Part shown: positions 1 through 64,000 of the stretch, in pieces
Layout of the letters: each line of letters opens with the position of its first letter
Position numbering within the stretch: position 1 is the stretch's first letter
Assembly (NCBI GenBank): GCA_902794095.1
Contig: CADBFZ010000002.1
Coordinates: 1-64,000, forward strand
Reading direction: 5' to 3'
DNA length: 64,000 nucleotides
Source of the DNA: an uncultured Lachnospiraceae bacterium
GTDB lineage: Bacteria; Bacillota; Clostridia; Lachnospirales; Lachnospiraceae
Notes under the pieces: model-generated
Database searches by the model: none
What the model was told of the DNA's origin: nothing
The model's input: only the letters and a program-made list of their open reading frames with translations
Program-made: the position numbers and the translations under genes

Positions 1-64
1 CCGCAGAGCTTAATCAGTTAAAAGTCATTAATGCAATGCTGTCAATGCAAAGATATCCAGGGAA

Positions 65-82
65 AACGTTACCGATAACGTT
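65..82. promoter_or_regulatory. LacI-type palindromic operator candidate
   Basis: AACGTTA and TAACGTT form perfect 7-base arms around a CCGA centre, the usual size and symmetry of a LacI/GalR-family operator. A partial copy of the right half (CCGATAAC) recurs at 191-198, directly before the first gene. No regulator gene lies nearby, so the binding protein is unknown. Confidence 0.4.
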
Positions 83-110
83 TAATTCACGAATAATTAA
101 CTCAATTTAT

Positions 111-149
111 AAAAAAATTAGGGTAGGATATTCCTATCCTTATTTTTTT
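111..149 (+). terminator. Possible intrinsic terminator of an upstream gene
   Basis: AGGATA (125-130) and TATCCT (135-140) pair across a TTCC loop and are followed by seven T at 143-149; an A-run at 111-117 mirrors it. The stem is short, so it is weak. It would end a transcript from left of the window before the promoter of the first gene. Confidence 0.4.
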
Positions 150-165
150 ATGTAATTATTTGAGA

Positions 166-171
166 TATAAT
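166..171 (+). promoter_or_regulatory. -10 box (TATAAT) for the hydrogenase-like sensor gene
   Basis: A perfect TATAAT lies 31 bases before the ATG at 203. The -35 position (about 143-148) is only T-rich, so an activator or another start site may be involved. The ATG at 203 has no clear Shine-Dalgarno. Confidence 0.4.
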
Positions 172-202
172 AACTTATGGAAAATGTTTTCCGATAACTG
201 GT

Positions 203-2794
203 ATGGCAAAAGGTTTAGTCTATACAAATGAAAAGTGCGTAGGCTGTAACAAGTGCATTGCAGTGTGCAGTGCAATGGGGGCCTGTATTTCTACGGTTGC
301 CGATGTCAAAGGCAACTCCAGAATAAATGTCGATCCGTCGCGTTGTGTTGGATGCGGCGCTTGCTTTGATGTTTGCGAGCACGGAGCCAGAGAGTACTGC
401 GATGATACGGATGCATTTTTCGAAGATCTTAAATCCGGCAAAGATATCTCTGTTTTGGTTGCGCCTTCTTTCCGCGCAAATTACCCTGACGATTACGAAA
501 AAGTCCTCGGCGGTCTTAAGGCCCTGGGCGTCAAACATATTATTAATGTAGCTTTCGGTGCGGACATTACCACCTGGGGCTATATTAAGTATATTCAGGA
601 GAACGGTTTTACGGGTGGCATTTCACAGCCTTGCCCCGCCGTTGTTACTTATATTGAAAAATATCTTCCGGAACTTCTTCCGAAACTTTTCCCTGTCCAA
701 AGCCCTTTAATGTGCAGCGCAATCTATGCGAGAAAAGAACTGGGCATCACGGATAAGTTTGCATTCATCAGTCCCTGTATAGCGAAGAAACTCGAGATTG
801 ACGATCCCGAGAATTCCGGTCTTGTTGATTACAATGTTACATTTAAACATCTTATGAAGATTGTCCGCGAGCGAGGAATCTACGGAGAGCCTGCAAAGGA
901 TGAGATCGATTATGGCCTCGGCTCTATTTATCCCATGCCCGGCGGACTCAAAGATCATGTGAAGTGGTTCCTCGGTGACAGCGCATTCATTCGCCAGATT
1001 GAAGGCGAGAAGCAGATGTATGACTACCTTAAGAAGCAGTCTGCAAACCTGGCAGGCAAGGACAATCCTTTCCTGTTTGTTGATGCACTTAACTGCAAGG
1101 ACGGATGCCTCTGCGGTACCGCAACCGAGCCTGAACTTGCTTTCACCGACAAGGCACTTTTCAATCTCTTAAAGATCCGCGAAGATCTGAAAAAAGAAAA
1201 CGGGGATTCTTCACTGTCACGTTCTCTCACACCCGAAGAGCGCCTTGAAAAGCTTAATAAGCAGTTTGAGAATCTTCATCTTTCCGATTATCTGCGTCAC
1301 TATACCGATCTTTCTTCCAGGTGTGCAATCAGGATTCCGAATGAAGAAGAGCTTGATAATGTCTTCCTTACCATGAATAAGGATACTCCGGAATCCAGAG
1401 TGATAAACTGCGGTTCCTGCGGATACAATTCCTGTAAAGAAATGGCTACGGCTATCTTCAACGGATTTAACCACCGTGATAATTGTGTTCATTATCTGAA
1501 GAATGCAATCGAAGCAGAGCATAAGAGTCTTATCTATAATGCCCAGCATGATGAACTTCTCGGAATCTACAACAGAAGCTACGCAATGGATCTTCTTATA
1601 ATCAACGGAGATTATTGGAAGAATGCTTCCTTTGTCATGGCGGATATTGACGGATTTAAGGGAATCAATTCGACATACGGTCATGAACTTGCAGACCAGA
1701 TTCTTATGAATGCTGCGGTAGGTTTGCTTAAACTTGCTAAGGATAAGGGCTGGCTTCTTTCAAGATACGGCGGAGATGAATATCTTATCTGCCTGCCGGA
1801 ACCCATGACTGAAGATCATCCCTACATGGACCTTATCCGTGGCGTATTTGAACAGCCTTTCAGACTCGGAAGTATCGAACTTCAGCTGTCTGCATGTATG
1901 GGCGTGTCCAATACCGACGGACATCTCAGCGTTGAAGAAAATATAAACAATGCTGAGGAAGCGATGCATGAAGCTAAAAAACTTGGCCATAACCGTACTG
2001 TTTTTTATACGGAGATTCTTCAGGAGAAGGCAAGAGAAGAAAAGATCATTCGCGAGAAAATCGTGGATGCTTTTGAAAATGACGGTTTCTATATAGTATA
2101 CCAGCCGAAGGTTGATGCGCAGTCGGTTAAGCTCTGCGGATACGAGGCGCTGATCAGAATGAAAGAGCCGGGATTCGGACCGGGTCAGTTTATTCCCATT
2201 GCGGAAAAGCACGGATGGATCTGGAGAATCGGACGTATGACGACGGAACTTGTTGTGCGCCAGCTGGCTCAGTGGAGAGAAGAGGGGCATGAGATTCATC
2301 CCGTCTCCGTAAACTTCTCCAGCAATCAGCTCAGCGATACGGGATATGTGGATTTCCTGGCAGATCTTTTAAAACAGTACGACATACCTTCGAAGTATAT
2401 CGAGATAGAGATCACCGAAGGGATCTTCCTGGATCGATCTTCACAGGTTGAGGAGCTGTTCAAGAAGTTTAAAGAACTGGGCATAAGACTTCTCATGGAT
2501 GATTTCGGAACAGGTTATTCATCGCTTGGATATCTGACCTACATCCCTGTCGATACGATAAAACTCGATAAGTCACTTGTAGATAATTATCTGATAGACG
2601 GCAAAGACGCATTCATTAATGACGTTATCAGACTGGTTCACCATCTTGATAAAGAGATGACCATCGAAGGCGTTGAGGAAGAGTGGCAGTACAGCCGTCT
2701 TAGAGAATTCGGTGCGGACACCATTCAGGGATTCTATTTCAGTAAGCCTCTTCCTGCGGATGAAGCGATTAATTTCATTCCGGGTGTAAAGTAA
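203..2794 (+). CDS. [FeFe]-hydrogenase-like sensor with GGDEF and EAL domains
   Basis: Order: two [4Fe-4S] ferredoxin motifs (Cys12/15/18/22 and Cys48/51/54/58), an iron-only hydrogenase large-subunit domain (about 80-330), a CxxCGYxxC Fe-S motif at about 403, GGDEF (about 455-610, motif GGDEY at 523-527) and EAL (about 620-860, EAL at 648-650, DDFGTGYSS present). The four H-cluster cubane cysteines are kept (Cys144, Cys192, Cys298, Cys302), but the catalytic proton-shuttle cysteine of the CCP motif is replaced by Pro. Known sensory hydrogenases look like this, so I infer a redox or H2 sensor controlling c-di-GMP rather than a working hydrogenase. No RxxD inhibitory site precedes GGDEY. The gene is 1 base from the next one and probably heads a four-gene operon. 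Cytoplasmic; no membrane segments. The ATG at 203 fits the ferredoxin start. Confidence 0.9.
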   Translation: MAKGLVYTNEKCVGCNKCIAVCSAMGACISTVADVKGNSRINVDPSRCVGCGACFDVCEHGAREYCDDTDAFFEDLKSGKDISVLVAPSFRANYPDDYEKVLGGLKALGVKHIINVAFGADITTWGYIKYIQENGFTGGISQPCPAVVTYIEKYLPELLPKLFPVQSPLMCSAIYARKELGITDKFAFISPCIAKKLEIDDPENSGLVDYNVTFKHLMKIVRERGIYGEPAKDEIDYGLGSIYPMPGGLKDHVKWFLGDSAFIRQIEGEKQMYDYLKKQSANLAGKDNPFLFVDALNCKDGCLCGTATEPELAFTDKALFNLLKIREDLKKENGDSSLSRSLTPEERLEKLNKQFENLHLSDYLRHYTDLSSRCAIRIPNEEELDNVFLTMNKDTPESRVINCGSCGYNSCKEMATAIFNGFNHRDNCVHYLKNAIEAEHKSLIYNAQHDELLGIYNRSYAMDLLIINGDYWKNASFVMADIDGFKGINSTYGHELADQILMNAAVGLLKLAKDKGWLLSRYGGDEYLICLPEPMTEDHPYMDLIRGVFEQPFRLGSIELQLSACMGVSNTDGHLSVEENINNAEEAMHEAKKLGHNRTVFYTEILQEKAREEKIIREKIVDAFENDGFYIVYQPKVDAQSVKLCGYEALIRMKEPGFGPGQFIPIAEKHGWIWRIGRMTTELVVRQLAQWREEGHEIHPVSVNFSSNQLSDTGYVDFLADLLKQYDIPSKYIEIEITEGIFLDRSSQVEELFKKFKELGIRLLMDDFGTGYSSLGYLTYIPVDTIKLDKSLVDNYLIDGKDAFINDVIRLVHHLDKEMTIEGVEEEWQYSRLREFGADTIQGFYFSKPLPADEAINFIPGVK

Positions 2795-2795
2795 A

Positions 2796-3983
2796 TTGGA
2801 TAAATACAGAAAAACACTTATTGCATCCTATCTGGGATTCATCACACAGGCGATAGCGGCTAATTTTGCGCCGCTTCTTTTCCTAACGTTTCATAAAAGT
2901 CTCGGCATACCTCTCGGACAGGTGGCCCTTATCTCGACAACGTTTTATTTTACGCAGTTAATTGTTGATGTCATCTGCGGAAAGCTTGCGGATAAAATAG
3001 GATACCGCGCGGCAGCGGTTGCATCCGAGGTGACTTCTGCGGCAGGCCTTATCGGACTTGCTGTTCTTCCTTTTGTTCTTCCCGATCCTTTCATCGGAAT
3101 CATCATCAGCGTAATCATATATGCCATAGGAAGCGGACTTATCGAAGTGCTTGTCAGTCCCATAGTTGAGGCATGCCCTTTTGAACATAAGGAAGCGGTC
3201 ATGAGCCTTCTGCACTCATTTTACTGCTGGGGAAGCGTTGGCGTCATCTTACTGTCCACGGTGTTTTTTGCAGTATTCGGAGTCGGGAATTGGAGATGGC
3301 TTTCCTGCATCTGGGCGCTGATTCCGCTTTATAACATTTTCAATTTCGCGACCTGTCCCATCGAGTCTCTTACCGAGGACGGTAAGGGTATGACATTCGG
3401 TGCGCTGTTTAAGACTCCCATGTTTCTTCTGGGAATTATTCTCATGGTCTGCGCAGGTGCTTCGGAAATGTCCATGGCTCAGTGGGCTTCGGCATTTGTT
3501 GAATCCGCTCTGGGACTTTCCAAGACTGTGGGTGATCTTGCGGGGCCTTGCCTTTTTGCCGTGACCATGGGAATCAGCAGAGTTATATACGGTAAGCATG
3601 GAGATAAAATAGAACTGACGGGATATATGCTGGGCTCCGGTACTCTTTGCCTTGCATGTTATATACTGGCCGCAATCTCACATAATCCCATCGTCAGCCT
3701 TATCGGATGCATAATGTGCGGATTCTCCGTAGGAATCATGTGGCCCGGAACCATCAGCATCTTATCGAAAAGATTGCCTTTGGGAGGAACTGCGATGTTT
3801 GCACTTCTTGCCATGGCAGGGGACCTCGGCGGTGCTTTCGGCCCCGCAGTTGTAGGATGTGTAACTCAGCTTAATAATGATGATCTTAAAAGCGGAATGC
3901 TTGCGGCATGTGTATTTCCGATAGTGCTTGTAGTATCCGTACTTTTGATAAAGACAAACGTGGTTAAGAAAAAGGGAGATTGA
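2796..3983 (+). CDS. MFS transporter, 12 membrane segments
   Basis: A 395-residue hydrophobic protein with the Major Facilitator layout: two six-helix halves, and a GKLADKIGYR loop between helices 2 and 3 that matches the MFS signature. Overall it resembles the fucose-permease-like group, but the substrate cannot be read from sequence. It starts with TTG one base after the sensor gene stop and is followed one base later by the LUD gene, so it is almost certainly cotranscribed with both. Lack of a strong ribosome site suggests translational coupling. Confidence 0.85.
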   Translation: MDKYRKTLIASYLGFITQAIAANFAPLLFLTFHKSLGIPLGQVALISTTFYFTQLIVDVICGKLADKIGYRAAAVASEVTSAAGLIGLAVLPFVLPDPFIGIIISVIIYAIGSGLIEVLVSPIVEACPFEHKEAVMSLLHSFYCWGSVGVILLSTVFFAVFGVGNWRWLSCIWALIPLYNIFNFATCPIESLTEDGKGMTFGALFKTPMFLLGIILMVCAGASEMSMAQWASAFVESALGLSKTVGDLAGPCLFAVTMGISRVIYGKHGDKIELTGYMLGSGTLCLACYILAAISHNPIVSLIGCIMCGFSVGIMWPGTISILSKRLPLGGTAMFALLAMAGDLGGAFGPAVVGCVTQLNNDDLKSGMLAACVFPIVLVVSVLLIKTNVVKKKGD

Positions 3984-3984
3984 T

Positions 3985-4614
3985 ATGAACGAAAACATTA
4001 CCAAGAGAAACAATCTGCTTGCGCAGAAGGTTATCAAGGGATTGGAATCCCGCAACATGAAGGGATACTATGCGGAGAGTAAGGAAGAAGCATTAAAGCT
4101 TGCTCTTGAACTTATCCCCGAGAATTCCTCAGTGACCATGGGCGGTGCCATGAGTGCTCATGAGATCGGACTTGTTGATGCACTTAAAGAAGGAAATTAT
4201 AACTTCATTGACAGGGATAAGGCGGAGGATAAGAGAGCTGCAATGCTTGCGGCTTACGATGCCGATTACTTCCTGACCAGCGCAAATGCAATGACCGAGG
4301 ACGGAGTCATGGTCAATATCGACGGCAACTCCAACAGAGTATCCGCCATTGCACAGGGTCCCAAGCATGTTCTGGTAATCGTTGGAATGAATAAGATCTG
4401 CGTTGACGTGGATGCTGCCATGAAGAGAGCAAGAAATGTTGCTGCTCCCATTAATGCGCAGCGTTTCGGCCTTAACACTCCCTGCGCAAAGACCGGATCT
4501 TGCATGAACTGCAAATCCCCCGACACCATCTGTTGCCAGTTCCTTATCACCAGATTTTCAAGACACGAAGGCAGGATTCATGTTATTCTCGTAAATGATT
4601 CATTGGGATTTTAA
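3985..4614 (+). CDS. LUD (lactate utilisation, DUF162) domain protein
   Basis: 209 residues with the LUD-domain hallmarks: VTMGGAMSAHEIGL near residue 50, DYFLTSANAMTEDG near 95, and a C-terminal CAKTGSCMNCKSPDTICC segment with several cysteines. LUD proteins include LutB/LutC of lactate oxidation, but stand-alone members like this have no settled function. A good Shine-Dalgarno (AAAGGGAGA) precedes the ATG. It sits between the MFS transporter and a thioesterase in the operon of the hydrogenase-like sensor, which hints at a redox or organic-acid link; that is inference. Confidence 0.85.
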   Translation: MNENITKRNNLLAQKVIKGLESRNMKGYYAESKEEALKLALELIPENSSVTMGGAMSAHEIGLVDALKEGNYNFIDRDKAEDKRAAMLAAYDADYFLTSANAMTEDGVMVNIDGNSNRVSAIAQGPKHVLVIVGMNKICVDVDAAMKRARNVAAPINAQRFGLNTPCAKTGSCMNCKSPDTICCQFLITRFSRHEGRIHVILVNDSLGF

Positions 4615-4627
4615 AGGAGTTTAAGTA

Positions 4628-5044
4628 ATGGAACCTGTCAGGGATTACGTACATACAGTTCAGTACTACGAAACGGACAAGATGGGGATAACCCATCACT
4701 CGAACTATATCAGATGGATGGAAGAAGCAAGGGTTGATTTCCTGGATCAGATAGGATGGAATTATGCCAAGCTTGAAGAGTCGGGAATCATCTCCCCCGT
4801 CATCAACGTTAACTGTGACTTTAAGCGTACCACTACTTTCTCAGATGTTATCACAATAAGTGCATCCGTTAAGGAGTTTAACGGCGTTAAGCTTAAGTTC
4901 GCTTATGAGATGAAAAATGCGGAAGGAACTGTGGTTTTTACTGCAACTTCCATGCATGCTTTCTTAAACCGGGAGGGCAGACCTGTGAGAATGAAGCAGG
5001 ACTATCCCGAGCTGTATGAGACTATTCAAAGCTTGATAAAGTGA
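4628..5044 (+). CDS. Acyl-CoA thioesterase, YbgC/FadM-type hotdog fold
   Basis: 138 residues, typical 4HBT-superfamily length. The N-terminal VQYYETDKMGITHHSNYIRWMEEAR is the YbgC/FadM signature, with the Asp that activates water in the ETDKMG loop and the HHSNY segment. It should hydrolyse an acyl-CoA or aromatic-CoA thioester in the cytoplasm. It is the last gene of the operon starting at 203, preceded by AAAGGAG and followed at once by a strong terminator. Confidence 0.88.
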   Translation: MEPVRDYVHTVQYYETDKMGITHHSNYIRWMEEARVDFLDQIGWNYAKLEESGIISPVINVNCDFKRTTTFSDVITISASVKEFNGVKLKFAYEMKNAEGTVVFTATSMHAFLNREGRPVRMKQDYPELYETIQSLIK

Positions 5045-5049
5045 ACGTG

Positions 5050-5084
5050 ATGACACGGGGACAGACCCCGTGTCATCTTTGTTT
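5050..5084 (+). terminator. Intrinsic terminator of the sensor-MFS-LUD-thioesterase operon
   Basis: ATGACACGGGG (5050-5060) pairs perfectly with CCCCGTGTCAT (5066-5076) over a five-base loop, followed by a T-rich tract. Confidence 0.9.
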
Positions 5085-5146
5085 ATCAGGTTTACATAAT
5101 GCCTGAAAATTAGCACTCATTTAGGCCTCGGAAACGCCCTTTTTTA

Positions 5147-5175
5147 TTGACTTAGAACCCCCGACAACTTATTAT
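5147..5175 (+). promoter_or_regulatory. Sigma-A promoter of fba
   Basis: TTGACT (5147-5152) and TATTAT (5170-5175) are separated by exactly 17 bases. A perfect AAGGAGG ribosome site follows just before the ATG at 5231. This fits a constitutive, highly expressed glycolytic gene. Confidence 0.85.
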
Positions 5176-5230
5176 TGATGTATGCGAGACTTTTCGTAAA
5201 CCCTATATTTTTTTAAGGAGGTTTTTCGTT

Positions 5231-6199
5231 ATGGCATTGGTAACAACGAAAGAGATGTTCAAGAAAGCTTATGACGGCGGATACGCAGTCGGTGCTTTCA
5301 ACGTCAACAACATGGAGATCGTACAGGGTATCACCGAAGCTGCAGGAGAGCTCGAGAGCCCCGTTATCCTTCAGGTTTCCAAGGGCGCGCGTGCATACGC
5401 AAACCACACCTATCTTGTAAAGATGGTAGAAGCTGCAGTTCAGGAGAATCCTCAGATTCCCATCGCTCTTCACCTTGATCACGGTGATACCTTTGAGCTC
5501 TGCAAGTCCTGTATCGACGGCGGATTCACTTCCGTTATGATCGACGCTTCTTCCAAGTCTTTCGAAGACAACATCGCTCTTACCAAGCAGGTAGTTGAGT
5601 ACGCTCACGATCACGGCGTAGTCGTAGAGGCTGAGCTCGGAACTCTTGCAGGTATCGAGGATGAAGTTCAGGTTGAGGCCGGAAAAGAAGCTTACACCAG
5701 ACCTGAAGAAGTTGAAGAGTTCGTAGACAGAACCGGATGCGACTCCCTTGCGATCGCAATCGGAACCAGCCATGGCGCTTATAAATTCACCGCTGCTCAG
5801 TGCACCAGAAATGCTGACGGCATCCTTGTTCCCCCTCCCCTTCGTTTCGACGTTCTCGAGGAGTGCATCAAGAGACTTCCCGGATTCCCCATCGTTCTTC
5901 ACGGATCATCTTCAGTTCCTCAGGAATTCGTTAAGATGGTTAATCAGTATGGCGGAAACATGCCTGATGCAATCGGTATTCCTGAAGATCAGCTTCGTGA
6001 GGCTGCTAAGCTTGCTGTATGTAAGATCAATATCGACTCCGATATCCGTCTTGCAATGACCGCAAACATCCGTAAGTATTTCGTAGAGCATCCCGATCAC
6101 TTCGATCCTCGTCAGTATCTCAAGCCCGCTCGTCAGGCTGTTAAGGATATGGTTGCTCACAAGATCGTTAACGTTCTCGGATCCGATCACAAGATCTGA
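5231..6199 (+). CDS. fba: Class II fructose-1,6-bisphosphate aldolase
   Basis: 322 residues, full length for the family. It interconverts fructose 1,6-bisphosphate with glyceraldehyde 3-phosphate and dihydroxyacetone phosphate in the cytoplasm. Visible signatures: the Zn-binding HLDHGDTFE near residue 81-89, VVVEAELGTLAGIEDE near 133, the AIGTSHGAYKF Zn-His loop near 174, VLHGSSSVP near 220 and the phosphate-binding KINIDSDIR near 260. It has its own promoter and terminator, so it is a single-gene unit. Codon use looks strongly biased, as expected for high expression. Confidence 0.97.
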   Translation: MALVTTKEMFKKAYDGGYAVGAFNVNNMEIVQGITEAAGELESPVILQVSKGARAYANHTYLVKMVEAAVQENPQIPIALHLDHGDTFELCKSCIDGGFTSVMIDASSKSFEDNIALTKQVVEYAHDHGVVVEAELGTLAGIEDEVQVEAGKEAYTRPEEVEEFVDRTGCDSLAIAIGTSHGAYKFTAAQCTRNADGILVPPPLRFDVLEECIKRLPGFPIVLHGSSSVPQEFVKMVNQYGGNMPDAIGIPEDQLREAAKLAVCKINIDSDIRLAMTANIRKYFVEHPDHFDPRQYLKPARQAVKDMVAHKIVNVLGSDHKI

Positions 6200-6225
6200 T
6201 GAACTTACGCTAAACCGGAAATCAG

Positions 6226-6252
6226 GGCCCCGATTCATTCGGGGCTCTTTTC
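6226..6252 (+). terminator. Intrinsic terminator of fba
   Basis: GCCCCGA (6227-6233) pairs with TCGGGGC (6239-6245) over a TTCAT loop, then a T-rich tract. The next gene starts only 25 bases after the stem, so it needs read-through or a promoter overlapping fba. Confidence 0.85.
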
Positions 6253-6269
6253 TTGTGACAGGAGGCACT

Positions 6270-7010
6270 ATGGCAAAACAAAACATCTACGACAACGAGG
6301 TCTTCTTCGAAGGCTATAAGAAACTGCGGGACAGGGAGTTTAATGCAAATAAGCTCTTTGAGATACCCGCTTTATTTTCACTGCTTCCCGATCTTACCGG
6401 TCTGACAATTCTTGATCTCGGCTGCGGTTTTGGCGAGCACTGCAAAGGCTTTATAGAGCGCGGTGCGGCGAAAGTTGTGGGAATCGATATCTCCGAGAAA
6501 ATGCTGGAGGTTGCAAAGGCAGAAAACTCAGCTCCCAAGATCACATACCTGAACATGCCCATGGAAGATCTTGATAAGATAGAAGGTAAGTTTGACCTTG
6601 TAGTCAGCTCCCTTGCCGTCCATTATGTCGATGACTTTGCCGGTGTTGTAAAGAACATCCATAATCTCCTTAATCCCGGCGGACTCTTTGTTTACTCCCA
6701 GGAAAATCCTATCAATACCAGCCATAGCGGAGGGGACAGATGGACAAGGGATGAAAACGGAAACAAGATTCATCTGAACCTTGCCAATTACGGAGTTGAG
6801 GGTGAGCGAGAATCCGAATGGTTCGTTGATAATGTTAAGAAGTATCACAGAATGTTTTCTACCATAGTCAATACTTTAGTGGATGCAGGTTTTATAATAG
6901 AGAAGATGATCGAGCCCATGCCCGATGATGAGATGCTTAAACAGCATCCGGATCAGAAAGACCTCTTCCACAAACCCGATTTCCTGCTTATCAGAGCATC
7001 TAAGAAATAA
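6270..7010 (+). CDS. Class I SAM-dependent methyltransferase
   Basis: 246 residues. Motif I is clear (ILDLGCGFGEH, about 48-58), followed by the acidic VVGIDISEKML strand end and a DLVVSSLAVHYV motif IV. It most resembles small-molecule methyltransferases of the ubiE/Methyltransf_11 group; the acceptor is unknown. The ATG at 6270 is chosen over an in-frame start at 6153 because a CAGGAGG ribosome site lies directly before it and the longer reading would run through the fba terminator. It is followed by a small Cys protein and a U32-like protein with tight spacing. Confidence 0.85.
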   Translation: MAKQNIYDNEVFFEGYKKLRDREFNANKLFEIPALFSLLPDLTGLTILDLGCGFGEHCKGFIERGAAKVVGIDISEKMLEVAKAENSAPKITYLNMPMEDLDKIEGKFDLVVSSLAVHYVDDFAGVVKNIHNLLNPGGLFVYSQENPINTSHSGGDRWTRDENGNKIHLNLANYGVEGERESEWFVDNVKKYHRMFSTIVNTLVDAGFIIEKMIEPMPDDEMLKQHPDQKDLFHKPDFLLIRASKK

Positions 7011-7022
7011 TTGGAGAATCAC

Positions 7023-7253
7023 ATGAATTCTATTTTGATCAAAGACACAACACGTGAAGAAAGAGAACAGATTGTTGCGGAGTCCATCGGTAACATTAGC
7101 GGAAGCTGCGACGGCTGCATGGCGGGTCTTGCCGAGATGTATCAGGATTATATCGACGGTAAAAAAGAGATCCGCGACATCAACATGGAGTTTAGAGCTC
7201 AGTACGAGTCCGGCATCGAAGCTCCCGAAAGAAGTAACTGCGGGTATTACTGA
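7023..7253 (+). CDS. Conserved small protein with CxxC motif, unknown function
   Basis: 76 residues starting at ATG 7023 behind a GGAGA ribosome site; an in-frame TTG at 7011 overlaps that site and is not favoured. It contains an SCDGCMAG motif near residue 30 and ends NCGYY, so three cysteines could bind a metal or form a disulfide. The middle is a charged helix. I recall similar short proteins in Clostridia but not with a reliable function. Its stop overlaps the start of the U32-like gene (TGATG), so the two are translationally coupled. Confidence 0.7.
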   Translation: MNSILIKDTTREEREQIVAESIGNISGSCDGCMAGLAEMYQDYIDGKKEIRDINMEFRAQYESGIEAPERSNCGYY

Positions 7254-8146
7254 TGAAGATTTATTACCACCTTCCCGGATTATTTGAATTCTATGAACTC
7301 TACAAAGTATTCCTTCCTCTGTTTAACGAGCACAGGGAATACTTCTACGAGTGGTGCGAAATAGGTTCAATCTATGGAGCTCCCATGGACTGCATCTGGG
7401 GCGGCGGCCGGGTTGGATTCGGTGATGCGGATCCTGCTGATGTTGCAAAGCTTATGAGAGAGTACAACATCTCTTCACGACTTACATTCAGCAATTCGCT
7501 TATAACTGAAGAACACTTATCCGATAAGAAATGTAACAAGCTCTGCTCACTCTTTGAGAAAAACGGTAACGTACAAAACGGAGTGATCATATATTCCGAT
7601 CTTTTACTTGATTACATACATAAAAACTATCCGGACTTTTACTTCGTCTCCACAACGACCAAAGTAATAACAAGCTTTGACAGGTTCGAAGATGAACTTA
7701 GTCGAAAAGAATACAGATTCGTAGTTCCGGATTTCAGATTAAATAAAAAGCTCGACAGATTAAATGCACTGACTGATGAGCAGAAAGAAAAAGTCGAGTT
7801 CTTGTGCAACGAATGTTGCAGCTTTGCATGCAGGGACAGAAAAGCGTGTTATGAGAATGTAAGCCGTAAGAGTCTCGGAGAAGATTGCGAAGATCATATA
7901 TGTACATCGCCGCAGGCTTCTCGCGGATACCGATTCTCCGATGCCATGGACAATCCTGCTTTTATTGGAACTGATGAGATTCGCAAAGTATATGCACCAA
8001 ACGGTTTCAGACATTTCAAGATCGAAGGCAGGAGCCTGGGAAGCGCAGTGGTTTTCGAAGAGCTTTTGTACTACATGGTAAAGCCTGAGTGCAGGCTTAA
8101 AGTAAGAGAAGAAGTATATCTCGACAGTAACTTAGATCTGTTTTAA
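7253..8146 (+). CDS. Divergent peptidase-U32-like protein, copy 1 of 3
   Basis: 297 residues. It opens with YYHLPGLFEFYEL and has an IWGGGRVGFG loop, RLTFSNSLI, and the C-terminal FRHFKIEGRSLG, which is the hallmark of U32-type proteins (RlhA, TrhP, UbiU/UbiV). A cysteine cluster at about 184-200 (CNECCSFACRDRKAC) and a later CTSP could hold an Fe-S cluster, as in UbiU/UbiV. The same architecture recurs in the genes at 52063 and 53042. U32 members act in RNA or quinone hydroxylation rather than proteolysis, so an Fe-S modification enzyme is more likely than a peptidase; the substrate is unknown. It ends the operon begun at 6270. Confidence 0.7.
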   Translation: MKIYYHLPGLFEFYELYKVFLPLFNEHREYFYEWCEIGSIYGAPMDCIWGGGRVGFGDADPADVAKLMREYNISSRLTFSNSLITEEHLSDKKCNKLCSLFEKNGNVQNGVIIYSDLLLDYIHKNYPDFYFVSTTTKVITSFDRFEDELSRKEYRFVVPDFRLNKKLDRLNALTDEQKEKVEFLCNECCSFACRDRKACYENVSRKSLGEDCEDHICTSPQASRGYRFSDAMDNPAFIGTDEIRKVYAPNGFRHFKIEGRSLGSAVVFEELLYYMVKPECRLKVREEVYLDSNLDLF

Positions 8147-8161
8147 ATAAATATTATTTTT

Positions 8162-8195
8162 GAGGACACAGGAATAAATCCTGTGTCCTCTTTTT
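8162..8195 (+). terminator. Intrinsic terminator after the U32-like gene
   Basis: GAGGACACAGGA (8162-8173) pairs perfectly with TCCTGTGTCCTC (8179-8190) over ATAAA, followed by TTTTT. Confidence 0.93.
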
Positions 8196-8226
8196 GTTAT
8201 AGCCCGCGACTATAACGCGTGATAGT
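8196..8226. promoter_or_regulatory. Overlapping palindromes upstream of the DUF4418 operon
   Basis: ACTATAACGCGTGATAGT (8209-8226) is palindromic at 16 of 18 positions, centred on ACGCGT. It overlaps a second inverted repeat, GTTATAG (8196-8202) with CTATAAC (8210-8216). This is operator-like, of TetR/MarR size, for control of the DUF4418-FtsX-ABC operon. No matching regulator is encoded in the window. Confidence 0.45.
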
Positions 8227-8298
8227 AATGAGGTATTAGACGGGCAAATATCACTATGATAATCTTCGTTCAAGATCTTTAAAAAAGGAGAAATAACT

Positions 8299-8718
8299 AT
8301 GGAAAACAAAAAATTTAAAATCAACATTACCGATGTGGCTCTGATAGTTTTATCAGTCGTCTATCTCATTCTTTTGTTTACGGTTTTCACACCGTGCGGA
8401 CCTAAGGATGACGGAAGCTTTATGAAATGTCAGTGGACTTGGAGAGCCGTAGTTGCTTTATCTGTCAACACAGTCTTCCTGAGTCTGGTACATTTGCTGA
8501 TCAAGAACTCTGGTGTAAAGATCGGGCTTTCCATTGCGGCTTTTGGAATTGCTGTAACAAGTGCTCTCATACCGTATAAAATAATCGGTCTTTGCATGAT
8601 GGACACAATGAGATGCCATACACATACCAAAGCAGGTGTGTATGTTTTCTCGATTCTTATCGCTGTATTTGCACTTATTGATATTGTTGTAGGAATTAAC
8701 AAACTTCGTAAGAAGTAA
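8299..8718 (+). CDS. DUF4418 family membrane protein
   Basis: 139 residues with four predicted membrane helices. Paired cysteines are seen around the first extracellular loop (FTPCGPKDDGSFMKCQW) and in CMMDTMRCHTHTK after helix three, the pattern I associate with DUF4418. It is preceded by AAAAAGGAG. The gene heads an operon with an FtsX-type permease and its ATPase, the usual company of this family. A role as accessory subunit of that transporter is likely but unproven. Confidence 0.75.
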   Translation: MENKKFKINITDVALIVLSVVYLILLFTVFTPCGPKDDGSFMKCQWTWRAVVALSVNTVFLSLVHLLIKNSGVKIGLSIAAFGIAVTSALIPYKIIGLCMMDTMRCHTHTKAGVYVFSILIAVFALIDIVVGINKLRKK

Positions 8719-8725
8719 TACAAAT

Positions 8726-9931
8726 ATGAAATTCGAAATCAATCTTGCAATTAAAAATATAACGGGTCATTCGGGAAGAAGTATTGCACTTATTCTTCTG
8801 GCAGCACTTTTATCGGGATCTGTATTTGGAGGATCTCTTATCGTTAAAAGTCTGAAGAACGGGTTGAGCAGTTATGAAGACAGACTCGGTGCGGATATTA
8901 TAGTCGCTTCTGAAGAAGCTTTAAGCGACGGAAAATTCGAGTCGATTCTTTTACAGGGTGTTCCGGGATACTTCTATATGGATGACTCCGTAATAGAAAT
9001 TGTTAAGGACATCGAAGGAGTTGAGATTGTCACACCGCAGTTTTATCTCGCTTCTGCATCTGCAGGCTGCTGCGATACTTTGGTTCAGATAATCGGATTT
9101 GATCCTGAAGATGATTTTACCATACAGCCGTGGATTAGAGACTGCTACGGACAAACGGTCAACGACGGTGACGTAATTGTCGGATGCAATATCAATATTC
9201 CCGACAGCAACAGATACAGATTCTACAATGTCGATTGTAATGTTGTTGCGAAGCTCGATAAGACAGGAACAGGTCTTGACAGCGCGGTTTATGCCAACAT
9301 GAACACGATCAAAATGATGATGGAAAATTCCGAGCAGATCGGATTCGGATATTTTGATGAAGTAGAACCCGAACATGCAGTGTCATCACTTATGGTCAAA
9401 GTAAAAGACGGATACAGTGTTACGGATGTACAAAGAGCAATCAACCTTAAACTGACGGATGCCAAAGCAGTTTCATCCAAGGATATGATCTCGGGTATCT
9501 CGGAAGGACTTGGAACAATTTCCGGAATCATCGGACTTCTTGTAATTGTGATCTGGGTGTTTTCTTTTACGATTCTGATAGTTGCGTTTGCGATGATAGT
9601 GAACGAAAGAGTAAAGGAACTTGCTGTCCTTAGAATCTCAGGCGCGAGTAAGAAGATGATATCTGAAATTCTGATAAGCGAGTCGGTATTGATGAGTTTG
9701 ATAGGAGGATTATCCGGTAATGCTTTGGCTGCACTTGTAATATTTCCTTTTGCAGACTCACTTAAGATTTCTCTAAACCTTCCGGTTCTTCTTCCGGGTA
9801 GCTTATATATCACCTTCCTGTTTCTTGGCACATTTGTAACGTCAATTCTGGTATGCGGAATAACTTCTGCACTCTGTGCATATCGCATCACAGGTAAAGA
9901 TACAGGTCTGATCTTTAGAGATGGAGCATGA
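8726..9931 (+). CDS. ABC transporter permease, FtsX/MacB type
   Basis: 401 residues: one N-terminal helix (about 17-40), a large extracytoplasmic MacB-like domain (about 40-265), then three helices with the FtsX block (VNERVKELAVLRISGASKKMI, near 292). An AGCCD dicysteine is present in the outer domain. This type usually works as a dimer with a MacB/LolD-like ATPase to move lipoproteins, peptides or metals across or out of the membrane by mechanotransmission. It lies between DUF4418 and the ATPase, in the same operon. Confidence 0.85.
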   Translation: MKFEINLAIKNITGHSGRSIALILLAALLSGSVFGGSLIVKSLKNGLSSYEDRLGADIIVASEEALSDGKFESILLQGVPGYFYMDDSVIEIVKDIEGVEIVTPQFYLASASAGCCDTLVQIIGFDPEDDFTIQPWIRDCYGQTVNDGDVIVGCNINIPDSNRYRFYNVDCNVVAKLDKTGTGLDSAVYANMNTIKMMMENSEQIGFGYFDEVEPEHAVSSLMVKVKDGYSVTDVQRAINLKLTDAKAVSSKDMISGISEGLGTISGIIGLLVIVIWVFSFTILIVAFAMIVNERVKELAVLRISGASKKMISEILISESVLMSLIGGLSGNALAALVIFPFADSLKISLNLPVLLPGSLYITFLFLGTFVTSILVCGITSALCAYRITGKDTGLIFRDGA

Positions 9932-9932
9932 T

Positions 9933-10592
9933 ATGAAACTTATTGCTGACAAAGTGGGATATCAATATTTCAGAAAAGATAAGAAACTATTATTCGAGCT
10001 TCAGGAAACAAGCTTTGAGGCGAAAGAGGGAAAGATAACAGAGATAGTAGGTCATTCCGGCAGCGGAAAAAGTACTCTGCTCAATATCTGTGCCGGACTT
10101 CTTACTCCAAGTTCCGGAAAGATTATTGCCGGTGATACAAGTCTGTATGATCTATCCGATGAAGCAAGAAGCAAATTCAGAAATAAAAACATCGGAATTA
10201 TTCCACAGGGACAATCTGTTCTGAAACATCTTACCGTCACTGAAAATATTTTGCTCCCGGTTTCTATGTACGGCATTGAATATTCTGTCGAACTCCTGGA
10301 TGAACTAATCGAAAAACTTGGATTAAAAAAACTTGCAGGCGAATCTGCGGGAGGATTATCCGGAGGAGAGATGCGAAGAGTGGCAATAGCAAGAGCTCTT
10401 GTCGGTAAACCTGAAATTATTCTGGCAGACGAGCCTACCGGAGATCTCGATTCCGATAACAGAAAACTTGTTTTGACATCTCTTAAAGAGATTGCAGATG
10501 CAGGTGCTGCTGTGCTCATGGTTACACATGATAAAGAAGCAGAAGAATACGCAGATGAAATACTGAGAATGGATGGCGGAAGATTGATATAA
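9933..10592 (+). CDS. ABC transporter ATP-binding protein, LolD/MacB type
   Basis: 219 residues with Walker A GHSGSGKST (about 36-44), signature LSGGEMRR, Walker B ILADEPTGDLDS and the H-loop VTHD. It powers the FtsX-type permease immediately upstream. The ATG at 9933 is preferred because GGAGC lies six bases before it; an in-frame ATG at 9921 would lie inside the permease gene with no ribosome site. No terminator is evident after it. Confidence 0.9.
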   Translation: MKLIADKVGYQYFRKDKKLLFELQETSFEAKEGKITEIVGHSGSGKSTLLNICAGLLTPSSGKIIAGDTSLYDLSDEARSKFRNKNIGIIPQGQSVLKHLTVTENILLPVSMYGIEYSVELLDELIEKLGLKKLAGESAGGLSGGEMRRVAIARALVGKPEIILADEPTGDLDSDNRKLVLTSLKEIADAGAAVLMVTHDKEAEEYADEILRMDGGRLI

Positions 10593-10820
10593 AGAAAATC
10601 TATAGCAAGCAATAGGCAAGAGGTATTAGCCATGCTATACACAACATGATAATTTATCTATCAAGTTAGTAAACAGTTTTTTGAGCAAGGAATTAGAAAC
10701 ATGATCCATTATAAACAATCATCCGGAGGTTCTCCGCACTGTTGATGCCGGTACATAAAAATCACATTGATACCCTAAACAGTAATTTAAAAATGATCAT
10801 ATGATCAGGAGGACTAAATA
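10593..10820 (+). other. Leader region before the desulfinase genes
   Basis: 228 bases without a gene. It holds a small CGGAG/CTCCG hairpin at about 10724-10737, a TTGATA at 10767-10772 that could be a -35 box though no good -10 follows, and a perfect 14-base palindrome TGATCATATGATCA at 10794-10807 directly before the AGGAGG ribosome site. No S-box, T-box or cobalamin riboswitch was recognised. Confidence 0.4.
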
Positions 10821-11831
10821 ATGGCTAAAGAATTTAATTACACAATTTGCCCCGTGGCTAATGCATCATACATCGCAGCTAATCATGGATTTCTTAAAGA
10901 AAGACTCGAGAAGATCGGATACACTCCGATAAAGCTCCAGACACTTGAGAAAGAACATTGGGTAGAGCACTTTACTTACACGAATGACAGACTCTTCCGC
11001 GAGGGCGGTAACACTCCTCCCATTTGGGCTAAGTCAAGAGGAGCAGAGCCCGTGCTGATCGGACTTAACCTTATTCCCGGACAGCAGGCAATACTTGTTC
11101 GTAAAGATTCAGATATTCAGACCGTTGCAGATCTTAAGGGTAAGAAAGTAGGAGTCCCTGACAGAATAAATGTAACTATCGATCATCAGAAATCTGCTAC
11201 TCTCGAAGGCTTTGAAAATGCTCTTAAGTCTGCAGGCTTGAAGAACGATGATGTTGAATGGGTATTCGTAAAAGATGAAACTCCCGATTATCCTTCATCC
11301 ACACCTAACTGGACATTCAAAACCGGACTTGATTTCGAAGCTCTTGATGAGGGAAAGGTTGATGCGGTATTCATAAAGCTTTCTGCATCCGAAAGAGTTC
11401 TTGAATCCGGAAAGTACAGAAAGATCATCAACATCGTAGCAGATCAGAACACTGTCGATCCCGTGAATAACGAATGGCCCAATGTCCTGACCGTAAGCAG
11501 AAAGCTTGCAGAGGAAGAACCTGAAGTGGTTGTTGAATATCTTAAAGCAACAATTCTTGCCGCAAGATGGGCAATTGATCACAAGGATGAAGCAGAACAG
11601 CTTCTTGCCGAACAGACTCACGGAACTGTTGAACAGTATCGCAGAGCATATCCCGAAGATTTTTATAAGCATCTTGAGCCCAACTTTTCCGAGGAAGGAC
11701 TTAAATCTCTTCAGACAAGAGCGCAGTTCCTTTATGATCACGGCTTTACCGATAAGGTAGTGGATGTTTATTCTTGGGCAGACAAGAGCTTCCTTGAAAG
11801 AGCTCTTAAGGAACTTGGAGAGGAGGCATAA
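10821..11831 (+). CDS. DszB-like sulfinate desulfinase, copy 1
   Basis: 336 residues with the periplasmic-binding-protein fold of the SsuA/TauA group, yet without a signal peptide, so cytoplasmic. The N-terminus YTICPVANA matches the DszB active-site segment (SNCPVPNA in Rhodococcus), placing the nucleophile at Cys10. His50 in EHFTY and Arg60 in REGGNTPP match DszB His60 and Arg70, with the same 10-residue spacing. DszB cleaves the C-S bond of an aryl sulfinate and releases sulfite. I infer a desulfinase acting on an unknown sulfinate. It lies 2 bases from a paralogue and upstream of a sulfonate-type importer. A cytoplasmic binding protein without catalysis is the alternative. Confidence 0.78.
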   Translation: MAKEFNYTICPVANASYIAANHGFLKERLEKIGYTPIKLQTLEKEHWVEHFTYTNDRLFREGGNTPPIWAKSRGAEPVLIGLNLIPGQQAILVRKDSDIQTVADLKGKKVGVPDRINVTIDHQKSATLEGFENALKSAGLKNDDVEWVFVKDETPDYPSSTPNWTFKTGLDFEALDEGKVDAVFIKLSASERVLESGKYRKIINIVADQNTVDPVNNEWPNVLTVSRKLAEEEPEVVVEYLKATILAARWAIDHKDEAEQLLAEQTHGTVEQYRRAYPEDFYKHLEPNFSEEGLKSLQTRAQFLYDHGFTDKVVDVYSWADKSFLERALKELGEEA

Positions 11832-11833
11832 AG

Positions 11834-12862
11834 ATGGCAGATAAGAAAATCTATTACACAATATGCCCCGTTGCGAATGCAACATATATCGCAGCAAATC
11901 ACGGCTTTCTTAAAGAGGAGCTCGCAAAGATCGGTTACGATCCCATAAAGCTTCAGACGCTGGATCAAAAAGAGTGGTCAGCTCATTTTACATTCCATAA
12001 TGACAGGCTTTTCAGAGAGGGTGGTAACATTCCTCCTCTTTGGACCAAGTCAAACGGAACCGGTGTAGTACTTCTGGCCGTTAATCTCATTGATGCATAT
12101 CAGCCGATTCTTGTAAGGGAAGATTCAGATATTAATTCTGTAGCAGATCTTAAGGGCAAAAAAGTAGCAGTCCCCGTTCATACAGGTGTTCATATTGACT
12201 TCCATAAAGCAACAACCGAGCATGGCTTTGAATCAGCTTTGGAATTGAACGGAATTTCTAAAGATGAAGTTGAGTGGGTTGAAGTTATCAATGACGAAGG
12301 ATATCACTCCGACAAAGGACTTCCCGGAACAAAATCCATTGCTTCTTCAGAAATCAAAGCACTTGCAAGCGGTGAAATCGATGCAATTTTCGCTAAGGAA
12401 GATGACATAAGAAAGGTAGAGCCCGGACTTAAAGTTAAAGTCATCTATGATGTATGGAAACAATCCGGATATGTACCTCCCGTAAACAACATTTATCCTA
12501 ATGTACTTACGGTAAGTGAAAAGCTTGCCAAGGAAGAGCCTGAGGTTGTCATTGCATTTCTTAAGGCTACGATAATCGCAGCAAGATGGGCAAAGGACCA
12601 TAAGGATGAAGCAGAACAGCTTCTTGCAGAGCAGACATACAGCACAGTAGAAGAATACAGAGCTACGCATCCTGCAGATTTTTATACCAGACTTGAACCT
12701 AATCTGGATCCCGAAGCTCTTGATGCATTACAGATTCAATCGGATTTTCTTCTTGATCACGGTTATCTTGCAAAGCCGGTTAATGTTTCGGAATGGGTTG
12801 ATTCATCATTCCTTACCAAAGCAATCAGTGAACTTGATATCGAGAATAAGCAGGCCGTTTGA
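11834..12862 (+). CDS. DszB-like sulfinate desulfinase, copy 2
   Basis: 342 residues, clearly paralogous to the preceding gene over its whole length (CPVANA, ANHGFLKE, KIGY-PIKLQTL, DRLFREGG, PNVLTVS-KLA-EEPEVV, ARWA-DHKDEAEQLLAEQT all shared). The DszB triad is kept as Cys11, His51 and Arg61. There is no signal peptide. The two copies differ most in the middle (about 105-210), which forms the substrate pocket in this fold, so they may have different substrates or form a heteromer. The ATG is preceded by GGAGAGGAGG-like sequence and starts 2 bases after copy 1. Confidence 0.78.
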   Translation: MADKKIYYTICPVANATYIAANHGFLKEELAKIGYDPIKLQTLDQKEWSAHFTFHNDRLFREGGNIPPLWTKSNGTGVVLLAVNLIDAYQPILVREDSDINSVADLKGKKVAVPVHTGVHIDFHKATTEHGFESALELNGISKDEVEWVEVINDEGYHSDKGLPGTKSIASSEIKALASGEIDAIFAKEDDIRKVEPGLKVKVIYDVWKQSGYVPPVNNIYPNVLTVSEKLAKEEPEVVIAFLKATIIAARWAKDHKDEAEQLLAEQTYSTVEEYRATHPADFYTRLEPNLDPEALDALQIQSDFLLDHGYLAKPVNVSEWVDSSFLTKAISELDIENKQAV

Positions 12863-12926
12863 TAAACACCTCTTAAGAGCGTGGGGAGAATTTCTATATA
12901 AGTAATAAAGAATGAGGAGAAATATT

Positions 12927-14081
12927 ATGAAGAAAAACAGTTTAGTAACAAAGTTGGCAGCACTGGGACTTTCGGCTGCACTCGGACTTGCAGGATGCGG
13001 AGGACAATCCGGTAATGGTGGTCAGAATTCAGAGGTATCAGATGTAGCGATTACCGCGGAAGAGGAGGCACTTGCCAAGGAGCTCCTTGACAGAAACGTT
13101 ACCGCAAATGATGTCATCACCGTAGGTGTTATCGAATCTGCAATCGCACAGCTTAAGGAAAAGTATGATTTTGAGGAACTTGATGATCTTAAGATTGGTT
13201 CCGGCGGATGGGTTTATCTCTCCGATAAATACGGTTGGTTCACCGAGCTTCTCGGCGACAACAATACTAAGGTAAGCATTGTTGAAGGTGCTGTCGGAAA
13301 TGAGGTTCAGCTCATGGAGAGAAATGAACTTCACCTTATGAACCGTATGCTTTATCCCTATCTTCTCTACAGAGCACAGGGTGGTGATATTACAGCGGTT
13401 GAACTTTCCGAAGATCCCGCACCTGGAATTGTTACCATTCTTGTTGCTAAGGATTCTCCCTATGAGACTCTTGAGGATCTTAAGGGCGGTACCATTGCAA
13501 GCTGGAAGGCAGGATGCCAGTATGTTGCACTTATCGAGCAGACCATCGATCTCGGATGGACCGAAGGCGTAGATTGGACTTACGCAAATGTTTCAAACAA
13601 CGATATCAAGACCGCTCTTGAAGCAGGTGAAGTTGATGCAATCTCCGTTCATCCTTTCGCAAACATCAATAACGAGATCATCTCAGGTAATTTCCGTGAG
13701 ATAGCAAATGCTAAAGCAGACGGAGTATATACCAACTACGGTGGTGCATCCGTTACCTTCGCTCCTTCGGAATTTGCAGATTCACATGTAAATCTTATCA
13801 AAGCGGTTCTTAAGCTTCGTCAGCTGGTAAATGCATATATCATTCAGAATCCTGAAGAAACGGCAGCAGTACTTGAGACTATTACCAGAGAGCCTGCAGA
13901 AAATACCATTTGGTATAACAATAGAAGCGCAGAGACCTTCTATTCCGCTTCAGCCCCTCTTTCACAGCTCGTTGATGATACCGACAATTATCAGAACTGG
14001 CTCATCGAAAATACCGAAGAGTTTACTGCTGAAGGACGTGTAGATAAGGATACATTCTTTAATCCCAACTTCTTTGAGTAA
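12927..14081 (+). CDS. Lipoprotein substrate-binding protein of a sulfonate-type ABC importer
   Basis: 384 residues. A lipoprotein signal is clear: charged start, hydrophobic stretch, then LAGCGG with the lipidated Cys near residue 24. The mature part has features of the SsuA/TauA/NMT1 group (ETLEDLKGGTIASW, ALEAGEVDAISVHP). ATG 12927 is chosen over 12912 because GAGGAGA lies directly before it. It belongs with the permease and ATPase downstream; the two cytoplasmic paralogues upstream suggest that the imported ligand is an organic sulfonate or sulfinate. The exact ligand is unknown. Confidence 0.85.
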   Translation: MKKNSLVTKLAALGLSAALGLAGCGGQSGNGGQNSEVSDVAITAEEEALAKELLDRNVTANDVITVGVIESAIAQLKEKYDFEELDDLKIGSGGWVYLSDKYGWFTELLGDNNTKVSIVEGAVGNEVQLMERNELHLMNRMLYPYLLYRAQGGDITAVELSEDPAPGIVTILVAKDSPYETLEDLKGGTIASWKAGCQYVALIEQTIDLGWTEGVDWTYANVSNNDIKTALEAGEVDAISVHPFANINNEIISGNFREIANAKADGVYTNYGGASVTFAPSEFADSHVNLIKAVLKLRQLVNAYIIQNPEETAAVLETITREPAENTIWYNNRSAETFYSASAPLSQLVDDTDNYQNWLIENTEEFTAEGRVDKDTFFNPNFFE

Positions 14082-14092
14082 AAATAAAATTA

Positions 14093-14117
14093 CGGGAGAG
14101 TGCATAGCGCTCTCCCG
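14093..14117 (+). ncRNA. mRNA hairpin between binding-protein and permease genes
   Basis: An 11-base stem (14093-14103 with 14107-14117, one G-U pair) closes an ATA loop. No T-run follows, so it is more likely a processing or stability hairpin giving excess binding protein than a terminator. Confidence 0.6.
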
Positions 14118-14131
14118 GGATTGGATTAATA

Positions 14132-14983
14132 ATGGCAAAAGAGATAACTGCGGAATTACCCGTTAAGCAGAATAAAATAATCAAAAATCTTACCGGAGAC
14201 TTTAGCAGTGATAAGCTGGGACCCAGACTGGCAGCACTTATCAATACTTTGGCAGTGCCCATTCTGCTGTTGCTTCTCTGGCAGATACTTTCAGGTTCAG
14301 GGCTTTTATTGGAGGTTATACTTCCTTCGCCACTTAAAGTCGTCAAAGCACTTATCAAAATGATCTCTGACGGAACACTTGCCAAGGATCTGGCCATAAG
14401 CGGAAAAAGAGTATTTATAGGTTACCTTTGGGGAGCCGGTATTGCACTTATACTCGGTGTGGTCAGCGGTCTGAATAAGGTCGTGGAGAGGGTTGTTTCT
14501 CCCATCATCAATGTTATCAGACAGATTCCGCTCTATGCCTGGATGCCGCTTATCATACTATGGTTTGGAATCGGCGAGCTTTCCAAGGAACTTATCATCG
14601 CAAGAGGTGTACTGATCCCGATCTTTCTCAATACATTACAGGGAATCAAAGGAGTTCAGGTAGAGTATTGTGAACTTGCTGAGGTACTGGAACTTAAAAG
14701 AGGCATTTTCTTAAGAAAGATCGTACTTCCTTCGGCGGTATCATCAATTTTCACCGGCTTACGACTGGGTGCCGGAAATGCATGGATGGCAGTTGTTGCA
14801 GCCGAGATGCTCGGAGGACTTACAGGACTCGGATATGCTCTTATGAAATCAAGAGAATTCCTGTGGTCCGATAATCTGATAGCTCTCATGGTCGTGATCG
14901 GCGTTATCGGTGTGGCTATAGATGTCATACTTCGTAAGATTGAACAAAGATCCCTGAAATGGAAGAGAAAGACCGTCAAGTAA
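14132..14983 (+). CDS. ABC transporter permease, SsuC/TauC type
   Basis: 283 residues with about six membrane helices. The EAA loop is seen around residue 180-200 (LAEVLELKRGIFLRKIVLPSAVSSIFTGLRLG), which contacts the ATPase, and the IPLYAWMPLIILWFGIGELSK segment is typical of nitrate/sulfonate/taurine permeases. It forms the membrane channel for the binding protein at 12927 with the ATPase at 15010. A weak ribosome site and the hairpin upstream suggest lower expression than the binding protein. Confidence 0.9.
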   Translation: MAKEITAELPVKQNKIIKNLTGDFSSDKLGPRLAALINTLAVPILLLLLWQILSGSGLLLEVILPSPLKVVKALIKMISDGTLAKDLAISGKRVFIGYLWGAGIALILGVVSGLNKVVERVVSPIINVIRQIPLYAWMPLIILWFGIGELSKELIIARGVLIPIFLNTLQGIKGVQVEYCELAEVLELKRGIFLRKIVLPSAVSSIFTGLRLGAGNAWMAVVAAEMLGGLTGLGYALMKSREFLWSDNLIALMVVIGVIGVAIDVILRKIEQRSLKWKRKTVK

Positions 14984-15009
14984 ACAATAGGTATCAGGCA
15001 GGTGTAATT

Positions 15010-15774
15010 ATGAGCGAAAACAACATTTTGGAAATAAAAAACGTCTCCAAGGTATTTCACACTCCCGATAAGGACGTAGAGGCTATCCGAAAGGTAGATC
15101 TTAATGTTAAAGAGGGTGAGTTCATATCCATAATCGGTGCCAGCGGATGCGGAAAGACCACTTTGCTCAGACTGATCGCCGGACTTGAGAAAAACTACGG
15201 CGGAGATATCCTTCTTGACGGGAAGAGAGTTGAGAAGGCAGGTCTTGACAGAGGAGTGATCTTTCAGGATCACAGGCTTTTGCCCTGGCTTACCGTTGAA
15301 GATAATCTTACATTGGGACTCGAAGGCTCTAAGGAAGAGCTCAGAGAACTTGTTAATACCTATCTGAAGAAGGTTGATCTTGAGAATTTTGAAAAGGTAT
15401 ATCCCGGACAGCTATCCGGTGGTATGGCACAGCGTGTTTCAATCGCAAGAGCTCTTATGAGACATCCGAGAATACTCCTTCTTGATGAACCTCTCGGTGC
15501 GCTCGATGCTCTTACCAAGATGAATATGCAGACAGAGATAGGTAAGATTTGGGAAGAGGAAAAGACCACAATGATCATGGTCACCCATGATATTGATGAG
15601 GCTATTTTCCTCGGAGATAAGGTTGTAGTTATGAGACCGAGGCCTGCGGAGGTCGATCAGGTTATCGATATCGAGATTCCAAGACCCAGGCTCAGAAGCG
15701 GTGAGGATTTCGCTTACTACAGAAATCTTATAATTAATTACTTTAATCACAGTATTCTGGATTATGTGATCTGA
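15010..15774 (+). CDS. ABC transporter ATP-binding protein, SsuB/TauB type
   Basis: 254 residues. Walker A is GASGCGKTT (about 44-52), signature LSGGMAQR, Walker [13 protein letters not shown] and H-loop VTHD, with the DEPLGALD form typical of nitrate/sulfonate/taurine importers. ATG 15010 gives the normal family N-terminus; an in-frame ATG at 14959 lies within the permease gene. It is the last gene of the desulfinase-importer operon, followed by a strong terminator. Confidence 0.92.
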
Positions 15775-15785
15775 TGTGAAGATTA

Positions 15786-15816
15786 AAGAGAAATCCCAAA
15801 CGGATTTCTCTTTTTT
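15786..15816 (+). terminator. Intrinsic terminator of the desulfinase-importer operon
   Basis: AAGAGAAATCC (15786-15796) pairs with GGATTTCTCTT (15802-15812) over CAAAC, continuing into TTTTTT. Confidence 0.93.
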
Positions 15817-15854
15817 ATCAGATATAGTCAAAACCTATAACCTGTTCTTTGTTT

Positions 15855-15899
15855 TAGGTATTTCCAATAATTTACGGATTTACCTATACTGTCTATATT
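15855..15899 (+). promoter_or_regulatory. Promoter with inverted repeat upstream of metY
   Basis: TTTACG (15871-15876) and TATATT (15894-15899) are 17 bases apart. TAGGTATTTCC (15855-15865) and GGATTTACCTA (15876-15886) form an imperfect inverted repeat (9 of 11 positions) across the -35 and spacer. A repressor bound there, such as a cysteine- or Fe-S-sensing Rrf2 protein, would block transcription; that identity is inference. Confidence 0.5.
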
Positions 15900-15949
15900 G
15901 ATACAGATCATCGGACCAAATTGTTAATATATAAGAGGCAAGAGCGCAG

Positions 15950-17191
15950 ATGAATTTCAATACAGCACTTCTCCACGGCGGAGTTGATAAAAAAGAAAAA
16001 TACGGATCAACCTTGACTCCGATTTATCAGACCAGTGCATTCTACCAGCAAAGCGCTGAGGATCTTGAGGGGATTTTCTCTAACAAGACACCGGGTTACT
16101 GTTATACCAGAGTTGCAAACCCCACGGTTACGGCTTTTGAAAACCGTATCACCAAGCTTGAAGGTGGTGTGGGAAGCGTGGCAACATCATCCGGAATGTC
16201 CGCGATCTTCTGTGCACTGACCAATATCTTAGAGAGCGGAGATGAGATCGTATCAAGCTCAAGCCTCTACGGCGGCACGATTGATTTTTTCAGGGATCTG
16301 GAAGCATTTGGCATCAAGACTAACTATATCGAGAACAATAATTTCGAGCAGATAGAAAATGCGATAACCGAAAACACCAAGCTCCTCTATGCAGAGACCA
16401 TCGGAAATCCGTGCCTGGATGTTACGGATATCGATGAACTTGCTAAGATCGCACATGCACACGGCATACCTCTTATCATCGATAACACGGTGGCAACCCC
16501 GTATCTGGTCAAAGTATTTGAGCATGGCGCGGATATAGTGATTAACTCGACATCGAAGTACATAAACGGAAGCAGCAATGCAATAGGCGGAGTCCTCACG
16601 GACAGCGGAAAGTTCAAATGGAACAAAGAAAAGTTCCCCATCCTGAAGGATTACATCAAATTCGGACCTTATGCATATCTTGCAAAACTCCGTGCGGGAC
16701 TTTTCAGAAATGCCGGAGCCTGTATGGCGCCGCAAACGGCTTATTTAAATCAGATAGGATTGGAGACATTGGGACTGCGTATGGAGCGCCAATGTACGAA
16801 CGCCGGGAAGCTGGCTGAGCATCTCGAAAAGAGATACCCGAACATTATAGTCAATTATCCCGGCCTCGAATCAAGCAAGTGGCACGGCATCGGAGAGAAG
16901 CTTCTAAACGGAGGATACGGAGCGATAGTTACGATCCGTGTGGGCTCCAAAGAAAACGCATTTAAACTCCTGGATGAACTTGAACTGGCTTACAGACTTT
17001 CAAACATAGGAGATACGAAGACACTTGTGCTTCACCCCTCTTCGACAATCAGCCTTCATTCAACCAAGAAGCAAAAAGAAGACGCGGGAGTGTTCGACGA
17101 TCTGATAAGGATCAGCGTCGGAATAGAAGATATAGACGATCTTAAAGAAGATTTTGATAAAGCATTTAAGGGGATTGGCCTTGATGCGTAG
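15950..17191 (+). CDS. metY: O-acetylhomoserine sulfhydrylase (MetY-type, PLP)
   Basis: 413 residues of the Cys/Met metabolism PLP family. The PLP lysine is Lys203 in STSKYINGSS, with the family motifs YTRVANPT, ATSSGMSAI and ETIGNPCLDV. Length and the STSKY-NG context favour O-acetylhomoserine sulfhydrylase, which makes homocysteine, over cystathionine gamma-synthase. It heads an operon with a sulfite reductase, a ThiS-like carrier, its activator and a JAMM protease, as in the thiocarboxylate methionine pathway of Wolinella. In that setting the sulfur donor is a carrier thiocarboxylate rather than free sulfide. Confidence 0.9.
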   Translation: MNFNTALLHGGVDKKEKYGSTLTPIYQTSAFYQQSAEDLEGIFSNKTPGYCYTRVANPTVTAFENRITKLEGGVGSVATSSGMSAIFCALTNILESGDEIVSSSSLYGGTIDFFRDLEAFGIKTNYIENNNFEQIENAITENTKLLYAETIGNPCLDVTDIDELAKIAHAHGIPLIIDNTVATPYLVKVFEHGADIVINSTSKYINGSSNAIGGVLTDSGKFKWNKEKFPILKDYIKFGPYAYLAKLRAGLFRNAGACMAPQTAYLNQIGLETLGLRMERQCTNAGKLAEHLEKRYPNIIVNYPGLESSKWHGIGEKLLNGGYGAIVTIRVGSKENAFKLLDELELAYRLSNIGDTKTLVLHPSSTISLHSTKKQKEDAGVFDDLIRISVGIEDIDDLKEDFDKAFKGIGLDA

Positions 17192-17201
17192 GAGGAATGA
17201 A

Positions 17202-18074
17202 ATGGCAGAACAGATTGATTATTCGTCACTTAAAAAGGGCGGCTTCATGAGACAGAAGCAGAAGGGTTTCTTTTCACTCAGACTTGCGGTCGTAGGAGGA
17301 AATCTTACTGCAGAGAACATTAAGACCATCGCTGAGGTTGCTGAGAAATACGGACATGGTTATGTACACATGACCTCACGTCAGGGCGTTGAGATTCCTT
17401 TCATCAACTTCAACGATATCGAAGAGGTCAGAGCAAAACTTCTTGAGGGAGGAGTTAAACCCGGAGTTTGCGGACCCAGAGTAAGAACCGTAACAGCCTG
17501 TCAGGGCTCTGCAATATGTCCCAGCGGATGTATCGACAGCTACGAACTGGCTAAGGAATTTGATGAGAGATATTTCGGAAGAGAGCTTCCTCACAAATTC
17601 AAATTCGGCGTTACAGGATGTATGAACAACTGCCTTAAGAGCGAAGAAAACGACCTCGGAGTTAAGGGCGGATACATCATCGATTACAAGGCTGATAAGT
17701 GCATCTCCTGCGGAGTATGTATCAAGGCTTGCCGCGAAGGAGCACTTTCACTTGATGATAACGGAAAGGTCGTTCTTGATACTTCCAAATGTAACAACTG
17801 CGGACGCTGCGTAAAGAGCTGTCCCGCAGATTCCTGGGATTACGAACCCGGATACATTGTTTCCTTCGGAGGACTGTTCGGAAATCAGATCTATAAGGGT
17901 GAGCAGATCGTTCCCATCATCAAGGATAAGGAAACACTTTTCAGAGTCGCAGATGCGGCAATCGACTTTTTTGATAAACATGCAAATGCCGGAGAGAGAT
18001 TCAGAAAGACTCTTCAGAGAGTAGGAGAGGAAGAGTTTAGAAAAGAAATTCAGGCAGCATACGAAGGAAAATAA
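17202..18074 (+). CDS. Small siroheme sulfite reductase with two ferredoxin clusters
   Basis: 290 residues. An N-terminal ferredoxin-like half domain is followed by the siroheme/[4Fe-4S] ligands Cys100-x5-Cys106 and Cys140-x3-Cys144, then two [4Fe-4S] ferredoxin motifs (Cys167/170/173/177 and Cys197/200/203/207). This is the compact AsrC-like form rather than the long assimilatory CysI. It should reduce sulfite to sulfide, with electrons from ferredoxin. ATG 17202 has GGAGG six bases before it; in-frame starts at 17154 and 17184 are inside metY. It is embedded in the sulfur-carrier operon, and the siroheme enzyme at 20879 lies in the same transcript. Confidence 0.9.
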   Translation: MAEQIDYSSLKKGGFMRQKQKGFFSLRLAVVGGNLTAENIKTIAEVAEKYGHGYVHMTSRQGVEIPFINFNDIEEVRAKLLEGGVKPGVCGPRVRTVTACQGSAICPSGCIDSYELAKEFDERYFGRELPHKFKFGVTGCMNNCLKSEENDLGVKGGYIIDYKADKCISCGVCIKACREGALSLDDNGKVVLDTSKCNNCGRCVKSCPADSWDYEPGYIVSFGGLFGNQIYKGEQIVPIIKDKETLFRVADAAIDFFDKHANAGERFRKTLQRVGEEEFRKEIQAAYEGK

Positions 18075-18094
18075 AACGAAGGAAGGTGACATAT

Positions 18095-18340
18095 ATGGCA
18101 GATATAGCATTTGATGAATCGGTGGATATAACCGACAAGGTTTGCCCTTTAACTTTTGTAAAAGCCAAGGTAACACTTGATGAACTCGATGACGGACAGA
18201 TCCTTGCAATCAGAATGAACGACGGTGAGCCCGTACAGAACGTACCCCGCTCCATCAAGGACGAAGGACATCAGATTTTAAAGCTTGATGACAACGGTGA
18301 CGGAACCTACACCCTCTATGTTAAGAAGGTCGGCGACTGA
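18095..18340 (+). CDS. TusA-like sulfur-transfer protein
   Basis: 81 residues with VDITDKVCPLTFVKAKVTLDEL at the N-terminus, where Cys17 sits in the TusA/SirA/YedF CPxP-type motif (here CPLT). The fold class carries sulfur as a cysteine persulfide. The C-terminal half (SIKDEGHQIL) matches the family as well. In this operon it could accept sulfide or persulfide sulfur from the reductase step and pass it to the activated carrier; that is inference. ATG 18095 follows GGAAGGTG; an earlier ATG at 18086 overlaps this site. Confidence 0.8.
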   Translation: MADIAFDESVDITDKVCPLTFVKAKVTLDELDDGQILAIRMNDGEPVQNVPRSIKDEGHQILKLDDNGDGTYTLYVKKVGD

Positions 18341-18373
18341 TCCACACAAATACAGATTTAGGAGAATGAGGAA

Positions 18374-18580
18374 ATGATCATTACAGTAGCAGGTGAAAAG
18401 AAAGAATACAAAGACGGACTTACACTTCCCGAGCTTATTGCAGCAGAGAATGTTGAGATGCCCGAGTATGTAACCGTATCCATCAACGAGGAGTTCGTTG
18501 AAGCCGATAAGAAGGAATCTACCGTTCTTAAGGACGGAGACAATGTTGAGTTCCTTTACTTCATGGGAGGTGGATGCTGA
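18374..18580 (+). CDS. hcyS: ThiS/MoaD-like sulfur carrier, HcyS-type, with extra C-terminal residue
   Basis: 68 residues with a ubiquitin-like beta-grasp pattern (MIITVAGEKKEY, VSINEEFVEA, LKDGDNVEFLYFM). The chain ends GGGC. Active carriers must end in Gly-Gly so that the E1-like partner can adenylate the carboxylate, hence the last Cys has to be removed, presumably by the JAMM protease two genes downstream. HcyS of Wolinella likewise carries one extra residue removed by HcyD. It starts after GGAGAATGAGGAA and its stop overlaps the start of the activator gene. Confidence 0.82.
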   Translation: MIITVAGEKKEYKDGLTLPELIAAENVEMPEYVTVSINEEFVEADKKESTVLKDGDNVEFLYFMGGGC

Positions 18581-19395
18581 TGGCTCTTACAGATGAACAG
18601 CTTGAGAGATATTCCAGACATATTATTCTCAAGGAAGTAGGCGCTAAGGGACAGAAGAAGCTCCTTAACGCAAAGGTGCTTATCATCGGTGCCGGCGGAC
18701 TCGGAGCTCCCGCAGCTATGTATCTTGCGGCAGCAGGCGTAGGCCACATCGGAATCGTTGATGCTGATGCGGTCGATCTTTCAAATCTTCAGAGACAGAT
18801 TATTCATCAGACAGCAGATGTGGGCAAAGCAAAGGTTCAGTCCGCCAAGGAAACGATGAATGCGATGAATCCCGATGTCGAGGTTACCACATACAGGGAG
18901 TTCGTTTATTCTGACAACATTCAGCAGCTTATCCGCGATTATGATTTCATCATTGACGGAACAGATAACTTCCCCGCAAAGTTCCTTATCAATGATGCAT
19001 GCGTCCTTGAGAAGAAACCTTTCTCACACGCAGGTATCATCAGATTCAAGGGACAGCTCATGACATATGTTCCAGGACAGGGACCTTGCTACAGATGTGT
19101 ATTCAAGAATCCCCCTCCGAAGGATGCGGTTCCCACCTGTAAGCAGGCAGGTGTTATCGGAGCGATGGGCGGCGTGATCGGAAGCCTTCAGGCAATGGAA
19201 GCTATCAAGTACATCGTAGGAGTTGGTGATCTTCTCACCGGATATCTCCTTACATATGATGCGCTTACCATGGAGTTCCACAAGATCAAATTGCCAAAGG
19301 ATACTCATAACTGTGCTGTATGCGGAGATCATCCCACCATACTTAAGCCCATCGATTATGAACAGCCCGCTTGTGAACTCAAGTCACATGCGTAA
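18580..19395 (+). CDS. hcyF: E1-like sulfur-carrier adenylyltransferase (MoeB/ThiF/HcyF)
   Basis: 271 residues. The ATP-binding Rossmann motif GAGGLGAPAAMYLAAAGVG (about 33-51), DADAVDLSNLQRQ and the two CxxC zinc pairs (CYRC near 171, CAVC near 250) identify the MoeB/ThiF family. It adenylates the C-terminal glycine of the small carrier and helps form its thiocarboxylate. No rhodanese domain is attached. ATG 18580 overlaps the carrier stop (ATGA) with GGAGGTGG just upstream; an alternative ATG six bases earlier is less likely. Confidence 0.9.
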   Translation: MALTDEQLERYSRHIILKEVGAKGQKKLLNAKVLIIGAGGLGAPAAMYLAAAGVGHIGIVDADAVDLSNLQRQIIHQTADVGKAKVQSAKETMNAMNPDVEVTTYREFVYSDNIQQLIRDYDFIIDGTDNFPAKFLINDACVLEKKPFSHAGIIRFKGQLMTYVPGQGPCYRCVFKNPPPKDAVPTCKQAGVIGAMGGVIGSLQAMEAIKYIVGVGDLLTGYLLTYDALTMEFHKIKLPKDTHNCAVCGDHPTILKPIDYEQPACELKSHA

Positions 19396-19412
19396 CAGAT
19401 TTAGGAGACAAA

Positions 19413-19844
19413 ATGGCAATCGTAAGAATTGATTATCAATTATATGATGACATAGTTAAATACGCCAAGGAGCATTTGCCCGAAGAAGCCTGCGGTCTTA
19501 TCGCAGGTGAAGAGACAGAAGAAGGAAAGTTTGTTAAGAAGGTATACTTCCTTACAAATGTGGATCATGCCGAGGATCATTTCACTCTGGATCCCAAAGA
19601 GCAGCTTGATGCGGTAAAGGATATGAGGGCAAACTCACTTAAGCCTCTCGGAAACTGGCACTCACATCCGGAATCTCCTTCAAGACCTTCCGAAGAAGAT
19701 ATCAGACTTTCTTACGATAAGAATGCAAGCTATTTTATCCTGTCACTTATGGCGGAGAATCCTGTACTTAATTCATTTCATGTAGAGGATGGCTTGGTGA
19801 CGAAGGAAGATCTCAGGATCATATCCGAAAAATATTATTATTGA
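19413..19844 (+). CDS. hcyD: JAMM/Mec+ metalloprotease for the sulfur carrier
   Basis: 143 residues. The JAMM zinc site is complete: Glu25 and the exact HxH-x7-S-x2-D pattern at His83, His85, Ser93 and Asp96. Prokaryotic JAMM proteases of this size remove residues attached after the Gly-Gly of sulfur carriers (Mec+ acting on CysO-Cys, HcyD acting on HcyS). Its target here is most likely the GGGC end of the carrier at 18374. It is 17 bases from the E1-like gene and in the same operon. Confidence 0.88.
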   Translation: MAIVRIDYQLYDDIVKYAKEHLPEEACGLIAGEETEEGKFVKKVYFLTNVDHAEDHFTLDPKEQLDAVKDMRANSLKPLGNWHSHPESPSRPSEEDIRLSYDKNASYFILSLMAENPVLNSFHVEDGLVTKEDLRIISEKYYY

Positions 19845-19860
19845 AAGTGAATTTGTATTT

Positions 19861-20877
19861 ATGTTCAAAAAGAACCTTTTAAAAATATCATCCATACTCA
19901 CATCCATCTTTCTCCTGACAGGATGCGGAAGTGTAAACGTTTCAACGGATGTTAATGTTGAAACTGATATCGAAACATCTGGCGTGGAGATTAGCGCGGC
20001 AGCAGAACCTGTTCAGGAAGACGTAACAGAAGCTGAAGTTCCCGAAGAGTATGTTTTCACCGACGCTCTCGGAAGAGAAGTTACGGTAACAAGCACGGAC
20101 AATGTTGCAGTCCTTCTCGGAAGCTTCGTTGATGTATGGCAGCTAGCAGGCGGAGACGTAGATGCTGCAGTAAGTGATGCATTCGGAAATTACGATCTTG
20201 CGGAAGGAACCGTTGACCTGGGAAGAATGCTTGAGCCCAATGTGGAAGCGCTTATCGCAGCTCAGCCCGATTTTGTAATCGCAAGTGCGGGAACCGATGC
20301 TCAGGTTGAACTTCTTGATACATTTGAATCTGCGGGACTTAATGTAGCGTATTTTGAAGTATCTGACTTTAATGACTATCTTGGAATGCTTGATACTCTT
20401 ACCGATATCACCGGAAGAAAAGATCTCTATGAACAGTACGGTACTCAGATTGCAGAGCAGATAGACGAGATTAAAGCTGCAGTTCCGGACACTCACCCCA
20501 CCGTTTTGTTTATCAGAGCTGCAGCAAGTTCCGTTAAAGCAAAGGGAAGCGAAGGAACAGTGGGCGGTGAGATACTTGCAGATCTCGGATGCATCAACAT
20601 CGCAGATTCGGACAGTGCAATCCTTGATGACTTAAGCCTTGAAGCAATCGTTGCGGCAGATCCTGATTACATCTTCGTAACAACTCAGGGTGATGATAAG
20701 GAAGCAGCACTTGCAAATGTTCAAGACCTTCTCATTAATAATCCCGCTTGGTCACAGCTTTCCGCTGTACAGAACGGTCACTACTATGAGATAGAAAAAG
20801 AACTTTATAATTCCAAACCCAATGCAAGATGGGCTGAGGCTTACCGGAAACTCGCAGATATTTTGTACGGAGAATGA
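19861..20877 (+). CDS. Lipoprotein binding protein, FecB/BtuF type
   Basis: 338 residues with a lipoprotein signal (LLTGCGS, lipid Cys near residue 22), an acidic linker, and the Peripla_BP_2 layout (EYVFTDALGREVTV at the start of the domain, LEPNVEALIAAQPDFVIAS, ADPDYIFVTTQG). Such proteins bind ferric siderophores, haem or cobalamin. Together with the permease at 21480 and ATPase at 22480 it forms one importer. It sits inside the sulfur operon beside a siroheme enzyme, so iron or a tetrapyrrole is the most reasonable ligand. Confidence 0.85.
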   Translation: MFKKNLLKISSILTSIFLLTGCGSVNVSTDVNVETDIETSGVEISAAAEPVQEDVTEAEVPEEYVFTDALGREVTVTSTDNVAVLLGSFVDVWQLAGGDVDAAVSDAFGNYDLAEGTVDLGRMLEPNVEALIAAQPDFVIASAGTDAQVELLDTFESAGLNVAYFEVSDFNDYLGMLDTLTDITGRKDLYEQYGTQIAEQIDEIKAAVPDTHPTVLFIRAAASSVKAKGSEGTVGGEILADLGCINIADSDSAILDDLSLEAIVAADPDYIFVTTQGDDKEAALANVQDLLINNPAWSQLSAVQNGHYYEIEKELYNSKPNARWAEAYRKLADILYGE

Positions 20878-20878
20878 T

Positions 20879-21496
20879 ATGGCATACTTTCCGTTTTTCC
20901 ACGAACTTGATAATAAGAATATTACGATCATAGGCGGAGGAAATATCGCTCTCGAGAAAATCGAAAGACTCGCAGGCCTGGGGGCTGATATAACAGTCAT
21001 AGCTACCGAGATCAAAGATGAGATTTTTGATTTTCCGAAAGTCACCTGTATCATCAAAAGATATGCGCCGGAGGATTTATCCGGCGCTGATTTTGTAATA
21101 TCGGCTACATGCGATGAGCATGTTGATAACGAAGTCTTTGAAAGGTGCAGGGCGCAGAAGATTCCCGTCAATGTAGTCGACGTAAAGGAAAAATGCGATT
21201 TTATTTTCCCTTCGGTTATCCGTAAGAAGAATCTTGTCATCGGAGTATCAAGTTCCGGTGCTAGTCCGCAGGTGGCAATCACACTCCGTAAAGAAATCGA
21301 AAACCTGATCCCTGATAACATAGAAGATATTTTGGATTTCCTTGAAGAGATCAGACCGGTTGTTAAAAACCGCGTAGACGATCCTAAGATCAGACACAGA
21401 ATTTTGAAACGTGCCGCGGATATCTGTCTTCGTGAGAAGAGAACACTATCCGCCGGAGAATTAGAAGAGTTACTTATTAATGAAAGAGAAAGCTGA
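20879..21496 (+). CDS. Precorrin-2 dehydrogenase / sirohydrochlorin ferrochelatase (Met8/SirC type)
   Basis: 205 residues with the NAD-binding ITIIGGGNIALEKIERLAGLGADITVIA start, FVISATCDEHVDNEV, VNVVDVKEKCDFIFPS and the GVSSSGASPQVAITLRKEIE segment typical of the N-terminal part of CysG and of stand-alone SirC/Met8. It makes sirohydrochlorin and possibly siroheme, the cofactor of the sulfite reductase in this operon. It lies between the binding protein and permease genes of the FecBCD-type importer. ATG 20879 has GGAGA in front; an upstream in-frame start at 20822 would overlap the previous gene. Confidence 0.9.
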   Translation: MAYFPFFHELDNKNITIIGGGNIALEKIERLAGLGADITVIATEIKDEIFDFPKVTCIIKRYAPEDLSGADFVISATCDEHVDNEVFERCRAQKIPVNVVDVKEKCDFIFPSVIRKKNLVIGVSSSGASPQVAITLRKEIENLIPDNIEDILDFLEEIRPVVKNRVDDPKIRHRILKRAADICLREKRTLSAGELEELLINERES

Positions 21497-22487
21497 TAAG
21501 AAAATCTTATACATCACAGCGCTTTTGATAATCCTTGCGGTATCATTCGTCGTAAGCTTATCCTTCGGAAGTGTTAAGGTATCGGTCGGAGATGTTATCG
21601 GAGCATTTGTATCACCGAGCACATCACCTGTATCTACCACCATTATCAGAGACGTACGCTTTCCCAGAGTCCTTGCCGGATTTCTGGCAGGTGCAGGTCT
21701 TTCGGTTGCCGGAGTGATTCTTCAGGGTGTGATGAACAACGCCCTTGCTAGTCCCAATACCATCGGTGTTGGTTCCGGGGCGGGATTTTTCGTAATGTTA
21801 TCTCTTGCATTATTTCCCGGTAAGGTATGGCTTCAGCCTGTCTTTGCATTTGCGGGAGCACTCTTTGCAACTCTTTCCATCTTTGCACTTGCATACTTTG
21901 CAGATACTTCACGTATCACAATAATACTTGCCGGAATTACCGTTTCGAGTTTTCTCTCAGCAGGCATCAATCTCATTAAGACACTTGATACTGATATCGC
22001 ACTTAATATCAATTCATTTCTGATAGGTTCTTTATCCGGAGTTTCTCTTAAAGACATAACCATTCCCGGAATCTTCATTGCAGCGGCAGCAATTATCGCA
22101 ATCTTTCTTGCGGGAGCACTTAATATCCTGGGACTTGGTGATGATGTTGCGGCGTCTTTGGGTATGAGAGTATCATCTGTTAGATTCTTACTTATGATTG
22201 TTTCAAGTATCCTCGCAGGAAGTGTTGTAAGCTTTGCGGGAGTTCTGGGATTTGTGGGACTTATCGTTCCTCACATCTGCAGAAGGATCTTCGGAAATGA
22301 TGCTAAGATCTTAATTCCCTGCAGCATACTTTTGGGCGGAAGTTTTGTGATGATATGCGACCTTCTATCCAGAGTTTTATTTTCACCTTATGAACTTCCT
22401 ACCGGAATCATCATGTCGTTTATCGGCGGACCGTTCTTCATGTACCTCCTCATTATTAAGAAAGGAGGACGCAGGTTAAATGCTTGA
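21480..22487 (+). CDS. ABC importer permease, FecCD type
   Basis: 335 residues with about ten membrane helices. FecCD signatures are clear: RFPRVLAGFLAGAGLSVAGVILQGVMNNALASPNTIGVGSGAG near residues 60-100 and FVGLIVPHICRRIFG near 255. It is the channel for the binding protein at 19861. The start overlaps the end of the siroheme gene by 17 bases, showing tight coupling between tetrapyrrole synthesis and this transporter. Confidence 0.92.
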   Translation: MKEKADKKILYITALLIILAVSFVVSLSFGSVKVSVGDVIGAFVSPSTSPVSTTIIRDVRFPRVLAGFLAGAGLSVAGVILQGVMNNALASPNTIGVGSGAGFFVMLSLALFPGKVWLQPVFAFAGALFATLSIFALAYFADTSRITIILAGITVSSFLSAGINLIKTLDTDIALNINSFLIGSLSGVSLKDITIPGIFIAAAAIIAIFLAGALNILGLGDDVAASLGMRVSSVRFLLMIVSSILAGSVVSFAGVLGFVGLIVPHICRRIFGNDAKILIPCSILLGGSFVMICDLLSRVLFSPYELPTGIIMSFIGGPFFMYLLIIKKGGRRLNA

Positions 22488-23238
22488 GTTTAAAAATGTC
22501 AGCGTGGTCAAAAATGGAACCGCGCTTTTGAAAGATATCAATTTAAGTATTGAAACAGGGAAGCTCACTGTTTTCATAGGTCCCAATGCCTGCGGTAAGA
22601 CAACGCTTCTGCAGACGCTAAACGGAAGCAGTAAAGTATCGAAGGGAAGTATCACATTAAACGGAGAAGACTACCTTGCACTTCCTCCAAAAGAAAGAGC
22701 TAAGAAGTTATCCTTCCTTCCACAGGTTCATTCTGTGATCCCTGCAATACCTGTCAGGACACTTGTTTCCCACGGACGCTTTCCCTACCTTGGTTTTTCC
22801 AGAAGATCCGGAGATGATGATAAGCATATAGTTAATGAAGCAATGTCGAAAGCAGGCGTCGATGAATATTCGGGAGAGGGCGTAGATACATTGTCCGGCG
22901 GCGTCCGTCAGAGAGCATTCATTGCTATGCAGCTTGCCCAGCAAAGTGATTTTATTATAGCCGACGAACCCACAACCTATCTCGATCTTCCAAGTAAGAA
23001 AATGATCGTAGAGATCTATTCCGGACTTCGTGATGAAGGTAAGACCGTAGTCCTGGTTCTTCATGAACTGTCCACCGCCCTTGAGATTGCAGACCGGATC
23101 GTAGTCATGGGCGATCGTAAGATCGTATCAACCGGCACACCCGAAGAAATCATCTCAAGCGGAATTATAGAGTCCGTTTTCGGTGCCACAGTCAAAAAGT
23201 TCTCCGACGAAACCGGGGAATATATAGTCGTAATGTAA
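22480..23238 (+). CDS. ABC importer ATP-binding protein, FecE/BtuD type
   Basis: 252 residues. Walker A is GPNACGKTT (about 35-43; an Ala replaces the more common Gly), followed by signature LSGGVRQRAFIAMQLAQ, Walker B FIIADEPTTYLD and H-loop VLHE. The DEPTTYLDL form is typical of iron-siderophore and cobalamin importers. Its start overlaps the permease stop by 8 bases behind AAAGGAGG. It is the last gene of the sulfur-carrier operon. Confidence 0.92.
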   Translation: MLEFKNVSVVKNGTALLKDINLSIETGKLTVFIGPNACGKTTLLQTLNGSSKVSKGSITLNGEDYLALPPKERAKKLSFLPQVHSVIPAIPVRTLVSHGRFPYLGFSRRSGDDDKHIVNEAMSKAGVDEYSGEGVDTLSGGVRQRAFIAMQLAQQSDFIIADEPTTYLDLPSKKMIVEIYSGLRDEGKTVVLVLHELSTALEIADRIVVMGDRKIVSTGTPEEIISSGIIESVFGATVKKFSDETGEYIVVM

Positions 23239-23272
23239 TGCGTCAGGGGGCACGGACCCTTGGCGCATTTAA
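23238..23272 (+). terminator. Weak terminator-like hairpin after the sulfur operon
   Basis: Imperfect arms at 23238-23249 and 23257-23268 (both begin or end with ATGCG/CGCAT) are followed by only a short T-rich stretch. It could end the 7.3 kb transcript from 15.9 kb, but inefficiently. Confidence 0.45.
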
Positions 23273-23379
23273 TCGTTTAAGTCAAAAAATGGGACAATAT
23301 CAACAATTTCTTGGAAGTATTCTTGTAATCTCTGCTCTATTATCATATCTGTTGAAAATTTTTGGAGATCAAACAGATT

Positions 23380-24165
23380 ATGGAAGAATTTTACGAGGTA
23401 GGAAGACTGGGCCTTTGGTGGCTCGGACAGATGGGACTTATTATTAAAGCGGGAGATACGAAGATTTGCATCGATTATTTCGCAAGTCCCATGGAAGGAA
23501 GACAAACTCCTCCCCCTATTCCTGCAGACGAACTCAAAGACGTAGATATATTTATAGGAACACACAACCATATAGATCACATCGATCATGAAGCATGGAA
23601 GATATGGGCTAAGACAAATCCCGATGCCAAGTTTATCTTCCCCAGAAAATTCAGAACCGAGATTCTTGCAGACGGCGTAGAACCCGAAAATGCACTGGGT
23701 ATCGATGATGACGAAGCTTACCGCATAGGAGATATCACGATCCACGCCATCGCAGCGTCTCACGAAATTCTGGACCGCGATCCCGAAACCTGGGAGTATT
23801 CCTGTCTCCAGTATGTTATCGAAGCAAACGGATTCTTGATCCACCACGCAGGCGATACCACCAGATACGAAGGAATGCTTCTTAAGCTCAGACGTTTCGG
23901 CAAGATGGATGTGCAGCTTCTTCCCATTAACGGACGCGATGCAAAGCGCCTCAGCAACAACCTGATCGGTAACATGACTTATCAGGAAGCTGCGGACCTT
24001 GCGGGCGAATGTGATACAGAACTTGTAATACCCGGCCATTGGGATATGTTTGCTGAAAACAGTGCGGATCCCGAAGACTTTGCAGACTATGTAAACATTA
24101 AATACAAAGGCAGGGTTCAGTGTCTGATCCCTATCGTAATGCAGAAAATAGAGTTGATAAAATGA
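23380..24165 (+). CDS. Metallo-beta-lactamase-fold hydrolase, UlaG-like
   Basis: 261 residues. The metal motif HNHIDHIDH (HxHxDH form) is near residue 66, with HHAGDTTRYEG providing the bridging Asp and VIPGHWDMFAEN the last His. The overall plan matches UlaG (L-ascorbate-6-phosphate lactonase) and its many relatives. No sugar PTS or ascorbate genes are nearby, so a lactonase or phosphodiesterase on another small molecule is as likely. ATG 23380 is used; an in-frame TTG at 23362 overlaps the GGAG ribosome site. Confidence 0.8.
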   Translation: MEEFYEVGRLGLWWLGQMGLIIKAGDTKICIDYFASPMEGRQTPPPIPADELKDVDIFIGTHNHIDHIDHEAWKIWAKTNPDAKFIFPRKFRTEILADGVEPENALGIDDDEAYRIGDITIHAIAASHEILDRDPETWEYSCLQYVIEANGFLIHHAGDTTRYEGMLLKLRRFGKMDVQLLPINGRDAKRLSNNLIGNMTYQEAADLAGECDTELVIPGHWDMFAENSADPEDFADYVNIKYKGRVQCLIPIVMQKIELIK

Positions 24166-24827
24166 TTAGAAAACTTCCCGTCAAAAGAATAGCAATGTCA
24201 CTTTTTGGAGTAATCATCTGTGCAATCAGTGTAGGTATCTTTAAGATAGCCGCACTGGGCGTTGATCCCTTCCAATCTTTCATGGCGGGACTTGATGCAT
24301 TTATTCCGATAGATTTCGGAACTCTTTATGTGATCGCAAATGCAGTGCTTCTCGTATTTGCTCTCGTATTCGACAGACATTACATCGGAATAGCAACCTT
24401 TATCAATTTGTTCCTTCTGGGATACATCACCCAGTTTACTTATGATTTCCTGCAGACCGTGATCGTAGATCCTTCCATGCCGGTAAGGATTGTCTGCCTT
24501 GTTGTCGGTGTCGTCATCATCTGCTTCGGCTCCGCATTTTACATGACCGCAGACCTTGGTGTATCAACCTATGATGCCATCGCACTTATCATCTGCAATA
24601 CCTGGAAAAAAGGAAAATTCCAGTATGTCAGGATCATCACCGATGTGGTATGCGTCGTTCTCGGATGTATTCTTTTCCTCATGGCGGGAGGACAGCTGTC
24701 AATGATCCCCACCATCGCAGGAGTAGGAACCATCATCACCGCATTTTTCATGGGACCTTTGATCGAGTTTTTCAATGTGCACATAGCAAGACCTGTTCTC
24801 GCATCAGGAAAAAAAGAAAATGACTGA
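24162..24827 (+). CDS. YczE/YitT-type integral membrane protein
   Basis: 221 residues with about five membrane helices and no soluble domain. Repeated segments (GVDPFQSFMAGL near 33 and GVSTYDAIALII near 142) show the internal duplication seen in the YczE/YyaS/YitT group, whose function is not settled. The ATG overlaps the stop of the MBL-fold gene (ATGA), and its end overlaps the GH9 gene by 8 bases, so the three are one coupled unit. Confidence 0.75.
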   Translation: MIRKLPVKRIAMSLFGVIICAISVGIFKIAALGVDPFQSFMAGLDAFIPIDFGTLYVIANAVLLVFALVFDRHYIGIATFINLFLLGYITQFTYDFLQTVIVDPSMPVRIVCLVVGVVIICFGSAFYMTADLGVSTYDAIALIICNTWKKGKFQYVRIITDVVCVVLGCILFLMAGGQLSMIPTIAGVGTIITAFFMGPLIEFFNVHIARPVLASGKKEND

Positions 24828-26427
24828 ATCACTTCCTCTTATAAGAATAAATCAGACAGGCTATGCCGAGTCGCTCCCCGTACAGGTAGCGGTTCTTTCC
24901 GCTGACCCTGTCAGCGTAGAAGACGCAAAGGGCAATGTTATCAAAACCGTTGAAACAGATGACCTTCCCTTTGACGAAGCATCCGCTGACAATGTTAAGG
25001 TAGTAAACCTTGGCGCACTTCCCGCCGGCGAATACAAAATCACCTGCGGAAAAGAAACCAGACAGATCCTTGTAAAAAAGAACCCCTGGCAGGAAGTTAC
25101 CAACGCACTTATCAAAGGACTTTATTTCCAGAGATGCGGGTGTGAACTTGAAGAAAAATATGCGGGAAAGTTTAAACATCCCGCTTGTCATACAGCTCCC
25201 GCCCTTGAGTGGGACAATAACAATATCACTAAAACCGTAATCGGCGGATGGCATGATGCCGGAGATTACGGCAAATATGTGGGACCCGGCGCAGTAACCG
25301 TAGCCCACATGCTCTATGCATATCTTCTGTGCGGCGAGGGATGCATCGATGTACTTAACATTCCCGAATCGGGAAACGGTGTACCCGATATTTTAAATGA
25401 AGCACGCTATGAACTTGAATGGCTTCTTAAGATGCAAAGAGAGGACGGGACTTTTCATCACAAGCTGACCAAGTCCCACTTCGCACCTTTTATCATGCCT
25501 CAGGATGATAAGGACACGGAATATCTTATGCCCGTATCCCACACCGCAACCGGTGCAGCCTGTGCATGCCTTGCTCTGGCGTCAAGAGTTTACAAAGAGT
25601 TTGACGAAGCCTTCTCTAATAAAATGCTCGAAACTGCGCTTAAGGCTTACGACTGGCTTGATGAGAATCCCGAGTTTATTCCCTTCGTTAATCCCGAGGG
25701 AGTCAGAACCGGAATGTACGGCGATAAGAATGTTACTGATGAACTCTTCTGGGCTTCCTGCGAACTCTATGCCGCAACCGGCAAAGCAGAGTATTTAGCA
25801 AGGGCAGAGAGTCTTTATTCCGACGACATGAATCTTTACTCTTACGGATGGGCCGATGTTACGGGTCTTGCCGTAATCTGTATTCTTTTTGAAATAAGAT
25901 CCGCTGCCGGAGACTTCTATTCGAAGATAAAGGGCAGATTCATAGAAATGTGCCATAAGATTGCAGAGCTTTCGGACGCATCGGGTTACGGAACCGCACT
26001 TCCCGCAGACCGATATATCTGGGGAAGCATCCTTCCGATAATGGGAAATGCCATGAGCCTTATCATGTACGAACTTCTTACGGGGGACGAATCCCTCAGG
26101 CCCGCGGCGCTCCTTCAGTGGGATTACGCTCTGGGATTGAATGCTCTTGATATATGTTTTGTTACCGGATTCGGCGAAAGAAGGGTAATGAATATCCATC
26201 ACAGACCCTCAGGATCCGACAGCATTGAAGAGCCGGTTCCCGGACTTATCTCCGGCGGTCCCAACAAGGGCATGAATTTCCCTCAGACCAAGGAAAGGCT
26301 CGGGAATACTCCCTCAGCCAAGTATTTCCTGGATGAGCTTCCTTCCGCGGATACCAATGAGATAGCCATTTATTGGAACTCACCCGCGATATTTGTAGGA
26401 GCATTTTTCAGCTCCTTATGTTCATAA
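24820..26427 (+). CDS. Cytoplasmic GH9 cellodextrinase-type glucanase
   Basis: 535 residues: an N-terminal immunoglobulin-like domain (about 1-90, IRINQTGYAESLPVQVAV) followed by the GH9 (alpha/alpha)6 barrel. Catalytic segments: GGWHDAGDYGKY with Asp146 and Asp149 (base/water-binding), HHRPSGSD, and Glu514 in NEIAIYWNSP as general acid. There is no signal peptide, unlike secreted endoglucanases. The Butyrivibrio cellodextrinase Ced1 has a similar size and also lacks one, so this enzyme probably splits imported cellodextrins or related beta-glucans inside the cell. It is coupled to the membrane protein upstream. Confidence 0.9.
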   Translation: MTESLPLIRINQTGYAESLPVQVAVLSADPVSVEDAKGNVIKTVETDDLPFDEASADNVKVVNLGALPAGEYKITCGKETRQILVKKNPWQEVTNALIKGLYFQRCGCELEEKYAGKFKHPACHTAPALEWDNNNITKTVIGGWHDAGDYGKYVGPGAVTVAHMLYAYLLCGEGCIDVLNIPESGNGVPDILNEARYELEWLLKMQREDGTFHHKLTKSHFAPFIMPQDDKDTEYLMPVSHTATGAACACLALASRVYKEFDEAFSNKMLETALKAYDWLDENPEFIPFVNPEGVRTGMYGDKNVTDELFWASCELYAATGKAEYLARAESLYSDDMNLYSYGWADVTGLAVICILFEIRSAAGDFYSKIKGRFIEMCHKIAELSDASGYGTALPADRYIWGSILPIMGNAMSLIMYELLTGDESLRPAALLQWDYALGLNALDICFVTGFGERRVMNIHHRPSGSDSIEEPVPGLISGGPNKGMNFPQTKERLGNTPSAKYFLDELPSADTNEIAIYWNSPAIFVGAFFSSLCS

Positions 26428-26477
26428 CAATCTTATTCTCCCTATAACGGGTTTTTGATAAGATAATCCTCCCTACA

Positions 26478-26524
26478 CGCAGGCAGATTTACAGACCGTA
26501 ATTTCTGCCTGCGAGTTCTTTTTT
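26478..26524 (+). terminator. Intrinsic terminator after the GH9 gene
   Basis: CGCAGGCAGA (26478-26487) pairs with TCTGCCTGCG (26504-26513) over a 16-base loop, followed by a T-rich tract ending in six T. Confidence 0.85.
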
Positions 26525-26601
26525 ACCCTTTACAGTTTGACAAAAAAGTAGCAAAATTTACGGGTAAGGTTAGAAATGTAAATCGTGTCGGGGGACATTG
26601 A

Positions 26602-27672
26602 ATGAGTCTGTTAAGCCTTATAAATAAGGATGTGGCATATGAGAACGAAAGCCGCGAAGGGATAGTAACCCTTCGTATTCTTTATATTATTCAGGCATTT
26701 GTCCTTCTTCTGGACGTATTCTTCGCCGGTCTGCCTTCCTTTATCCATTCGAAATTTATAATAATCGGAGCGCTTGTTGTCATAACCGTACTCTTTTTAC
26801 TGACGTACAAGATGAAAACAAGACCCGCGAACATAGCATATCTTATCTTCATGTTCGCCTTCATAACCGGTATGATCCCGTACTTTGGCTGGAACGGCGG
26901 TATGCAGGATTATTTCCTGATAGTCCTGATGCTTATCTTCTTTGCAAATCTCGGAAGCAATTCATTTAAGTTCGCGCTTGCGGGCATTGTCTTCTTCGCA
27001 AGATCTTTCGTAATCGTCGTCTACGGTTCCATGTCTTCCGTAATGTATATTGACGATATTTCCAATAAGATAATTCACGTAACAAACAACGCTGCGGTGT
27101 TCCTGTCCGTAATTGCAATATCATATATCTTCAGTCATCGCGAGAACGAGGCTGAGAGCAAGCTTATGAAGTACAATGACAAGCTTGTTAAGGAAGCAAA
27201 CACCGATCAGCTCACCGGACTTCATAACAGAAGAAGAGCACTTGAACTTCTCGATGAGATCAAGGCGTCCTCATATCTCGGGGCTGTTACCGTTGTAATG
27301 GGAGACATAGATTTCTTTAAGAAGGTTAACGATACTTACGGCCATGATGTGGGAGACGAAGTTCTTAAGGCCATAGCGGATTCCATGCGTGATATCTGCG
27401 GAACCAAATCCTTCCTGACCAGATGGGGCGGAGAGGAGTTCCTGCTTATCTTCATCGGTAAAAACGGTGATGAGGCGCTGACTGATGTCGAAGCTCTCAG
27501 AAGACACATCATGGAGAATCCTATAGAGGTCGGTGAAAATAAGATAAGCATCACCATGACATTCGGTCTTGCAGAGTATGATTTCAGCGGCGATGTTAAC
27601 AAAACCATCAAGGAAGCGGACGACAAACTTTATATGGGTAAGGAAGCCGGAAGAAACCGAGTTGTGTATTAA
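26602..27672 (+). CDS. Membrane-bound diguanylate cyclase (GGDEF)
   Basis: 356 residues: five to six membrane helices (about 22-190), a short coiled linker, then GGDEF (about 200-355). The active-site motif is intact (RWGGEEF near residue 281) with the metal Asp in MGDIDFFKKVNDTYGH. It should make c-di-GMP in response to a signal sensed by the membrane part, which resembles no sensor domain I know. The ATG follows GGGGGACATTGA, a moderate ribosome site. It is a single-gene unit after a terminator. Confidence 0.88.
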   Translation: MSLLSLINKDVAYENESREGIVTLRILYIIQAFVLLLDVFFAGLPSFIHSKFIIIGALVVITVLFLLTYKMKTRPANIAYLIFMFAFITGMIPYFGWNGGMQDYFLIVLMLIFFANLGSNSFKFALAGIVFFARSFVIVVYGSMSSVMYIDDISNKIIHVTNNAAVFLSVIAISYIFSHRENEAESKLMKYNDKLVKEANTDQLTGLHNRRRALELLDEIKASSYLGAVTVVMGDIDFFKKVNDTYGHDVGDEVLKAIADSMRDICGTKSFLTRWGGEEFLLIFIGKNGDEALTDVEALRRHIMENPIEVGENKISITMTFGLAEYDFSGDVNKTIKEADDKLYMGKEAGRNRVVY

Positions 27673-27733
27673 CGGTTTCGGAAACGCAGCAAAAATTGAG
27701 CAATTCACTAAAGCGCTTACACACTGAAAAAAT

Positions 27734-27762
27734 GTGAAAACGCATTTGTCTAATGATATAAT
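27734..27762 (+). promoter_or_regulatory. Promoter of the McrB/McrC genes
   Basis: GTGAAA (27734-27739) and TATAAT (27757-27762) are 17 bases apart, 34 bases before the ATG at 27796; GAGGAGGG is the ribosome site. Confidence 0.6.
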
Positions 27763-27795
27763 TACACTTTAAGAATAATTCGAGGAGGGTCTCAA

Positions 27796-29961
27796 ATGGA
27801 CAGTGTAAATCTCGGTTGGATACCGTATTATCAGGAGATGGCAAGATCCCTTGCCAGATATAAAAATGACAGAAGGGAACTGGTAGACAGACTTAAGAAG
27901 GCCTATGCAAAGGCCAATGTCACAATGCCTATCCTGGAGCTCTATAACGAGCTTTTCGATCTGGATCCCTTTACCGTATTCGGTCTTTTCAACCGTCTTC
28001 ATATGGACAATGAAACCAGAATGAAGATCATGGGCCAGCTTGCAATGAGTATCGGTTTTACTCAGGATGCAGAGGTTCCCACCGACTTCACTGCGATACC
28101 TGTCCTTAATGAGCTCGATACCACTTTCTACAGATTCAATGACCAGAGAGATATGAACGATATCGATCGTCTCTGGACTCTTTATGAGAATGCGATGAAC
28201 TATTCCGCATCTCTTACTCCTCTTAACCGCCAGCAGCTGGGAGATTCCTTCGATACCTGCCTTAAGGTTAAGGGTAACGGTAATATCAAGATCACCAAGG
28301 GTCTCTACTGGATCGCTCCCAGCGTATTCATGCCCCTTGATTATTCCATCATCTGGTATCTCCTTAAGTCCGGCGTAGTTCCCGATGAGTATGTTGCACA
28401 GTTCCCCGAGATTGTAGACGACATTCCTTCCGGAAGTTATTTCAAGATCCTCGATATCGTATATACGGTTATCAATGAAGGTAAGGTTCCTTTCCATAAC
28501 ATCCCCGAGCTTGTTTTCCAGGCTTATCAGGCTTCTCAGAACCAGTCCAGACAGAGCAGGGTGGGTGAGAAGTATTCAAAGGGAACCGGTCTTCCTGATG
28601 ACGACGTAAAGACAGTTAAATACTGGATGTTCGCACCCGGCCAGTTCTCCGAAAGATGGGATATGTTCTACAAGAAGGGCATAATGGCCATCAGATGGGG
28701 AGCTCTCGGAGACCTCAGAGCATATGATTCCCAGGAAGAGGTCAGACAGGCCATGATGGCTAAGATCGACCCCAACAAGCCTTTCAAGCATTCATCATAC
28801 TCTGCTTGGCAGTTTGTTAACGGTATCAAGCCCGGAGACGTTATCTTCGTAAGAAAGGGTGACAACACCATTCTCGGTCGAGGCGTCGTAACATCCGACT
28901 ATATCTATGATGATTCACCCGATGACGATTACAAACACTTCAGACTTGTTGACTGGGGACAGAACGGAGCATGGGATGTTCCTCTTCAGTCTGCGATCAA
29001 AGTGCTTCAGGACATCACTCCTTATACCGACTATGTCGTAAAACTCAACTCCCTCTTCGGATTTGAGAAGGAAGGAAATGAGGACGGAAGCGCTCTCACC
29101 TATCCCAAGTACGGCAAGGAAGAGTTCTTAAACGATGTTTACATGCAGCCCGAGCAGTACGACAGACTTGTAAGACTCGTTAAGAACAAGATGAACATCA
29201 TCATCCAGGGTGCTCCCGGTGTAGGTAAAACCTTCACCGCTAAGCGTCTTGCATACTCCATCATCGGCGAGAAGGATCCCGAGAGAGTAGAGATGATCCA
29301 GTTCCACCAGAGCTATAACTACGAGGATTTCATCGAAGGATTCAGACCTTCCGAGAAAGGTACCGGATTCGACATCAAGCGCGGAGCTTTCTATAAGTTC
29401 TGCCGTATGGCTCAGGAAGATCCTGATAACAAGTACTTCTTCATCATCGACGAGATCAACCGTGGTAACGTATCCAGAATCTTCGGTGAGCTCTTCATGC
29501 TGATCGAGCCCGATAAGAGAGGTAATGAACTCCAGCTTCTGTATTCAGGCGAGAAGTTCAACGTGCCCAGAAATATCTACATCATCGGTCTTATGAATAC
29601 CGCCGACAGAAGTATCGCGATGATCGACTACGCTTTGAGAAGAAGATTCGTATTCTTCGACATGAAGCCCGGATTCGAGTCCGACGGATTCATTAATTAC
29701 ATGAGATCTTTCGGAAGCCCCGCTTTCGAGAGCCTCATAAATTGTGTAAAGCAGCTTAACCAGGCTATTACTGAGGATCCCTCACTCGGTGGCGGATTCT
29801 GCGTAGGACATTCATACTTCTCGAATCTTAAGTCCGCAGATGACGAGACTCTTAAGAACATCGTTGAGTATGAGATGGTACCTCTCCTTCAGGAGTATTG
29901 GTTCGATTCACCCGAAACCGTTGCACTGTGGAGCGATAAGCTGAGGAATTCAATCGTATGA
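27796..29961 (+). CDS. mcrB: McrB-like AAA+ NTPase with EVE-like DNA-reading domain
   Basis: 721 residues. The N-terminal helical part (1-270, with DLDPFTVFGLFNRLH) is followed by an EVE/PUA-like domain (about 275-420, YWMFAPGQFSERWDMFYKKGIMAIRWGALGDL) that in relatives reads modified bases. The AAA+ domain has Walker A GAPGVGKT at 472-479, FIIDEINRGNVSRIFGEL (Walker B) and the McrB signature MNTADRSIAMIDYALRRRF. McrB translocates on DNA and activates the McrC nuclease. The partner gene downstream overlaps it (ATGA) but lacks the nuclease domain, so restriction may be lost or supplied elsewhere. Confidence 0.9.
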   Translation: MDSVNLGWIPYYQEMARSLARYKNDRRELVDRLKKAYAKANVTMPILELYNELFDLDPFTVFGLFNRLHMDNETRMKIMGQLAMSIGFTQDAEVPTDFTAIPVLNELDTTFYRFNDQRDMNDIDRLWTLYENAMNYSASLTPLNRQQLGDSFDTCLKVKGNGNIKITKGLYWIAPSVFMPLDYSIIWYLLKSGVVPDEYVAQFPEIVDDIPSGSYFKILDIVYTVINEGKVPFHNIPELVFQAYQASQNQSRQSRVGEKYSKGTGLPDDDVKTVKYWMFAPGQFSERWDMFYKKGIMAIRWGALGDLRAYDSQEEVRQAMMAKIDPNKPFKHSSYSAWQFVNGIKPGDVIFVRKGDNTILGRGVVTSDYIYDDSPDDDYKHFRLVDWGQNGAWDVPLQSAIKVLQDITPYTDYVVKLNSLFGFEKEGNEDGSALTYPKYGKEEFLNDVYMQPEQYDRLVRLVKNKMNIIIQGAPGVGKTFTAKRLAYSIIGEKDPERVEMIQFHQSYNYEDFIEGFRPSEKGTGFDIKRGAFYKFCRMAQEDPDNKYFFIIDEINRGNVSRIFGELFMLIEPDKRGNELQLLYSGEKFNVPRNIYIIGLMNTADRSIAMIDYALRRRFVFFDMKPGFESDGFINYMRSFGSPAFESLINCVKQLNQAITEDPSLGGGFCVGHSYFSNLKSADDETLKNIVEYEMVPLLQEYWFDSPETVALWSDKLRNSIV

Positions 29962-30389
29962 CCCTTGATGACTGTGCAAAAACACTGGCCGACGGCTTGA
30001 CCCTTCAGGTCAAAAGAGGACTGGTCAAGGATTACGTTACGAGCGTTGATACGGAGACTGCCATTAAAGGCAGAATGGACGTATCTGCTTCACTGCGCGA
30101 CAGATCCATATATAAGAGGCAGATGGTGTGCATCTACGAGGAGTATACCGAAAACTGTCTTCTCAACAGGATCGTAAAAGCAGGCTCCAAGCTCCTTATA
30201 TCCTGCCCCGAGATATCTGAAGACAACAGAAAGCGCTTGCAGGATCTGATGTTTTATTTCGGTACGGTTCAGGATATCAGCCTTCGAAGAATGGACTGGA
30301 GAATCAATTACGGCAAAAATGTTGCATATAAACCGATGATTGAAGCCAGCCGTTATGCGGCAAAAGTTATACTTAAGAAGAAAGATTGA
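29958..30389 (+). CDS. Truncated McrC-like protein without nuclease domain
   Basis: 143 residues that match only the middle of McrC: LQVKRGLVKDYV, AIKGRMDVSASL, RQMVCIYEEYTENCLLNRIVKAGSKLL, LMFYFGTVQDISL. McrC proteins of this group are normally about 350 residues, with about 50 more at the N-terminus and a C-terminal PD-(D/E)xK nuclease. Here the frame ends at TGA 30387-30389, and the following 120 bases contain no continuation in any frame that I can see. The ATG overlaps the mcrB stop, as in an intact operon. It is either a deletion remnant or a structural McrC that only supports McrB. Confidence 0.7.
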   Translation: MTLDDCAKTLADGLTLQVKRGLVKDYVTSVDTETAIKGRMDVSASLRDRSIYKRQMVCIYEEYTENCLLNRIVKAGSKLLISCPEISEDNRKRLQDLMFYFGTVQDISLRRMDWRINYGKNVAYKPMIEASRYAAKVILKKKD

Positions 30390-30458
30390 CCAATTTTTGC
30401 TATTTAGTGGAAAAATTGCTCAATACAAGTCGATATTTGCTTACACCGTTTATTGATA

Positions 30459-30487
30459 TTGAACAAATTGTCCAAAAACGGTATTAT
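30459..30487 (+). promoter_or_regulatory. Promoter of the adaptor/FtsX export operon
   Basis: TTGAAC (30459-30464) and TATTAT (30482-30487) are 17 bases apart. The predicted start near 30494 leaves a leader of about 17 bases that begins at the AGGAG ribosome site. Confidence 0.65.
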
Positions 30488-30510
30488 CATCCCCAGGAGT
30501 ACTAAGTTTT

Positions 30511-31653
30511 ATGATCAGATCCGGGGTAATGAAAATAAGTAAGAAATTTAAAAGAGTACGCGTTTTTGGCGTACTCTTTTTTGGCTTGATACCAGTAATG
30601 GCCACCAATCTGTACGGATGCACACGGGCTGCGGAAGAAGACGGCCCCGTGCTTTTAGTCGGAGAGGAGGAAGAAGAGGACGTTGCGGGCAATCTTCCCG
30701 TAGAATACGCCGATGTAGTATCGACCATATCGTTTAATGTAAAATACCGCACCGCGGCTACGCAGGATCTTTCTTTTGATGTGGAAAGAGCCAAGATTGA
30801 TTCCGTTCTTGTAACGCCCGGCGAAACCGTAAGAGCAGGACAGCTTCTTATCACTCTTGTTACGGACACCGATGCGGAGGCGGAGCGCGAAGATCTTCTT
30901 TATCAGATTGAGAGGCTTGAGCTTCTTAAGCTTCAGGTTGAGCATCAGATCGCATACGAAAAGCAGCTTCTGGAGTTCAATGCGGCTATGGATACTCCCA
31001 TCACCGATGAGAAGAAGAAAAAGCTTGAAGAGGCTCTTCAGGCTGTAGACGATAAGTATTATTGGACTCTTCAGGATTACGACGATAAGATAGCTATCTG
31101 CAATCTTAAGCTCTATAATCTCGAGAACAACAATAACGATCACAATATCTATGCCGGAATGGACGGCATAGTCGAATATGTCAGAGAAGGACTTGAAGGT
31201 TCACAGACTGTAATCGGAAGAACGGTTATCACCATCAAGGATCCAAATGACATGTATTTCTACGCTTCCGATAGAAACGCAATTCAGTATCTCGAAGGTC
31301 TGGATTCCGTTGTCATCACGGTTTCGGGTTCTTCCGCAGCCGAATATGAAGCAATCCCCGAACTTACGGAAGACGGAACCGGTCTCAGATTTATTCTCAC
31401 CGGTGATTCGGCTTCAACCATGATCGCAGAAAATACAAGCGGAAACATTGTCCTTGAACTCGGAAGAAGGGACAACGTATTAAGCGTACCCAAAACTGCG
31501 GTTCACAGAGCGGGGGACAAGGTATATGTCTATGTCGTTGACTCAGACGGCTACAGAAGGTACAGAGAAGTTACGATCGGCCTTGAAGGCGATACCAGAA
31601 CAGAAATATTATCCGGACTTGAAGCCGGAGAGATAGTGGCGGTTAATTATTGA
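30511..31653 (+). CDS. HlyD/RND-type efflux adaptor lipoprotein 1
   Basis: 380 residues. A basic start, a hydrophobic core (VFGVLFFGLIPVMA) and LYGC make a lipoprotein signal with lipid Cys near residue 37. The order is acidic linker, barrel/lipoyl half (VERAKIDSVLVTPGETVRAGQLLITL), coiled coil (about 120-210), second lipoyl half (IYAGMDGIVEYVREG), then beta-barrel and membrane-proximal domains. Such adaptors in Gram-positives attach to MacB-like exporters. It heads an operon with a second adaptor, a large FtsX permease and two ATPases. An intrinsic-terminator hairpin lies inside codons 14-24. Confidence 0.82.
   Translation: MIRSGVMKISKKFKRVRVFGVLFFGLIPVMATNLYGCTRAAEEDGPVLLVGEEEEEDVAGNLPVEYADVVSTISFNVKYRTAATQDLSFDVERAKIDSVLVTPGETVRAGQLLITLVTDTDAEAEREDLLYQIERLELLKLQVEHQIAYEKQLLEFNAAMDTPITDEKKKKLEEALQAVDDKYYWTLQDYDDKIAICNLKLYNLENNNNDHNIYAGMDGIVEYVREGLEGSQTVIGRTVITIKDPNDMYFYASDRNAIQYLEGLDSVVITVSGSSAAEYEAIPELTEDGTGLRFILTGDSASTMIAENTSGNIVLELGRRDNVLSVPKTAVHRAGDKVYVYVVDSDGYRRYREVTIGLEGDTRTEILSGLEAGEIVAVNY
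30550..30582 (+). terminator. Intrinsic terminator inside the adaptor signal-peptide coding region
   Basis: AAAAGAGTACGC (30550-30561) pairs perfectly with GCGTACTCTTTT (30569-30580) over a GTTTTTG loop, followed by six T at 30577-30582. It lies about 55 bases after the predicted transcription start and within an open, plausible coding frame, so it may act as an attenuator relieved by translation, or also end the mcrBC transcript. Confidence 0.75.
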
Positions 31654-33848
31654 TGCATATCGGCGGTATTAAATTGAAGAATGCTAAGAGAGCGCTTGCG
31701 TTGGTGCTTTCTTCAGTCATGCTTATTTCGGGCTGCGGACAAAACGGCGGACCGGAGGATGAGATCGTTCTTATAGATCCCGTATCTTCGGCAAACGTAA
31801 CCGAGACCGTGGCCAGAAGAACCATTTATGATTACGAGGTTTTGGATGGGGGAGTCTTCCCTGTGATTACGGAATATTCCGCGGCTACCGGAATGAAGGC
31901 GGCCGACATCGGAGCTTTCCCGGGCCAGAACGTATTTGCCGGAAATGTTCTCTTTTACGGGGACATGAAGGATTATTACGATCAGCAGAAGAGCATACAG
32001 GATACTCTCGATGAACTGATCATCTCTTATGCGGAGAGCAGAAGGGTTAACGAGATCAAGTTAAGAGAACTCGGATACTGGATCGATGCCAGGGACGATA
32101 ATCTCGAGAACAATCCCTACATGCAGGTTGTTGTTCAGAAGGCTCTTTTTGAAAAAGAACTTTTGGAATATACGATCAATGACAATGACATGATCTACAA
32201 CCTGGATCTTCAGCATTACAACTATCTGCTCACAAGACTTGCCGAGCAGCAGGCTGACAGACTTGTTACATCTCACATGAACGGAACCATGGTTGCTGTA
32301 GCTAACGTTTCTCCCGGAGCTCTTGTTTCCGAAGGAACCAATGTTGCGGCAGTAACCGACGGACACAGCCTTAACATTCTTGCCGAGTACCGTTCCACCC
32401 GTGAGATTGAAAATGCTCTTGAGTATTACGCAATCATCGACGGCAAGAGATACGAGCTCACATATGTTCCTTATTCCACTACCGAGCTCAGCGCACTTAA
32501 GGCATCCGGAACAGAAGTTTATTCGGTGTTCCGCTTCGCAGACCCGGAAGGCGCTGTCAAGGTCGGCCAGAAGGCAAACATTGTTGTTATCAAGGATAAA
32601 AAAGAAAACCTTCTGTCCGTATCCAATTCGGCAATTCACAGAGATGACGGCGGATATTACGTAAGCCTCAGTTCCGGTGATAAAGCGTACATCACAAAGG
32701 GAATGACCGACGGAGTATTTACCGAGATCCTTTCGGGAGTAAATGAAGGCGATGTTCTTCTCCTCGACAGTTATAACGAGGCTCCGGAAAATGTGGCAAC
32801 ACTTACCAGAGGTGATTTCTTTATTAAATATGAAGGTACCGGATATCTGTATTATCCCGATATCTCTAACATCACCAATAATGTTAAATACGGAACCGTA
32901 ACCCTTACTCTTAAGAATGTTACTAAGGGACAGCGAGTTAAGAGGGGCGATGTCATAGCTTACGTATCCGTTGAACCCAATTCGGTGCTTCTCGAAGAAC
33001 TTACTTTGAAACTCACCAGACTGGGTGAGAAAAGAGATAAGGCTCAGAAAGATTACGACGATCCTCTTACCGAATATCTGGATAAGGATGTTCAGGAGAA
33101 GATGAAGAACGCTATTTCTTCTTATGACAGACAGATTCAGTCGGTATCGGATCAGATCATTGAGATTCAGGAAGCATATAATGTTACCGCATTCTATGCA
33201 CCCTGCGACGGAGTTGTGGGATATATAACCGAGCTATCCGACGGTGCGGTACTTAAGGCAAATGAACTTATCGCTACGGTAGCATCCGATTCTTCGGAAT
33301 ATCTGTATGCGACCAATGAATCCAAGATCCTTCTCTACGGAATGGAACTTACCGGTGAATATACCAATCCCAATACCGGAGAGACCGTTACATTCCCTGC
33401 CACCGTATCGAGCGTATCATTCGGTCCCCTCAGCAAGGATCTTACTTCCGACAGAGTTTACATCATGCCCACCGGCGTAACTCTTCCCGGCGGCGCACAT
33501 GATCCCACGGCTGAGATTGCGGCGGAGATTCCATCGGGAGTTGCGGTCGTTGCTACTAATCCTTATGAGGAGTGGATGCTTCAGCAGGAAGCTGCAAATG
33601 CTCCGGCAAAGCAGTCCTATACACTTACCGGTTACTTAGAATATGAGACCGATGTCGTGCTTGTTCCTGCAAAGGCTGTTACTTTCTCGGGAGATCAGGC
33701 ATATGTCACCGTTTTCGACGGTGAGAAATACATTAAGATCGGATTTATTGCAGGCGGTGCAAATCCCACCAAGAGCGTTCTGATTGATAATGTTGCATAC
33801 ATCTGGGCCGCAGAAGGTCTGGAAGAAGGAATGGTTGTAGTTTACTGA
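31653..33848 (+). CDS. Double HlyD/RND-type efflux adaptor lipoprotein 2
   Basis: 732 residues. Lipoprotein signal ends MLISGCGQ (lipid Cys near 30). Two adaptor modules follow one another: the first with coiled coil about 100-200 and barrel to about 380, the second with lipoyl-like KNVTKGQRVKRGDVIAYVSVEPNS near 430, a coiled coil about 440-510 and a further barrel (VLVPAKAVTFSGDQAYVTVFDG near 670). I infer a fused pair of membrane-fusion subunits for the FtsX permease downstream. The ATG at 31653 shares its A with the previous stop codon. Confidence 0.78.
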   Translation: MHIGGIKLKNAKRALALVLSSVMLISGCGQNGGPEDEIVLIDPVSSANVTETVARRTIYDYEVLDGGVFPVITEYSAATGMKAADIGAFPGQNVFAGNVLFYGDMKDYYDQQKSIQDTLDELIISYAESRRVNEIKLRELGYWIDARDDNLENNPYMQVVVQKALFEKELLEYTINDNDMIYNLDLQHYNYLLTRLAEQQADRLVTSHMNGTMVAVANVSPGALVSEGTNVAAVTDGHSLNILAEYRSTREIENALEYYAIIDGKRYELTYVPYSTTELSALKASGTEVYSVFRFADPEGAVKVGQKANIVVIKDKKENLLSVSNSAIHRDDGGYYVSLSSGDKAYITKGMTDGVFTEILSGVNEGDVLLLDSYNEAPENVATLTRGDFFIKYEGTGYLYYPDISNITNNVKYGTVTLTLKNVTKGQRVKRGDVIAYVSVEPNSVLLEELTLKLTRLGEKRDKAQKDYDDPLTEYLDKDVQEKMKNAISSYDRQIQSVSDQIIEIQEAYNVTAFYAPCDGVVGYITELSDGAVLKANELIATVASDSSEYLYATNESKILLYGMELTGEYTNPNTGETVTFPATVSSVSFGPLSKDLTSDRVYIMPTGVTLPGGAHDPTAEIAAEIPSGVAVVATNPYEEWMLQQEAANAPAKQSYTLTGYLEYETDVVLVPAKAVTFSGDQAYVTVFDGEKYIKIGFIAGGANPTKSVLIDNVAYIWAAEGLEEGMVVVY

Positions 33849-36655
33849 TGCTACTTTTGGAATTACAGAAAATCAGGAATAAGAAGTGGATGTTTGCATG
33901 CCTCCTTCTCGGAGCTGTGCTTCTCTTTGCGTCCGCTGTCAGCTTTCCTATGTACAGAACTGCAGTCTTGGACAGAATGCTGGACGATCAGTTCGAAGAA
34001 TATATGACCTCTACCGGCAACTGGCCCATGCAGATGAAGTTTTCTTTTCAGGTCGGTAAGAGCGGAAACATGGATTCACTCGACAGTAAGCTTGTCGGAA
34101 TTAATTCCATTTATTCTGCGATCGGTGTTCCCGAATACAACACCATTTACTACTATTCATCGATCAACAATGCGGCAATCCCCGATCTTTCAAGAGGAGA
34201 GGATGTAGAGCTTTCTCTTAAAGCTGCCGCAATGTCTCAGATTGAAGATCACGTTACCATAGTTGACGGAACCTTCTGGGAGGATACCGATCCCTCAGAC
34301 GGCACTTTGGATGTAATCGTAAGCGAGCAGACATTTCTTGCTTCATCCATGGTGATAGGAGATGTGTTCTCTATCAAGGCAGTTTCCGCAAAGGGTTCAA
34401 GCCCCATCAGACTTAAGGTTGTCGGCGTGTTTGATATCACCGATTCTTCCGAGGTTTATTGGCAGGATGGTTCCAAGTTCTTTACCAGTGCGCTTTTCGT
34501 TCCCTACGATACGTACATGGATTATTTCGTATATAATCCCGATCGTTCCAAATTCCCCATCAATGTAGAAATCTACAGCCAGTTTGATTACACCACCGTG
34601 GATGCCGCACAGGCAGGTGAGATCACCGCTGCGACAAACGGATTTTTAAACGGCTATTACGGAGCACTTACCAAGCGCCCCGATTTCCTTGATGTACTCG
34701 AGGCTCACGAGAGCATGAGAAAAAGAATTTCCGTATCGCTCCTTCTTCTTGAAATTCCTCTTTTACTGCTTCTTGCAGCATTCATCCTTATGATCTCAGG
34801 TCAGCTTTATTCCATGGAGGAAAATGAAATCTCCATGTATAAGAGCAGAGGCGCTTCATCCATACAGATCTTCCTTCTGTATCTGTTGCAGAGCATCATG
34901 ATATCCGCTCTTGCGGCATGCATCGGTGTGCCTATCGGAATGGCTGTTACAAGAGGCTTGGGAAGTGCAAGTTCATTCCTTGAGTTCGGTATCAGACGCG
35001 AACTTAATATCGTATTTACCTCCGAAGCTTTTGCTTACACTCTTGCTTCGGGAGTTATCTGTATTCTTATCATGACTCTTCCTTCAATACCCGCATCAAG
35101 ACTTTCGATCGTCGGTGCCAAGAGGGGCGGAGCCAAGAAGAAAAAGTCTCTTTGGGAGAGATTCTATCTGGATGTTCTTTTTCTCCTCATCTCTCTTTAC
35201 GGTTTTTACAATTTCTCGCATCATACCGAGGACCTTCTTGAGAGCGCTCTTAAGGGTGAAGCTCTCGATCCTCTGCTTTATTTTTCATCTTCACTTTTTA
35301 TTCTGGGCGCAGGAATGCTCCTTATCCGTCTCAGACCTTTGATCGTAAAGTTCATCTTCTTCCTGGGAAAGAAGCATTTTAAACCCGCATCATATGCGGC
35401 AATGCTTGAGAGTATCAGAAGTGCAAGATCACAGCAGTACATTTCACTCTTCGTTATCTTAACCGTTGCACTCGGAATGTTTGATGCCGTATCTGCAAGA
35501 ACCATTCTGGAGAATTCACTTCAGAACACTTCATACATTGACGGAACGGATATCAGATTTCGTGAAGTGTGGTATGACAACAGCGCCACCAGACGTTTTG
35601 ATCCTTCCATCGAACTTACATACTTCGAGCCCGATTATACGGACTATGCAGAATTTACCAAGTTCTCGGACGGTTACACGAGAGTTTATCTCGAAGACGG
35701 CTACGTAAAGGCGGGCGGCGGTGCGAGAGATTCCGTCAGCATAATGGGTATTCATACCAAGGAGTTCGGAACCATTACAAACATTGACAGTTCACTCCTT
35801 GCAGAGCCTTACAGAAAACTTTTGAACGATCTTGCCATTGCTCCCACCGGCGTACTCCTTTCATCTAATTTCAGAGATCTCAAGGGAGTTGCCGTCGGCG
35901 ACAAGATATCATTCAATGACAAAAACAATTCATCTGCGGAAGCTACCGTAATCGGATTCTTCGAATACTGGCCCGGTTATAGGCCTGTAACAAGAGAACT
36001 CAGCAGTGCAGGTGAGATTTCATCCAAAGACAACTACATGATAGTTGCTAACTATTCATTCATCAGAAAGAAGTTCGGACTTCAACCCTACTATGTATGG
36101 ATGGGCGTAGGAGAAGACGGCGACAGCGAGTTCTTCTATGAATGGCTTGAAAAGAGCGGAACACCGCTGACTTACCTGTCCGACAGAAGTCAGGATCTTG
36201 AGAAAACAATTGAGGATCCTTTGCTTCAGGGAATGAACGGAATCCTGACGATGAGCTTCATCGTAATGCTGATATTGTGTGCCGCAGGATATCTGATCTA
36301 CTGGGTGCTTTCCATCAAATCCAGAGAAATGATGCTCGGCGTACTCAGAGCGATGGGTCTCCATTCAACGGAGATGATAAGTATGCTTTCCATCGAGCAG
36401 GCTATATGCGGTCTTTACTCGGTGGCAGCAGGCGCAGTTGTCGGTGTTATAGCCTACACACTTTACGTGCCCATGCTTCAGACGGCATATTCATCATCCG
36501 CACAGATCCTTCCTCTCGTAATGATCAGAGACAGCTCGGATATGATCAAGCTTTTTGCGTCCATCGGACTTATGCTGGTTGTCAGTATCGTAGTCCTGAC
36601 AATGATCATCAGAAAACAGAACATGATAAGAGCTTTGAAACTGGGGGAGGAGTGA
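33848..36655 (+). CDS. Large FtsX-type ABC export permease, eight to ten helices
   Basis: 935 residues. An N-terminal helix (about 14-34) and outer domain to about 290, an FtsX block (RISVSLLLLEIPLLLLLAAFILMISGQLYSMEENEISMYKSRGAS) with its helices to about 420, central helices (about 435-510), a second outer domain (about 540-790) and a final FtsX block (SREMMLGVLRAMGLHSTEM). This is the duplicated YhgE/MacB-like layout where one chain carries two FtsX units. It shares a TGATG junction with the adaptor gene and is followed by two ATPases. Cargo is unknown. Confidence 0.85.
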   Translation: MLLLELQKIRNKKWMFACLLLGAVLLFASAVSFPMYRTAVLDRMLDDQFEEYMTSTGNWPMQMKFSFQVGKSGNMDSLDSKLVGINSIYSAIGVPEYNTIYYYSSINNAAIPDLSRGEDVELSLKAAAMSQIEDHVTIVDGTFWEDTDPSDGTLDVIVSEQTFLASSMVIGDVFSIKAVSAKGSSPIRLKVVGVFDITDSSEVYWQDGSKFFTSALFVPYDTYMDYFVYNPDRSKFPINVEIYSQFDYTTVDAAQAGEITAATNGFLNGYYGALTKRPDFLDVLEAHESMRKRISVSLLLLEIPLLLLLAAFILMISGQLYSMEENEISMYKSRGASSIQIFLLYLLQSIMISALAACIGVPIGMAVTRGLGSASSFLEFGIRRELNIVFTSEAFAYTLASGVICILIMTLPSIPASRLSIVGAKRGGAKKKKSLWERFYLDVLFLLISLYGFYNFSHHTEDLLESALKGEALDPLLYFSSSLFILGAGMLLIRLRPLIVKFIFFLGKKHFKPASYAAMLESIRSARSQQYISLFVILTVALGMFDAVSARTILENSLQNTSYIDGTDIRFREVWYDNSATRRFDPSIELTYFEPDYTDYAEFTKFSDGYTRVYLEDGYVKAGGGARDSVSIMGIHTKEFGTITNIDSSLLAEPYRKLLNDLAIAPTGVLLSSNFRDLKGVAVGDKISFNDKNNSSAEATVIGFFEYWPGYRPVTRELSSAGEISSKDNYMIVANYSFIRKKFGLQPYYVWMGVGEDGDSEFFYEWLEKSGTPLTYLSDRSQDLEKTIEDPLLQGMNGILTMSFIVMLILCAAGYLIYWVLSIKSREMMLGVLRAMGLHSTEMISMLSIEQAICGLYSVAAGAVVGVIAYTLYVPMLQTAYSSSAQILPLVMIRDSSDMIKLFASIGLMLVVSIVVLTMIIRKQNMIRALKLGEE

Positions 36656-36656
36656 T

Positions 36657-37343
36657 ATGGGATCTATTATTGAGATCAAAAACGTCACAAGGGATTTCCA
36701 GACTCCCGGCGGAAAAGTATCTGTACTTAAGGGCATCAATGCCACGATTCAGGCAGACACTATGTGTATCCTGAGAGGTAAGTCAGGTTCGGGTAAGACA
36801 ACGCTCCTGAACATCATCGGAGCACTCGACGATCCCACTTCCGGACAGATACTCATAGACGGTGCTTCGTCACACGGTATGAGCAGCAGAGTCAGGGAAA
36901 ATATGAGAAGGAGCCGCATGGGATTCGTATTCCAGTCGGTAAGTCTTATCCCTTCAATGAATGCCATTCAAAACGTTGAGTTTGCGATGCGAATGGCGGG
37001 CGTCAAGGATAATCTGGATAAGAGAGCGGCGGAGTGTTTGTCCATAGTCGGACTATCCAACAGAATGACTCACATGCCGCAGGAAATGTCCGGAGGTGAG
37101 CAACAGAGAGTTGCGATAGCAAGAGCCATTGCGCATCACCCGAAGATCATCCTTGCCGATGAGCCTACGGCCGAGCTCGATTCCGGAATGGCGGTTGAAG
37201 TCACCAAGCTCTTCAAGAGGATTTCCGAAGAAGAGAAAGTAACCATCATAATGACCACTCACGATGTGGGACTGATGGGAGCCGGTGACCAGCTGATAGA
37301 GTTAAAAAACGGACGTATAGAAGGGAGCAAAGAAAATGCCTGA
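36657..37343 (+). CDS. ABC transporter ATP-binding protein, MacB/LolD type (A)
   Basis: 228 residues. Walker A GKSGSGKTT (about 40-48), signature MSGGEQQRVAIARAIA, Walker B IILADEPTAELDS, H-loop TTHD. It probably energises the large FtsX permease. A very strong GGGGGAGG ribosome site precedes the ATG, and the gene overlaps the second ATPase by 8 bases. Two different ATPases for one permease chain with two FtsX units suggests a heterodimeric motor. Confidence 0.92.
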   Translation: MGSIIEIKNVTRDFQTPGGKVSVLKGINATIQADTMCILRGKSGSGKTTLLNIIGALDDPTSGQILIDGASSHGMSSRVRENMRRSRMGFVFQSVSLIPSMNAIQNVEFAMRMAGVKDNLDKRAAECLSIVGLSNRMTHMPQEMSGGEQQRVAIARAIAHHPKIILADEPTAELDSGMAVEVTKLFKRISEEEKVTIIMTTHDVGLMGAGDQLIELKNGRIEGSKENA

Positions 37344-38235
37344 AGAAGTATTACAGACTCCCGAATATATGATAGATGCAGAAGGTTTGGTCAAAATATA
37401 CAAGACCAAAGAAACCGAGGTCCTTGCACTGTCCGGGCTTGACTTAAAGGTTGAAAAAGGCGAGTTTACGGCACTGATAGGTAATTCCGGCTCGGGTAAG
37501 TCGACTTTCCTGAATATGATCGGCGGACTTGATATACCGAGTGCGGGCAAGCTTTTTGTCGGAGGCAAGAATTTGTTCAGAATGACGGAAAGCGAGAGGG
37601 TTAAGTATAAACGCGAAACTGTCGGATTTGTCTGGCAGAACAACGCACGAAACCTCTTCCCGTATCTGACGGCCATTGACAATATCTGTATACCGATGAG
37701 ATTCAGCGGTGTTAAGAGAAAGAAACAAAGGGCCGAGGAACTTCTCGAAACCGTCGGAATGCAGGATCACCGCTACAGCAGGCTGGGAACACTTTCGGGT
37801 GGTGAGCAGCAGAGAATTGCCATAGCTATCGCACTTGCCAATTCACCTGGACTTCTCCTTGCCGATGAGCCTACGGGTTCGGTGGATGAGAGAACGGGAG
37901 ACCAGATATTTGAGATCTTCACCAAACTTAACGAAGCGGGACAGACGATACTGGTCGTAACCCACGATCTGGCACTTTCACGAAAGGTGCGAAGGGTAGT
38001 AGCCATAAGGGACGGCAGGATCAGTTCCGAGAGGATACTCAAAGAAAGCTACGCAGACCGTCTCAAGGAGTCCGGAGTTGACTGGAGAAACGAAGAAACC
38101 CAGGAAGAGTACGTTGTCGTTGATAAGACCGGAAGGCTTCAGTTACCGGCCGATGTTATAGAAAAAATCGGCGGTGCGACGGGTCGTTTGGTGGTTTCGT
38201 ACGAAGATGGTCAAATAAAGCTAAAAAAACCATAG
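37336..38235 (+). CDS. ABC transporter ATP-binding protein (B) with AbrB-like C-terminal tail
   Basis: 299 residues. Residues 1-235 are a MacB/LolD-type ATPase (Walker A GNSGSGKST, signature LSGGEQQR, Walker B LLLADEPTGSVDE, H-loop VTHD). It continues for about 65 residues beyond the normal end, with VVVDKTGRLQLPADVIEKIG near 260 and VVSYEDGQIKLKKP at the end, which has the swapped-hairpin pattern of SpoVT/AbrB domains. The tail could dimerise the ATPase or bind DNA; no function is established. It is the last gene of the export operon. Confidence 0.88.
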   Translation: MPEEVLQTPEYMIDAEGLVKIYKTKETEVLALSGLDLKVEKGEFTALIGNSGSGKSTFLNMIGGLDIPSAGKLFVGGKNLFRMTESERVKYKRETVGFVWQNNARNLFPYLTAIDNICIPMRFSGVKRKKQRAEELLETVGMQDHRYSRLGTLSGGEQQRIAIAIALANSPGLLLADEPTGSVDERTGDQIFEIFTKLNEAGQTILVVTHDLALSRKVRRVVAIRDGRISSERILKESYADRLKESGVDWRNEETQEEYVVVDKTGRLQLPADVIEKIGGATGRLVVSYEDGQIKLKKP

Positions 38236-38293
38236 TCTTATACGTTAAAACGTGTTAAAATCATACATGTTGCACAAAAAGTTTTGCAGGTAA

Positions 38294-38326
38294 TTGACGA
38301 TTCATTGATTATTTGCATAAAATCAA
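38294..38326 (+). promoter_or_regulatory. Promoter with overlapping inverted repeat before the large binding protein
   Basis: TTGACG (38294-38299) and TAAAAT (38318-38323) are 18 bases apart. TTGATT (38305-38310) and AATCAA (38321-38326) form an inverted repeat over the spacer and -10, a good place for a repressor. Confidence 0.5.
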
Positions 38327-38372
38327 TACCGAAAAAGCAATATTTAACTAGATTATTTAACATATCTTAAAA

Positions 38373-38378
38373 TATAAT
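38373..38378 (+). promoter_or_regulatory. Second -10 box giving a possible leaderless start
   Basis: A perfect TATAAT ends seven bases before the ATG at 38386, which has no Shine-Dalgarno. Transcription from here would begin at or next to the start codon. The -35 region is weak. Confidence 0.35.
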
Positions 38379-38385
38379 TAACACT

Positions 38386-41346
38386 ATGAAAAACGGAACT
38401 AAAAAACTTATAGGCACAGTAGTTTTCTGCGGAGCTTTCGCAGGCATTTGCGTTCTTCTCAACCTCAGAGGTAAAGACAACTTCTCAGAGAAGTATGCAG
38501 GTTATGATCTTTCCACCGACATAGTCGGTCTCGAGAGGACCGGGACCTATACCGGCTACCTGCTCGAACATGAAGGGGCAGCATATCCCGATAAGACGGT
38601 AGATATCAACATCTTCGATTATTCCGTTGATAACGGAAAAGTTGAAGTAGTCAATGATTACTACGATGAGGCTAAGGCTTTATACACCGAGACCGAATCC
38701 GTAGTAACTTTTGATGTAAACGTCCCCGAAAGCGGATTCTATTACCTCAAGATGGATTATCTGATTCCTGAATCCAGAGGTGTTGCTGCAGAGAGAAGCA
38801 TCTACATTAACGGAGAGCTTCCTTTTGATGATGCGGGCAACCTTACCTTCAGCCGTATCTGGACTGACGGCGGCGAAGTCAGAACCGATAACCAGGGTAA
38901 TGAGATCAGACCCGCTCAGGTAGAAGTCTTCGATTGGCAGACTTCCTATTTCAGAGATGATATGGGTTACATCATCCATCCTTATACTTTCTATTTCGAT
39001 AAGGGCGCATCAACCATCAGCCTCGGCGCTGAAAACGAGCCCATCGCAATCAAGGCACTTTCTCTTGTTCCTGTAGACGATCCCGTACCTTATGATGATT
39101 ATATTGCAGCTCTTCCTGCAGACAACGGAGCAGGTTCGGATTTCATGACTGTTATCCAGGGCGAGGATTCAACTCTTCGTTCAGAGTCTTCCCTCTATGC
39201 CAAGTATGACAGAGCATCACCCACCACTCAGCCTTACAGTGTAACCAACACCGTTCTTAACTACACAGGCGGTGAAGCTTGGAGGTCTTACGGCCAGTGG
39301 ATCGAATGGGATTTCGAAGTTCCCGAAGACGGATATTACAACATCATGATCAAGGGCCGTCAGAACTATCAGAGAGGCCAGGTATCCAGCCGTGCCATCT
39401 ACATTGACGGCGAGATTCCTTTCGCAGAGGCAGGAGAGGTTTCATTCCCTTATGCCAATGATTGGAACTGTCTGACTGTCGGAGATGACGAAGGCAACCA
39501 GTACAATTTCTACCTTACCAAGGGAACTCACACCATCAGAGTTGAGTCTGTTCTCGGAAGTGTAGGACCTATCATTGAAGAACTTGAGGATTCAACCTTC
39601 AGACTTAATCAGATCTACAGAAGAATCCTTGTATTCACCGGAGCAAATCCCGACCAGTACAGAGACTATCGTATTCAGGACAACTATCCCGAAATTATGG
39701 ATGCGATGGAACTTGAGTACAGAAGACTGTACAGAATCGTAGACGAGTACGTAGAGTACACCGGACAGAAAGCGGTTAACATCGCAGCAGCCCAGACCGT
39801 AGCTCAGCAGCTTGAGCGTTTCTGTGCTAAGCCCGGTAAGATCACCCACGAGTTCGTTACCTTTAAGGATAACATCACCGCACTCGGAACTGCGATGCTC
39901 AACATGAGTGATACCAAGATGGATATCGACTACATTGTAGTATCCGGAACCGGTACCAATCCTCCTGTTGAAAAAGCTCACTTCTGGAGCAAAGCTCTCC
40001 ACGAGATAAAGAGCTTCGTAGCATCTTTCATAGTAGATTACAATTCCGTCGGTAACGTATACACCGATTCCGACAGAAGCAATACCATTAAGGTGTGGGT
40101 TACCACAGGTCGTGACCAGGGTACCATTCTTAAGACGATGATTGACGATACCTTCACTCCCGAAACGGGAATAAGGGTTAACGTTGAGATAGTAGACCCC
40201 AATGCACTTCTTAATGCCGTACTTGCTGGAAGAGGCCCTGACGTAGTTCTTTCAATCGGCGCCGATCAGCCTGTAAACTACGCGCTTAGACATGCATCCG
40301 AGGATATCACCCAGTTCGAAGGATGGGAAGAAGTCCTCAGCCACTATTCCGAAAGCTCTTATGAACAGTACAGACTCGGCGATGCGATTTACGCGATTCC
40401 CGAGCAGCAGCAGTTCAATGTTATGTTCTATCGTAAGGATGTACTTGAAGAGCTCGGACTTGAGCCGCCCAACACCTGGAAGGAACTCATCGAGATGCTT
40501 CCTACCATTCAGGGTAATAACCTTTCAATAGGTATTCCCACCGCAGCCGGCGCAAGTAACATGGCTACCGCATCTACTTCAGTTGCTTCCAACGTACCTG
40601 ACCTTTCACTGTACTTCACACTTCTCTTCCAGTACGGCGGAGATATGTACAACGAAGAAGGTACAAAGACCACGGTTGATACAGAGGCCGGAGTAAGAGC
40701 ATTCGATGATTATCTCAGATACTTCAACGATTATGGTCTTCCCGTAATTTATGACTTCGTCAGCCGTTTCCGTTCAGGTGAAATGCCTATCGGTATCTGC
40801 ACTTATGCACAGTACAACACGCTGATGGTTTCCGCTCCCGAGATAAGAGGACTTTGGGACTTCACCGTAATCCCCGGAACCGAGCGAGTTGATGAGAACG
40901 GTAATGTATATATCGACAGATCTGATTTCATTACCGGTAACGCAACGATGATGATTGCCACCGATGACGAGCAGGTTAAGCAAAATTCCTGGGAGTTCAT
41001 GAAGTGGTGGGCTGAGCCCGATACACAGGTAAGATTCGGTCGTGAGATCGAAGCACTCCTCGGATCATCAGCAAGATATGCTACCGCAAACAGAGATGCA
41101 TTCTCACAGCTGTCATGGAGCTATAACGATATCAACGTTCTCAATGAGCAGTGGGATTCTACCGTAGGTATCAGAGAAGTGCCCGGCGGATATTACACCG
41201 GACGTCATATCGCAAATGCCTGCAGAAAGGTTATTAACGAGAAGACGGACTCGCGAGAAACGATCATCGATTACTCGATAATGATTAACGATGAGATAGA
41301 TAGAAAACGACGAGAATTCGGTATGCCGGTTTACGGAGAATATTAA
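38386..41346 (+). CDS. Membrane-anchored extracellular solute-binding protein with two sugar-binding-like modules
   Basis: 986 residues. One N-terminal hydrophobic segment (about 8-26) without a clean lipobox, so probably an anchor. Two beta-sandwich modules follow (about 40-230 and 265-400); both share a FDV-VPESGFYYLKMDY / FEVPEDGYYNIMIKG repeat, a RSIYINGELPF / RAIYIDGEIPF repeat and a final G-HTIRVES-type strand, like carbohydrate-binding modules. After a helical region (about 400-560) comes a family-1 solute-binding domain (about 570-960, IKVWVTTGRDQGTILKTMIDD, GPDVVLSIG, IPEQQQFNVMFYRKDVLEELGL, WEFMKWWAEPDTQVRFG). It should capture a glycan or oligosaccharide for the permeases at 41350 and 42290. 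Confidence 0.82.
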   Translation: MKNGTKKLIGTVVFCGAFAGICVLLNLRGKDNFSEKYAGYDLSTDIVGLERTGTYTGYLLEHEGAAYPDKTVDINIFDYSVDNGKVEVVNDYYDEAKALYTETESVVTFDVNVPESGFYYLKMDYLIPESRGVAAERSIYINGELPFDDAGNLTFSRIWTDGGEVRTDNQGNEIRPAQVEVFDWQTSYFRDDMGYIIHPYTFYFDKGASTISLGAENEPIAIKALSLVPVDDPVPYDDYIAALPADNGAGSDFMTVIQGEDSTLRSESSLYAKYDRASPTTQPYSVTNTVLNYTGGEAWRSYGQWIEWDFEVPEDGYYNIMIKGRQNYQRGQVSSRAIYIDGEIPFAEAGEVSFPYANDWNCLTVGDDEGNQYNFYLTKGTHTIRVESVLGSVGPIIEELEDSTFRLNQIYRRILVFTGANPDQYRDYRIQDNYPEIMDAMELEYRRLYRIVDEYVEYTGQKAVNIAAAQTVAQQLERFCAKPGKITHEFVTFKDNITALGTAMLNMSDTKMDIDYIVVSGTGTNPPVEKAHFWSKALHEIKSFVASFIVDYNSVGNVYTDSDRSNTIKVWVTTGRDQGTILKTMIDDTFTPETGIRVNVEIVDPNALLNAVLAGRGPDVVLSIGADQPVNYALRHASEDITQFEGWEEVLSHYSESSYEQYRLGDAIYAIPEQQQFNVMFYRKDVLEELGLEPPNTWKELIEMLPTIQGNNLSIGIPTAAGASNMATASTSVASNVPDLSLYFTLLFQYGGDMYNEEGTKTTVDTEAGVRAFDDYLRYFNDYGLPVIYDFVSRFRSGEMPIGICTYAQYNTLMVSAPEIRGLWDFTVIPGTERVDENGNVYIDRSDFITGNATMMIATDDEQVKQNSWEFMKWWAEPDTQVRFGREIEALLGSSARYATANRDAFSQLSWSYNDINVLNEQWDSTVGIREVPGGYYTGRHIANACRKVINEKTDSRETIIDYSIMINDEIDRKRREFGMPVYGEY

Positions 41347-41349
41347 ACA

Positions 41350-42288
41350 ATGTCACAATTATTAAAAGACTACATCAAAGTTAAAAAGCATAATTTCAGG
41401 ATCGGCGTGAAGAAGGCCAGACTCTCCAAGAGCTGCTACCTCTTTCTTGCCCCCTATGCGATCATCTTCACGATGTTCTACATACTTCCCGTCGTGATCT
41501 CAATCGTATTCGGCTTTACGTATTACAACATCCTCGAAGCTCCCAGATTTGTAGGTCTTCAGAACTATATTTCATTGTTCCTTGAGGATGACATCTTCCT
41601 GATCTCTATCAAGAACACATTCATGATAGCGATTATCACAGGTCCTCTCGGATATATAGGAAGCTTCCTGTTTGCATGGCTCATAAATGAACTTCCGAGA
41701 TGGGTACGAAGCGTTGCGGTCGTTGTTTTCTACGCACCTTCCATTGCGGGTAACTGTTATGTAATCTTCTCGGTATTCTTCAGAGGCGATGCTTACGGAT
41801 ATGTAAATGCATTCCTTATGAACATCGGTATCATTGATACCCCTCAGCTCTGGCTTATCGATCCCAGATACATGCTTCCCGTATGTATGGGCGTTATTCT
41901 CTGGATGAGTCTTGGAGCAGGATTCCTTTCATTCGTTGCAGGTCTTCAGGGTATAGATAAAGCCCAGTATGAAGCAGGATATGTTGACGGCATCAAGAAC
42001 AGATGGCAGGAGCTTTGGTTCATCACTCTTCCTAATATGAAGCCCATGCTCATGTTCGGTGCGGTCATGTCAATCACCCAGGCATTCGGCGTCTGTGAAG
42101 TCACAATGGCACTCTGCGGATATCCTTCAACGGACTACGCAGCAAGAACCATAGTTACACACCTGTTTGACTACGGTTTCTCCAGATTCGAAATGGGTTA
42201 CGCTTGTTCGATAGCTACAATCCTGTTCCTTATGATGATACTCTGCAACAAAGCAATTCAGTCACTCTTAAGCAGGGTAGGTACCTGA
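41350..42288 (+). CDS. Sugar ABC transporter permease, LacF/UgpA type (set A)
   Basis: 312 residues with six membrane helices and the EAA loop (YEAGYVDGIKNRWQELWFITLPNMKP near 210-235) of carbohydrate-uptake-1 permeases. It pairs with the permease at 42290. The ATG lies three bases after the binding-protein stop, with GGAGA in front. No ATPase is encoded in this locus, as is usual for importers that share an MsmX-type ATPase. Confidence 0.9.
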   Translation: MSQLLKDYIKVKKHNFRIGVKKARLSKSCYLFLAPYAIIFTMFYILPVVISIVFGFTYYNILEAPRFVGLQNYISLFLEDDIFLISIKNTFMIAIITGPLGYIGSFLFAWLINELPRWVRSVAVVVFYAPSIAGNCYVIFSVFFRGDAYGYVNAFLMNIGIIDTPQLWLIDPRYMLPVCMGVILWMSLGAGFLSFVAGLQGIDKAQYEAGYVDGIKNRWQELWFITLPNMKPMLMFGAVMSITQAFGVCEVTMALCGYPSTDYAARTIVTHLFDYGFSRFEMGYACSIATILFLMMILCNKAIQSLLSRVGT

Positions 42289-42289
42289 T

Positions 42290-43366
42290 ATGTCCGATAT
42301 GAAGAATAATAATATGGCAGAAAATCAAAACATCAGCGCGGAAGTTCAGGAAGCTGAAACCGAAGTCGTAGAGACTGAAACTGCTCCAAAGGCATCCCTT
42401 ATTGATGAGGAAACAGATGTCCTGAAGGCAACGGTTGTCAAAGAACCTTCCGTCAAAAAAACAAAAAAATCAAAAAAGGGTAAAGACGATGAGGAACAGG
42501 TTTATCACAAGCCACTCATCAAGCGTCGTAAGCCTAACAGAAGTATAGCGGGAGACCTTTTCCTGTACCTCTTCCTGGTTCTGGTTGCGATTGTAATGTT
42601 CTTCCCTATAATCTATGCGGTTGAGGCAGCACTCAAGCCTTTGGACGAGCTCTATAAGTTCCCGCCCAGAATTTTCGCACAGAACCCGACATTCGATAAC
42701 TTCTCGGATCTGTTCGTAACCATGAGTAAGTCATGGGTATCATTCTCAAGATATCTGTTCAACACCGTATTCATTACCGGTGTAGGAACTGCGGGACATC
42801 TTATTGCAGCATCCATGGCAGCGTTCGTTCTTGCTAAGTATGAGTTCCCCGGCGGAAAGACATTCTTCAAGATCGTAACCGTAGCTATGATGTTCACCGG
42901 ATATGTAACCGGTATTCCCAACTATATCATCATGAGTAAGCTTCACATGATCGATACGTATTGGGCAATCATCATCCCGGCATTCGCTTTGCCGATGGGA
43001 CTCTTCCTTATGAAGCAGTTCATGGAAGGCCTTCCCACCTCACTTATCGAGGCGGCTAAGATTGACGGAGCTACCGAGTGGTGTGTATTCTCCAAGATCG
43101 TAATGCCTAATGTTAAGCCTGCATGGCTGACACTTATCATCTTCTCGGTACAGGCACTTTGGAATAACCCCGCATCAACGGTTATCTATTCCGAGGAAAT
43201 GAAAACACTGCCTTTCGCTATGAGACAGATTCAGGCCGGCGGTATTGCAAGAACCGGTGAGGCAGCAGCAGTACTTGTCGTATTGATGATCGTTCCTATA
43301 GCAATATTCATATTCTCTGAGAGCCAGATCCTCGAGACCATGGCATCATCCGGATTGAAGGATTAA
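42290..43366 (+). CDS. Sugar ABC transporter permease, UgpE/MalG type (set A), with charged N-terminal extension
   Basis: 358 residues. The first 75 are hydrophilic and low-complexity: Glu/Thr-rich, then a Lys-rich patch (KKTKKSKKGK). Six helices follow, with the EAA loop LIEAAKIDGATEWCVFSKIVMPNVKP near 255-280. Family members usually lack such an extension, which should lie in the cytoplasm and may contact the ATPase or ribosome-proximal surface; its role is unknown. It starts one base after the partner permease. Confidence 0.88.
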   Translation: MSDMKNNNMAENQNISAEVQEAETEVVETETAPKASLIDEETDVLKATVVKEPSVKKTKKSKKGKDDEEQVYHKPLIKRRKPNRSIAGDLFLYLFLVLVAIVMFFPIIYAVEAALKPLDELYKFPPRIFAQNPTFDNFSDLFVTMSKSWVSFSRYLFNTVFITGVGTAGHLIAASMAAFVLAKYEFPGGKTFFKIVTVAMMFTGYVTGIPNYIIMSKLHMIDTYWAIIIPAFALPMGLFLMKQFMEGLPTSLIEAAKIDGATEWCVFSKIVMPNVKPAWLTLIIFSVQALWNNPASTVIYSEEMKTLPFAMRQIQAGGIARTGEAAAVLVVLMIVPIAIFIFSESQILETMASSGLKD

Positions 43367-43371
43367 CACTG

Positions 43372-45024
43372 ATGAAAAAGCCCGTAACTTTTACAATCAA
43401 AAGAATAGGTGCACTTATGGCAGCTGCCGCATTGGGAATCATGTCTGTTCCCATGCAGGCACATGCTATGGAGCACAGAAGCTATACTTACATCTATGAT
43501 TACTGGGGTGATGTTCAGGACACTCCCGATCTGTATGAGGTATTTAACGTATTCACCTCCGCAGAACTAGGACTGGATACCAGAATGAATAACCCCAACG
43601 GAATTACCGTAGCAGGAGATAAGGTTTATATCTGTGACACCGGTAATAACCGCATAATCGTTCTCGGAACAGACGATCAGGTTGGTCTTGTTCTTCTCGA
43701 CGAATTCGATTCCATCAAGGGTGCTCCCGATAATAATCAGTTAAGCGGACCTACCGATCTTGCTGTATCGGAAGACGGAAACATCTTCATAGCTGATAAG
43801 GGTAATAACCGTATCCTTAAGGTGGATCCCGAACTTCACTATCTGATGGAGTTCACTCTTCCCATTGACAGTGCATTACCTGCAGATACCATTTTCCTTC
43901 CCAATAAGGTAGTAGTTGATACCGCAGAGAGAGTTTATTGCATCTGCGACGGTGTTAACAAAGGTCTCCTTAAGTACGAAGCAGATGGTACTTTTGCAGG
44001 ATTTATCGGAGCTACCAAGGCTCCTTACGATCTTCTCGATTATATCTGGAAGAAGTTCGCTACTCAGGAACAGATCGACCGTATGCCCGTTGATGTTCCT
44101 ACCGAGTATAGTAACATCTACATGGATTACGAGGGATTCATTTATGCCAGCGTTCCCGTAGCTGATGCACAGGCACTCGATGACCTTAAGGTTGACTCCG
44201 TAAGAAGACTTAACCTTCTCGGAAACAACATTCTGGTTAACAACGGAAACTGGCTTAACTGTGGTGATATATACTGGGGCTCCGCAGGCGGATATTCGGG
44301 ACCTTCAATGTTCTCCGATGTAACCGCAATGGAAAATGACATTTATGTATGTCTCGACAGAAACCGCGGACGTCTCTTCGGATATGACGATCAGGGACGT
44401 ATGGTCTTCGGATTCGGTGGTAACGGTAACATCGACGGATACTTCAGACGTCCCATCGGTATCGACCATATCGGATACGATCTCGTAGTTCTTGACTCCG
44501 CAGACTGTTCCATCACCTATTTCGTACTCAGTGATTTCGGTAAGTGTATCTACGGTGCGATCGATGAATTTGATGCCGGACATTATGAAGAATCAGCTGC
44601 TCTTTGGCAGAAGGTTCTTGATATAGATGGTAACTATGATCTTGCTTATATCGGAATGGGCCGTGCTTGTCTCCGTCAGGAGAATTACAGAGAGGCTATG
44701 AACTATTTCGAACTTAAGTATGATGATGATAACTGGTCCAAGGCCTTTAAGGAATATCGTAAGGAATGGGTTCAGAGCCATTTGTTCCTGACAGTATTTG
44801 TACTTCTCCTTATTTTCCTGATTCCTCTCAGCATCGAGAAGGTCAGAAATATGAGAGTCGAGGTAGCTACTTCCGATGTATTCCGTTTCCCGGATCCCGA
44901 GGACAATATGACCAGAGCTGAGATCAGGGAATATCACAAGAAGCAGCGTCAGGAATACAGAGAAAGAGAAAAAGCCAAGAAGGAAGCACGTAAGTTAGCA
45001 AAGCTCAGCAGTAACAGCAGATAA
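43372..45024 (+). CDS. Secreted NHL-repeat/TPR protein with C-terminal membrane anchor
   Basis: 550 residues. A signal peptide ends at MQAHA (about 33). NHL-type beta-propeller repeats follow (NPNGITVAGDKVYICDTGNNRI, GPTDLAVSEDGNIFIADKGNNRI, RPIGIDHIGYDLVVLDSADCSI), then a TPR pair (about 405-455), a membrane helix (about 465-485) and a Lys/Arg-rich cytoplasmic tail of about 60 residues. The propeller would sit outside the cell and could bind glycan. It lies between the set A permeases and YIP1/DUF5696 genes; this grouping recurs in glycan loci of Firmicutes as far as I recall. Confidence 0.78.
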   Translation: MKKPVTFTIKRIGALMAAAALGIMSVPMQAHAMEHRSYTYIYDYWGDVQDTPDLYEVFNVFTSAELGLDTRMNNPNGITVAGDKVYICDTGNNRIIVLGTDDQVGLVLLDEFDSIKGAPDNNQLSGPTDLAVSEDGNIFIADKGNNRILKVDPELHYLMEFTLPIDSALPADTIFLPNKVVVDTAERVYCICDGVNKGLLKYEADGTFAGFIGATKAPYDLLDYIWKKFATQEQIDRMPVDVPTEYSNIYMDYEGFIYASVPVADAQALDDLKVDSVRRLNLLGNNILVNNGNWLNCGDIYWGSAGGYSGPSMFSDVTAMENDIYVCLDRNRGRLFGYDDQGRMVFGFGGNGNIDGYFRRPIGIDHIGYDLVVLDSADCSITYFVLSDFGKCIYGAIDEFDAGHYEESAALWQKVLDIDGNYDLAYIGMGRACLRQENYREAMNYFELKYDDDNWSKAFKEYRKEWVQSHLFLTVFVLLLIFLIPLSIEKVRNMRVEVATSDVFRFPDPEDNMTRAEIREYHKKQRQEYREREKAKKEARKLAKLSSNSR

Positions 45025-45044
45025 TTACGTATAAGAGAAAAAAC

Positions 45045-45740
45045 ATGGCACAGACATCAGTTAAAGAAAAAAATATAGTCGGATCGGTCGCAGGATGGTT
45101 TAAGAAGACCTTTGGTCCCAAGTACTGGGATTCGATGAAGTTTTCACTTTATTGCATAACCCATCCCCTCGACGGTTTCTGGGATCTTACCCATGAGAAA
45201 CGAGGAACCTATGCGGCTGCCAATACAATACTTTTCCTAACGGTATTGGTCAGAATACTCAGCCTTAAGTACACCAGCTTTATCTTTATGCAGGTTTACT
45301 GGGAAGACATCAACATCTTCCTCTACATAGCAAGTATTCTTTTCCCTCTTGCCCTCTTTGTAGTAGGTAACTGGGCAACGACCACCCTGTTTGACGGTAA
45401 AGGAAGACTTGGTCAGGTATATATCGGCACCTGCTATGCTCTTACTCCTTATCCTCTCATGCAGGTTCCGCTGATGATAATCAGTAATGTCATTACGGTA
45501 AATGAAAGACAGTTCTACTCCGTTTTGGCAGTGCTCTCACTGGTATGGTGCGGCTTACTGATAATCGCGGCCATGGGACAGATTCACGAGTTCTCCGGAG
45601 CAAAGAATATCCTGTTCCTTGTATTTTCACTTTTTGCAATGCTTGTCATGGTCTTCATATTGATGCTTTTCTTCAGTATGATCACCCAGGGTATCGGATA
45701 TTTCTATTCACTTTACAGAGAGTTCATGTTTAGGGCTTAG
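45045..45740 (+). CDS. YIP1 family membrane protein
   Basis: 231 residues with about five membrane helices in the Yip1 layout: an amphipathic N-terminus (FKKTFGPKYWDSMKFSLYCITHPLDGFWDLTHEKRGT) followed by clustered helices with the GNWATTTLFDGKGRLGQVYIGTCYALTPYPLM segment typical of bacterial Yip1 proteins. The biochemical role in bacteria is unknown. It is 20 bases after the NHL protein gene and 35 bases before the DUF5696 gene. Confidence 0.82.
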   Translation: MAQTSVKEKNIVGSVAGWFKKTFGPKYWDSMKFSLYCITHPLDGFWDLTHEKRGTYAAANTILFLTVLVRILSLKYTSFIFMQVYWEDINIFLYIASILFPLALFVVGNWATTTLFDGKGRLGQVYIGTCYALTPYPLMQVPLMIISNVITVNERQFYSVLAVLSLVWCGLLIIAAMGQIHEFSGAKNILFLVFSLFAMLVMVFILMLFFSMITQGIGYFYSLYREFMFRA

Positions 45741-45775
45741 CCTTTTCCTAAAAATACAGCCATACCGGAGTAAGT

Positions 45776-48373
45776 ATGAGAAGAAGAAGTGCAGAACAAA
45801 AAACTGAAGCAAGAAACGAGATGATCAAGACTCTTAAGAGTATGATCGCCCCCGGTATCTTTGCTCTTATAATCATCGGATTCATAATATTCGTAGTAAA
45901 TTACACGAATAAAGAAGAAGAGGCACCGGTCATCCCCGTCAATGCGTATGCCGGTGACGGAAAAGAGATCGTTTTGGAGAGTGACCAGCTGGTCTTCACC
46001 ATGGATCCTACAACCACCTACTTTACCGTAAGAGTTAAATCATCCGGCAAGGTTTGGTATTCGGTTCCCGATGATGTTGAAAATGACACCATCGCCATGA
46101 GTACCGAGAAGGGTCGTATCAGATCAACACTTAATGTTACATATTCAAGTGAGATCGGATCTGAAGTCGCTTACAACAATTACGACTACAGCATCCAGAA
46201 TCAGACCTATGATATTGAAACTGACGGACAGTCAATAACAGTTCATTACTCAATCGGTAAGGTTCAGAAGGAATATGTTATTCCTCTTGCATGTACCGTA
46301 GAAGAGATGGAAGGTTACCTCGCACTTCTCGATAAGGGCGACCTTAATATCGTAAAGCAGTATTACAAAAAGTACGATATCAACGACCTCGGCAGAAAGG
46401 ATGATCCCGAGGCACTCCTTGAGGCTTATCCCGCACTTGCGGATCAGGTTCTCTATGTTCTTCGTGATACCGCTACCGATGCTATTAAGGCAAAGCTTCA
46501 GAAGATCTTCGAAGAGTCAGTCGGATATACTTACGAAGATTTCCTCAGAGATAAAGAATATCTTGCAGCTTCAAGCACTGACGGTGCGGCTGTATATAAC
46601 GTAGATATTACCTACAGACTTGAAGGCGGCGATCTTATCGTCGAGATGCCTTATTCGGCAATGGAGTTCCCTAAGGACAAGCCCATTCTTGCTGTAGACG
46701 TTCTTCCTTTCTTCGGAGCGGGCGGAATGGATGACGAAGGATTCCTTCTTATTCCTGAAGGAAGCGGAGCTCTTATTAACTTCAACAACGGAAAGACCGC
46801 ACAGAGCGTTTACTATGCGAATGTATATGGATGGGATATGGCTCATGCAAGAGATGCACTTGTTCATTCCACCAGCACCGCATTTTCAACTTTCGGAATA
46901 TCTTCAGGAAATGATTCCTTTATTTGCACCGTAGAAGGCGGTTCCGCATACGCAGCTATTGAAGCTGATATTGCAGGAAGATTTAACAGCTATAACTCAG
47001 TTAATGCCGAGTACGGTGTTATCGAGAGAGAAGAGTATGATGTAGGATCCATATCCAACAGCCGTATCTTCGCTTTCCAGGATGAACTTCCCGACGAAGT
47101 AATGTCTCAGAGATATACATTTATCGATTCCGGCAGCTATGTGGACATGGCTAAGGAATATCAGAATTATCTTCTGAAGAATTACGGACAGTACCTTGTT
47201 AAGAACGAAGACACCTCAGCACCCTGCTTCGTAGAAGTAGTAGGAGCTGTAGATAAGGTAAAGCAGATTCTCGGTATGCCCATCTCCAGACCTCTTGAGC
47301 TTACCACTTATGATGAAGCTGCTGCGATGCTCAGCCAGCTTGACGGTGAAGGCGTCGATAACATGATCGTCAGAATGACCGGTTGGTGTAACGGCGGTGT
47401 TGAGCAGCAGATGCTCAAAGATGTCGATACCATCTGGGCACTCGGATCCGGAAGAGATCTTAAGGATCTTTGCCAGACCGTTCAGGGTCAGGGCAATCAG
47501 ATCTACCTCGACGGTATCTGCGAATATGCTTATGATTCAAACATCTTTGACGGATTCTTTGCTTACAGAGATTCCTCAAGATTCATCAGCCGTGAGCTTT
47601 GCAGACTTTATCCTTTCAGCCAGATTACTTACGGCGACAGAGATGATCTCGATGCTCACTACCTGCTTCACGAAAAGCTCATCCTTGATATGATGGATAA
47701 TCTTGTGAAAGCTAATGATAAGTACGGAGCAACAGGACCTTCATTCCAGGATGTAGGAACCGACCTTGCCAGTGACTTCTATCGTAAGAATCCTTATTCA
47801 AGACAGGAAGCACTTATCGATCAGGCTGCAAGACTTCAGAGCTACCGTGACAACGGAAACAACATTATGATCTGCACCGGTAATATCTATGCAGCGGTTT
47901 ATGCTGACGCAATTACCGATATGGATCTCAGAGGAAGCGAATATACCATTATTGATGAGTTTGTTCCTTTCTATGAACTGGCACTTCACGGATATGTCAA
48001 CTACACCGGCGAACCCGTAAACCTCTGCGGAGCCGAGACTGACGAAATCCTTGCATGTGTTGAGTACGGTGCAGGACTTAACTACTGCATCATGTCGGAA
48101 AGCGTTGAAGCCCTTCAGAAAACTCTCTATCCTCAGTACTACGGAGCAGATTTCAATTCCGTACACGACAGGATGGTTGAGACATATACAAGATACAATA
48201 ATGAACTCGGTCACACCTTTAATCAGCAGATGACCGGTCATGATAATCTCAATCAGTATGTATCCGTTACCGAGTACGAAGACGGAACCAAGGTTTACGT
48301 CAATTACGGATATATCGATTATGTAGCAAACGGAGTTACCGTGCCTGCAAGAGATTATGTGGTTGTAAAATAA
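45776..48373 (+). CDS. DUF5696-type large extracellular protein
   Basis: 865 residues. One N-terminal membrane helix (about 24-44) anchors a large outer part without lipobox. The N-terminal third (about 55-320) is beta-rich (VLESDQLVFTMDPTTTYFTVRVKSSGKVWYS). The rest resembles a TIM-barrel hydrolase-like region (VVGAVDKVKQILGMPISRPLELTTYDEAAAMLSQL, DNMIVRMTGWCNGG, YLDGICEYAYDSN, DVGTDLASDFYRKNPYSRQEALIDQAARLQSYRDNG). I recognise it as DUF5696, of unknown function but often found with sugar importers; a glycan hydrolase or binding role is plausible. Confidence 0.72.
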   Translation: MRRRSAEQKTEARNEMIKTLKSMIAPGIFALIIIGFIIFVVNYTNKEEEAPVIPVNAYAGDGKEIVLESDQLVFTMDPTTTYFTVRVKSSGKVWYSVPDDVENDTIAMSTEKGRIRSTLNVTYSSEIGSEVAYNNYDYSIQNQTYDIETDGQSITVHYSIGKVQKEYVIPLACTVEEMEGYLALLDKGDLNIVKQYYKKYDINDLGRKDDPEALLEAYPALADQVLYVLRDTATDAIKAKLQKIFEESVGYTYEDFLRDKEYLAASSTDGAAVYNVDITYRLEGGDLIVEMPYSAMEFPKDKPILAVDVLPFFGAGGMDDEGFLLIPEGSGALINFNNGKTAQSVYYANVYGWDMAHARDALVHSTSTAFSTFGISSGNDSFICTVEGGSAYAAIEADIAGRFNSYNSVNAEYGVIEREEYDVGSISNSRIFAFQDELPDEVMSQRYTFIDSGSYVDMAKEYQNYLLKNYGQYLVKNEDTSAPCFVEVVGAVDKVKQILGMPISRPLELTTYDEAAAMLSQLDGEGVDNMIVRMTGWCNGGVEQQMLKDVDTIWALGSGRDLKDLCQTVQGQGNQIYLDGICEYAYDSNIFDGFFAYRDSSRFISRELCRLYPFSQITYGDRDDLDAHYLLHEKLILDMMDNLVKANDKYGATGPSFQDVGTDLASDFYRKNPYSRQEALIDQAARLQSYRDNGNNIMICTGNIYAAVYADAITDMDLRGSEYTIIDEFVPFYELALHGYVNYTGEPVNLCGAETDEILACVEYGAGLNYCIMSESVEALQKTLYPQYYGADFNSVHDRMVETYTRYNNELGHTFNQQMTGHDNLNQYVSVTEYEDGTKVYVNYGYIDYVANGVTVPARDYVVVK

Positions 48374-48394
48374 GGGCGATACGGAGAGCCTCAG

Positions 48395-49306
48395 ATGAGA
48401 AAGAAATTAAACGGAAAAGTTAGCGGACTTGAAAAAAGAAGGGCAATATCGGGATATTTATTTATCTCTCCCTTTATCTTAGGATTTTTACTTTTCATGG
48501 TAAAACCCTTCATGCAGTCTCTTTATATGAGTTTCTGTGATGTCCAGGTTGGTGCGGGCAGCTTCGAAATGATCTATAACGGACTGTACAATTACAATTA
48601 TGCATTTAAGGTAGACCCCGATTATTCGAGACTCCTTATCGAAGGATTTACCAGAATGATCATTTATTCCTTCGCGATAATGGTCTTCTCATTCTTCGTA
48701 GCATTGATACTCAATCAGGAATTCCACGGAAGAGCATTGGTAAGAGCTATTTTCTTCCTTCCCGTTATCCTCTCCAGTGGTGTTATCCTCGGACTTGAAA
48801 CCGATAACTCGGTTATTGCACAGATGCATGCAACTGTTGAAGATTCCATGCAGAACGTAAGTGTCACCGCGGTTCTCGAGAGTATCCTCAGAACGGCAGG
48901 TGTAGGTACCAGAGCTTACGAGACAGTCTTCGAGCTCATCGATAACATTTACGACATTGCACTTGCATCCGGTATTCAGATCATCGTATTCCTCTCGGGT
49001 CTTCAGACCATTCCCAAGAGCATGTACGAAGCAGCATCCATCGAGGGATGTACTTCATGGGAAAGCCTTTGGAAGGTTACCTTCCCCATGGTAAGCTCCA
49101 TCTTCCTCGTTAACTGGGTATATACAATCGTTGATTATTGTATGAGATCGGACAATGAAGTAATGGAGAAGATTACCGATACCATGGTAGATCAGCTCAA
49201 TTACGGTTTGTCCTCGGCTATGGCCTGGTGTTATTTCGCTCTAACCATTGTATTCCTCGCCATCAGTTCATTCATCATTTCCAGGAGGGTTTATTATTAT
49301 GAGTAA
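48395..49306 (+). CDS. Sugar ABC transporter permease, UgpA type (set B)
   Basis: 303 residues, six membrane helices, EAA loop MYEAASIEGCTSWESLWKVTFPMVSS near 210-235. An inserted loop of about 60 residues (about 130-190, ETDNSVIAQMHATVEDSMQNVS) between helices is longer than in set A. GGAGAG precedes the ATG. It pairs with the permease at 49299 and is likely served by the lipoprotein at 50447. Confidence 0.9.
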   Translation: MRKKLNGKVSGLEKRRAISGYLFISPFILGFLLFMVKPFMQSLYMSFCDVQVGAGSFEMIYNGLYNYNYAFKVDPDYSRLLIEGFTRMIIYSFAIMVFSFFVALILNQEFHGRALVRAIFFLPVILSSGVILGLETDNSVIAQMHATVEDSMQNVSVTAVLESILRTAGVGTRAYETVFELIDNIYDIALASGIQIIVFLSGLQTIPKSMYEAASIEGCTSWESLWKVTFPMVSSIFLVNWVYTIVDYCMRSDNEVMEKITDTMVDQLNYGLSSAMAWCYFALTIVFLAISSFIISRRVYYYE

Positions 49307-50324
49307 TGCTGCGGTGATGAGTGCGCCTGCAGGTGTTGGCAAGGCTAAAGTTAAAGCTAAAGACAAGCCTAAGATGGCGCCTCTTAAGAGAAAGAAAGTT
49401 GCTACGCAGGTTTTTATCAGCATAGTAAGATTCATACTCTTATTCGGATTGTGCTTCCTTATTATCCAGCCCATCCTTAATAAGATATCAGTAAGCTTCA
49501 TGACTGAAGGTGACCTTTATGATCCCGTTGTCATCAATATTCCCGCTCACTTCACGACCGAGAATTATCAGCTTGCTGCTAAGCTCATGGACTATAAGGT
49601 TGCTCTCAGACATTCCTTTATAGTAGCGTTTACCATCGCTGCTCTTCAGGTTGCTGTTTGTACCCTTGTTGGATATGGATTTGCAAGATACGAATTTCCT
49701 CTTAAGAAATTCTGGTTTATGTGTGTACTCCTGATGATCATCATTCCTCCTCAGGTTATGTCCACATCACTGTATCTGCACTTCAAGTTCTTTGATGTCT
49801 TCGGAATTTTCAAACTTATTACCGGAGACGCGATCAACCTGAGAGGTTCGGTACTTCCTTACTACATGATGAGTGCCGGATGTATGGGACTTAAGAACGG
49901 TCTGTACATTTATCTGATCAGACAGTTCTTCAGAAATATTCCTAAGGAACTCGAAGAGGCAGCGTACGTTGACGGTTGCGGAACCTTTAAGACCTTCGTA
50001 ATCATCATGCTTCCCGATGCAAAGCCCATCCTTACATCATGTTTCCTGTTCTCATTCGTATGGCAGTGGACAGATGGTTTCTACTCCAGAATGTTCCTTG
50101 GAAATCTCAAACTTGTAAGTACAGCACTTTCTGTAATTGTTGACGAGTTATCTTCATATATTATGAGACTGCTCGGATTGCAGACCGGTACCGTTTCAGT
50201 AGCATATTCAAACTGCATACTTTCAACCGGTACACTCATGATTATTTTGCCTCTTATCATCCTGTATCTGTTTGCTCAGAGAGGTTTCGTAGAGAGCCTT
50301 TCACAGACCGGTATCAAGATGTAA
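49299..50324 (+). CDS. Sugar ABC transporter permease, UgpE type (set B)
   Basis: 341 residues. A short Lys-rich cytoplasmic start (KAKVKAKDKPKMAPLKRKK) precedes six helices; the EAA loop is LEEAAYVDGCGTFKTFVIIMLPDAKP near 225-250. ATG 49299 follows a perfect AGGAGG and overlaps the stop of the partner permease (ATGAGTAA); an in-frame start at 49248 is inside that gene. Confidence 0.9.
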   Translation: MSNAAVMSAPAGVGKAKVKAKDKPKMAPLKRKKVATQVFISIVRFILLFGLCFLIIQPILNKISVSFMTEGDLYDPVVINIPAHFTTENYQLAAKLMDYKVALRHSFIVAFTIAALQVAVCTLVGYGFARYEFPLKKFWFMCVLLMIIIPPQVMSTSLYLHFKFFDVFGIFKLITGDAINLRGSVLPYYMMSAGCMGLKNGLYIYLIRQFFRNIPKELEEAAYVDGCGTFKTFVIIMLPDAKPILTSCFLFSFVWQWTDGFYSRMFLGNLKLVSTALSVIVDELSSYIMRLLGLQTGTVSVAYSNCILSTGTLMIILPLIILYLFAQRGFVESLSQTGIKM

Positions 50325-50328
50325 TAAT

Positions 50329-50358
50329 TGGACAATCCGCGTGAAAATGTGGTATAAT
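50329..50358 (+). promoter_or_regulatory. Strong promoter of the set B binding-protein gene
   Basis: TGGACA (50329-50334) and TATAAT (50353-50358) are 18 bases apart, and TGG directly before TATAAT makes an extended -10. The promoter sits five bases after the permease stop and would give extra transcript for the binding protein. Confidence 0.75.
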
Positions 50359-50379
50359 TTTACGTGGGTTTTAAGCCCG

Positions 50380-50417
50380 ATATATATCCGCAATAATGCG
50401 GGAAATATATATTTTTT
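50380..50417 (+). terminator. Attenuator-like hairpin in the leader of the set B binding-protein gene
   Basis: ATATATATCCGCA (50380-50392) pairs with TGCGG (50397-50401) and ATATATAT (50405-50412) with a three-base bulge, and is followed by TTTTTT. It lies between the promoter at 50329 and the ATG at 50447, so it can control read-through into the gene. Confidence 0.6.
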
Positions 50418-50446
50418 ATCAGACCATTATGGTCAAAAGGAGGATT

Positions 50447-51979
50447 ATGAAGAGAAAGTTTTTGAACCAGATCATTGCTGTCGGCGCTTCCGCTGCAATG
50501 GTTGCGGGAATGGCCGGCTGTGCTAACGGCAATTCAGGCGATCCCGTCGCAAGCCCTGACACCCCTGCTTCCGTAGATCCTGTAGATCCCGGACAGGCAG
50601 ATCCTACTACTGCTGACGCTCCTTACGAGAAGCTCACTCATGCAGACGGATCAGACATCGACCTTGGCGGTGTTGAGATTTCCATCGTTAACTGGTGGTC
50701 AGGAGATCCCGCAGATCCCGTAAATGATTACGAGGAAGCTCTTTGGGATTATCGTGAGTGGTGCGAGGAGACCTACAACTTCACCGTTAAAGAGACCACT
50801 GAGTATGCAGGCGGATCCCTTACTTGGGGCGATTGCATCCAGCAGTTCTCCGATTATGTAACTTCAGGCGGAGATGACAACTACTACGTATTCACCGGTC
50901 GTATGTGTGCAGCAGCTACCACCGCTGTAGCTTCCGGACTTATGTATGACCTTTCCACCATCGAGTGCCTTGACTTCGATTCCAACCCTATCTTCACCAG
51001 AAACCAGGTTGATGAGTTCTTCAAGTCAGGCGACAGCATCTACACCATGTATGCTACCAGCAACGGATTCTCAGAGCCTCGTGAAGGAATCTACTTCAAC
51101 AAGAGAGTTCTTGAGGATGCAGGTATCGATCCTGAGAGCATCTATGACATGCAGGCTAACGGAACCTGGACTTGGGACGCTTGGACCGATATCATGGAGA
51201 AGGTTCAGAGAGACCTTGACAACGATGGTACTCCCGATGTATTCGGATATACCTGTAACTATGATGACGCTGTAGAAGAGTTCGTTCTTTCAAACGGCGC
51301 ATCTCTCGTAAAGAACGAGGCATCAGGCCTCAGAGTTGCATTCGAAGATGCTGACACTCAGGAAGCTCTTAACTTCTTCCAGGAGTGCTGCGCTAACTAC
51401 GATGCACACCTTTACTATCCCGCTGACGCAGCTTGGGACTTCTACAAGACCGATTGGCTTACCGGAAACACCGCTTTCTATATCGGACAGGTATGGGAGA
51501 AGGATAACGTAAGAGGTATCGGCGATGACGGAAGATCTCTTGAGGACGAAGTAGGATTCGTATCCTTCCCTGTTGGACCTTCCGCAGGAAGCAACTTCAC
51601 CTCTTATGCTGGTGACAACCTTTACTACATCCCCGGATGCTATGATGCAGATAAGGCATTTGCTTGCGCATTCGCTTACATGTGCTTCTATGCAGATACC
51701 CCCGGATACGAAGATTTCATTGAGAACCTCGACGGAATCAAGGCTGGATACTATGCATCATTTGATGACACCAGAGCAGTTGATGAGACCATCGTTAGAA
51801 TCATCAAGACTTCCGGTTATGAGCCCGCTGAGTCTGTTGCTCAGGTTGATATCGGACCTCAGTTCAGACATCTCGTAGGTGTTAACGTTGCTGAAGGAAC
51901 TATCAATGATATGTCCGCAGCTATCGAGCAGGCATCTACTCAGTGGAACACCTTCGTTGAAGAAGCTAACGCTAAATAA
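50447..51979 (+). CDS. Sugar-type ABC transporter substrate-binding lipoprotein (set B)
   Basis: 510 residues. Lipoprotein signal ends AGMAGCANG (lipid Cys near 25), then an acidic Asp/Pro linker and a family-1 solute-binding domain (GGVEISIVNWWSGDP, WDYREWCEETYNF, EPREGIYFNKRVLEDAGIDPESIYDMQANGTWTWDAWTDIMEKVQRD). Many aromatic residues suggest a carbohydrate ligand. ATG 50447 has AAAGGAGG in front; the in-frame start at 50396 falls in the attenuator. It has its own promoter and terminator, and probably serves the permeases at 48395 and 49299. Confidence 0.9.
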   Translation: MKRKFLNQIIAVGASAAMVAGMAGCANGNSGDPVASPDTPASVDPVDPGQADPTTADAPYEKLTHADGSDIDLGGVEISIVNWWSGDPADPVNDYEEALWDYREWCEETYNFTVKETTEYAGGSLTWGDCIQQFSDYVTSGGDDNYYVFTGRMCAAATTAVASGLMYDLSTIECLDFDSNPIFTRNQVDEFFKSGDSIYTMYATSNGFSEPREGIYFNKRVLEDAGIDPESIYDMQANGTWTWDAWTDIMEKVQRDLDNDGTPDVFGYTCNYDDAVEEFVLSNGASLVKNEASGLRVAFEDADTQEALNFFQECCANYDAHLYYPADAAWDFYKTDWLTGNTAFYIGQVWEKDNVRGIGDDGRSLEDEVGFVSFPVGPSAGSNFTSYAGDNLYYIPGCYDADKAFACAFAYMCFYADTPGYEDFIENLDGIKAGYYASFDDTRAVDETIVRIIKTSGYEPAESVAQVDIGPQFRHLVGVNVAEGTINDMSAAIEQASTQWNTFVEEANAK

Positions 51980-52009
51980 TTAGTTTCTCACAGGTAACCT
52001 AAATAAATG

Positions 52010-52043
52010 CAGGGCGGCGTTTAAGACGCCGTCCTGTTTTTTT
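52010..52043 (+). terminator. Intrinsic terminator after the set B binding-protein gene
   Basis: CAGGGCGGCG (52010-52019) pairs with CGCCGTCCTG (52027-52036, one G-U) and is followed by seven T. Confidence 0.92.
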
Positions 52044-52062
52044 AAAAGTACGGAGACGATTT

Positions 52063-53037
52063 ATGGGTGAAGCAAAATTTCATCTTCCCGGATTAAGAAG
52101 TAACTATCCGTTGAACATGATGGTTATTAACCTTTATGAGACTCATCCTGAATTTTTCAGAGACGGTGTAAAGATAGCCAGTTGTTATGGCGAGTTTCCT
52201 ACCTCACTTTGGAACGGCGGAAGAGGATCCCTGGATGATCAGTGTTCCGCAGACTATATTGTAAATGTAATTAAGACACTTAATTCTCATGGAATATCAG
52301 TGAGACTGACCTACACGAATATGACTTTAACAGAGTTTGAGTGTGAGGATCCGTATTGTAATTTCTGTCTGGATGAACTTGCCAAGGACGACAGAAATGC
52401 GGTTATCTTATTCTCCCCCATACTCGAGGAATATATCAGAAAGAAACATCCGAACCTGAAGATAGTTTCTTCCACTTGCAAGAGACTTACTCAGATCGAC
52501 CGGGTAAATGAAGAACTGTCCAAGCCCTACGATCTTGTGGTTTTGGATTACGATTTTAATAACGATTATGAAAAACTTGCCTTGATAAACGATCATGACA
52601 GATGTGAGATACTCGTAAATGCGATCTGTACTCCGAACTGTCCGAGACGATCCGATCATTATAAAAACATTGCACAAAACCAGCGTATAAAGCTGAAGAA
52701 CAGGAGAATGCCTCCCGAGCATCAGATACCGCTTACTCCATGGACATGTGAGTATTTCAAAGACGGAAATTATTACAAGATCAAGGATTTCCGCACCTTT
52801 GTAAAACCCGAAGACATCGTAGGAAAGTATAGCGAAGAACTCGGATTTCATAATTTTAAGATTGAAGGACGTACCGATAATTATTTTTCACTTATCGAAA
52901 CATACAGTAACTTCCTGATCAAACCTGAATATCAGGGAATCTTCAGACTTAAACTGTATGATGCATTAAACGGCAACAAGCTCATTATGGTCCAGAAACC
53001 AAAGCCCCAGGCTTTCAAACTGCCCGGTAAGGAGTAA
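52063..53037 (+). CDS. Divergent peptidase-U32-like protein, copy 2 of 3
   Basis: 324 residues, homologous to the genes at 7253 and 53042. Shared landmarks: FHLPGL start, SLWNGGRGSL, VRLTYTNMTLT, IVSSTCKRLT, DLVVLDYDFNND, and the C-terminal HNFKIEGRTDNYF. The cysteine set is RCEILVNAICTPNCPRRSDHY followed by a later TPWTCEY, four cysteines as in the Fe-S-binding UbiU/UbiV proteins. A C-terminal tail of about 25 residues (QKPKPQAFKLPGKE) is extra. ATG follows CGGAGA. It is in operon with copy 3 and a xylanase; substrate unknown. Confidence 0.7.
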   Translation: MGEAKFHLPGLRSNYPLNMMVINLYETHPEFFRDGVKIASCYGEFPTSLWNGGRGSLDDQCSADYIVNVIKTLNSHGISVRLTYTNMTLTEFECEDPYCNFCLDELAKDDRNAVILFSPILEEYIRKKHPNLKIVSSTCKRLTQIDRVNEELSKPYDLVVLDYDFNNDYEKLALINDHDRCEILVNAICTPNCPRRSDHYKNIAQNQRIKLKNRRMPPEHQIPLTPWTCEYFKDGNYYKIKDFRTFVKPEDIVGKYSEELGFHNFKIEGRTDNYFSLIETYSNFLIKPEYQGIFRLKLYDALNGNKLIMVQKPKPQAFKLPGKE

Positions 53038-53041
53038 TAAA

Positions 53042-53977
53042 GTGGGAAACAGTGAAGATAAGATCTATTGGCATTTACCCGGATTTTGCGTATTCAGAAT
53101 CCTTAACCAGGTAGTCATGAACATGATGCAGGCTCACCCGGACTATTTTTGCGACGGATATACAATCGGTTCCTCTTACGGAACTTTTCCCGGTGCAATA
53201 TGGAACGGCGGAAGAGCGGTAGTGGGATCGGCGACCAAGCAGCAGATAGAGGGCATCCTGAACATCTATGCTCAGAGGAATGTGCCCGTCAGATTTACAT
53301 GGACCAATACTCTTATCGGTGAAAAAGAGTGTTACGACACTTACTGTAACCTGATCATGAGACTTGCGGATAACGGCATCAATCAGGTGCTTGTAAATTC
53401 CCCCGCGCTTGAGAAATACATTAGGGAGAATTATCCGAATTACAAGGTTATCTCATCCACAACCAAGAGAATAACCGATAAGCAAAAGCTCGCTGAAGAA
53501 TTCGAGAAGGACTATTATCTTGTGGTTTTGGATTACGATCTGAACCATGATGAGGAAGCACTCGAAAACATAGTATCTTCCGGTAATGCCGGCAGATGCG
53601 AGATTCTTGTTAACGAAGTCTGCTATCCGAACTGCCCCAAGCGTGCAGAGCACTATGCACAGCAGTCAAAGATGCAGCTCGAATTTGATAATGTGACATC
53701 TTTCCCCTGTCCCAATACCAAGACTCCCAGAACTTTTGCGGAGTGCATGGAAAGACCTGCATTTATCAAAGATACAGATATTAATTCTTATATTGAGAGG
53801 GGTTTCAGGCACTTCAAGATTGCAGGAAGAGGTATGCCTGAGAGCTACACGATCGATTCTTACATATACTTCCTTGTAAAACCCGAGTACAGGAATCTGG
53901 TAAGAAGCAAGATCGAAACATCACTTAGAGATATTAAGAATCAGGCAGCAGCGGGTGCTGCAAAGAGGAGATCATGA
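53042..53977 (+). CDS. Divergent peptidase-U32-like protein, copy 3 of 3
   Basis: 311 residues, starting with GTG behind AAGGAG. Landmarks: YWHLPGFCVF, AIWNGGRAVVG, VRFTWTNTLIG, VISSTTKRIT, YLVVLDYDLNHDEEAL, and FRHFKIAGRGMPESY near the end (Ala replaces the Glu of KIEGR). Cysteines: RCEILVNEVCYPNCPKRAEHY and a later FPCPNTK. Copies 2 and 3 are closer to each other than to copy 1. Its stop overlaps the start of the xylanase gene (ATGA). Confidence 0.7.
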   Translation: MGNSEDKIYWHLPGFCVFRILNQVVMNMMQAHPDYFCDGYTIGSSYGTFPGAIWNGGRAVVGSATKQQIEGILNIYAQRNVPVRFTWTNTLIGEKECYDTYCNLIMRLADNGINQVLVNSPALEKYIRENYPNYKVISSTTKRITDKQKLAEEFEKDYYLVVLDYDLNHDEEALENIVSSGNAGRCEILVNEVCYPNCPKRAEHYAQQSKMQLEFDNVTSFPCPNTKTPRTFAECMERPAFIKDTDINSYIERGFRHFKIAGRGMPESYTIDSYIYFLVKPEYRNLVRSKIETSLRDIKNQAAAGAAKRRS

Positions 53978-56004
53978 AAAACAAATTGTTAGCCAGAAAG
54001 ATTTGTGCTGCAGTTCTAGGATTTACCATGTCTGCGACAACGGTTTTGAGCGGATTTGCGGGAAGCGTAAATGTGATCAGAGCTGCAGGCGTATCGGATT
54101 ATGAGACCGCAGGGTATCTTAAGGACGTATACGCCGATCGTTTTAAAGTAGGAGTTGCCGTTCAGGCAATCAGCCATTGGGGAGACCAGTCAGCAGAGAT
54201 CGGTAACGCATCCAAGGAGAAGTTTATCGTAAGCCAGTTCAACTCAATGACTTTCGGAAATGAGTTCAAGCCTGCATATAACTTCGATGCTGAATCCGAT
54301 TCTCTTTTTACCGTAAACAGAGCAGCTGAGGAGCTTCTTGATTGGGCCAAGGACAACGGCGTGCCCGTAAGAGGTCATACCCTTGTATGGCATTCTCAGG
54401 TGGATCCTTCAATCTTTGCCAAGGATTTCACTGCTACCGTAGACGGCAAGCCCACCAGAGATTACAATGCAAATCTCGATGAGGATTGTCTTGTGGACAG
54501 AGCAACCCTCCTTAGCAGACTTGAGAAGTACATTAACGGAGTTATCGAGTACACCTATGCTAACGGATATGCAGATGTTATTTATGCATGGGATGTAGTT
54601 AACGAAGCAGCCGATGAAGGCCAGGCAGACGGAATGAGAAGAAGCTACTGGTACAATATCATCGGACCCGACTTCCTGTATTATTCATTCCTTTACGCAA
54701 GAGAAGCTGAGACCAAGTATGCCAAGGAGTATGCGGATCTCTACGGTCTTGATCCCGAGGGTGATCTTTCATCCATCACTCCCGAGCTTTACTACAACGA
54801 TTACAACGAGTGGTTCCCCAGAAAGTGTGATGCCATCATAGCATTTCTTACCGAGACTCAGTTCAATGAGGGCCACAGAATGGTTCAGAGCGATGTCATC
54901 AATCCTGATGGAGATGGAACCATTTACGGAGACGGACTTATCGACGGTATCGGACTTCAGGGACACCTTACCGTATCCGATTCACTTTATCAGTACAAGG
55001 ATGCCATCGAGAAGTACTCTGCAGCAATCAACAATCTTCATGTTACCGAGCTTGACGTAGGAAAGGCAGTAGCAGGTGAAGAAGGAGAGTACAAGCAGGC
55101 CAAGTTCTACTATGACTTCTTCAAGATGCTCTGTGATTGTCAGGATGCAGGTGCAAATATCAATTCAGTAACCCTTTGGGGACTTACCGATACCTCTTCC
55201 TGGAGAAAAGAATCCGAGCCCCTTCTCTTTTACTCGGATCTTACCGGAAAGCCCGCATTCGAAGCAGTTATCATGGCAGGAAAGGGTGAGGAATTCACTC
55301 TTGTAGATACCGCAGGAATCGGAAAGGCCGAGGATATCCTCATTGATTTCGAGCCCATCATTGTAGACGGAGCTTCAACCACCAGAACTCCCGATCAGCT
55401 TGGATTTGTAAGCCGCGGTTCAGGTCATCAGGCCAATATAATGCTTAAGATGAAGGAGAATACAACGGAGGGTGCTGCTCTCGGATTCTCACTTCAGGTC
55501 AGACGAGAAGCTCAGGATGCTACTCTCAGATATGATATTTCCAGATTTATCGGACATACCATTAACATCTCTTATTACTATAAGTCCACAGATGCTCAGC
55601 TCTTTATGGGAGTTGACGGATATGAGGATGGCGGAGTAAGAGAATATGAGATTGAAGGTGAAGATTGGCAGCTTATCGAAGCAACACTTAAACTTCCCGA
55701 AGATCTCGAAAATGCCGCACTGTTCTTCGAAACAGAAGGAAACGGAGATTTCTATATCGACGATTTCAGCATTGCACTTGCAGATGATGCAGATGCTGCT
55801 GACGGATTTGATAACGGCGGAAGCGATGCACAGGCAGCTGATACCGCTGACGGTCAGGGAGAAGTTACAGATGGCGAAAGCAGCGGAAATGCTACCGCAG
55901 GCTTTGCAGCAATCTTCCTGCTCTCAGTATCCGCACTTGCTCTTTCGCGTAAGAATAAGTCTGACGCAGAAGCTAAAGACTCCAAGAAGGACGACAAGAA
56001 ATAA
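53974..56004 (+). CDS. GH10 endo-beta-1,4-xylanase with C-terminal module and membrane anchor
   Basis: 676 residues. Signal peptide about 1-38; GH10 barrel about 45-440 with acid/base Glu211 in DVVNEAADE and nucleophile Glu359 in TELDVG, plus RGHTLVWHSQ. A beta-sandwich module follows (about 450-610, IDFEPIIVDGAS to GDFYIDDFSIAL), of the CBM4/9/22 kind. A Gly/Asp/Ala linker leads to a hydrophobic helix (AGFAAIFLLSVSALAL) and a Lys-rich tail, so the enzyme is held at the cell surface without an LPXTG motif. It should cut xylan outside the cell. AGAGGAG precedes the ATG within the U32-like gene. Confidence 0.92.
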   Translation: MKNKLLARKICAAVLGFTMSATTVLSGFAGSVNVIRAAGVSDYETAGYLKDVYADRFKVGVAVQAISHWGDQSAEIGNASKEKFIVSQFNSMTFGNEFKPAYNFDAESDSLFTVNRAAEELLDWAKDNGVPVRGHTLVWHSQVDPSIFAKDFTATVDGKPTRDYNANLDEDCLVDRATLLSRLEKYINGVIEYTYANGYADVIYAWDVVNEAADEGQADGMRRSYWYNIIGPDFLYYSFLYAREAETKYAKEYADLYGLDPEGDLSSITPELYYNDYNEWFPRKCDAIIAFLTETQFNEGHRMVQSDVINPDGDGTIYGDGLIDGIGLQGHLTVSDSLYQYKDAIEKYSAAINNLHVTELDVGKAVAGEEGEYKQAKFYYDFFKMLCDCQDAGANINSVTLWGLTDTSSWRKESEPLLFYSDLTGKPAFEAVIMAGKGEEFTLVDTAGIGKAEDILIDFEPIIVDGASTTRTPDQLGFVSRGSGHQANIMLKMKENTTEGAALGFSLQVRREAQDATLRYDISRFIGHTINISYYYKSTDAQLFMGVDGYEDGGVREYEIEGEDWQLIEATLKLPEDLENAALFFETEGNGDFYIDDFSIALADDADAADGFDNGGSDAQAADTADGQGEVTDGESSGNATAGFAAIFLLSVSALALSRKNKSDAEAKDSKKDDKK

Positions 56005-56018
56005 TCCTTACTAACAAC

Positions 56019-56070
56019 ATACCCCGGTCAATTGTTAAGCCAAGCTTTCCAAATGACCGGGGTATTTTTG
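56019..56070 (+). terminator. Intrinsic terminator of the U32-xylanase operon
   Basis: ATACCCCGGTCA (56019-56030) pairs perfectly with TGACCGGGGTAT (56054-56065) over a 23-base loop, then TTTTT. Confidence 0.88.
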
Positions 56071-56165
56071 TGCATTTTAGAAAATGGTCTATATTGCGGC
56101 AGTGGCTAATAAAATCATGGATTGACCCCAGATTTTAGCCTCTCGGGTTCGAAACAGTGGCTCCA

Positions 56166-57548
56166 TCAGATCATCGGAAGCGCGTATGCCAGGAGCATCA
56201 TGAGAGAAAAGCCTGCTGCGAAGGAAATAACGACTCTGTCGCTTACTCCGCCATCACTCATCTCCGGGATCATCGACTCAACAATCGTATAGATCATTGC
56301 TCCCGCACAAAGTGACATGATATAGGGAAGAATAGAGGGAATAAGGCCTGAGATTATTACTGTAAGTATCCCGATTATCGGCTCTACACCGCCGCTCATC
56401 ATTCCGTAGAAAAAGGATGTACCTTTGCCACGGCCTTCATTTTTGACCGGAACGGATAAAAGAGCTGCTTCGGGGAAATTCTGGATTAGCATTCCGATGG
56501 TTACCGCGATCATGGAATAGCGTGAGATAAGACCGTCTCCGTATAAGAATCCTGCATATACTGCTCCGATGGCAATACCCTCGGGAATATGGTGAATTAT
56601 CATGGAAAGCATCATCTTGACGGATTTATCTGCATCCGACTTCAGACCTTCTGTTTCACCCGAAAAGCCGTGAGTATGAGGTACAAGATTATCAAGTCCA
56701 AACTGGAATAATATGCCTACCCAGAAACCTATAAATACGGTAAAGACCGGTTTAACGTTTCCGAGGGAAGGCAGTGAAAAGGCAGGAGTCATAAGACACC
56801 AGATTGAAGCTGAGAACATGATGCCGGCTGATAGTGCTATGAGACTTTTTTTGAGTTTGTCCGGAGTGCCTACACGGAAGAATACGAAGAGCGATCCGAA
56901 AACTGTTCCTACAAATGGCAGAAGAAGCCAAAATACAGTATCGGGATTGCTTCCGCCTATAATCTCATATTTATCCATCAGGGCTTTAAGACCTATGAAT
57001 ATAAGTATGCTTCCTCCGGCAGCAACCGCTCCGGATTTATATGCAGAACCGAAATAACCGCCAATGAAAACTCCTGCGCATGAGATGGCATATGTGATTA
57101 CACCGATACATGCGACCGCAAAAAGCGTATTAATAATGGAAGAAGCTGCAAAAACAGTGACGGGAACCGCTACGAAAGTAACGCCTACCGCCATTGCATC
57201 TATGCTTGTTGCTATGGCTGCGCCAAACATTACTTTAAATCCGAGGTCGGGTGTAGCATCCTCGTCTTCATCCTCATCCGAAAATGCTTCACGGAGCATA
57301 TTTATGCCCAGAAAAGCCAGTATAAAGAAGGCTATCCATGTGGCAAATCTGTCGATAAAAGAAGCAAATCCGGAACCCAGAAGATAGCCTAAAAGAGGCA
57401 TTATTGCCTGGAACAGTCCGAACCATATTCCGCATATTGAGGCTTCTTTAAAAGAAACCTTTTTGAGTGAAAGCCCCTTGCAAACAGAAACTGCAAAGGC
57501 ATCCATTGCCAGTCCTACGGACAGGAGCAGTACTTCACCTAATCCCAT
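56166..57548 (-). CDS. MntP-ZIP fusion metal transporter
   Basis: 460 residues, about 14 membrane helices. Residues 1-195 are a complete MntP (DUF204) manganese-exporter unit with both signature repeats (GLAMDAFAVSVCKGLS near 12-27 and ATSIDAMAVGVTFVAV near 112). Residues about 205-460 are a ZIP-family unit with the metal-binding HHIPEGIAIG and QNFPEA motifs of ZupT-like proteins. MntP exports Mn2+, whereas ZIP proteins usually import divalent metals, so the fusion is odd. The start follows GGTGAGG. It lies downstream of the Rrf2 gene but behind a terminator. No Mn riboswitch is seen in the 77-base gap. Confidence 0.85.
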   Translation of the reverse strand: MGLGEVLLLSVGLAMDAFAVSVCKGLSLKKVSFKEASICGIWFGLFQAIMPLLGYLLGSGFASFIDRFATWIAFFILAFLGINMLREAFSDEDEDEDATPDLGFKVMFGAAIATSIDAMAVGVTFVAVPVTVFAASSIINTLFAVACIGVITYAISCAGVFIGGYFGSAYKSGAVAAGGSILIFIGLKALMDKYEIIGGSNPDTVFWLLLPFVGTVFGSLFVFFRVGTPDKLKKSLIALSAGIMFSASIWCLMTPAFSLPSLGNVKPVFTVFIGFWVGILFQFGLDNLVPHTHGFSGETEGLKSDADKSVKMMLSMIIHHIPEGIAIGAVYAGFLYGDGLISRYSMIAVTIGMLIQNFPEAALLSVPVKNEGRGKGTSFFYGMMSGGVEPIIGILTVIISGLIPSILPYIMSLCAGAMIYTIVESMIPEMSDGGVSDRVVISFAAGFSLMMLLAYALPMI

Positions 57549-57592
57549 AATTTACCTCACCCTTTAATTCTTGTATGATTTATCATTTCAAT

Positions 57593-57619
57593 AAAAAAGT
57601 CCTGCTTATGCAAGACTTT
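57593..57619 (-). terminator. Intrinsic terminator of the Rrf2 gene
   Basis: On the - strand AAAGTCTTGC and GCAGGACTTT form a 10-base stem over an ATAA loop (57596-57619), followed by a T-run read from 57598 down to 57593. Confidence 0.8.
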
Positions 57620-57625
57620 TACTAT

Positions 57626-58039
57626 CTAGTATGTTCCGCTTTCCACCAAGTCTTTGATGGTATATTTACTGAAAAACTCCTTCAGAGTCTTATCAAGCTC
57701 AGTCCACATGGGCATGGTCCTGCACTCGGACTTCTGAGGACATTCAAAGTTCTCGTTGGTTACACAGGATACGGTTACAAAATTGTCCTCGGTTGCATGG
57801 ATTACGTCCCATGCGGTGCATTCTTCGGGGCTCTTGCTAAGCTTATATCCGCCGCCTTTACCGCGAACTCCCTTGACGATTCCGGCCTGAACGAGATCCT
57901 TGATGATGGCTTCAAGGTATTTTTTGGAGATTCCCTGTCTTTCAGCTACTTCACCCAAGGGTATGAACTCATCCGAGTCGTGAGCCGCAATATCGATTAT
58001 GACGCGAAGAGCGTATCTTCCCTTTGTTGAAATGAGCAT
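57626..58039 (-). CDS. Rrf2 family transcription regulator (IscR/CymR type)
   Basis: 137 residues: winged helix at the N-terminus (MLISTKGRYALRVIIDIA, ISKKYLEAIIKDLVQAGIVKGVRGKGGGYKLS) and the C-terminal cysteine set C-x7-C-x5-C (near 91-105), like the Fe-S ligands of IscR (C-x5-C-x5-C). It may sense Fe-S status or, as CymR, cysteine supply. The start at 58039 has AAGGAGG in front; a longer in-frame start at 58081 overlaps the promoter. The control of the sulfur operon at 15.9 kb is a candidate target, but this is inference. Confidence 0.9.
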   Translation of the reverse strand: MLISTKGRYALRVIIDIAAHDSDEFIPLGEVAERQGISKKYLEAIIKDLVQAGIVKGVRGKGGGYKLSKSPEECTAWDVIHATEDNFVTVSCVTNENFECPQKSECRTMPMWTELDKTLKEFFSKYTIKDLVESGTY

Positions 58040-58072
58040 CGGAGCCTCCTTGGTTGTTGAAAATCTTTTTCT

Positions 58073-58101
58073 ATAATACAACTTGTTTAGTAGGTTTTCA
58101 A
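58073..58101 (-). promoter_or_regulatory. Promoter of the Rrf2 gene
   Basis: On the - strand TTGAAA (58101-58096) and TATTAT (58078-58073) are 17 bases apart. The spacer reads ACCTACTAAAC, resembling half of an Rrf2-type operator, which suggests self-control. Confidence 0.65.
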
Positions 58102-58124
58102 GAATAGAGACGATTTGGAATCAG

Positions 58125-58146
58125 CCATCTCAAAAGATGGTATAAT
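58125..58146 (+). promoter_or_regulatory. Extended -10 promoter and inverted repeat of folC, leaderless
   Basis: TGG-TATAAT (58138-58146) is an extended -10 whose end lies six bases before the ATG at 58153, so the transcript probably starts at the initiation codon. CCATCT (58125-58130) and AGATGG (58135-58140) form an inverted repeat just upstream. Confidence 0.55.
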
Positions 58147-58152
58147 GTATAC

Positions 58153-59430
58153 ATGAACTTTATTGAAGCTAAAAACTACACTGAAAATACCGGATCTGCG
58201 GGAATTATCCCCGGAACCGACGTAATAAAAGAACTTCTGGGAAGGCTTGGTAATCCCGAAAAGGACCTGAATGTCATTCACATAGCCGGAACGAACGGAA
58301 AAGGGGCAATCTGCAGCTATCTGGAGTATGCCTTAAGTGAGTGTGGCCTGAATGTGGGAAGATATGCCTCACCCTCGGTATTTGATTTCCTTGAGAGGAT
58401 TAAGGTTGGTCTCAGGAATATAACGGAAGAAGAGTATGCGGAGGCTGTTACAAGAGTTAAGGAAGCGGCAGAGGGGATGAAGATTCCTCCCACCGGTTTT
58501 GAAGCTGAAACAGCAGCCGCTTTAACTTTCTTCAAGGATAAAAAAACAGATGTTGTTATAGTTGAATGCGGCATGGGTGGCAGGGAAGATGCGACAAATG
58601 TTTTTGAGTCGCCACTTGCTGCGGTATTTGCTTCCGTCAGTATGGATCATATGAGATTCCTGGGAAATACACCTGAGGAGATTGCGGTTAATAAAGCAGG
58701 CATAATGCGTAAAAATACACCTGCTATCATATCGAAGATGCCGCATGTATACTGCGAAGGTGAGGATTATGATCCGGCAGGGATTCTTGAAAGAGAAGCA
58801 CAGAATTGCGGAGCCGCTTGTATCAGATGTGAGGAGAATATCATCCCCGAAGGATTTGAAAATCCTCTTCACGGAAAGTATCAGGATGACAATCTAAACA
58901 CCGCCCTTTGGACACTTAGGACGGTGGAAGGAAGACTGAAAGAACTCTTCCCGAATAAAGAAATATCACACGATATTTATATGCGCGGAATCGCTAAAAC
59001 ACAGCATCCCGGCAGGTTTGAGACAATTTCAAAATCACCTGTTATCATACGCGACGGAGCCCATAATCCGGGTGCGGCGAGAGCTCTGAGAGACTCATTA
59101 TATTCCGACAAAACACTTCCGGAGAACAAGAAAATCCATTTAATAATGGGTGTATTCAAAGATAAAGATTACCGTGAAATTCTTAGAATAATGCTTCCGG
59201 GTGCAGAGTCACTTACGGCTATAGATCTTCCGGATCCTGTCAGGGGACTTCCGAAAGAGGAACTTGTCAAAGCTGCTGGGGAGATCTCCGGGGAACTTGG
59301 AAAGGAAATCCGTATCGGATATGCGGGTTCCCTTAAGGATGCTCTTAAGCAGACCGAAAGTGCCTCACCTGAGGATGTATATCTGGTATTCGGGTCACTT
59401 TCCCTCATGCAGCTATTTAAGGAAAATTGA
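58153..59430 (+). CDS. folC: Folylpolyglutamate synthase / dihydrofolate synthase
   Basis: 425 residues, normal FolC length. It adds glutamate to folates in an ATP-dependent Mur-ligase-type reaction. Signatures: P-loop HIAGTNGKGAICSYLEYAL near 48, YASPSVFDFLERIKV, VVIVECGMGGREDATN near 135, and RDGAHNPGAARAL near 300, which carries the FolC C-domain His. The start gives the family N-terminus (MNFIEAKNYTEN), but no ribosome site precedes it, in keeping with a leaderless message. It is monocistronic or linked to no obvious partner. Confidence 0.92.
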   Translation: MNFIEAKNYTENTGSAGIIPGTDVIKELLGRLGNPEKDLNVIHIAGTNGKGAICSYLEYALSECGLNVGRYASPSVFDFLERIKVGLRNITEEEYAEAVTRVKEAAEGMKIPPTGFEAETAAALTFFKDKKTDVVIVECGMGGREDATNVFESPLAAVFASVSMDHMRFLGNTPEEIAVNKAGIMRKNTPAIISKMPHVYCEGEDYDPAGILEREAQNCGAACIRCEENIIPEGFENPLHGKYQDDNLNTALWTLRTVEGRLKELFPNKEISHDIYMRGIAKTQHPGRFETISKSPVIIRDGAHNPGAARALRDSLYSDKTLPENKKIHLIMGVFKDKDYREILRIMLPGAESLTAIDLPDPVRGLPKEELVKAAGEISGELGKEIRIGYAGSLKDALKQTESASPEDVYLVFGSLSLMQLFKEN

Positions 59431-59520
59431 CCGATTTTTGGCGGTTTTACCGATATTTGGCTTAATTTGAACTTACAACTGATTTTAGTAGTTAGGACTT
59501 CTTTTTCGTGATAGAATTCA

Positions 59521-59526
59521 TATAAT
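59521..59526 (+). promoter_or_regulatory. -10 box of the S51-GGDEF-EAL gene
   Basis: TATAAT lies 35 bases before the ATG at 59562; no convincing -35 box at the normal distance. GGGGG at about 59553 is the ribosome site. Confidence 0.45.
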
Positions 59527-59561
59527 ACGATTTGATATTTGGGGTGTCGGTTGGGGGTTTT

Positions 59562-61949
59562 ATGGTTCTATTTTTAACCAGTTCATTTCTTGAATATAGG
59601 CCTGATGATGAGACGGGACCGGTTCATCTCATAGCCGATTACGGCTTTGTGGAGAATCTCGGCAAGTATTGGCGTGAGAAATCCTCTGTTTTGATCATCA
59701 CATCGGATCCTGATGCTACCAAGATCAATAAAATAGTAGAACAAAGGGTTGAGGTTGCCTTTAACCTGGCCGGTCTTACCGTAGAAACGGTTAAAACCCT
59801 TGATAATACCAATAAGGACGATGCGTTTAACCTCGTTCGTAATTCGGATGTGGTTATATTGGGCGGTGGAAACGGAAACCGTCAAAATGATTTCCTTAAG
59901 GAGATCATGCTCAAAAATCTGCTTATCGGCTTCCCGGGGATAATCATTTCCATGGGGTGTGGAAGTACCAATTGTGCTGAGAATGCTTACCTGGTCCCCG
60001 AATATCCCGGACAGGTTAATGATTTGACCTATGAGAAGTATGCAGAAGGTCTGGGACTTACCAATATATCCATAATTCCTCACTTTTCGTTCTTGAAAAC
60101 CATAGAAATCGAGGGGAAGAACCTTATAGATGAGGTGGTTTTCCATGACAGCGTCGGAAGAGTATTTTACTTGATAGATGACGGTAGTTATTTCTTGATT
60201 GACGGAGATGTCATAACTTTCCACGGGGTCGGAAAAGCCCTTGAAAACGGTACTTTGAGGACTGTTGATACAGCTGTCAGTGAAAATGACTGGCATGCCG
60301 TTATGACACAAGGGTTTGTTTGCGTTTTCGAGATCGATTTGAAGACTTTTGAGATTATACCTAAGTTTTCCAGCGATTTCATCAATAAATATGACGTCAG
60401 TGTTACAAAGGCAAAATACTTCTCAAAATTCATCTGTGACTTCGCTAATAAGATAGTTGTAGAGAGTGAAAGAGAGTCCGTACTTGAACAATTCTCCCGG
60501 GAAATCATTAAAGAAGAGATAGATCTCCTCGGTAACTTCTGCAGAACGGTTCATTCCGAAAGAGGCGGATACAGAAGGGCACTGGATGTCAGGATCAAGC
60601 ACCTTAAGGACAATGATTTCAGGGATATCTGTATAATTCAGGATATTACCGAGGTGATCGACCGTGACTGGATGACTGATGTACTCTCCAGAACCGGATT
60701 CTTACGAGATGCGGACAGAATGCTCAGAAGGCTCGATCTTAGTGCGGGTTATTCCCTTATTTATACCAATATCCGCGGTTTTAAGACCATAAACGATCTG
60801 TTTGGCGAAGAAAGCGGTGACAGCGTCATATTCATGGTAAGGGATAAGATCAAGGAAGTCCTTGAACCCCTTGTAATGGGAAGACTCGACAGCGACCATT
60901 TCGTTGCCATAGTTAAGAATGATCTGATCAAAAACAACAGGATGCGTAAGCTCAATCAGATGACCTTCCGCACCGAGTACAAAATGTTTGATTTTACCGT
61001 GACCTGCGGTATTTATCATATTACGGATGCCGGAGTATCGGTGGGCCTTATGATAGACAGGGCCAAGCTTGCGGAGTCCGGAATATCCGAGTCGGATGCT
61101 GTTTTGCACGCCGAGTACACGGATAAGATGAGAACTAATTATGTAAACCACATGATCCTTGTATCCGATCTTGGTGATGCTCTGAGGCATAATGAGCTGA
61201 TGTCTTACTATCAGCCCATAGTCGATACCTATACCCGTAAGATAGTATCCGCGGAGTCACTTATCAGATGGAAGCATCACGATATGGGTATGGTTTCCCC
61301 GAACCTCTTTATTCCGGCCCTTGAGCAGTCGGGTAAGGTTTCAAGAGTGGACCTTTACATGGCGGAGACCGTATTCGGACTTTTACTTAAGAATGCGAGA
61401 GAGGGCTTGCCCATAGTCCCGATTTCGATTAACCTATCAAGGATTGATTTCTACGATCCCTCCCTTCTTGAGAGGATCAAGGAGATACTTGAAGAGAAAG
61501 ATTTCCCGGAAGGCGCTGCGAAGATCGAGATCACCGAGTCCGCATATGCCAATCTTGAAAGGAATGCCCTCGACTTCCTTAAGACCATGAAGGAAAAGAA
61601 CGTAAGGATACTTCTGGATGACTACGGCAGCGGAATGAGTTCTCTTTCAACGCTTGAGAGCTACGAATTCGATACCATCAAGCTGGATATCGGATTTGTC
61701 CGTAAAATAGACCAGAGTCCCAAGGCCGAAACCATTATCAGATCCACCATCAGCATGGCACACGCTTTCGGAGCGGATGTCATTGCCGAGGGTGTTGAAA
61801 CCGAAAAACAACTTGCATTCCTGTCAGATGCGGGATGCGATATGATCCAGGGGTACTATTTTTACAGACCCATGTCGGAAGAAGACTTTGTCCGTATCAT
61901 GGATAATCCCAGCAAGACCGATATGCGCCTGACCTGGAGAAAGGACTAA
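59562..61949 (+). CDS. Peptidase S51-like domain fused to degenerate GGDEF and an EAL domain
   Basis: 795 residues. The N-terminal 230 match dipeptidase E/cyanophycinase (S51): VVILGGGNGNRQNDFLKE, the nucleophile elbow IIISMGCGSTN with Ser130, and GLGLTNISIIPHFSF with His174. A linker (about 230-370) follows, then a GGDEF fold whose motif is LDSDHF, so no cyclase activity is expected. The EAL domain (about 530-780) has ESL for EAL with the Glu kept, NLS, EITES, DDYGSG and EGVET, so c-di-GMP hydrolysis is likely. ATG 59562 follows GGGGG; an earlier in-frame start at 59532 lacks a ribosome site. I know no described protein with S51 at the head of GGDEF-EAL. Confidence 0.85.
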   Translation: MVLFLTSSFLEYRPDDETGPVHLIADYGFVENLGKYWREKSSVLIITSDPDATKINKIVEQRVEVAFNLAGLTVETVKTLDNTNKDDAFNLVRNSDVVILGGGNGNRQNDFLKEIMLKNLLIGFPGIIISMGCGSTNCAENAYLVPEYPGQVNDLTYEKYAEGLGLTNISIIPHFSFLKTIEIEGKNLIDEVVFHDSVGRVFYLIDDGSYFLIDGDVITFHGVGKALENGTLRTVDTAVSENDWHAVMTQGFVCVFEIDLKTFEIIPKFSSDFINKYDVSVTKAKYFSKFICDFANKIVVESERESVLEQFSREIIKEEIDLLGNFCRTVHSERGGYRRALDVRIKHLKDNDFRDICIIQDITEVIDRDWMTDVLSRTGFLRDADRMLRRLDLSAGYSLIYTNIRGFKTINDLFGEESGDSVIFMVRDKIKEVLEPLVMGRLDSDHFVAIVKNDLIKNNRMRKLNQMTFRTEYKMFDFTVTCGIYHITDAGVSVGLMIDRAKLAESGISESDAVLHAEYTDKMRTNYVNHMILVSDLGDALRHNELMSYYQPIVDTYTRKIVSAESLIRWKHHDMGMVSPNLFIPALEQSGKVSRVDLYMAETVFGLLLKNAREGLPIVPISINLSRIDFYDPSLLERIKEILEEKDFPEGAAKIEITESAYANLERNALDFLKTMKEKNVRILLDDYGSGMSSLSTLESYEFDTIKLDIGFVRKIDQSPKAETIIRSTISMAHAFGADVIAEGVETEKQLAFLSDAGCDMIQGYYFYRPMSEEDFVRIMDNPSKTDMRLTWRKD
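61941..61945 (+). promoter_or_regulatory. Shine-Dalgarno pointing to an ATT start at 61952
   Basis: AAGGA lies six bases before ATT 61952, in frame with the RNA methyltransferase gene. Reading from there adds seven residues (with ATT decoded as Met) that match the usual family N-terminus. The ATG at 61973 has no such site. Confidence 0.55.
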
Positions 61950-61972
61950 TCATTAACAGAATAATTGAAATC

Positions 61973-63103
61973 ATGGCTCCCTGCCATTTCGGTATGGAGT
62001 CGGTACTGAAAAAAGAAATAATCGACCTCGGATATGAGGTTACCGGTGTATCCGACGGAAGGGTGACCTTTGAGGGCGATGCCGAGGCTATCGCCAGGGT
62101 CAATATAGGCTCAAGAACTGCAGAAAGGCTGCTTATCAAGGCAGCCTCTTTTAAGGCATGTACTTTTGAGGAGCTTTTTGAGGGAGTAAAGGCCGTTCGC
62201 TGGGAGGAATATATCCCCAAGGACGGTAAATTCTGGGTTGCCAAGGCATCCAGCGTTAAGTCACAGCTTTTCAGCCCTTCGGATATCCAGTCCATCGTCA
62301 AAAAGGCCATGGTAGAAGAGCTTAAAGAGGTTTATCACACCGATTGGTTTTCCGAAGACGGGGATTCTTTTCCTTTCAGGGTATTTATCATGAAAGATGA
62401 AGTAACCATCGGACTTGATACTACCGGTGATTCGCTTCATAAGAGAGGCTACAGAAAGCTCACAGCCAAGGCTCCAATTGCGGAAAATCTTGCTGCGGGT
62501 CTTATTTCCCTGACTCCCTGGAGAGCGGACAGGATCTTAGTCGATCCTTTTTGCGGAAGCGGAACCATCCCCATTGAAGCTGCCATGATCGCTGCAAATA
62601 TGGCGCCCGGAATGAACAGATTCTTTAATGCATGCTCCTGGGAGCATCTTATTCCTAAGAAGATCTGGAATGATGCCTATGAAGAGGCAAGGGATCTGGT
62701 TCAGATCGTTAAAGATACCGATATTCAGGGCTATGATATCGATGAAGAGATGGTAAGCATCGCCAGGAAAAATGCCAAGGATGCGGGCGTAGATTCCATG
62801 ATCCACTTTCAGGCAAGGGATGTTGCCAATCTTTCCCATCCCAAAAAGTACGGATTTATCATAACAAACCCTCCTTACGGTGAAAGACTCATGGATAAGG
62901 AAGCGGTTGCGGATATTTACAGAACCCTGGGCGAGAGATATAAGGCTCTGGACAGCTGGAGCATGTATATCATAAGTTCATACGAGAGGGTTCAGAACGA
63001 TGTCGGCAAGAAGGCCGATAAGAACCGTAAGATCTACAACGGGATGATGAAGACATATTATTACGAATTCAGGGGACCCAAGCCCCCTTCAAGGAAGAAA
63101 TAA
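61973..63103 (+). CDS. THUMP-domain class I RNA methyltransferase, RlmL/YpsC type
   Basis: 376 residues from ATG 61973. THUMP domain about 1-165 (VNIGSRTAERLLIKAASFKACTFEELFEGVKAVRWEEYIP), then the methyltransferase with motif I LVDPFCGSGTIPIEAA near 180 and the catalytic NPPYGERL near 297. It should make N2-methylguanosine in 23S rRNA. The family usually begins with about seven residues before IAPCHFG; those are found in frame from ATT 61952 behind AAGGA, so the true start is probably that rare codon. The gene follows the c-di-GMP fusion gene directly and is three bases from the next. Confidence 0.92.
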   Translation: MAPCHFGMESVLKKEIIDLGYEVTGVSDGRVTFEGDAEAIARVNIGSRTAERLLIKAASFKACTFEELFEGVKAVRWEEYIPKDGKFWVAKASSVKSQLFSPSDIQSIVKKAMVEELKEVYHTDWFSEDGDSFPFRVFIMKDEVTIGLDTTGDSLHKRGYRKLTAKAPIAENLAAGLISLTPWRADRILVDPFCGSGTIPIEAAMIAANMAPGMNRFFNACSWEHLIPKKIWNDAYEEARDLVQIVKDTDIQGYDIDEEMVSIARKNAKDAGVDSMIHFQARDVANLSHPKKYGFIITNPPYGERLMDKEAVADIYRTLGERYKALDSWSMYIISSYERVQNDVGKKADKNRKIYNGMMKTYYYEFRGPKPPSRKK

Positions 63104-64000
63104 ATGTCAGCTTTAACCAAGCGTATTCCACTTGTAAAATACGCAGATCCTCAACTTAATGACAGGACTCCTCAGCTTCCCGGAAGAGCGTATACTTTCT
63201 TTTTCTGGGGACTGATTTTTGTGCTGTGCATGGGAGTTTGCGTATATTATTCCATGACCAAACCCGTGGTCATCACCAGTGCGAATTTCAGCGAAGCGGC
63301 GCTTTATGACATAAATGAAGCGGTTCCTTTGTCACTTTCGGGAACGTCACCTTCGGGAAGCGTTGTTTTTACCGTCCCTGCAGGGGTTCAGGCATCTGAT
63401 ATAGTTACGGAAAACCTCTATAATGAGAGAAAATTCCTGATCCATATCAATACTGACTCGGATGTTTATTACGGATCGTTTACGGATTCGCGTGTTCCGG
63501 TTGATGCGGGAAGGATTAACGGGGACTCGAACCTGGTTAAGGGCATTTCGGTGGTGTATGACAAAACCGGCGCTCTCCTTATTTTTGAAATGAACCGTGT
63601 TTACGAATATTCCCTTACCATGGAGGAGAATGTGGTTACCATGGAAGCGGTTGCACCCGGAAGCCTTTATGATTATGTGGTTGTGCTGGATCCTTCGGGA
63701 AATGATGAGGCAGCAGGCGTATGTTCCGATGTTGCGGACAGATGTGCCCAGCTCCTTTATCAGGACGGTGTCAGGGTTTACCTGACTGATAATTCCCTGG
63801 AGACGGAGGATGCCATAACACCTAGCGAACTTATGGAAGAAACCGGCGCAGATATTTATATCGGACTTGATGTTTCTCATGACGGAGCCGTATATCACGG
63901 AATCCGCACCTATTACGACCCTTTGTATTACATTCCCGGTTTCGGAAGCGTTGAACTCAGTGAAACATGTCTGAACAACACGGCCATTGCCATTTCGAAC
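63104..64000 (+). CDS. Membrane-anchored protein with amidase-like domain, partial at the window edge
   Basis: At least 299 residues, open to the end of the window. ATG 63104 is directly after the methyltransferase stop. One membrane helix (about 34-54, FFFWGLIFVLCMGVCVYYSM) is followed by an outer beta-rich domain (about 60-195). From about 203 the sequence DYVVVLDPSGNDEAAGVCSDVADRCAQLLYQDGVRVYLTD and ADIYIGLDVSHD follows the N-acetylmuramoyl-L-alanine amidase (Amidase_3) pattern, but the zinc-binding His of the first motif (normally DPGHGG) is absent. It may be an inactive or changed cell-wall hydrolase. The C-terminus is not in view. Confidence 0.65.
   Translation, partial: MSALTKRIPLVKYADPQLNDRTPQLPGRAYTFFFWGLIFVLCMGVCVYYSMTKPVVITSANFSEAALYDINEAVPLSLSGTSPSGSVVFTVPAGVQASDIVTENLYNERKFLIHINTDSDVYYGSFTDSRVPVDAGRINGDSNLVKGISVVYDKTGALLIFEMNRVYEYSLTMEENVVTMEAVAPGSLYDYVVVLDPSGNDEAAGVCSDVADRCAQLLYQDGVRVYLTDNSLETEDAITPSELMEETGADIYIGLDVSHDGAVYHGIRTYYDPLYYIPGFGSVELSETCLNNTAIAISN

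Follow-up and report, generated by a model that had tools for sequence, protein, structure and literature searches.

Predicted DszB-type desulfinases as an exchangeable front end to protein-thiocarboxylate methionine synthesis genes in an uncultured Lachnospiraceae bacterium

To our knowledge, DszB-type enzymes have been described only from aerobic desulfurisation, and the locus analysed here raises the question of what two DszB-like proteins might do beside a methionine synthesis cluster in an uncultured Lachnospiraceae bacterium of the rumen. The locus was analysed computationally within a stretch of 64,000 nucleotides (the window; positions 1 to 64,000 of contig CADBFZ010000002.1, GenBank assembly GCA_902794095.1). 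Open reading frame and family profile searches placed all genes named in an earlier note on this DNA at 10821-23238 on the + strand, with the families expected of them. These genes, and the set directly upstream, are as follows:

8299..8718, +, DUF4418 membrane protein belonging to the cassette (Pfam PF14387, 6e-29)
8726..9931, +, FtsX-like permease, putative exporter (PF02687, 1.2e-13)
9921..10592, +, LolD/MacB-type ATPase, putative exporter (TIGR02211, 4.4e-50, below cut-off; syntenic)
10821..11831, +, DszB1, DszB-like putative desulfinase (2DE2, E 9.9e-21; AF2 model compared with 2DE2)
11834..12862, +, DszB2, DszB1 paralog, putative desulfinase (2DE2, E 1.1e-24; active site kept)
12912..14081, +, SsuA-like binding lipoprotein (PF09084, 7.4e-7; TIGR01728, 2.7e-20, below cut-off; lipobox judged by eye)
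14132..14983, +, SsuC/TauC-like permease (PF00528, 3.8e-24; nearest NCBIfam models SaoP, SsuC and TauC, all below cut-off)
14959..15774, +, SsuB/TauB-like ATPase (PF00005, 1.4e-34; NCBIfam matches below cut-off)
15950..17191, +, MetY, O-acetylhomoserine sulfhydrylase (PF01053, 1.6e-116; TIGR01326, 3.3e-136, 454 bits, cut-off 495)
17184..18074 (start perhaps 17202), +, compact siroheme sulfite reductase with ferredoxin clusters (PF01077, 2.2e-30; PF03460; Fer4)
18086..18340 (start perhaps 18095), +, TusA-like sulfur relay protein (PF01206, 9.5e-19)
18374..18580, +, HcyS, ThiS-like carrier with C-terminal GGGC (TIGR01683, 1.5e-16, above cut-off)
18574..19395, +, HcyF, E1-like adenylating enzyme of MoeB/ThiF type without rhodanese domain (PF00899, 2.1e-89, the sole domain above its cut-off)
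19413..19844, +, HcyD, JAMM (Prok-JAB) protease (PF14464, 1.2e-23)
19861..20877, +, FecB-like binding lipoprotein (PF01497, 9.6e-32)
20822..21496 (start probably 20879), +, precorrin-2 dehydrogenase, CysG N-terminal type (TIGR01470, 4.9e-41, above cut-off)
21480..22487, +, FecCD-type permease (PF01032, 8.8e-88)
22480..23238, +, FecE-type ATPase (NF008409, 5.1e-66, below cut-off)

The earlier note had described two adjacent operons, but the division into one or two units varies among relatives: from SsuB to MetY there are ~175 bases in the window and 11 bases (SsuB end to MetY start) in G699, and in L009 (G687) a 508-codon opposite-strand frame lies between them. The unit may start at 8299 rather than 10821, because the DUF4418-FtsX-ATPase set goes with the cassette. 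An Rfam search of 7500-24500 returned nothing at gathering score, and scans for promoters (36 vs 30.8, sd 5.6) and terminators (13 vs 13.1) stayed near the level of shuffled sequence. A palindrome-like TATAG...TATA block upstream of DszB1 and MetY, drawn from alignments of four relatives, was rejected (1 match in the window vs a shuffled mean of 1.9).

Both DszB-like proteins have the NMT1/SsuA fold by Pfam, with DszB (2DE2) as their closest solved relative in a PDB sequence search, and are 56% identical to each other. The AF2 model of DszB1 matched 2DE2 with an E-value of 3.5e-22 and a TM of 0.76, DszB ranking ahead of SsuA. C27, H60, R70 and G73 are named as active-site residues of DszB in a passage of PMC12168087; C10, H50, R60 and G63 of DszB1 align with them, and DszB2 keeps the same four in the sequence alignment. 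They were kept in 16/16 aligned DszB-like proteins, down to ~26% identity, and none of the three binding proteins aligned had the His or the Arg. Both genes gave a dN/dS of ~0.06 against L008. The proteins thus share with DszB of the 4S pathway (2'-hydroxybiphenyl-2-sulfinate desulfinase) the fold (DszB1), the four active-site residues and the lack of a visible signal peptide (DszB1, judged by eye), and differ from it in sequence (~25% identity), in a presumed anaerobic host, in occurring as two paralogs and in the absence of a DszA-like monooxygenase match. The DszB-type identity proposed in the earlier note was therefore upheld for both, by sequence and active site and for DszB1 also by fold; on these grounds DszB1 and DszB2 are predicted DszB-type desulfinases and look able to act as such. 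DszB1 also matched Usp at 25.2 bits against a cut-off of 24, which was discarded as weak.

MetY, the ThiS-like carrier, the E1-like enzyme and the JAMM protease form one cluster in the window by family profile searches, bearing out the earlier assignment; the same set reportedly constitutes the protein-thiocarboxylate methionine pathway of Wolinella. In that pathway the residue that follows the carrier glycines must be removed by a protease, and the HcyS tail was GGG plus one residue (C, Q or R) in 14/14 sequences, with the HcyD motif HxHPx6SxxD present in 12/12. The CP motif of TusA was kept in 15/15 rows from 14 genomes. The sulfite reductase is the only NIR_SIR match in the window's genome. 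Of the 14 loci in the genus that have this reductase, 12 keep the MetY-carrier-E1-JAMM cluster, with the reductase flanked by MetY on one side and TusA-HcyS-HcyF-HcyD on the other.

Among the 31 incomplete genomes of the genus sample, a DszB-like gene was found in 8 and the reductase in 14; all 8 DszB carriers were among these 14, and DszB occurred in 0/17 genomes that gave no reductase match. Seven genomes have DszB1-SsuABC upstream of MetY and the core, all on the same strand (contig ends truncate the DszB gene of G702); in four of the seven (G683, G687, G693 and G702) further genes separate SsuB from MetY. This arrangement is more than chance: it recurs in seven genomes, and both DszB genes show low dN/dS against L008. 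The refuting condition named in the earlier note, gene pairs not conserved together, did not arise within the genus, where 8/8 DszB carriers also have the reductase. The earlier note had proposed a search for co-occurrence across Lachnospiraceae, and here the expectation failed: the other 298 of 299 Lachnospiraceae-wide genomes (E up to 1e-10) and the other 390 of 391 class-wide genomes (E up to 1e-25) gave no DszB-like match, the only one in each set being the window's own genome. Within the genomes searched, the system is therefore confined to part of one genus.

The slot before MetY is exchanged between close relatives. G703 and G686 have near-identical flanks and a core 87-99% identical, and carry in that slot DszB-SsuABC and alkylsulfatase-AprBA-CysDN, a sulfate-to-sulfite cassette, respectively. 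Because DszB-SsuABC swaps with a cassette of this kind, the slot most likely supplies sulfite, and no other evidence speaks as strongly for sulfite as the intermediate in common. In six of the 14 reductase loci the front end is a different one (an arylsulfotransferase-like module in four, a sulfate cassette in one) or none could be seen (one locus); the arylsulfotransferase-like modules fit sulfite supply less well, sulfite not being an obvious product, and in only one of the swaps is the product plainly sulfite. The DUF4418-FtsX-ATPase set (8299-10592) stands beside the cassette in 6 of 7 DszB1-type genomes, and the FtsX-like permease is syntenic in L008, L009, L012, L032 and L036. Close DUF4418 homologs were found in only six genus genomes, all DszB carriers and all at the locus, with no close copy of the set elsewhere in the genus; it is a putative exporter that perhaps expels the desulfinated product. 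Neither the cassette exchange nor this set appears in the earlier note.

Families for sulfate activation and for oxygenases were searched in the window's genome, which is 80% complete; the absences are provisional because the genomes are incomplete. Within the families covered, PF01507 (CysD and CysH) and PF01747 (Sat/ATP sulfurylase) for sulfate activation and PF00296 (luciferase-type monooxygenase) for oxygenases, there were zero matches. The genome seems unable to activate sulfate. In the 4S pathway DszB works downstream of flavin monooxygenases; the lack of a PF00296 match is relevant to the pathway context and leaves the enzyme family assignment untouched. The SsuABC/TauABC-like importer of the earlier note is present as genes, with all SsuA, SsuB and SsuC models below NCBIfam cut-offs, so that family gives no transported compound; the labels, taken from sequence, denote nearest models only. 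The names SaoP and SaoA, which NCBIfam offered for the permease and the ATPase, were rejected because their scores fell far short of cut-off.

The best explanation, to which we would give a probability of about 0.6, is that the locus serves organosulfur scavenging, with an exchangeable front end feeding homocysteine synthesis. The SsuABC-type importer would take up an organosulfur acid, with a sulfinate as the likeliest candidate, and the two cytosolic DszB-type desulfinases would cleave its C-S bond without oxygen, the SO2 group being held by His and Arg and the conserved Cys carrying out the chemistry, with release of sulfite. The single siroheme reductase would convert sulfite to sulfide, with TusA as a possible sulfur relay. 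HcyD would remove the last HcyS residue (GGG-C), HcyF would adenylate the exposed glycine and the HcyS thiocarboxylate would then form, from which MetY would transfer sulfur to O-acetylhomoserine to give homocysteine; CysG-N, with iron from Fec, would support siroheme, and the DUF4418-FtsX-ATPase set would perhaps export the desulfinated product. Of the sulfinate-to-homocysteine reading in the earlier note, the DszB-type proteins, the MetY-Hcy set and their joining stand, and family-wide co-occurrence does not. Against this explanation stands the low identity to DszB (~25%); moreover, DszB is known to act on aryl sulfinates, which oxygenases generate in the 4S pathway, and the analysis turned up no anaerobic source of a sulfinate.

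It is unlikely that the DszB-like proteins are instead an oxygen-independent desulfonase, which would still give sulfite but from sulfonates (C-SO3-) or by cleaving some other C-S bond. Sulfonates are commoner than sulfinates in the rumen, sulfonate-type models come closest to the neighbouring importer (below cut-off) and a luciferase-type monooxygenase is absent from the matches in the genome. The passage of PMC3868597 on the Gordonia desulfinase also words its step as sulfinate or sulfonate hydrolysis. Simple sulfonate hydrolysis, however, would yield sulfate, for whose activation this genome seems to lack the means, and the unchanged DszB active-site residues argue for the same chemistry. 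Those residues also count against the suggestion, which we consider very unlikely, that both proteins are non-catalytic cytosolic organosulfur binders or sensors evolved from SsuA and that sulfite itself is imported: the main Pfam match is to the NMT1/SsuA fold only, and many proteins of this fold just bind ligands, but Cys, His, Arg and Gly are invariant across the 16 aligned proteins, the closest match is DszB rather than SsuA and the swap partner is an enzymatic sulfite-making cassette. Equally improbable is a cassette that serves the carbon part of the substrate or detoxification, with sulfite a by-product of which the reductase merely disposes. Travel of the putative exporter with the cassette would suit such a role, as would a Gracilibacteraceae relative among corrinoid methyltransferase genes in genomes with dsrAB, yet no carbon-catabolic genes were recognised in the window's cassette, the reductase is embedded within the MetY-Hcy core in most loci and in one swap the slot is taken by a route from sulfate.

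Outside the genus, a relative in two Gracilibacteraceae genomes has the setting just described, so that the function of the family may vary between hosts. A flavin monooxygenase or acyl-CoA-dehydrogenase-family gene accompanied aerobic plasmid homologs in 6/6 regions (from 114 records), four of which are rhizobial and not independent. There is an outside chance that these anaerobes have an oxygen-independent DszB-related enzyme class that frees sulfite from organosulfur acids common in the diet (sulfonates may be among them), while a DUF4418 exporter is dedicated to the remaining product. The same enzyme would then serve methionine synthesis in the Lachnospiraceae of the rumen and, in Gracilibacteraceae, perhaps the respiration of sulfite.

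The core, described in 2006, and DszB are already known. Relative to the protein-thiocarboxylate methionine pathway, the MetY-carrier-E1-JAMM set is the same and the sulfite of the window apparently comes from the desulfinase cassette. The core of Iyer et al. is shared, down to SirA/TusA and an E1 that has no rhodanese domain; the list given there is without DszB, the DUF4418 exporter, CysG-N and Fec, all of which are in the window, and its PAPS reductase and ATP sulfurylase families had no match in the window's genome. Sulfonate-type ABC genes are given at locus tags neighbouring Gordonia bdsA in PMC3868597, and BdsA thus has SsuABC-type importer genes nearby, as in the window. What is new is a predicted desulfinase, with no oxygenases found, joined as an exchangeable cassette to protein-thiocarboxylate methionine synthesis; open-access literature searches for a DszB or other desulfinase from anaerobes, the gut or the rumen, and for HcyS, gave nothing on the combination among the matches listed (title and start of abstract).

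With no luciferase-type monooxygenase among the matches, the DszB active site in rumen Lachnospiraceae points to a substrate that occurs naturally under anaerobic conditions. The rumen route to sulfite described in PMC13219744 uses the sulfite-lyases IslAB and HpsGH, and the DszB-type cassette points to a further source besides these. With front-end swaps before one conserved core, near sister strains should differ in sulfur source.

Every gene that the earlier note listed for the locus at 10821-23238 was confirmed as an open frame on the plus strand, its coordinates unchanged. Family searches placed the two putative desulfinases, DszB1 and DszB2, among NMT1/SsuA-fold proteins and identified the importer genes as an SsuA-like lipoprotein, an SsuC-like permease and an SsuB-like ATPase; NCBIfam scores for these three were below cut-off, and no substrate was therefore assigned to the importer. 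In the adjoining core, MetY scored 454 bits against TIGR01326 (cut-off 495), the ThiS match of the carrier HcyS and the precorrin-2 dehydrogenase match (CysG-N) exceeded their cut-offs, and the remaining members were recognized as a compact siroheme sulfite reductase, TusA, a MoeB/ThiF-type E1 (HcyF), a Prok-JAB protease (HcyD), FecB, FecC and FecE.

When all PDB sequences were searched, the best match of both proteins was DszB (2DE2; E 9.9e-21 for DszB1 and 1.1e-24 for DszB2), with SsuA (2X26) at 9.4e-6 and 0.0027, respectively, and a profile built from nine relatives matched DszB at E 2.9e-29. An AlphaFold model was made of DszB1 alone from a nine-row alignment (mean pLDDT 78; below 50 at residues 116-119, 153-167 and 207-218), and the predicted fold gave 2DE2 as top Foldseek match (E 3.5e-22, TM 0.76, 25% identity), with SsuA next among other proteins (E 1.8e-17). 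A 2025 paper names C27, H60, R70 and G73 as the DszB active site, with His60 and Arg70 anchoring the SO2 group (PMC12168087). In HMMER alignments these residues correspond to C10, H50, R60 and G63 of DszB1 and are shared by all 16 of the DszB-like proteins in the alignment; nine of these come from anaerobes and seven are plasmid-borne (Rhizobium, Mesorhizobium, Sinorhizobium, Variovorax and Streptomyces; 26-33% identity). None of three binding proteins in the same alignment has the His or the Arg; the Cys is aligned in two, where it is taken as their lipobox, and the Gly in one. By eye, the same four residues were found in four more proteins of the genus (G683, G699 and the divergent types of G685 and G693), and no signal peptide was seen at the N-termini of the DszB-like proteins.

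A scan of named genome contigs returned five loci with a DszB-like gene, two in Gracilibacteraceae MAGs (L010, L011) and three in Lachnospiraceae MAGs with the same cluster (L008, L009, L012; two titled yak and roe deer rumen), the latter being, respectively, G693, G687 and G703 of the window's own genus. The only DszB match among 299 genomes of the family, and among 391 of the class, was the window's own genome. Within the genus, a DszB-like gene is present in 8/31 genomes: DszB1 occurs in seven (G000, the window's genome, and G683, G687, G693, G699, G702 and G703; the G702 gene is cut by contig ends), accompanied by DszB2 in G000, G687 and G693, and a divergent type is found alone in G685 and as an additional copy in G693. 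All eight are among the 14 genomes with the sulfite reductase, and DszB is absent from the 17 without it (hypergeometric 0.0004, kinship ignored); among the ten genomes at least 90% complete, one has DszB and four the reductase. The proposal of a sulfite-yielding cassette ahead of a thiocarboxylate core is strengthened, and its range contracts to part of one genus in the genomes searched.

MetY through CysG-N (MetY, reductase, TusA, HcyS, HcyF, HcyD, FecB, CysG-N) are consecutive in 12 of the 14 reductase loci, followed by FecC and FecE, which are inverted in G680, G696 and G697; the stretch fetched for G683 ends inside FecC. G685 and G698 have a different core order and a MetY only 50% identical. 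G697 (L059:14500-15369) and G696 (L060:13603-14478, reverse complement) each have another compact sulfite reductase gene after HcyD, with about 70% identity to that of the window. HcyS ends in GGG plus one residue in 14/14 (C in seven, Q in five, R in two) and the JAMM motif of HcyD is intact in 12/12, as would be expected were prior trimming of the tail by HcyD required, which is reportedly the case in Wolinella. The same core, SirA/TusA and a rhodanese-free E1 included, appears in row 4e of Iyer et al. 2006 (PMC1779556); that row, unlike the window locus, is without DszB.

Whatever precedes MetY or the reductase in the 14 loci was surveyed as the front end. DszB1-SsuABC occupies this position in seven. 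In G680, G692, G696 and G697 it is taken by a second ABC system and an arylsulfotransferase-like protein (PF05935, tested for L008 and L059), and G693 has this cassette and the DszB cassette in succession at the same place. In G686 the front end has CysN and two proteins scoring above their cut-offs, AprA (898 bits against 557) and CysD (513 bits against 413), along with an AprB-like ferredoxin that stays below its cut-off, SsuABC-like genes and an alkylsulfatase-like protein; it would form a probable route from alkyl sulfate to sulfite. G685 has a divergent DszB, an amino-acid-type importer, which hints at an amino-acid-like sulfinate, and an amidohydrolase directly before the reductase. No recognizable front end was seen in G698.

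Front-end features in loci of the genus
L008:17082-18599, arylsulfotransferase-like gene (G693)
L059:8172-9668, arylsulfotransferase-like gene (G697)
L057:8512-10023, reverse complement, arylsulfotransferase-like gene
L060:7390-8886, reverse complement, arylsulfotransferase-like gene (G696)
L061:8182-9681, reverse complement, arylsulfotransferase-like gene
L058:547-9962, G686 module: alkylsulfatase-like gene, DUF1254/DUF1214 protein, AprBA, CysDN, SsuABC-like genes
L034:5368-13130, reverse complement, G685 module, in which the amidohydrolase is Xaa-Pro-dipeptidase-like and a variant radical-SAM protein also precedes the reductase

A tree of four core proteins requires at least four front-end changes when G693 and G685 are counted as DszB; its deep forks lack support. 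G703 (DszB) and G686 (sulfate) are joined with support 81/79. Upstream they have ten genes in colinear order at 88-100% identity and downstream six at 93-99%; identity across the core proteins compared runs from 87%, in FecB, to 99%. The stretch between flanks and MetY differs throughout and in G703 holds a 430-codon opposite-strand frame unmatched in the G686 stretches. G000 (DszB) and G692 (arylsulfotransferase) are sisters (support 100/98); identities are 100, 80 and 86% for the upstream genes they share and 76, 88 and 79% for MBL, YczE and GH9 downstream. At the upstream edge, G692 and G693 have a 583-aa gene that G000 lacks, and the window lacks an HTH gene found in G692. CysDN and AprBA convert sulfate to sulfite. 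Since a near-identical core stands behind DszB, sulfite is most likely what the DszB cassette provides as well. The arylsulfotransferase-like module, present in more genomes than the sulfate module, has no obvious fit to sulfite supply and would be a further organosulfur module, as yet unexplained, at the position ahead of MetY; its namesake protein has no evident signal peptide by eye and lies alongside an SsuABC-like importer, and three of its loci encode a thioredoxin-like protein. A raw count places an NGTATT hexamer at similar distance from MetY, 65-120 bases ahead of it, in 11 of the 12 loci scanned; it is missing in G699, where MetY almost directly follows SsuB.

Matches to PF01507 (CysD and CysH) and PF01747 (Sat) numbered zero in the window's genome, and the single PF01077 match is the reductase in the window. 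Luciferase-type monooxygenases (PF00296) likewise gave no match; all three absences are provisional because the genome is 80% complete. Plasmids searched by tblastn yielded 114 records with DszB relatives, and all six regions read have, no more than about 8 kb away, either a flavin monooxygenase (LLM or NtaA/DmoA kind) or a gene of the acyl-CoA dehydrogenase family, as a 4S-like pathway would be expected to look. This gene is directly adjacent in four (H1, H4, H8, H20), which are not independent, all being rhizobial with common neighbours. The Gordonia desulfinase gene bdsA has locus tags consecutive with sulfonate-type ABC transporter genes (PMC3868597), a desulfinase-importer pairing retained in the window.

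A further gene set accompanies the cassette.
8299-10592 of the window, DUF4418 protein, FtsX permease and ATPase
This set adjoins DszB in G000, G687, G693 and G703 and lies between SsuB and MetY in G683 and G702. Close DUF4418 homologs are confined to these six among the 31 genomes, with a 30% match in G679, so that 6/7 DszB1 genomes (G699 being the exception) and 0/24 others have one (hypergeometric 9.5e-6, kinship ignored). Both the set and DszB-SsuABC are present in G000 and G693 and absent from G692. Export of the desulfinated product by this set is a guess. A terminator-like hairpin of 12 pairs at 8162-8190, just before the DUF4418 gene, would fit a cassette start at this point; overall, such sites are about as frequent as in shuffled sequence.

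The DszB relative of the Gracilibacteraceae loci is about 41-44% identical and turned up in two of the 25 Gracilibacteraceae genomes searched, those of L010 and L011, both of which have dsrAB.
L010:3513-9957, DszB-like gene in corrinoid methyltransferase cluster
L011:7469-13938, DszB-like gene in corrinoid methyltransferase cluster
Its neighbours encode a corrinoid protein, methyltransferases resembling MtaA/CmuA, a RACo-type activator and a CobW-like GTPase; these assignments come from family searches for L010 and from similar gene order and sequence for L011. Sulfite from this relative could serve respiration, and desulfination may here be linked to both methyl transfer and sulfite respiration.
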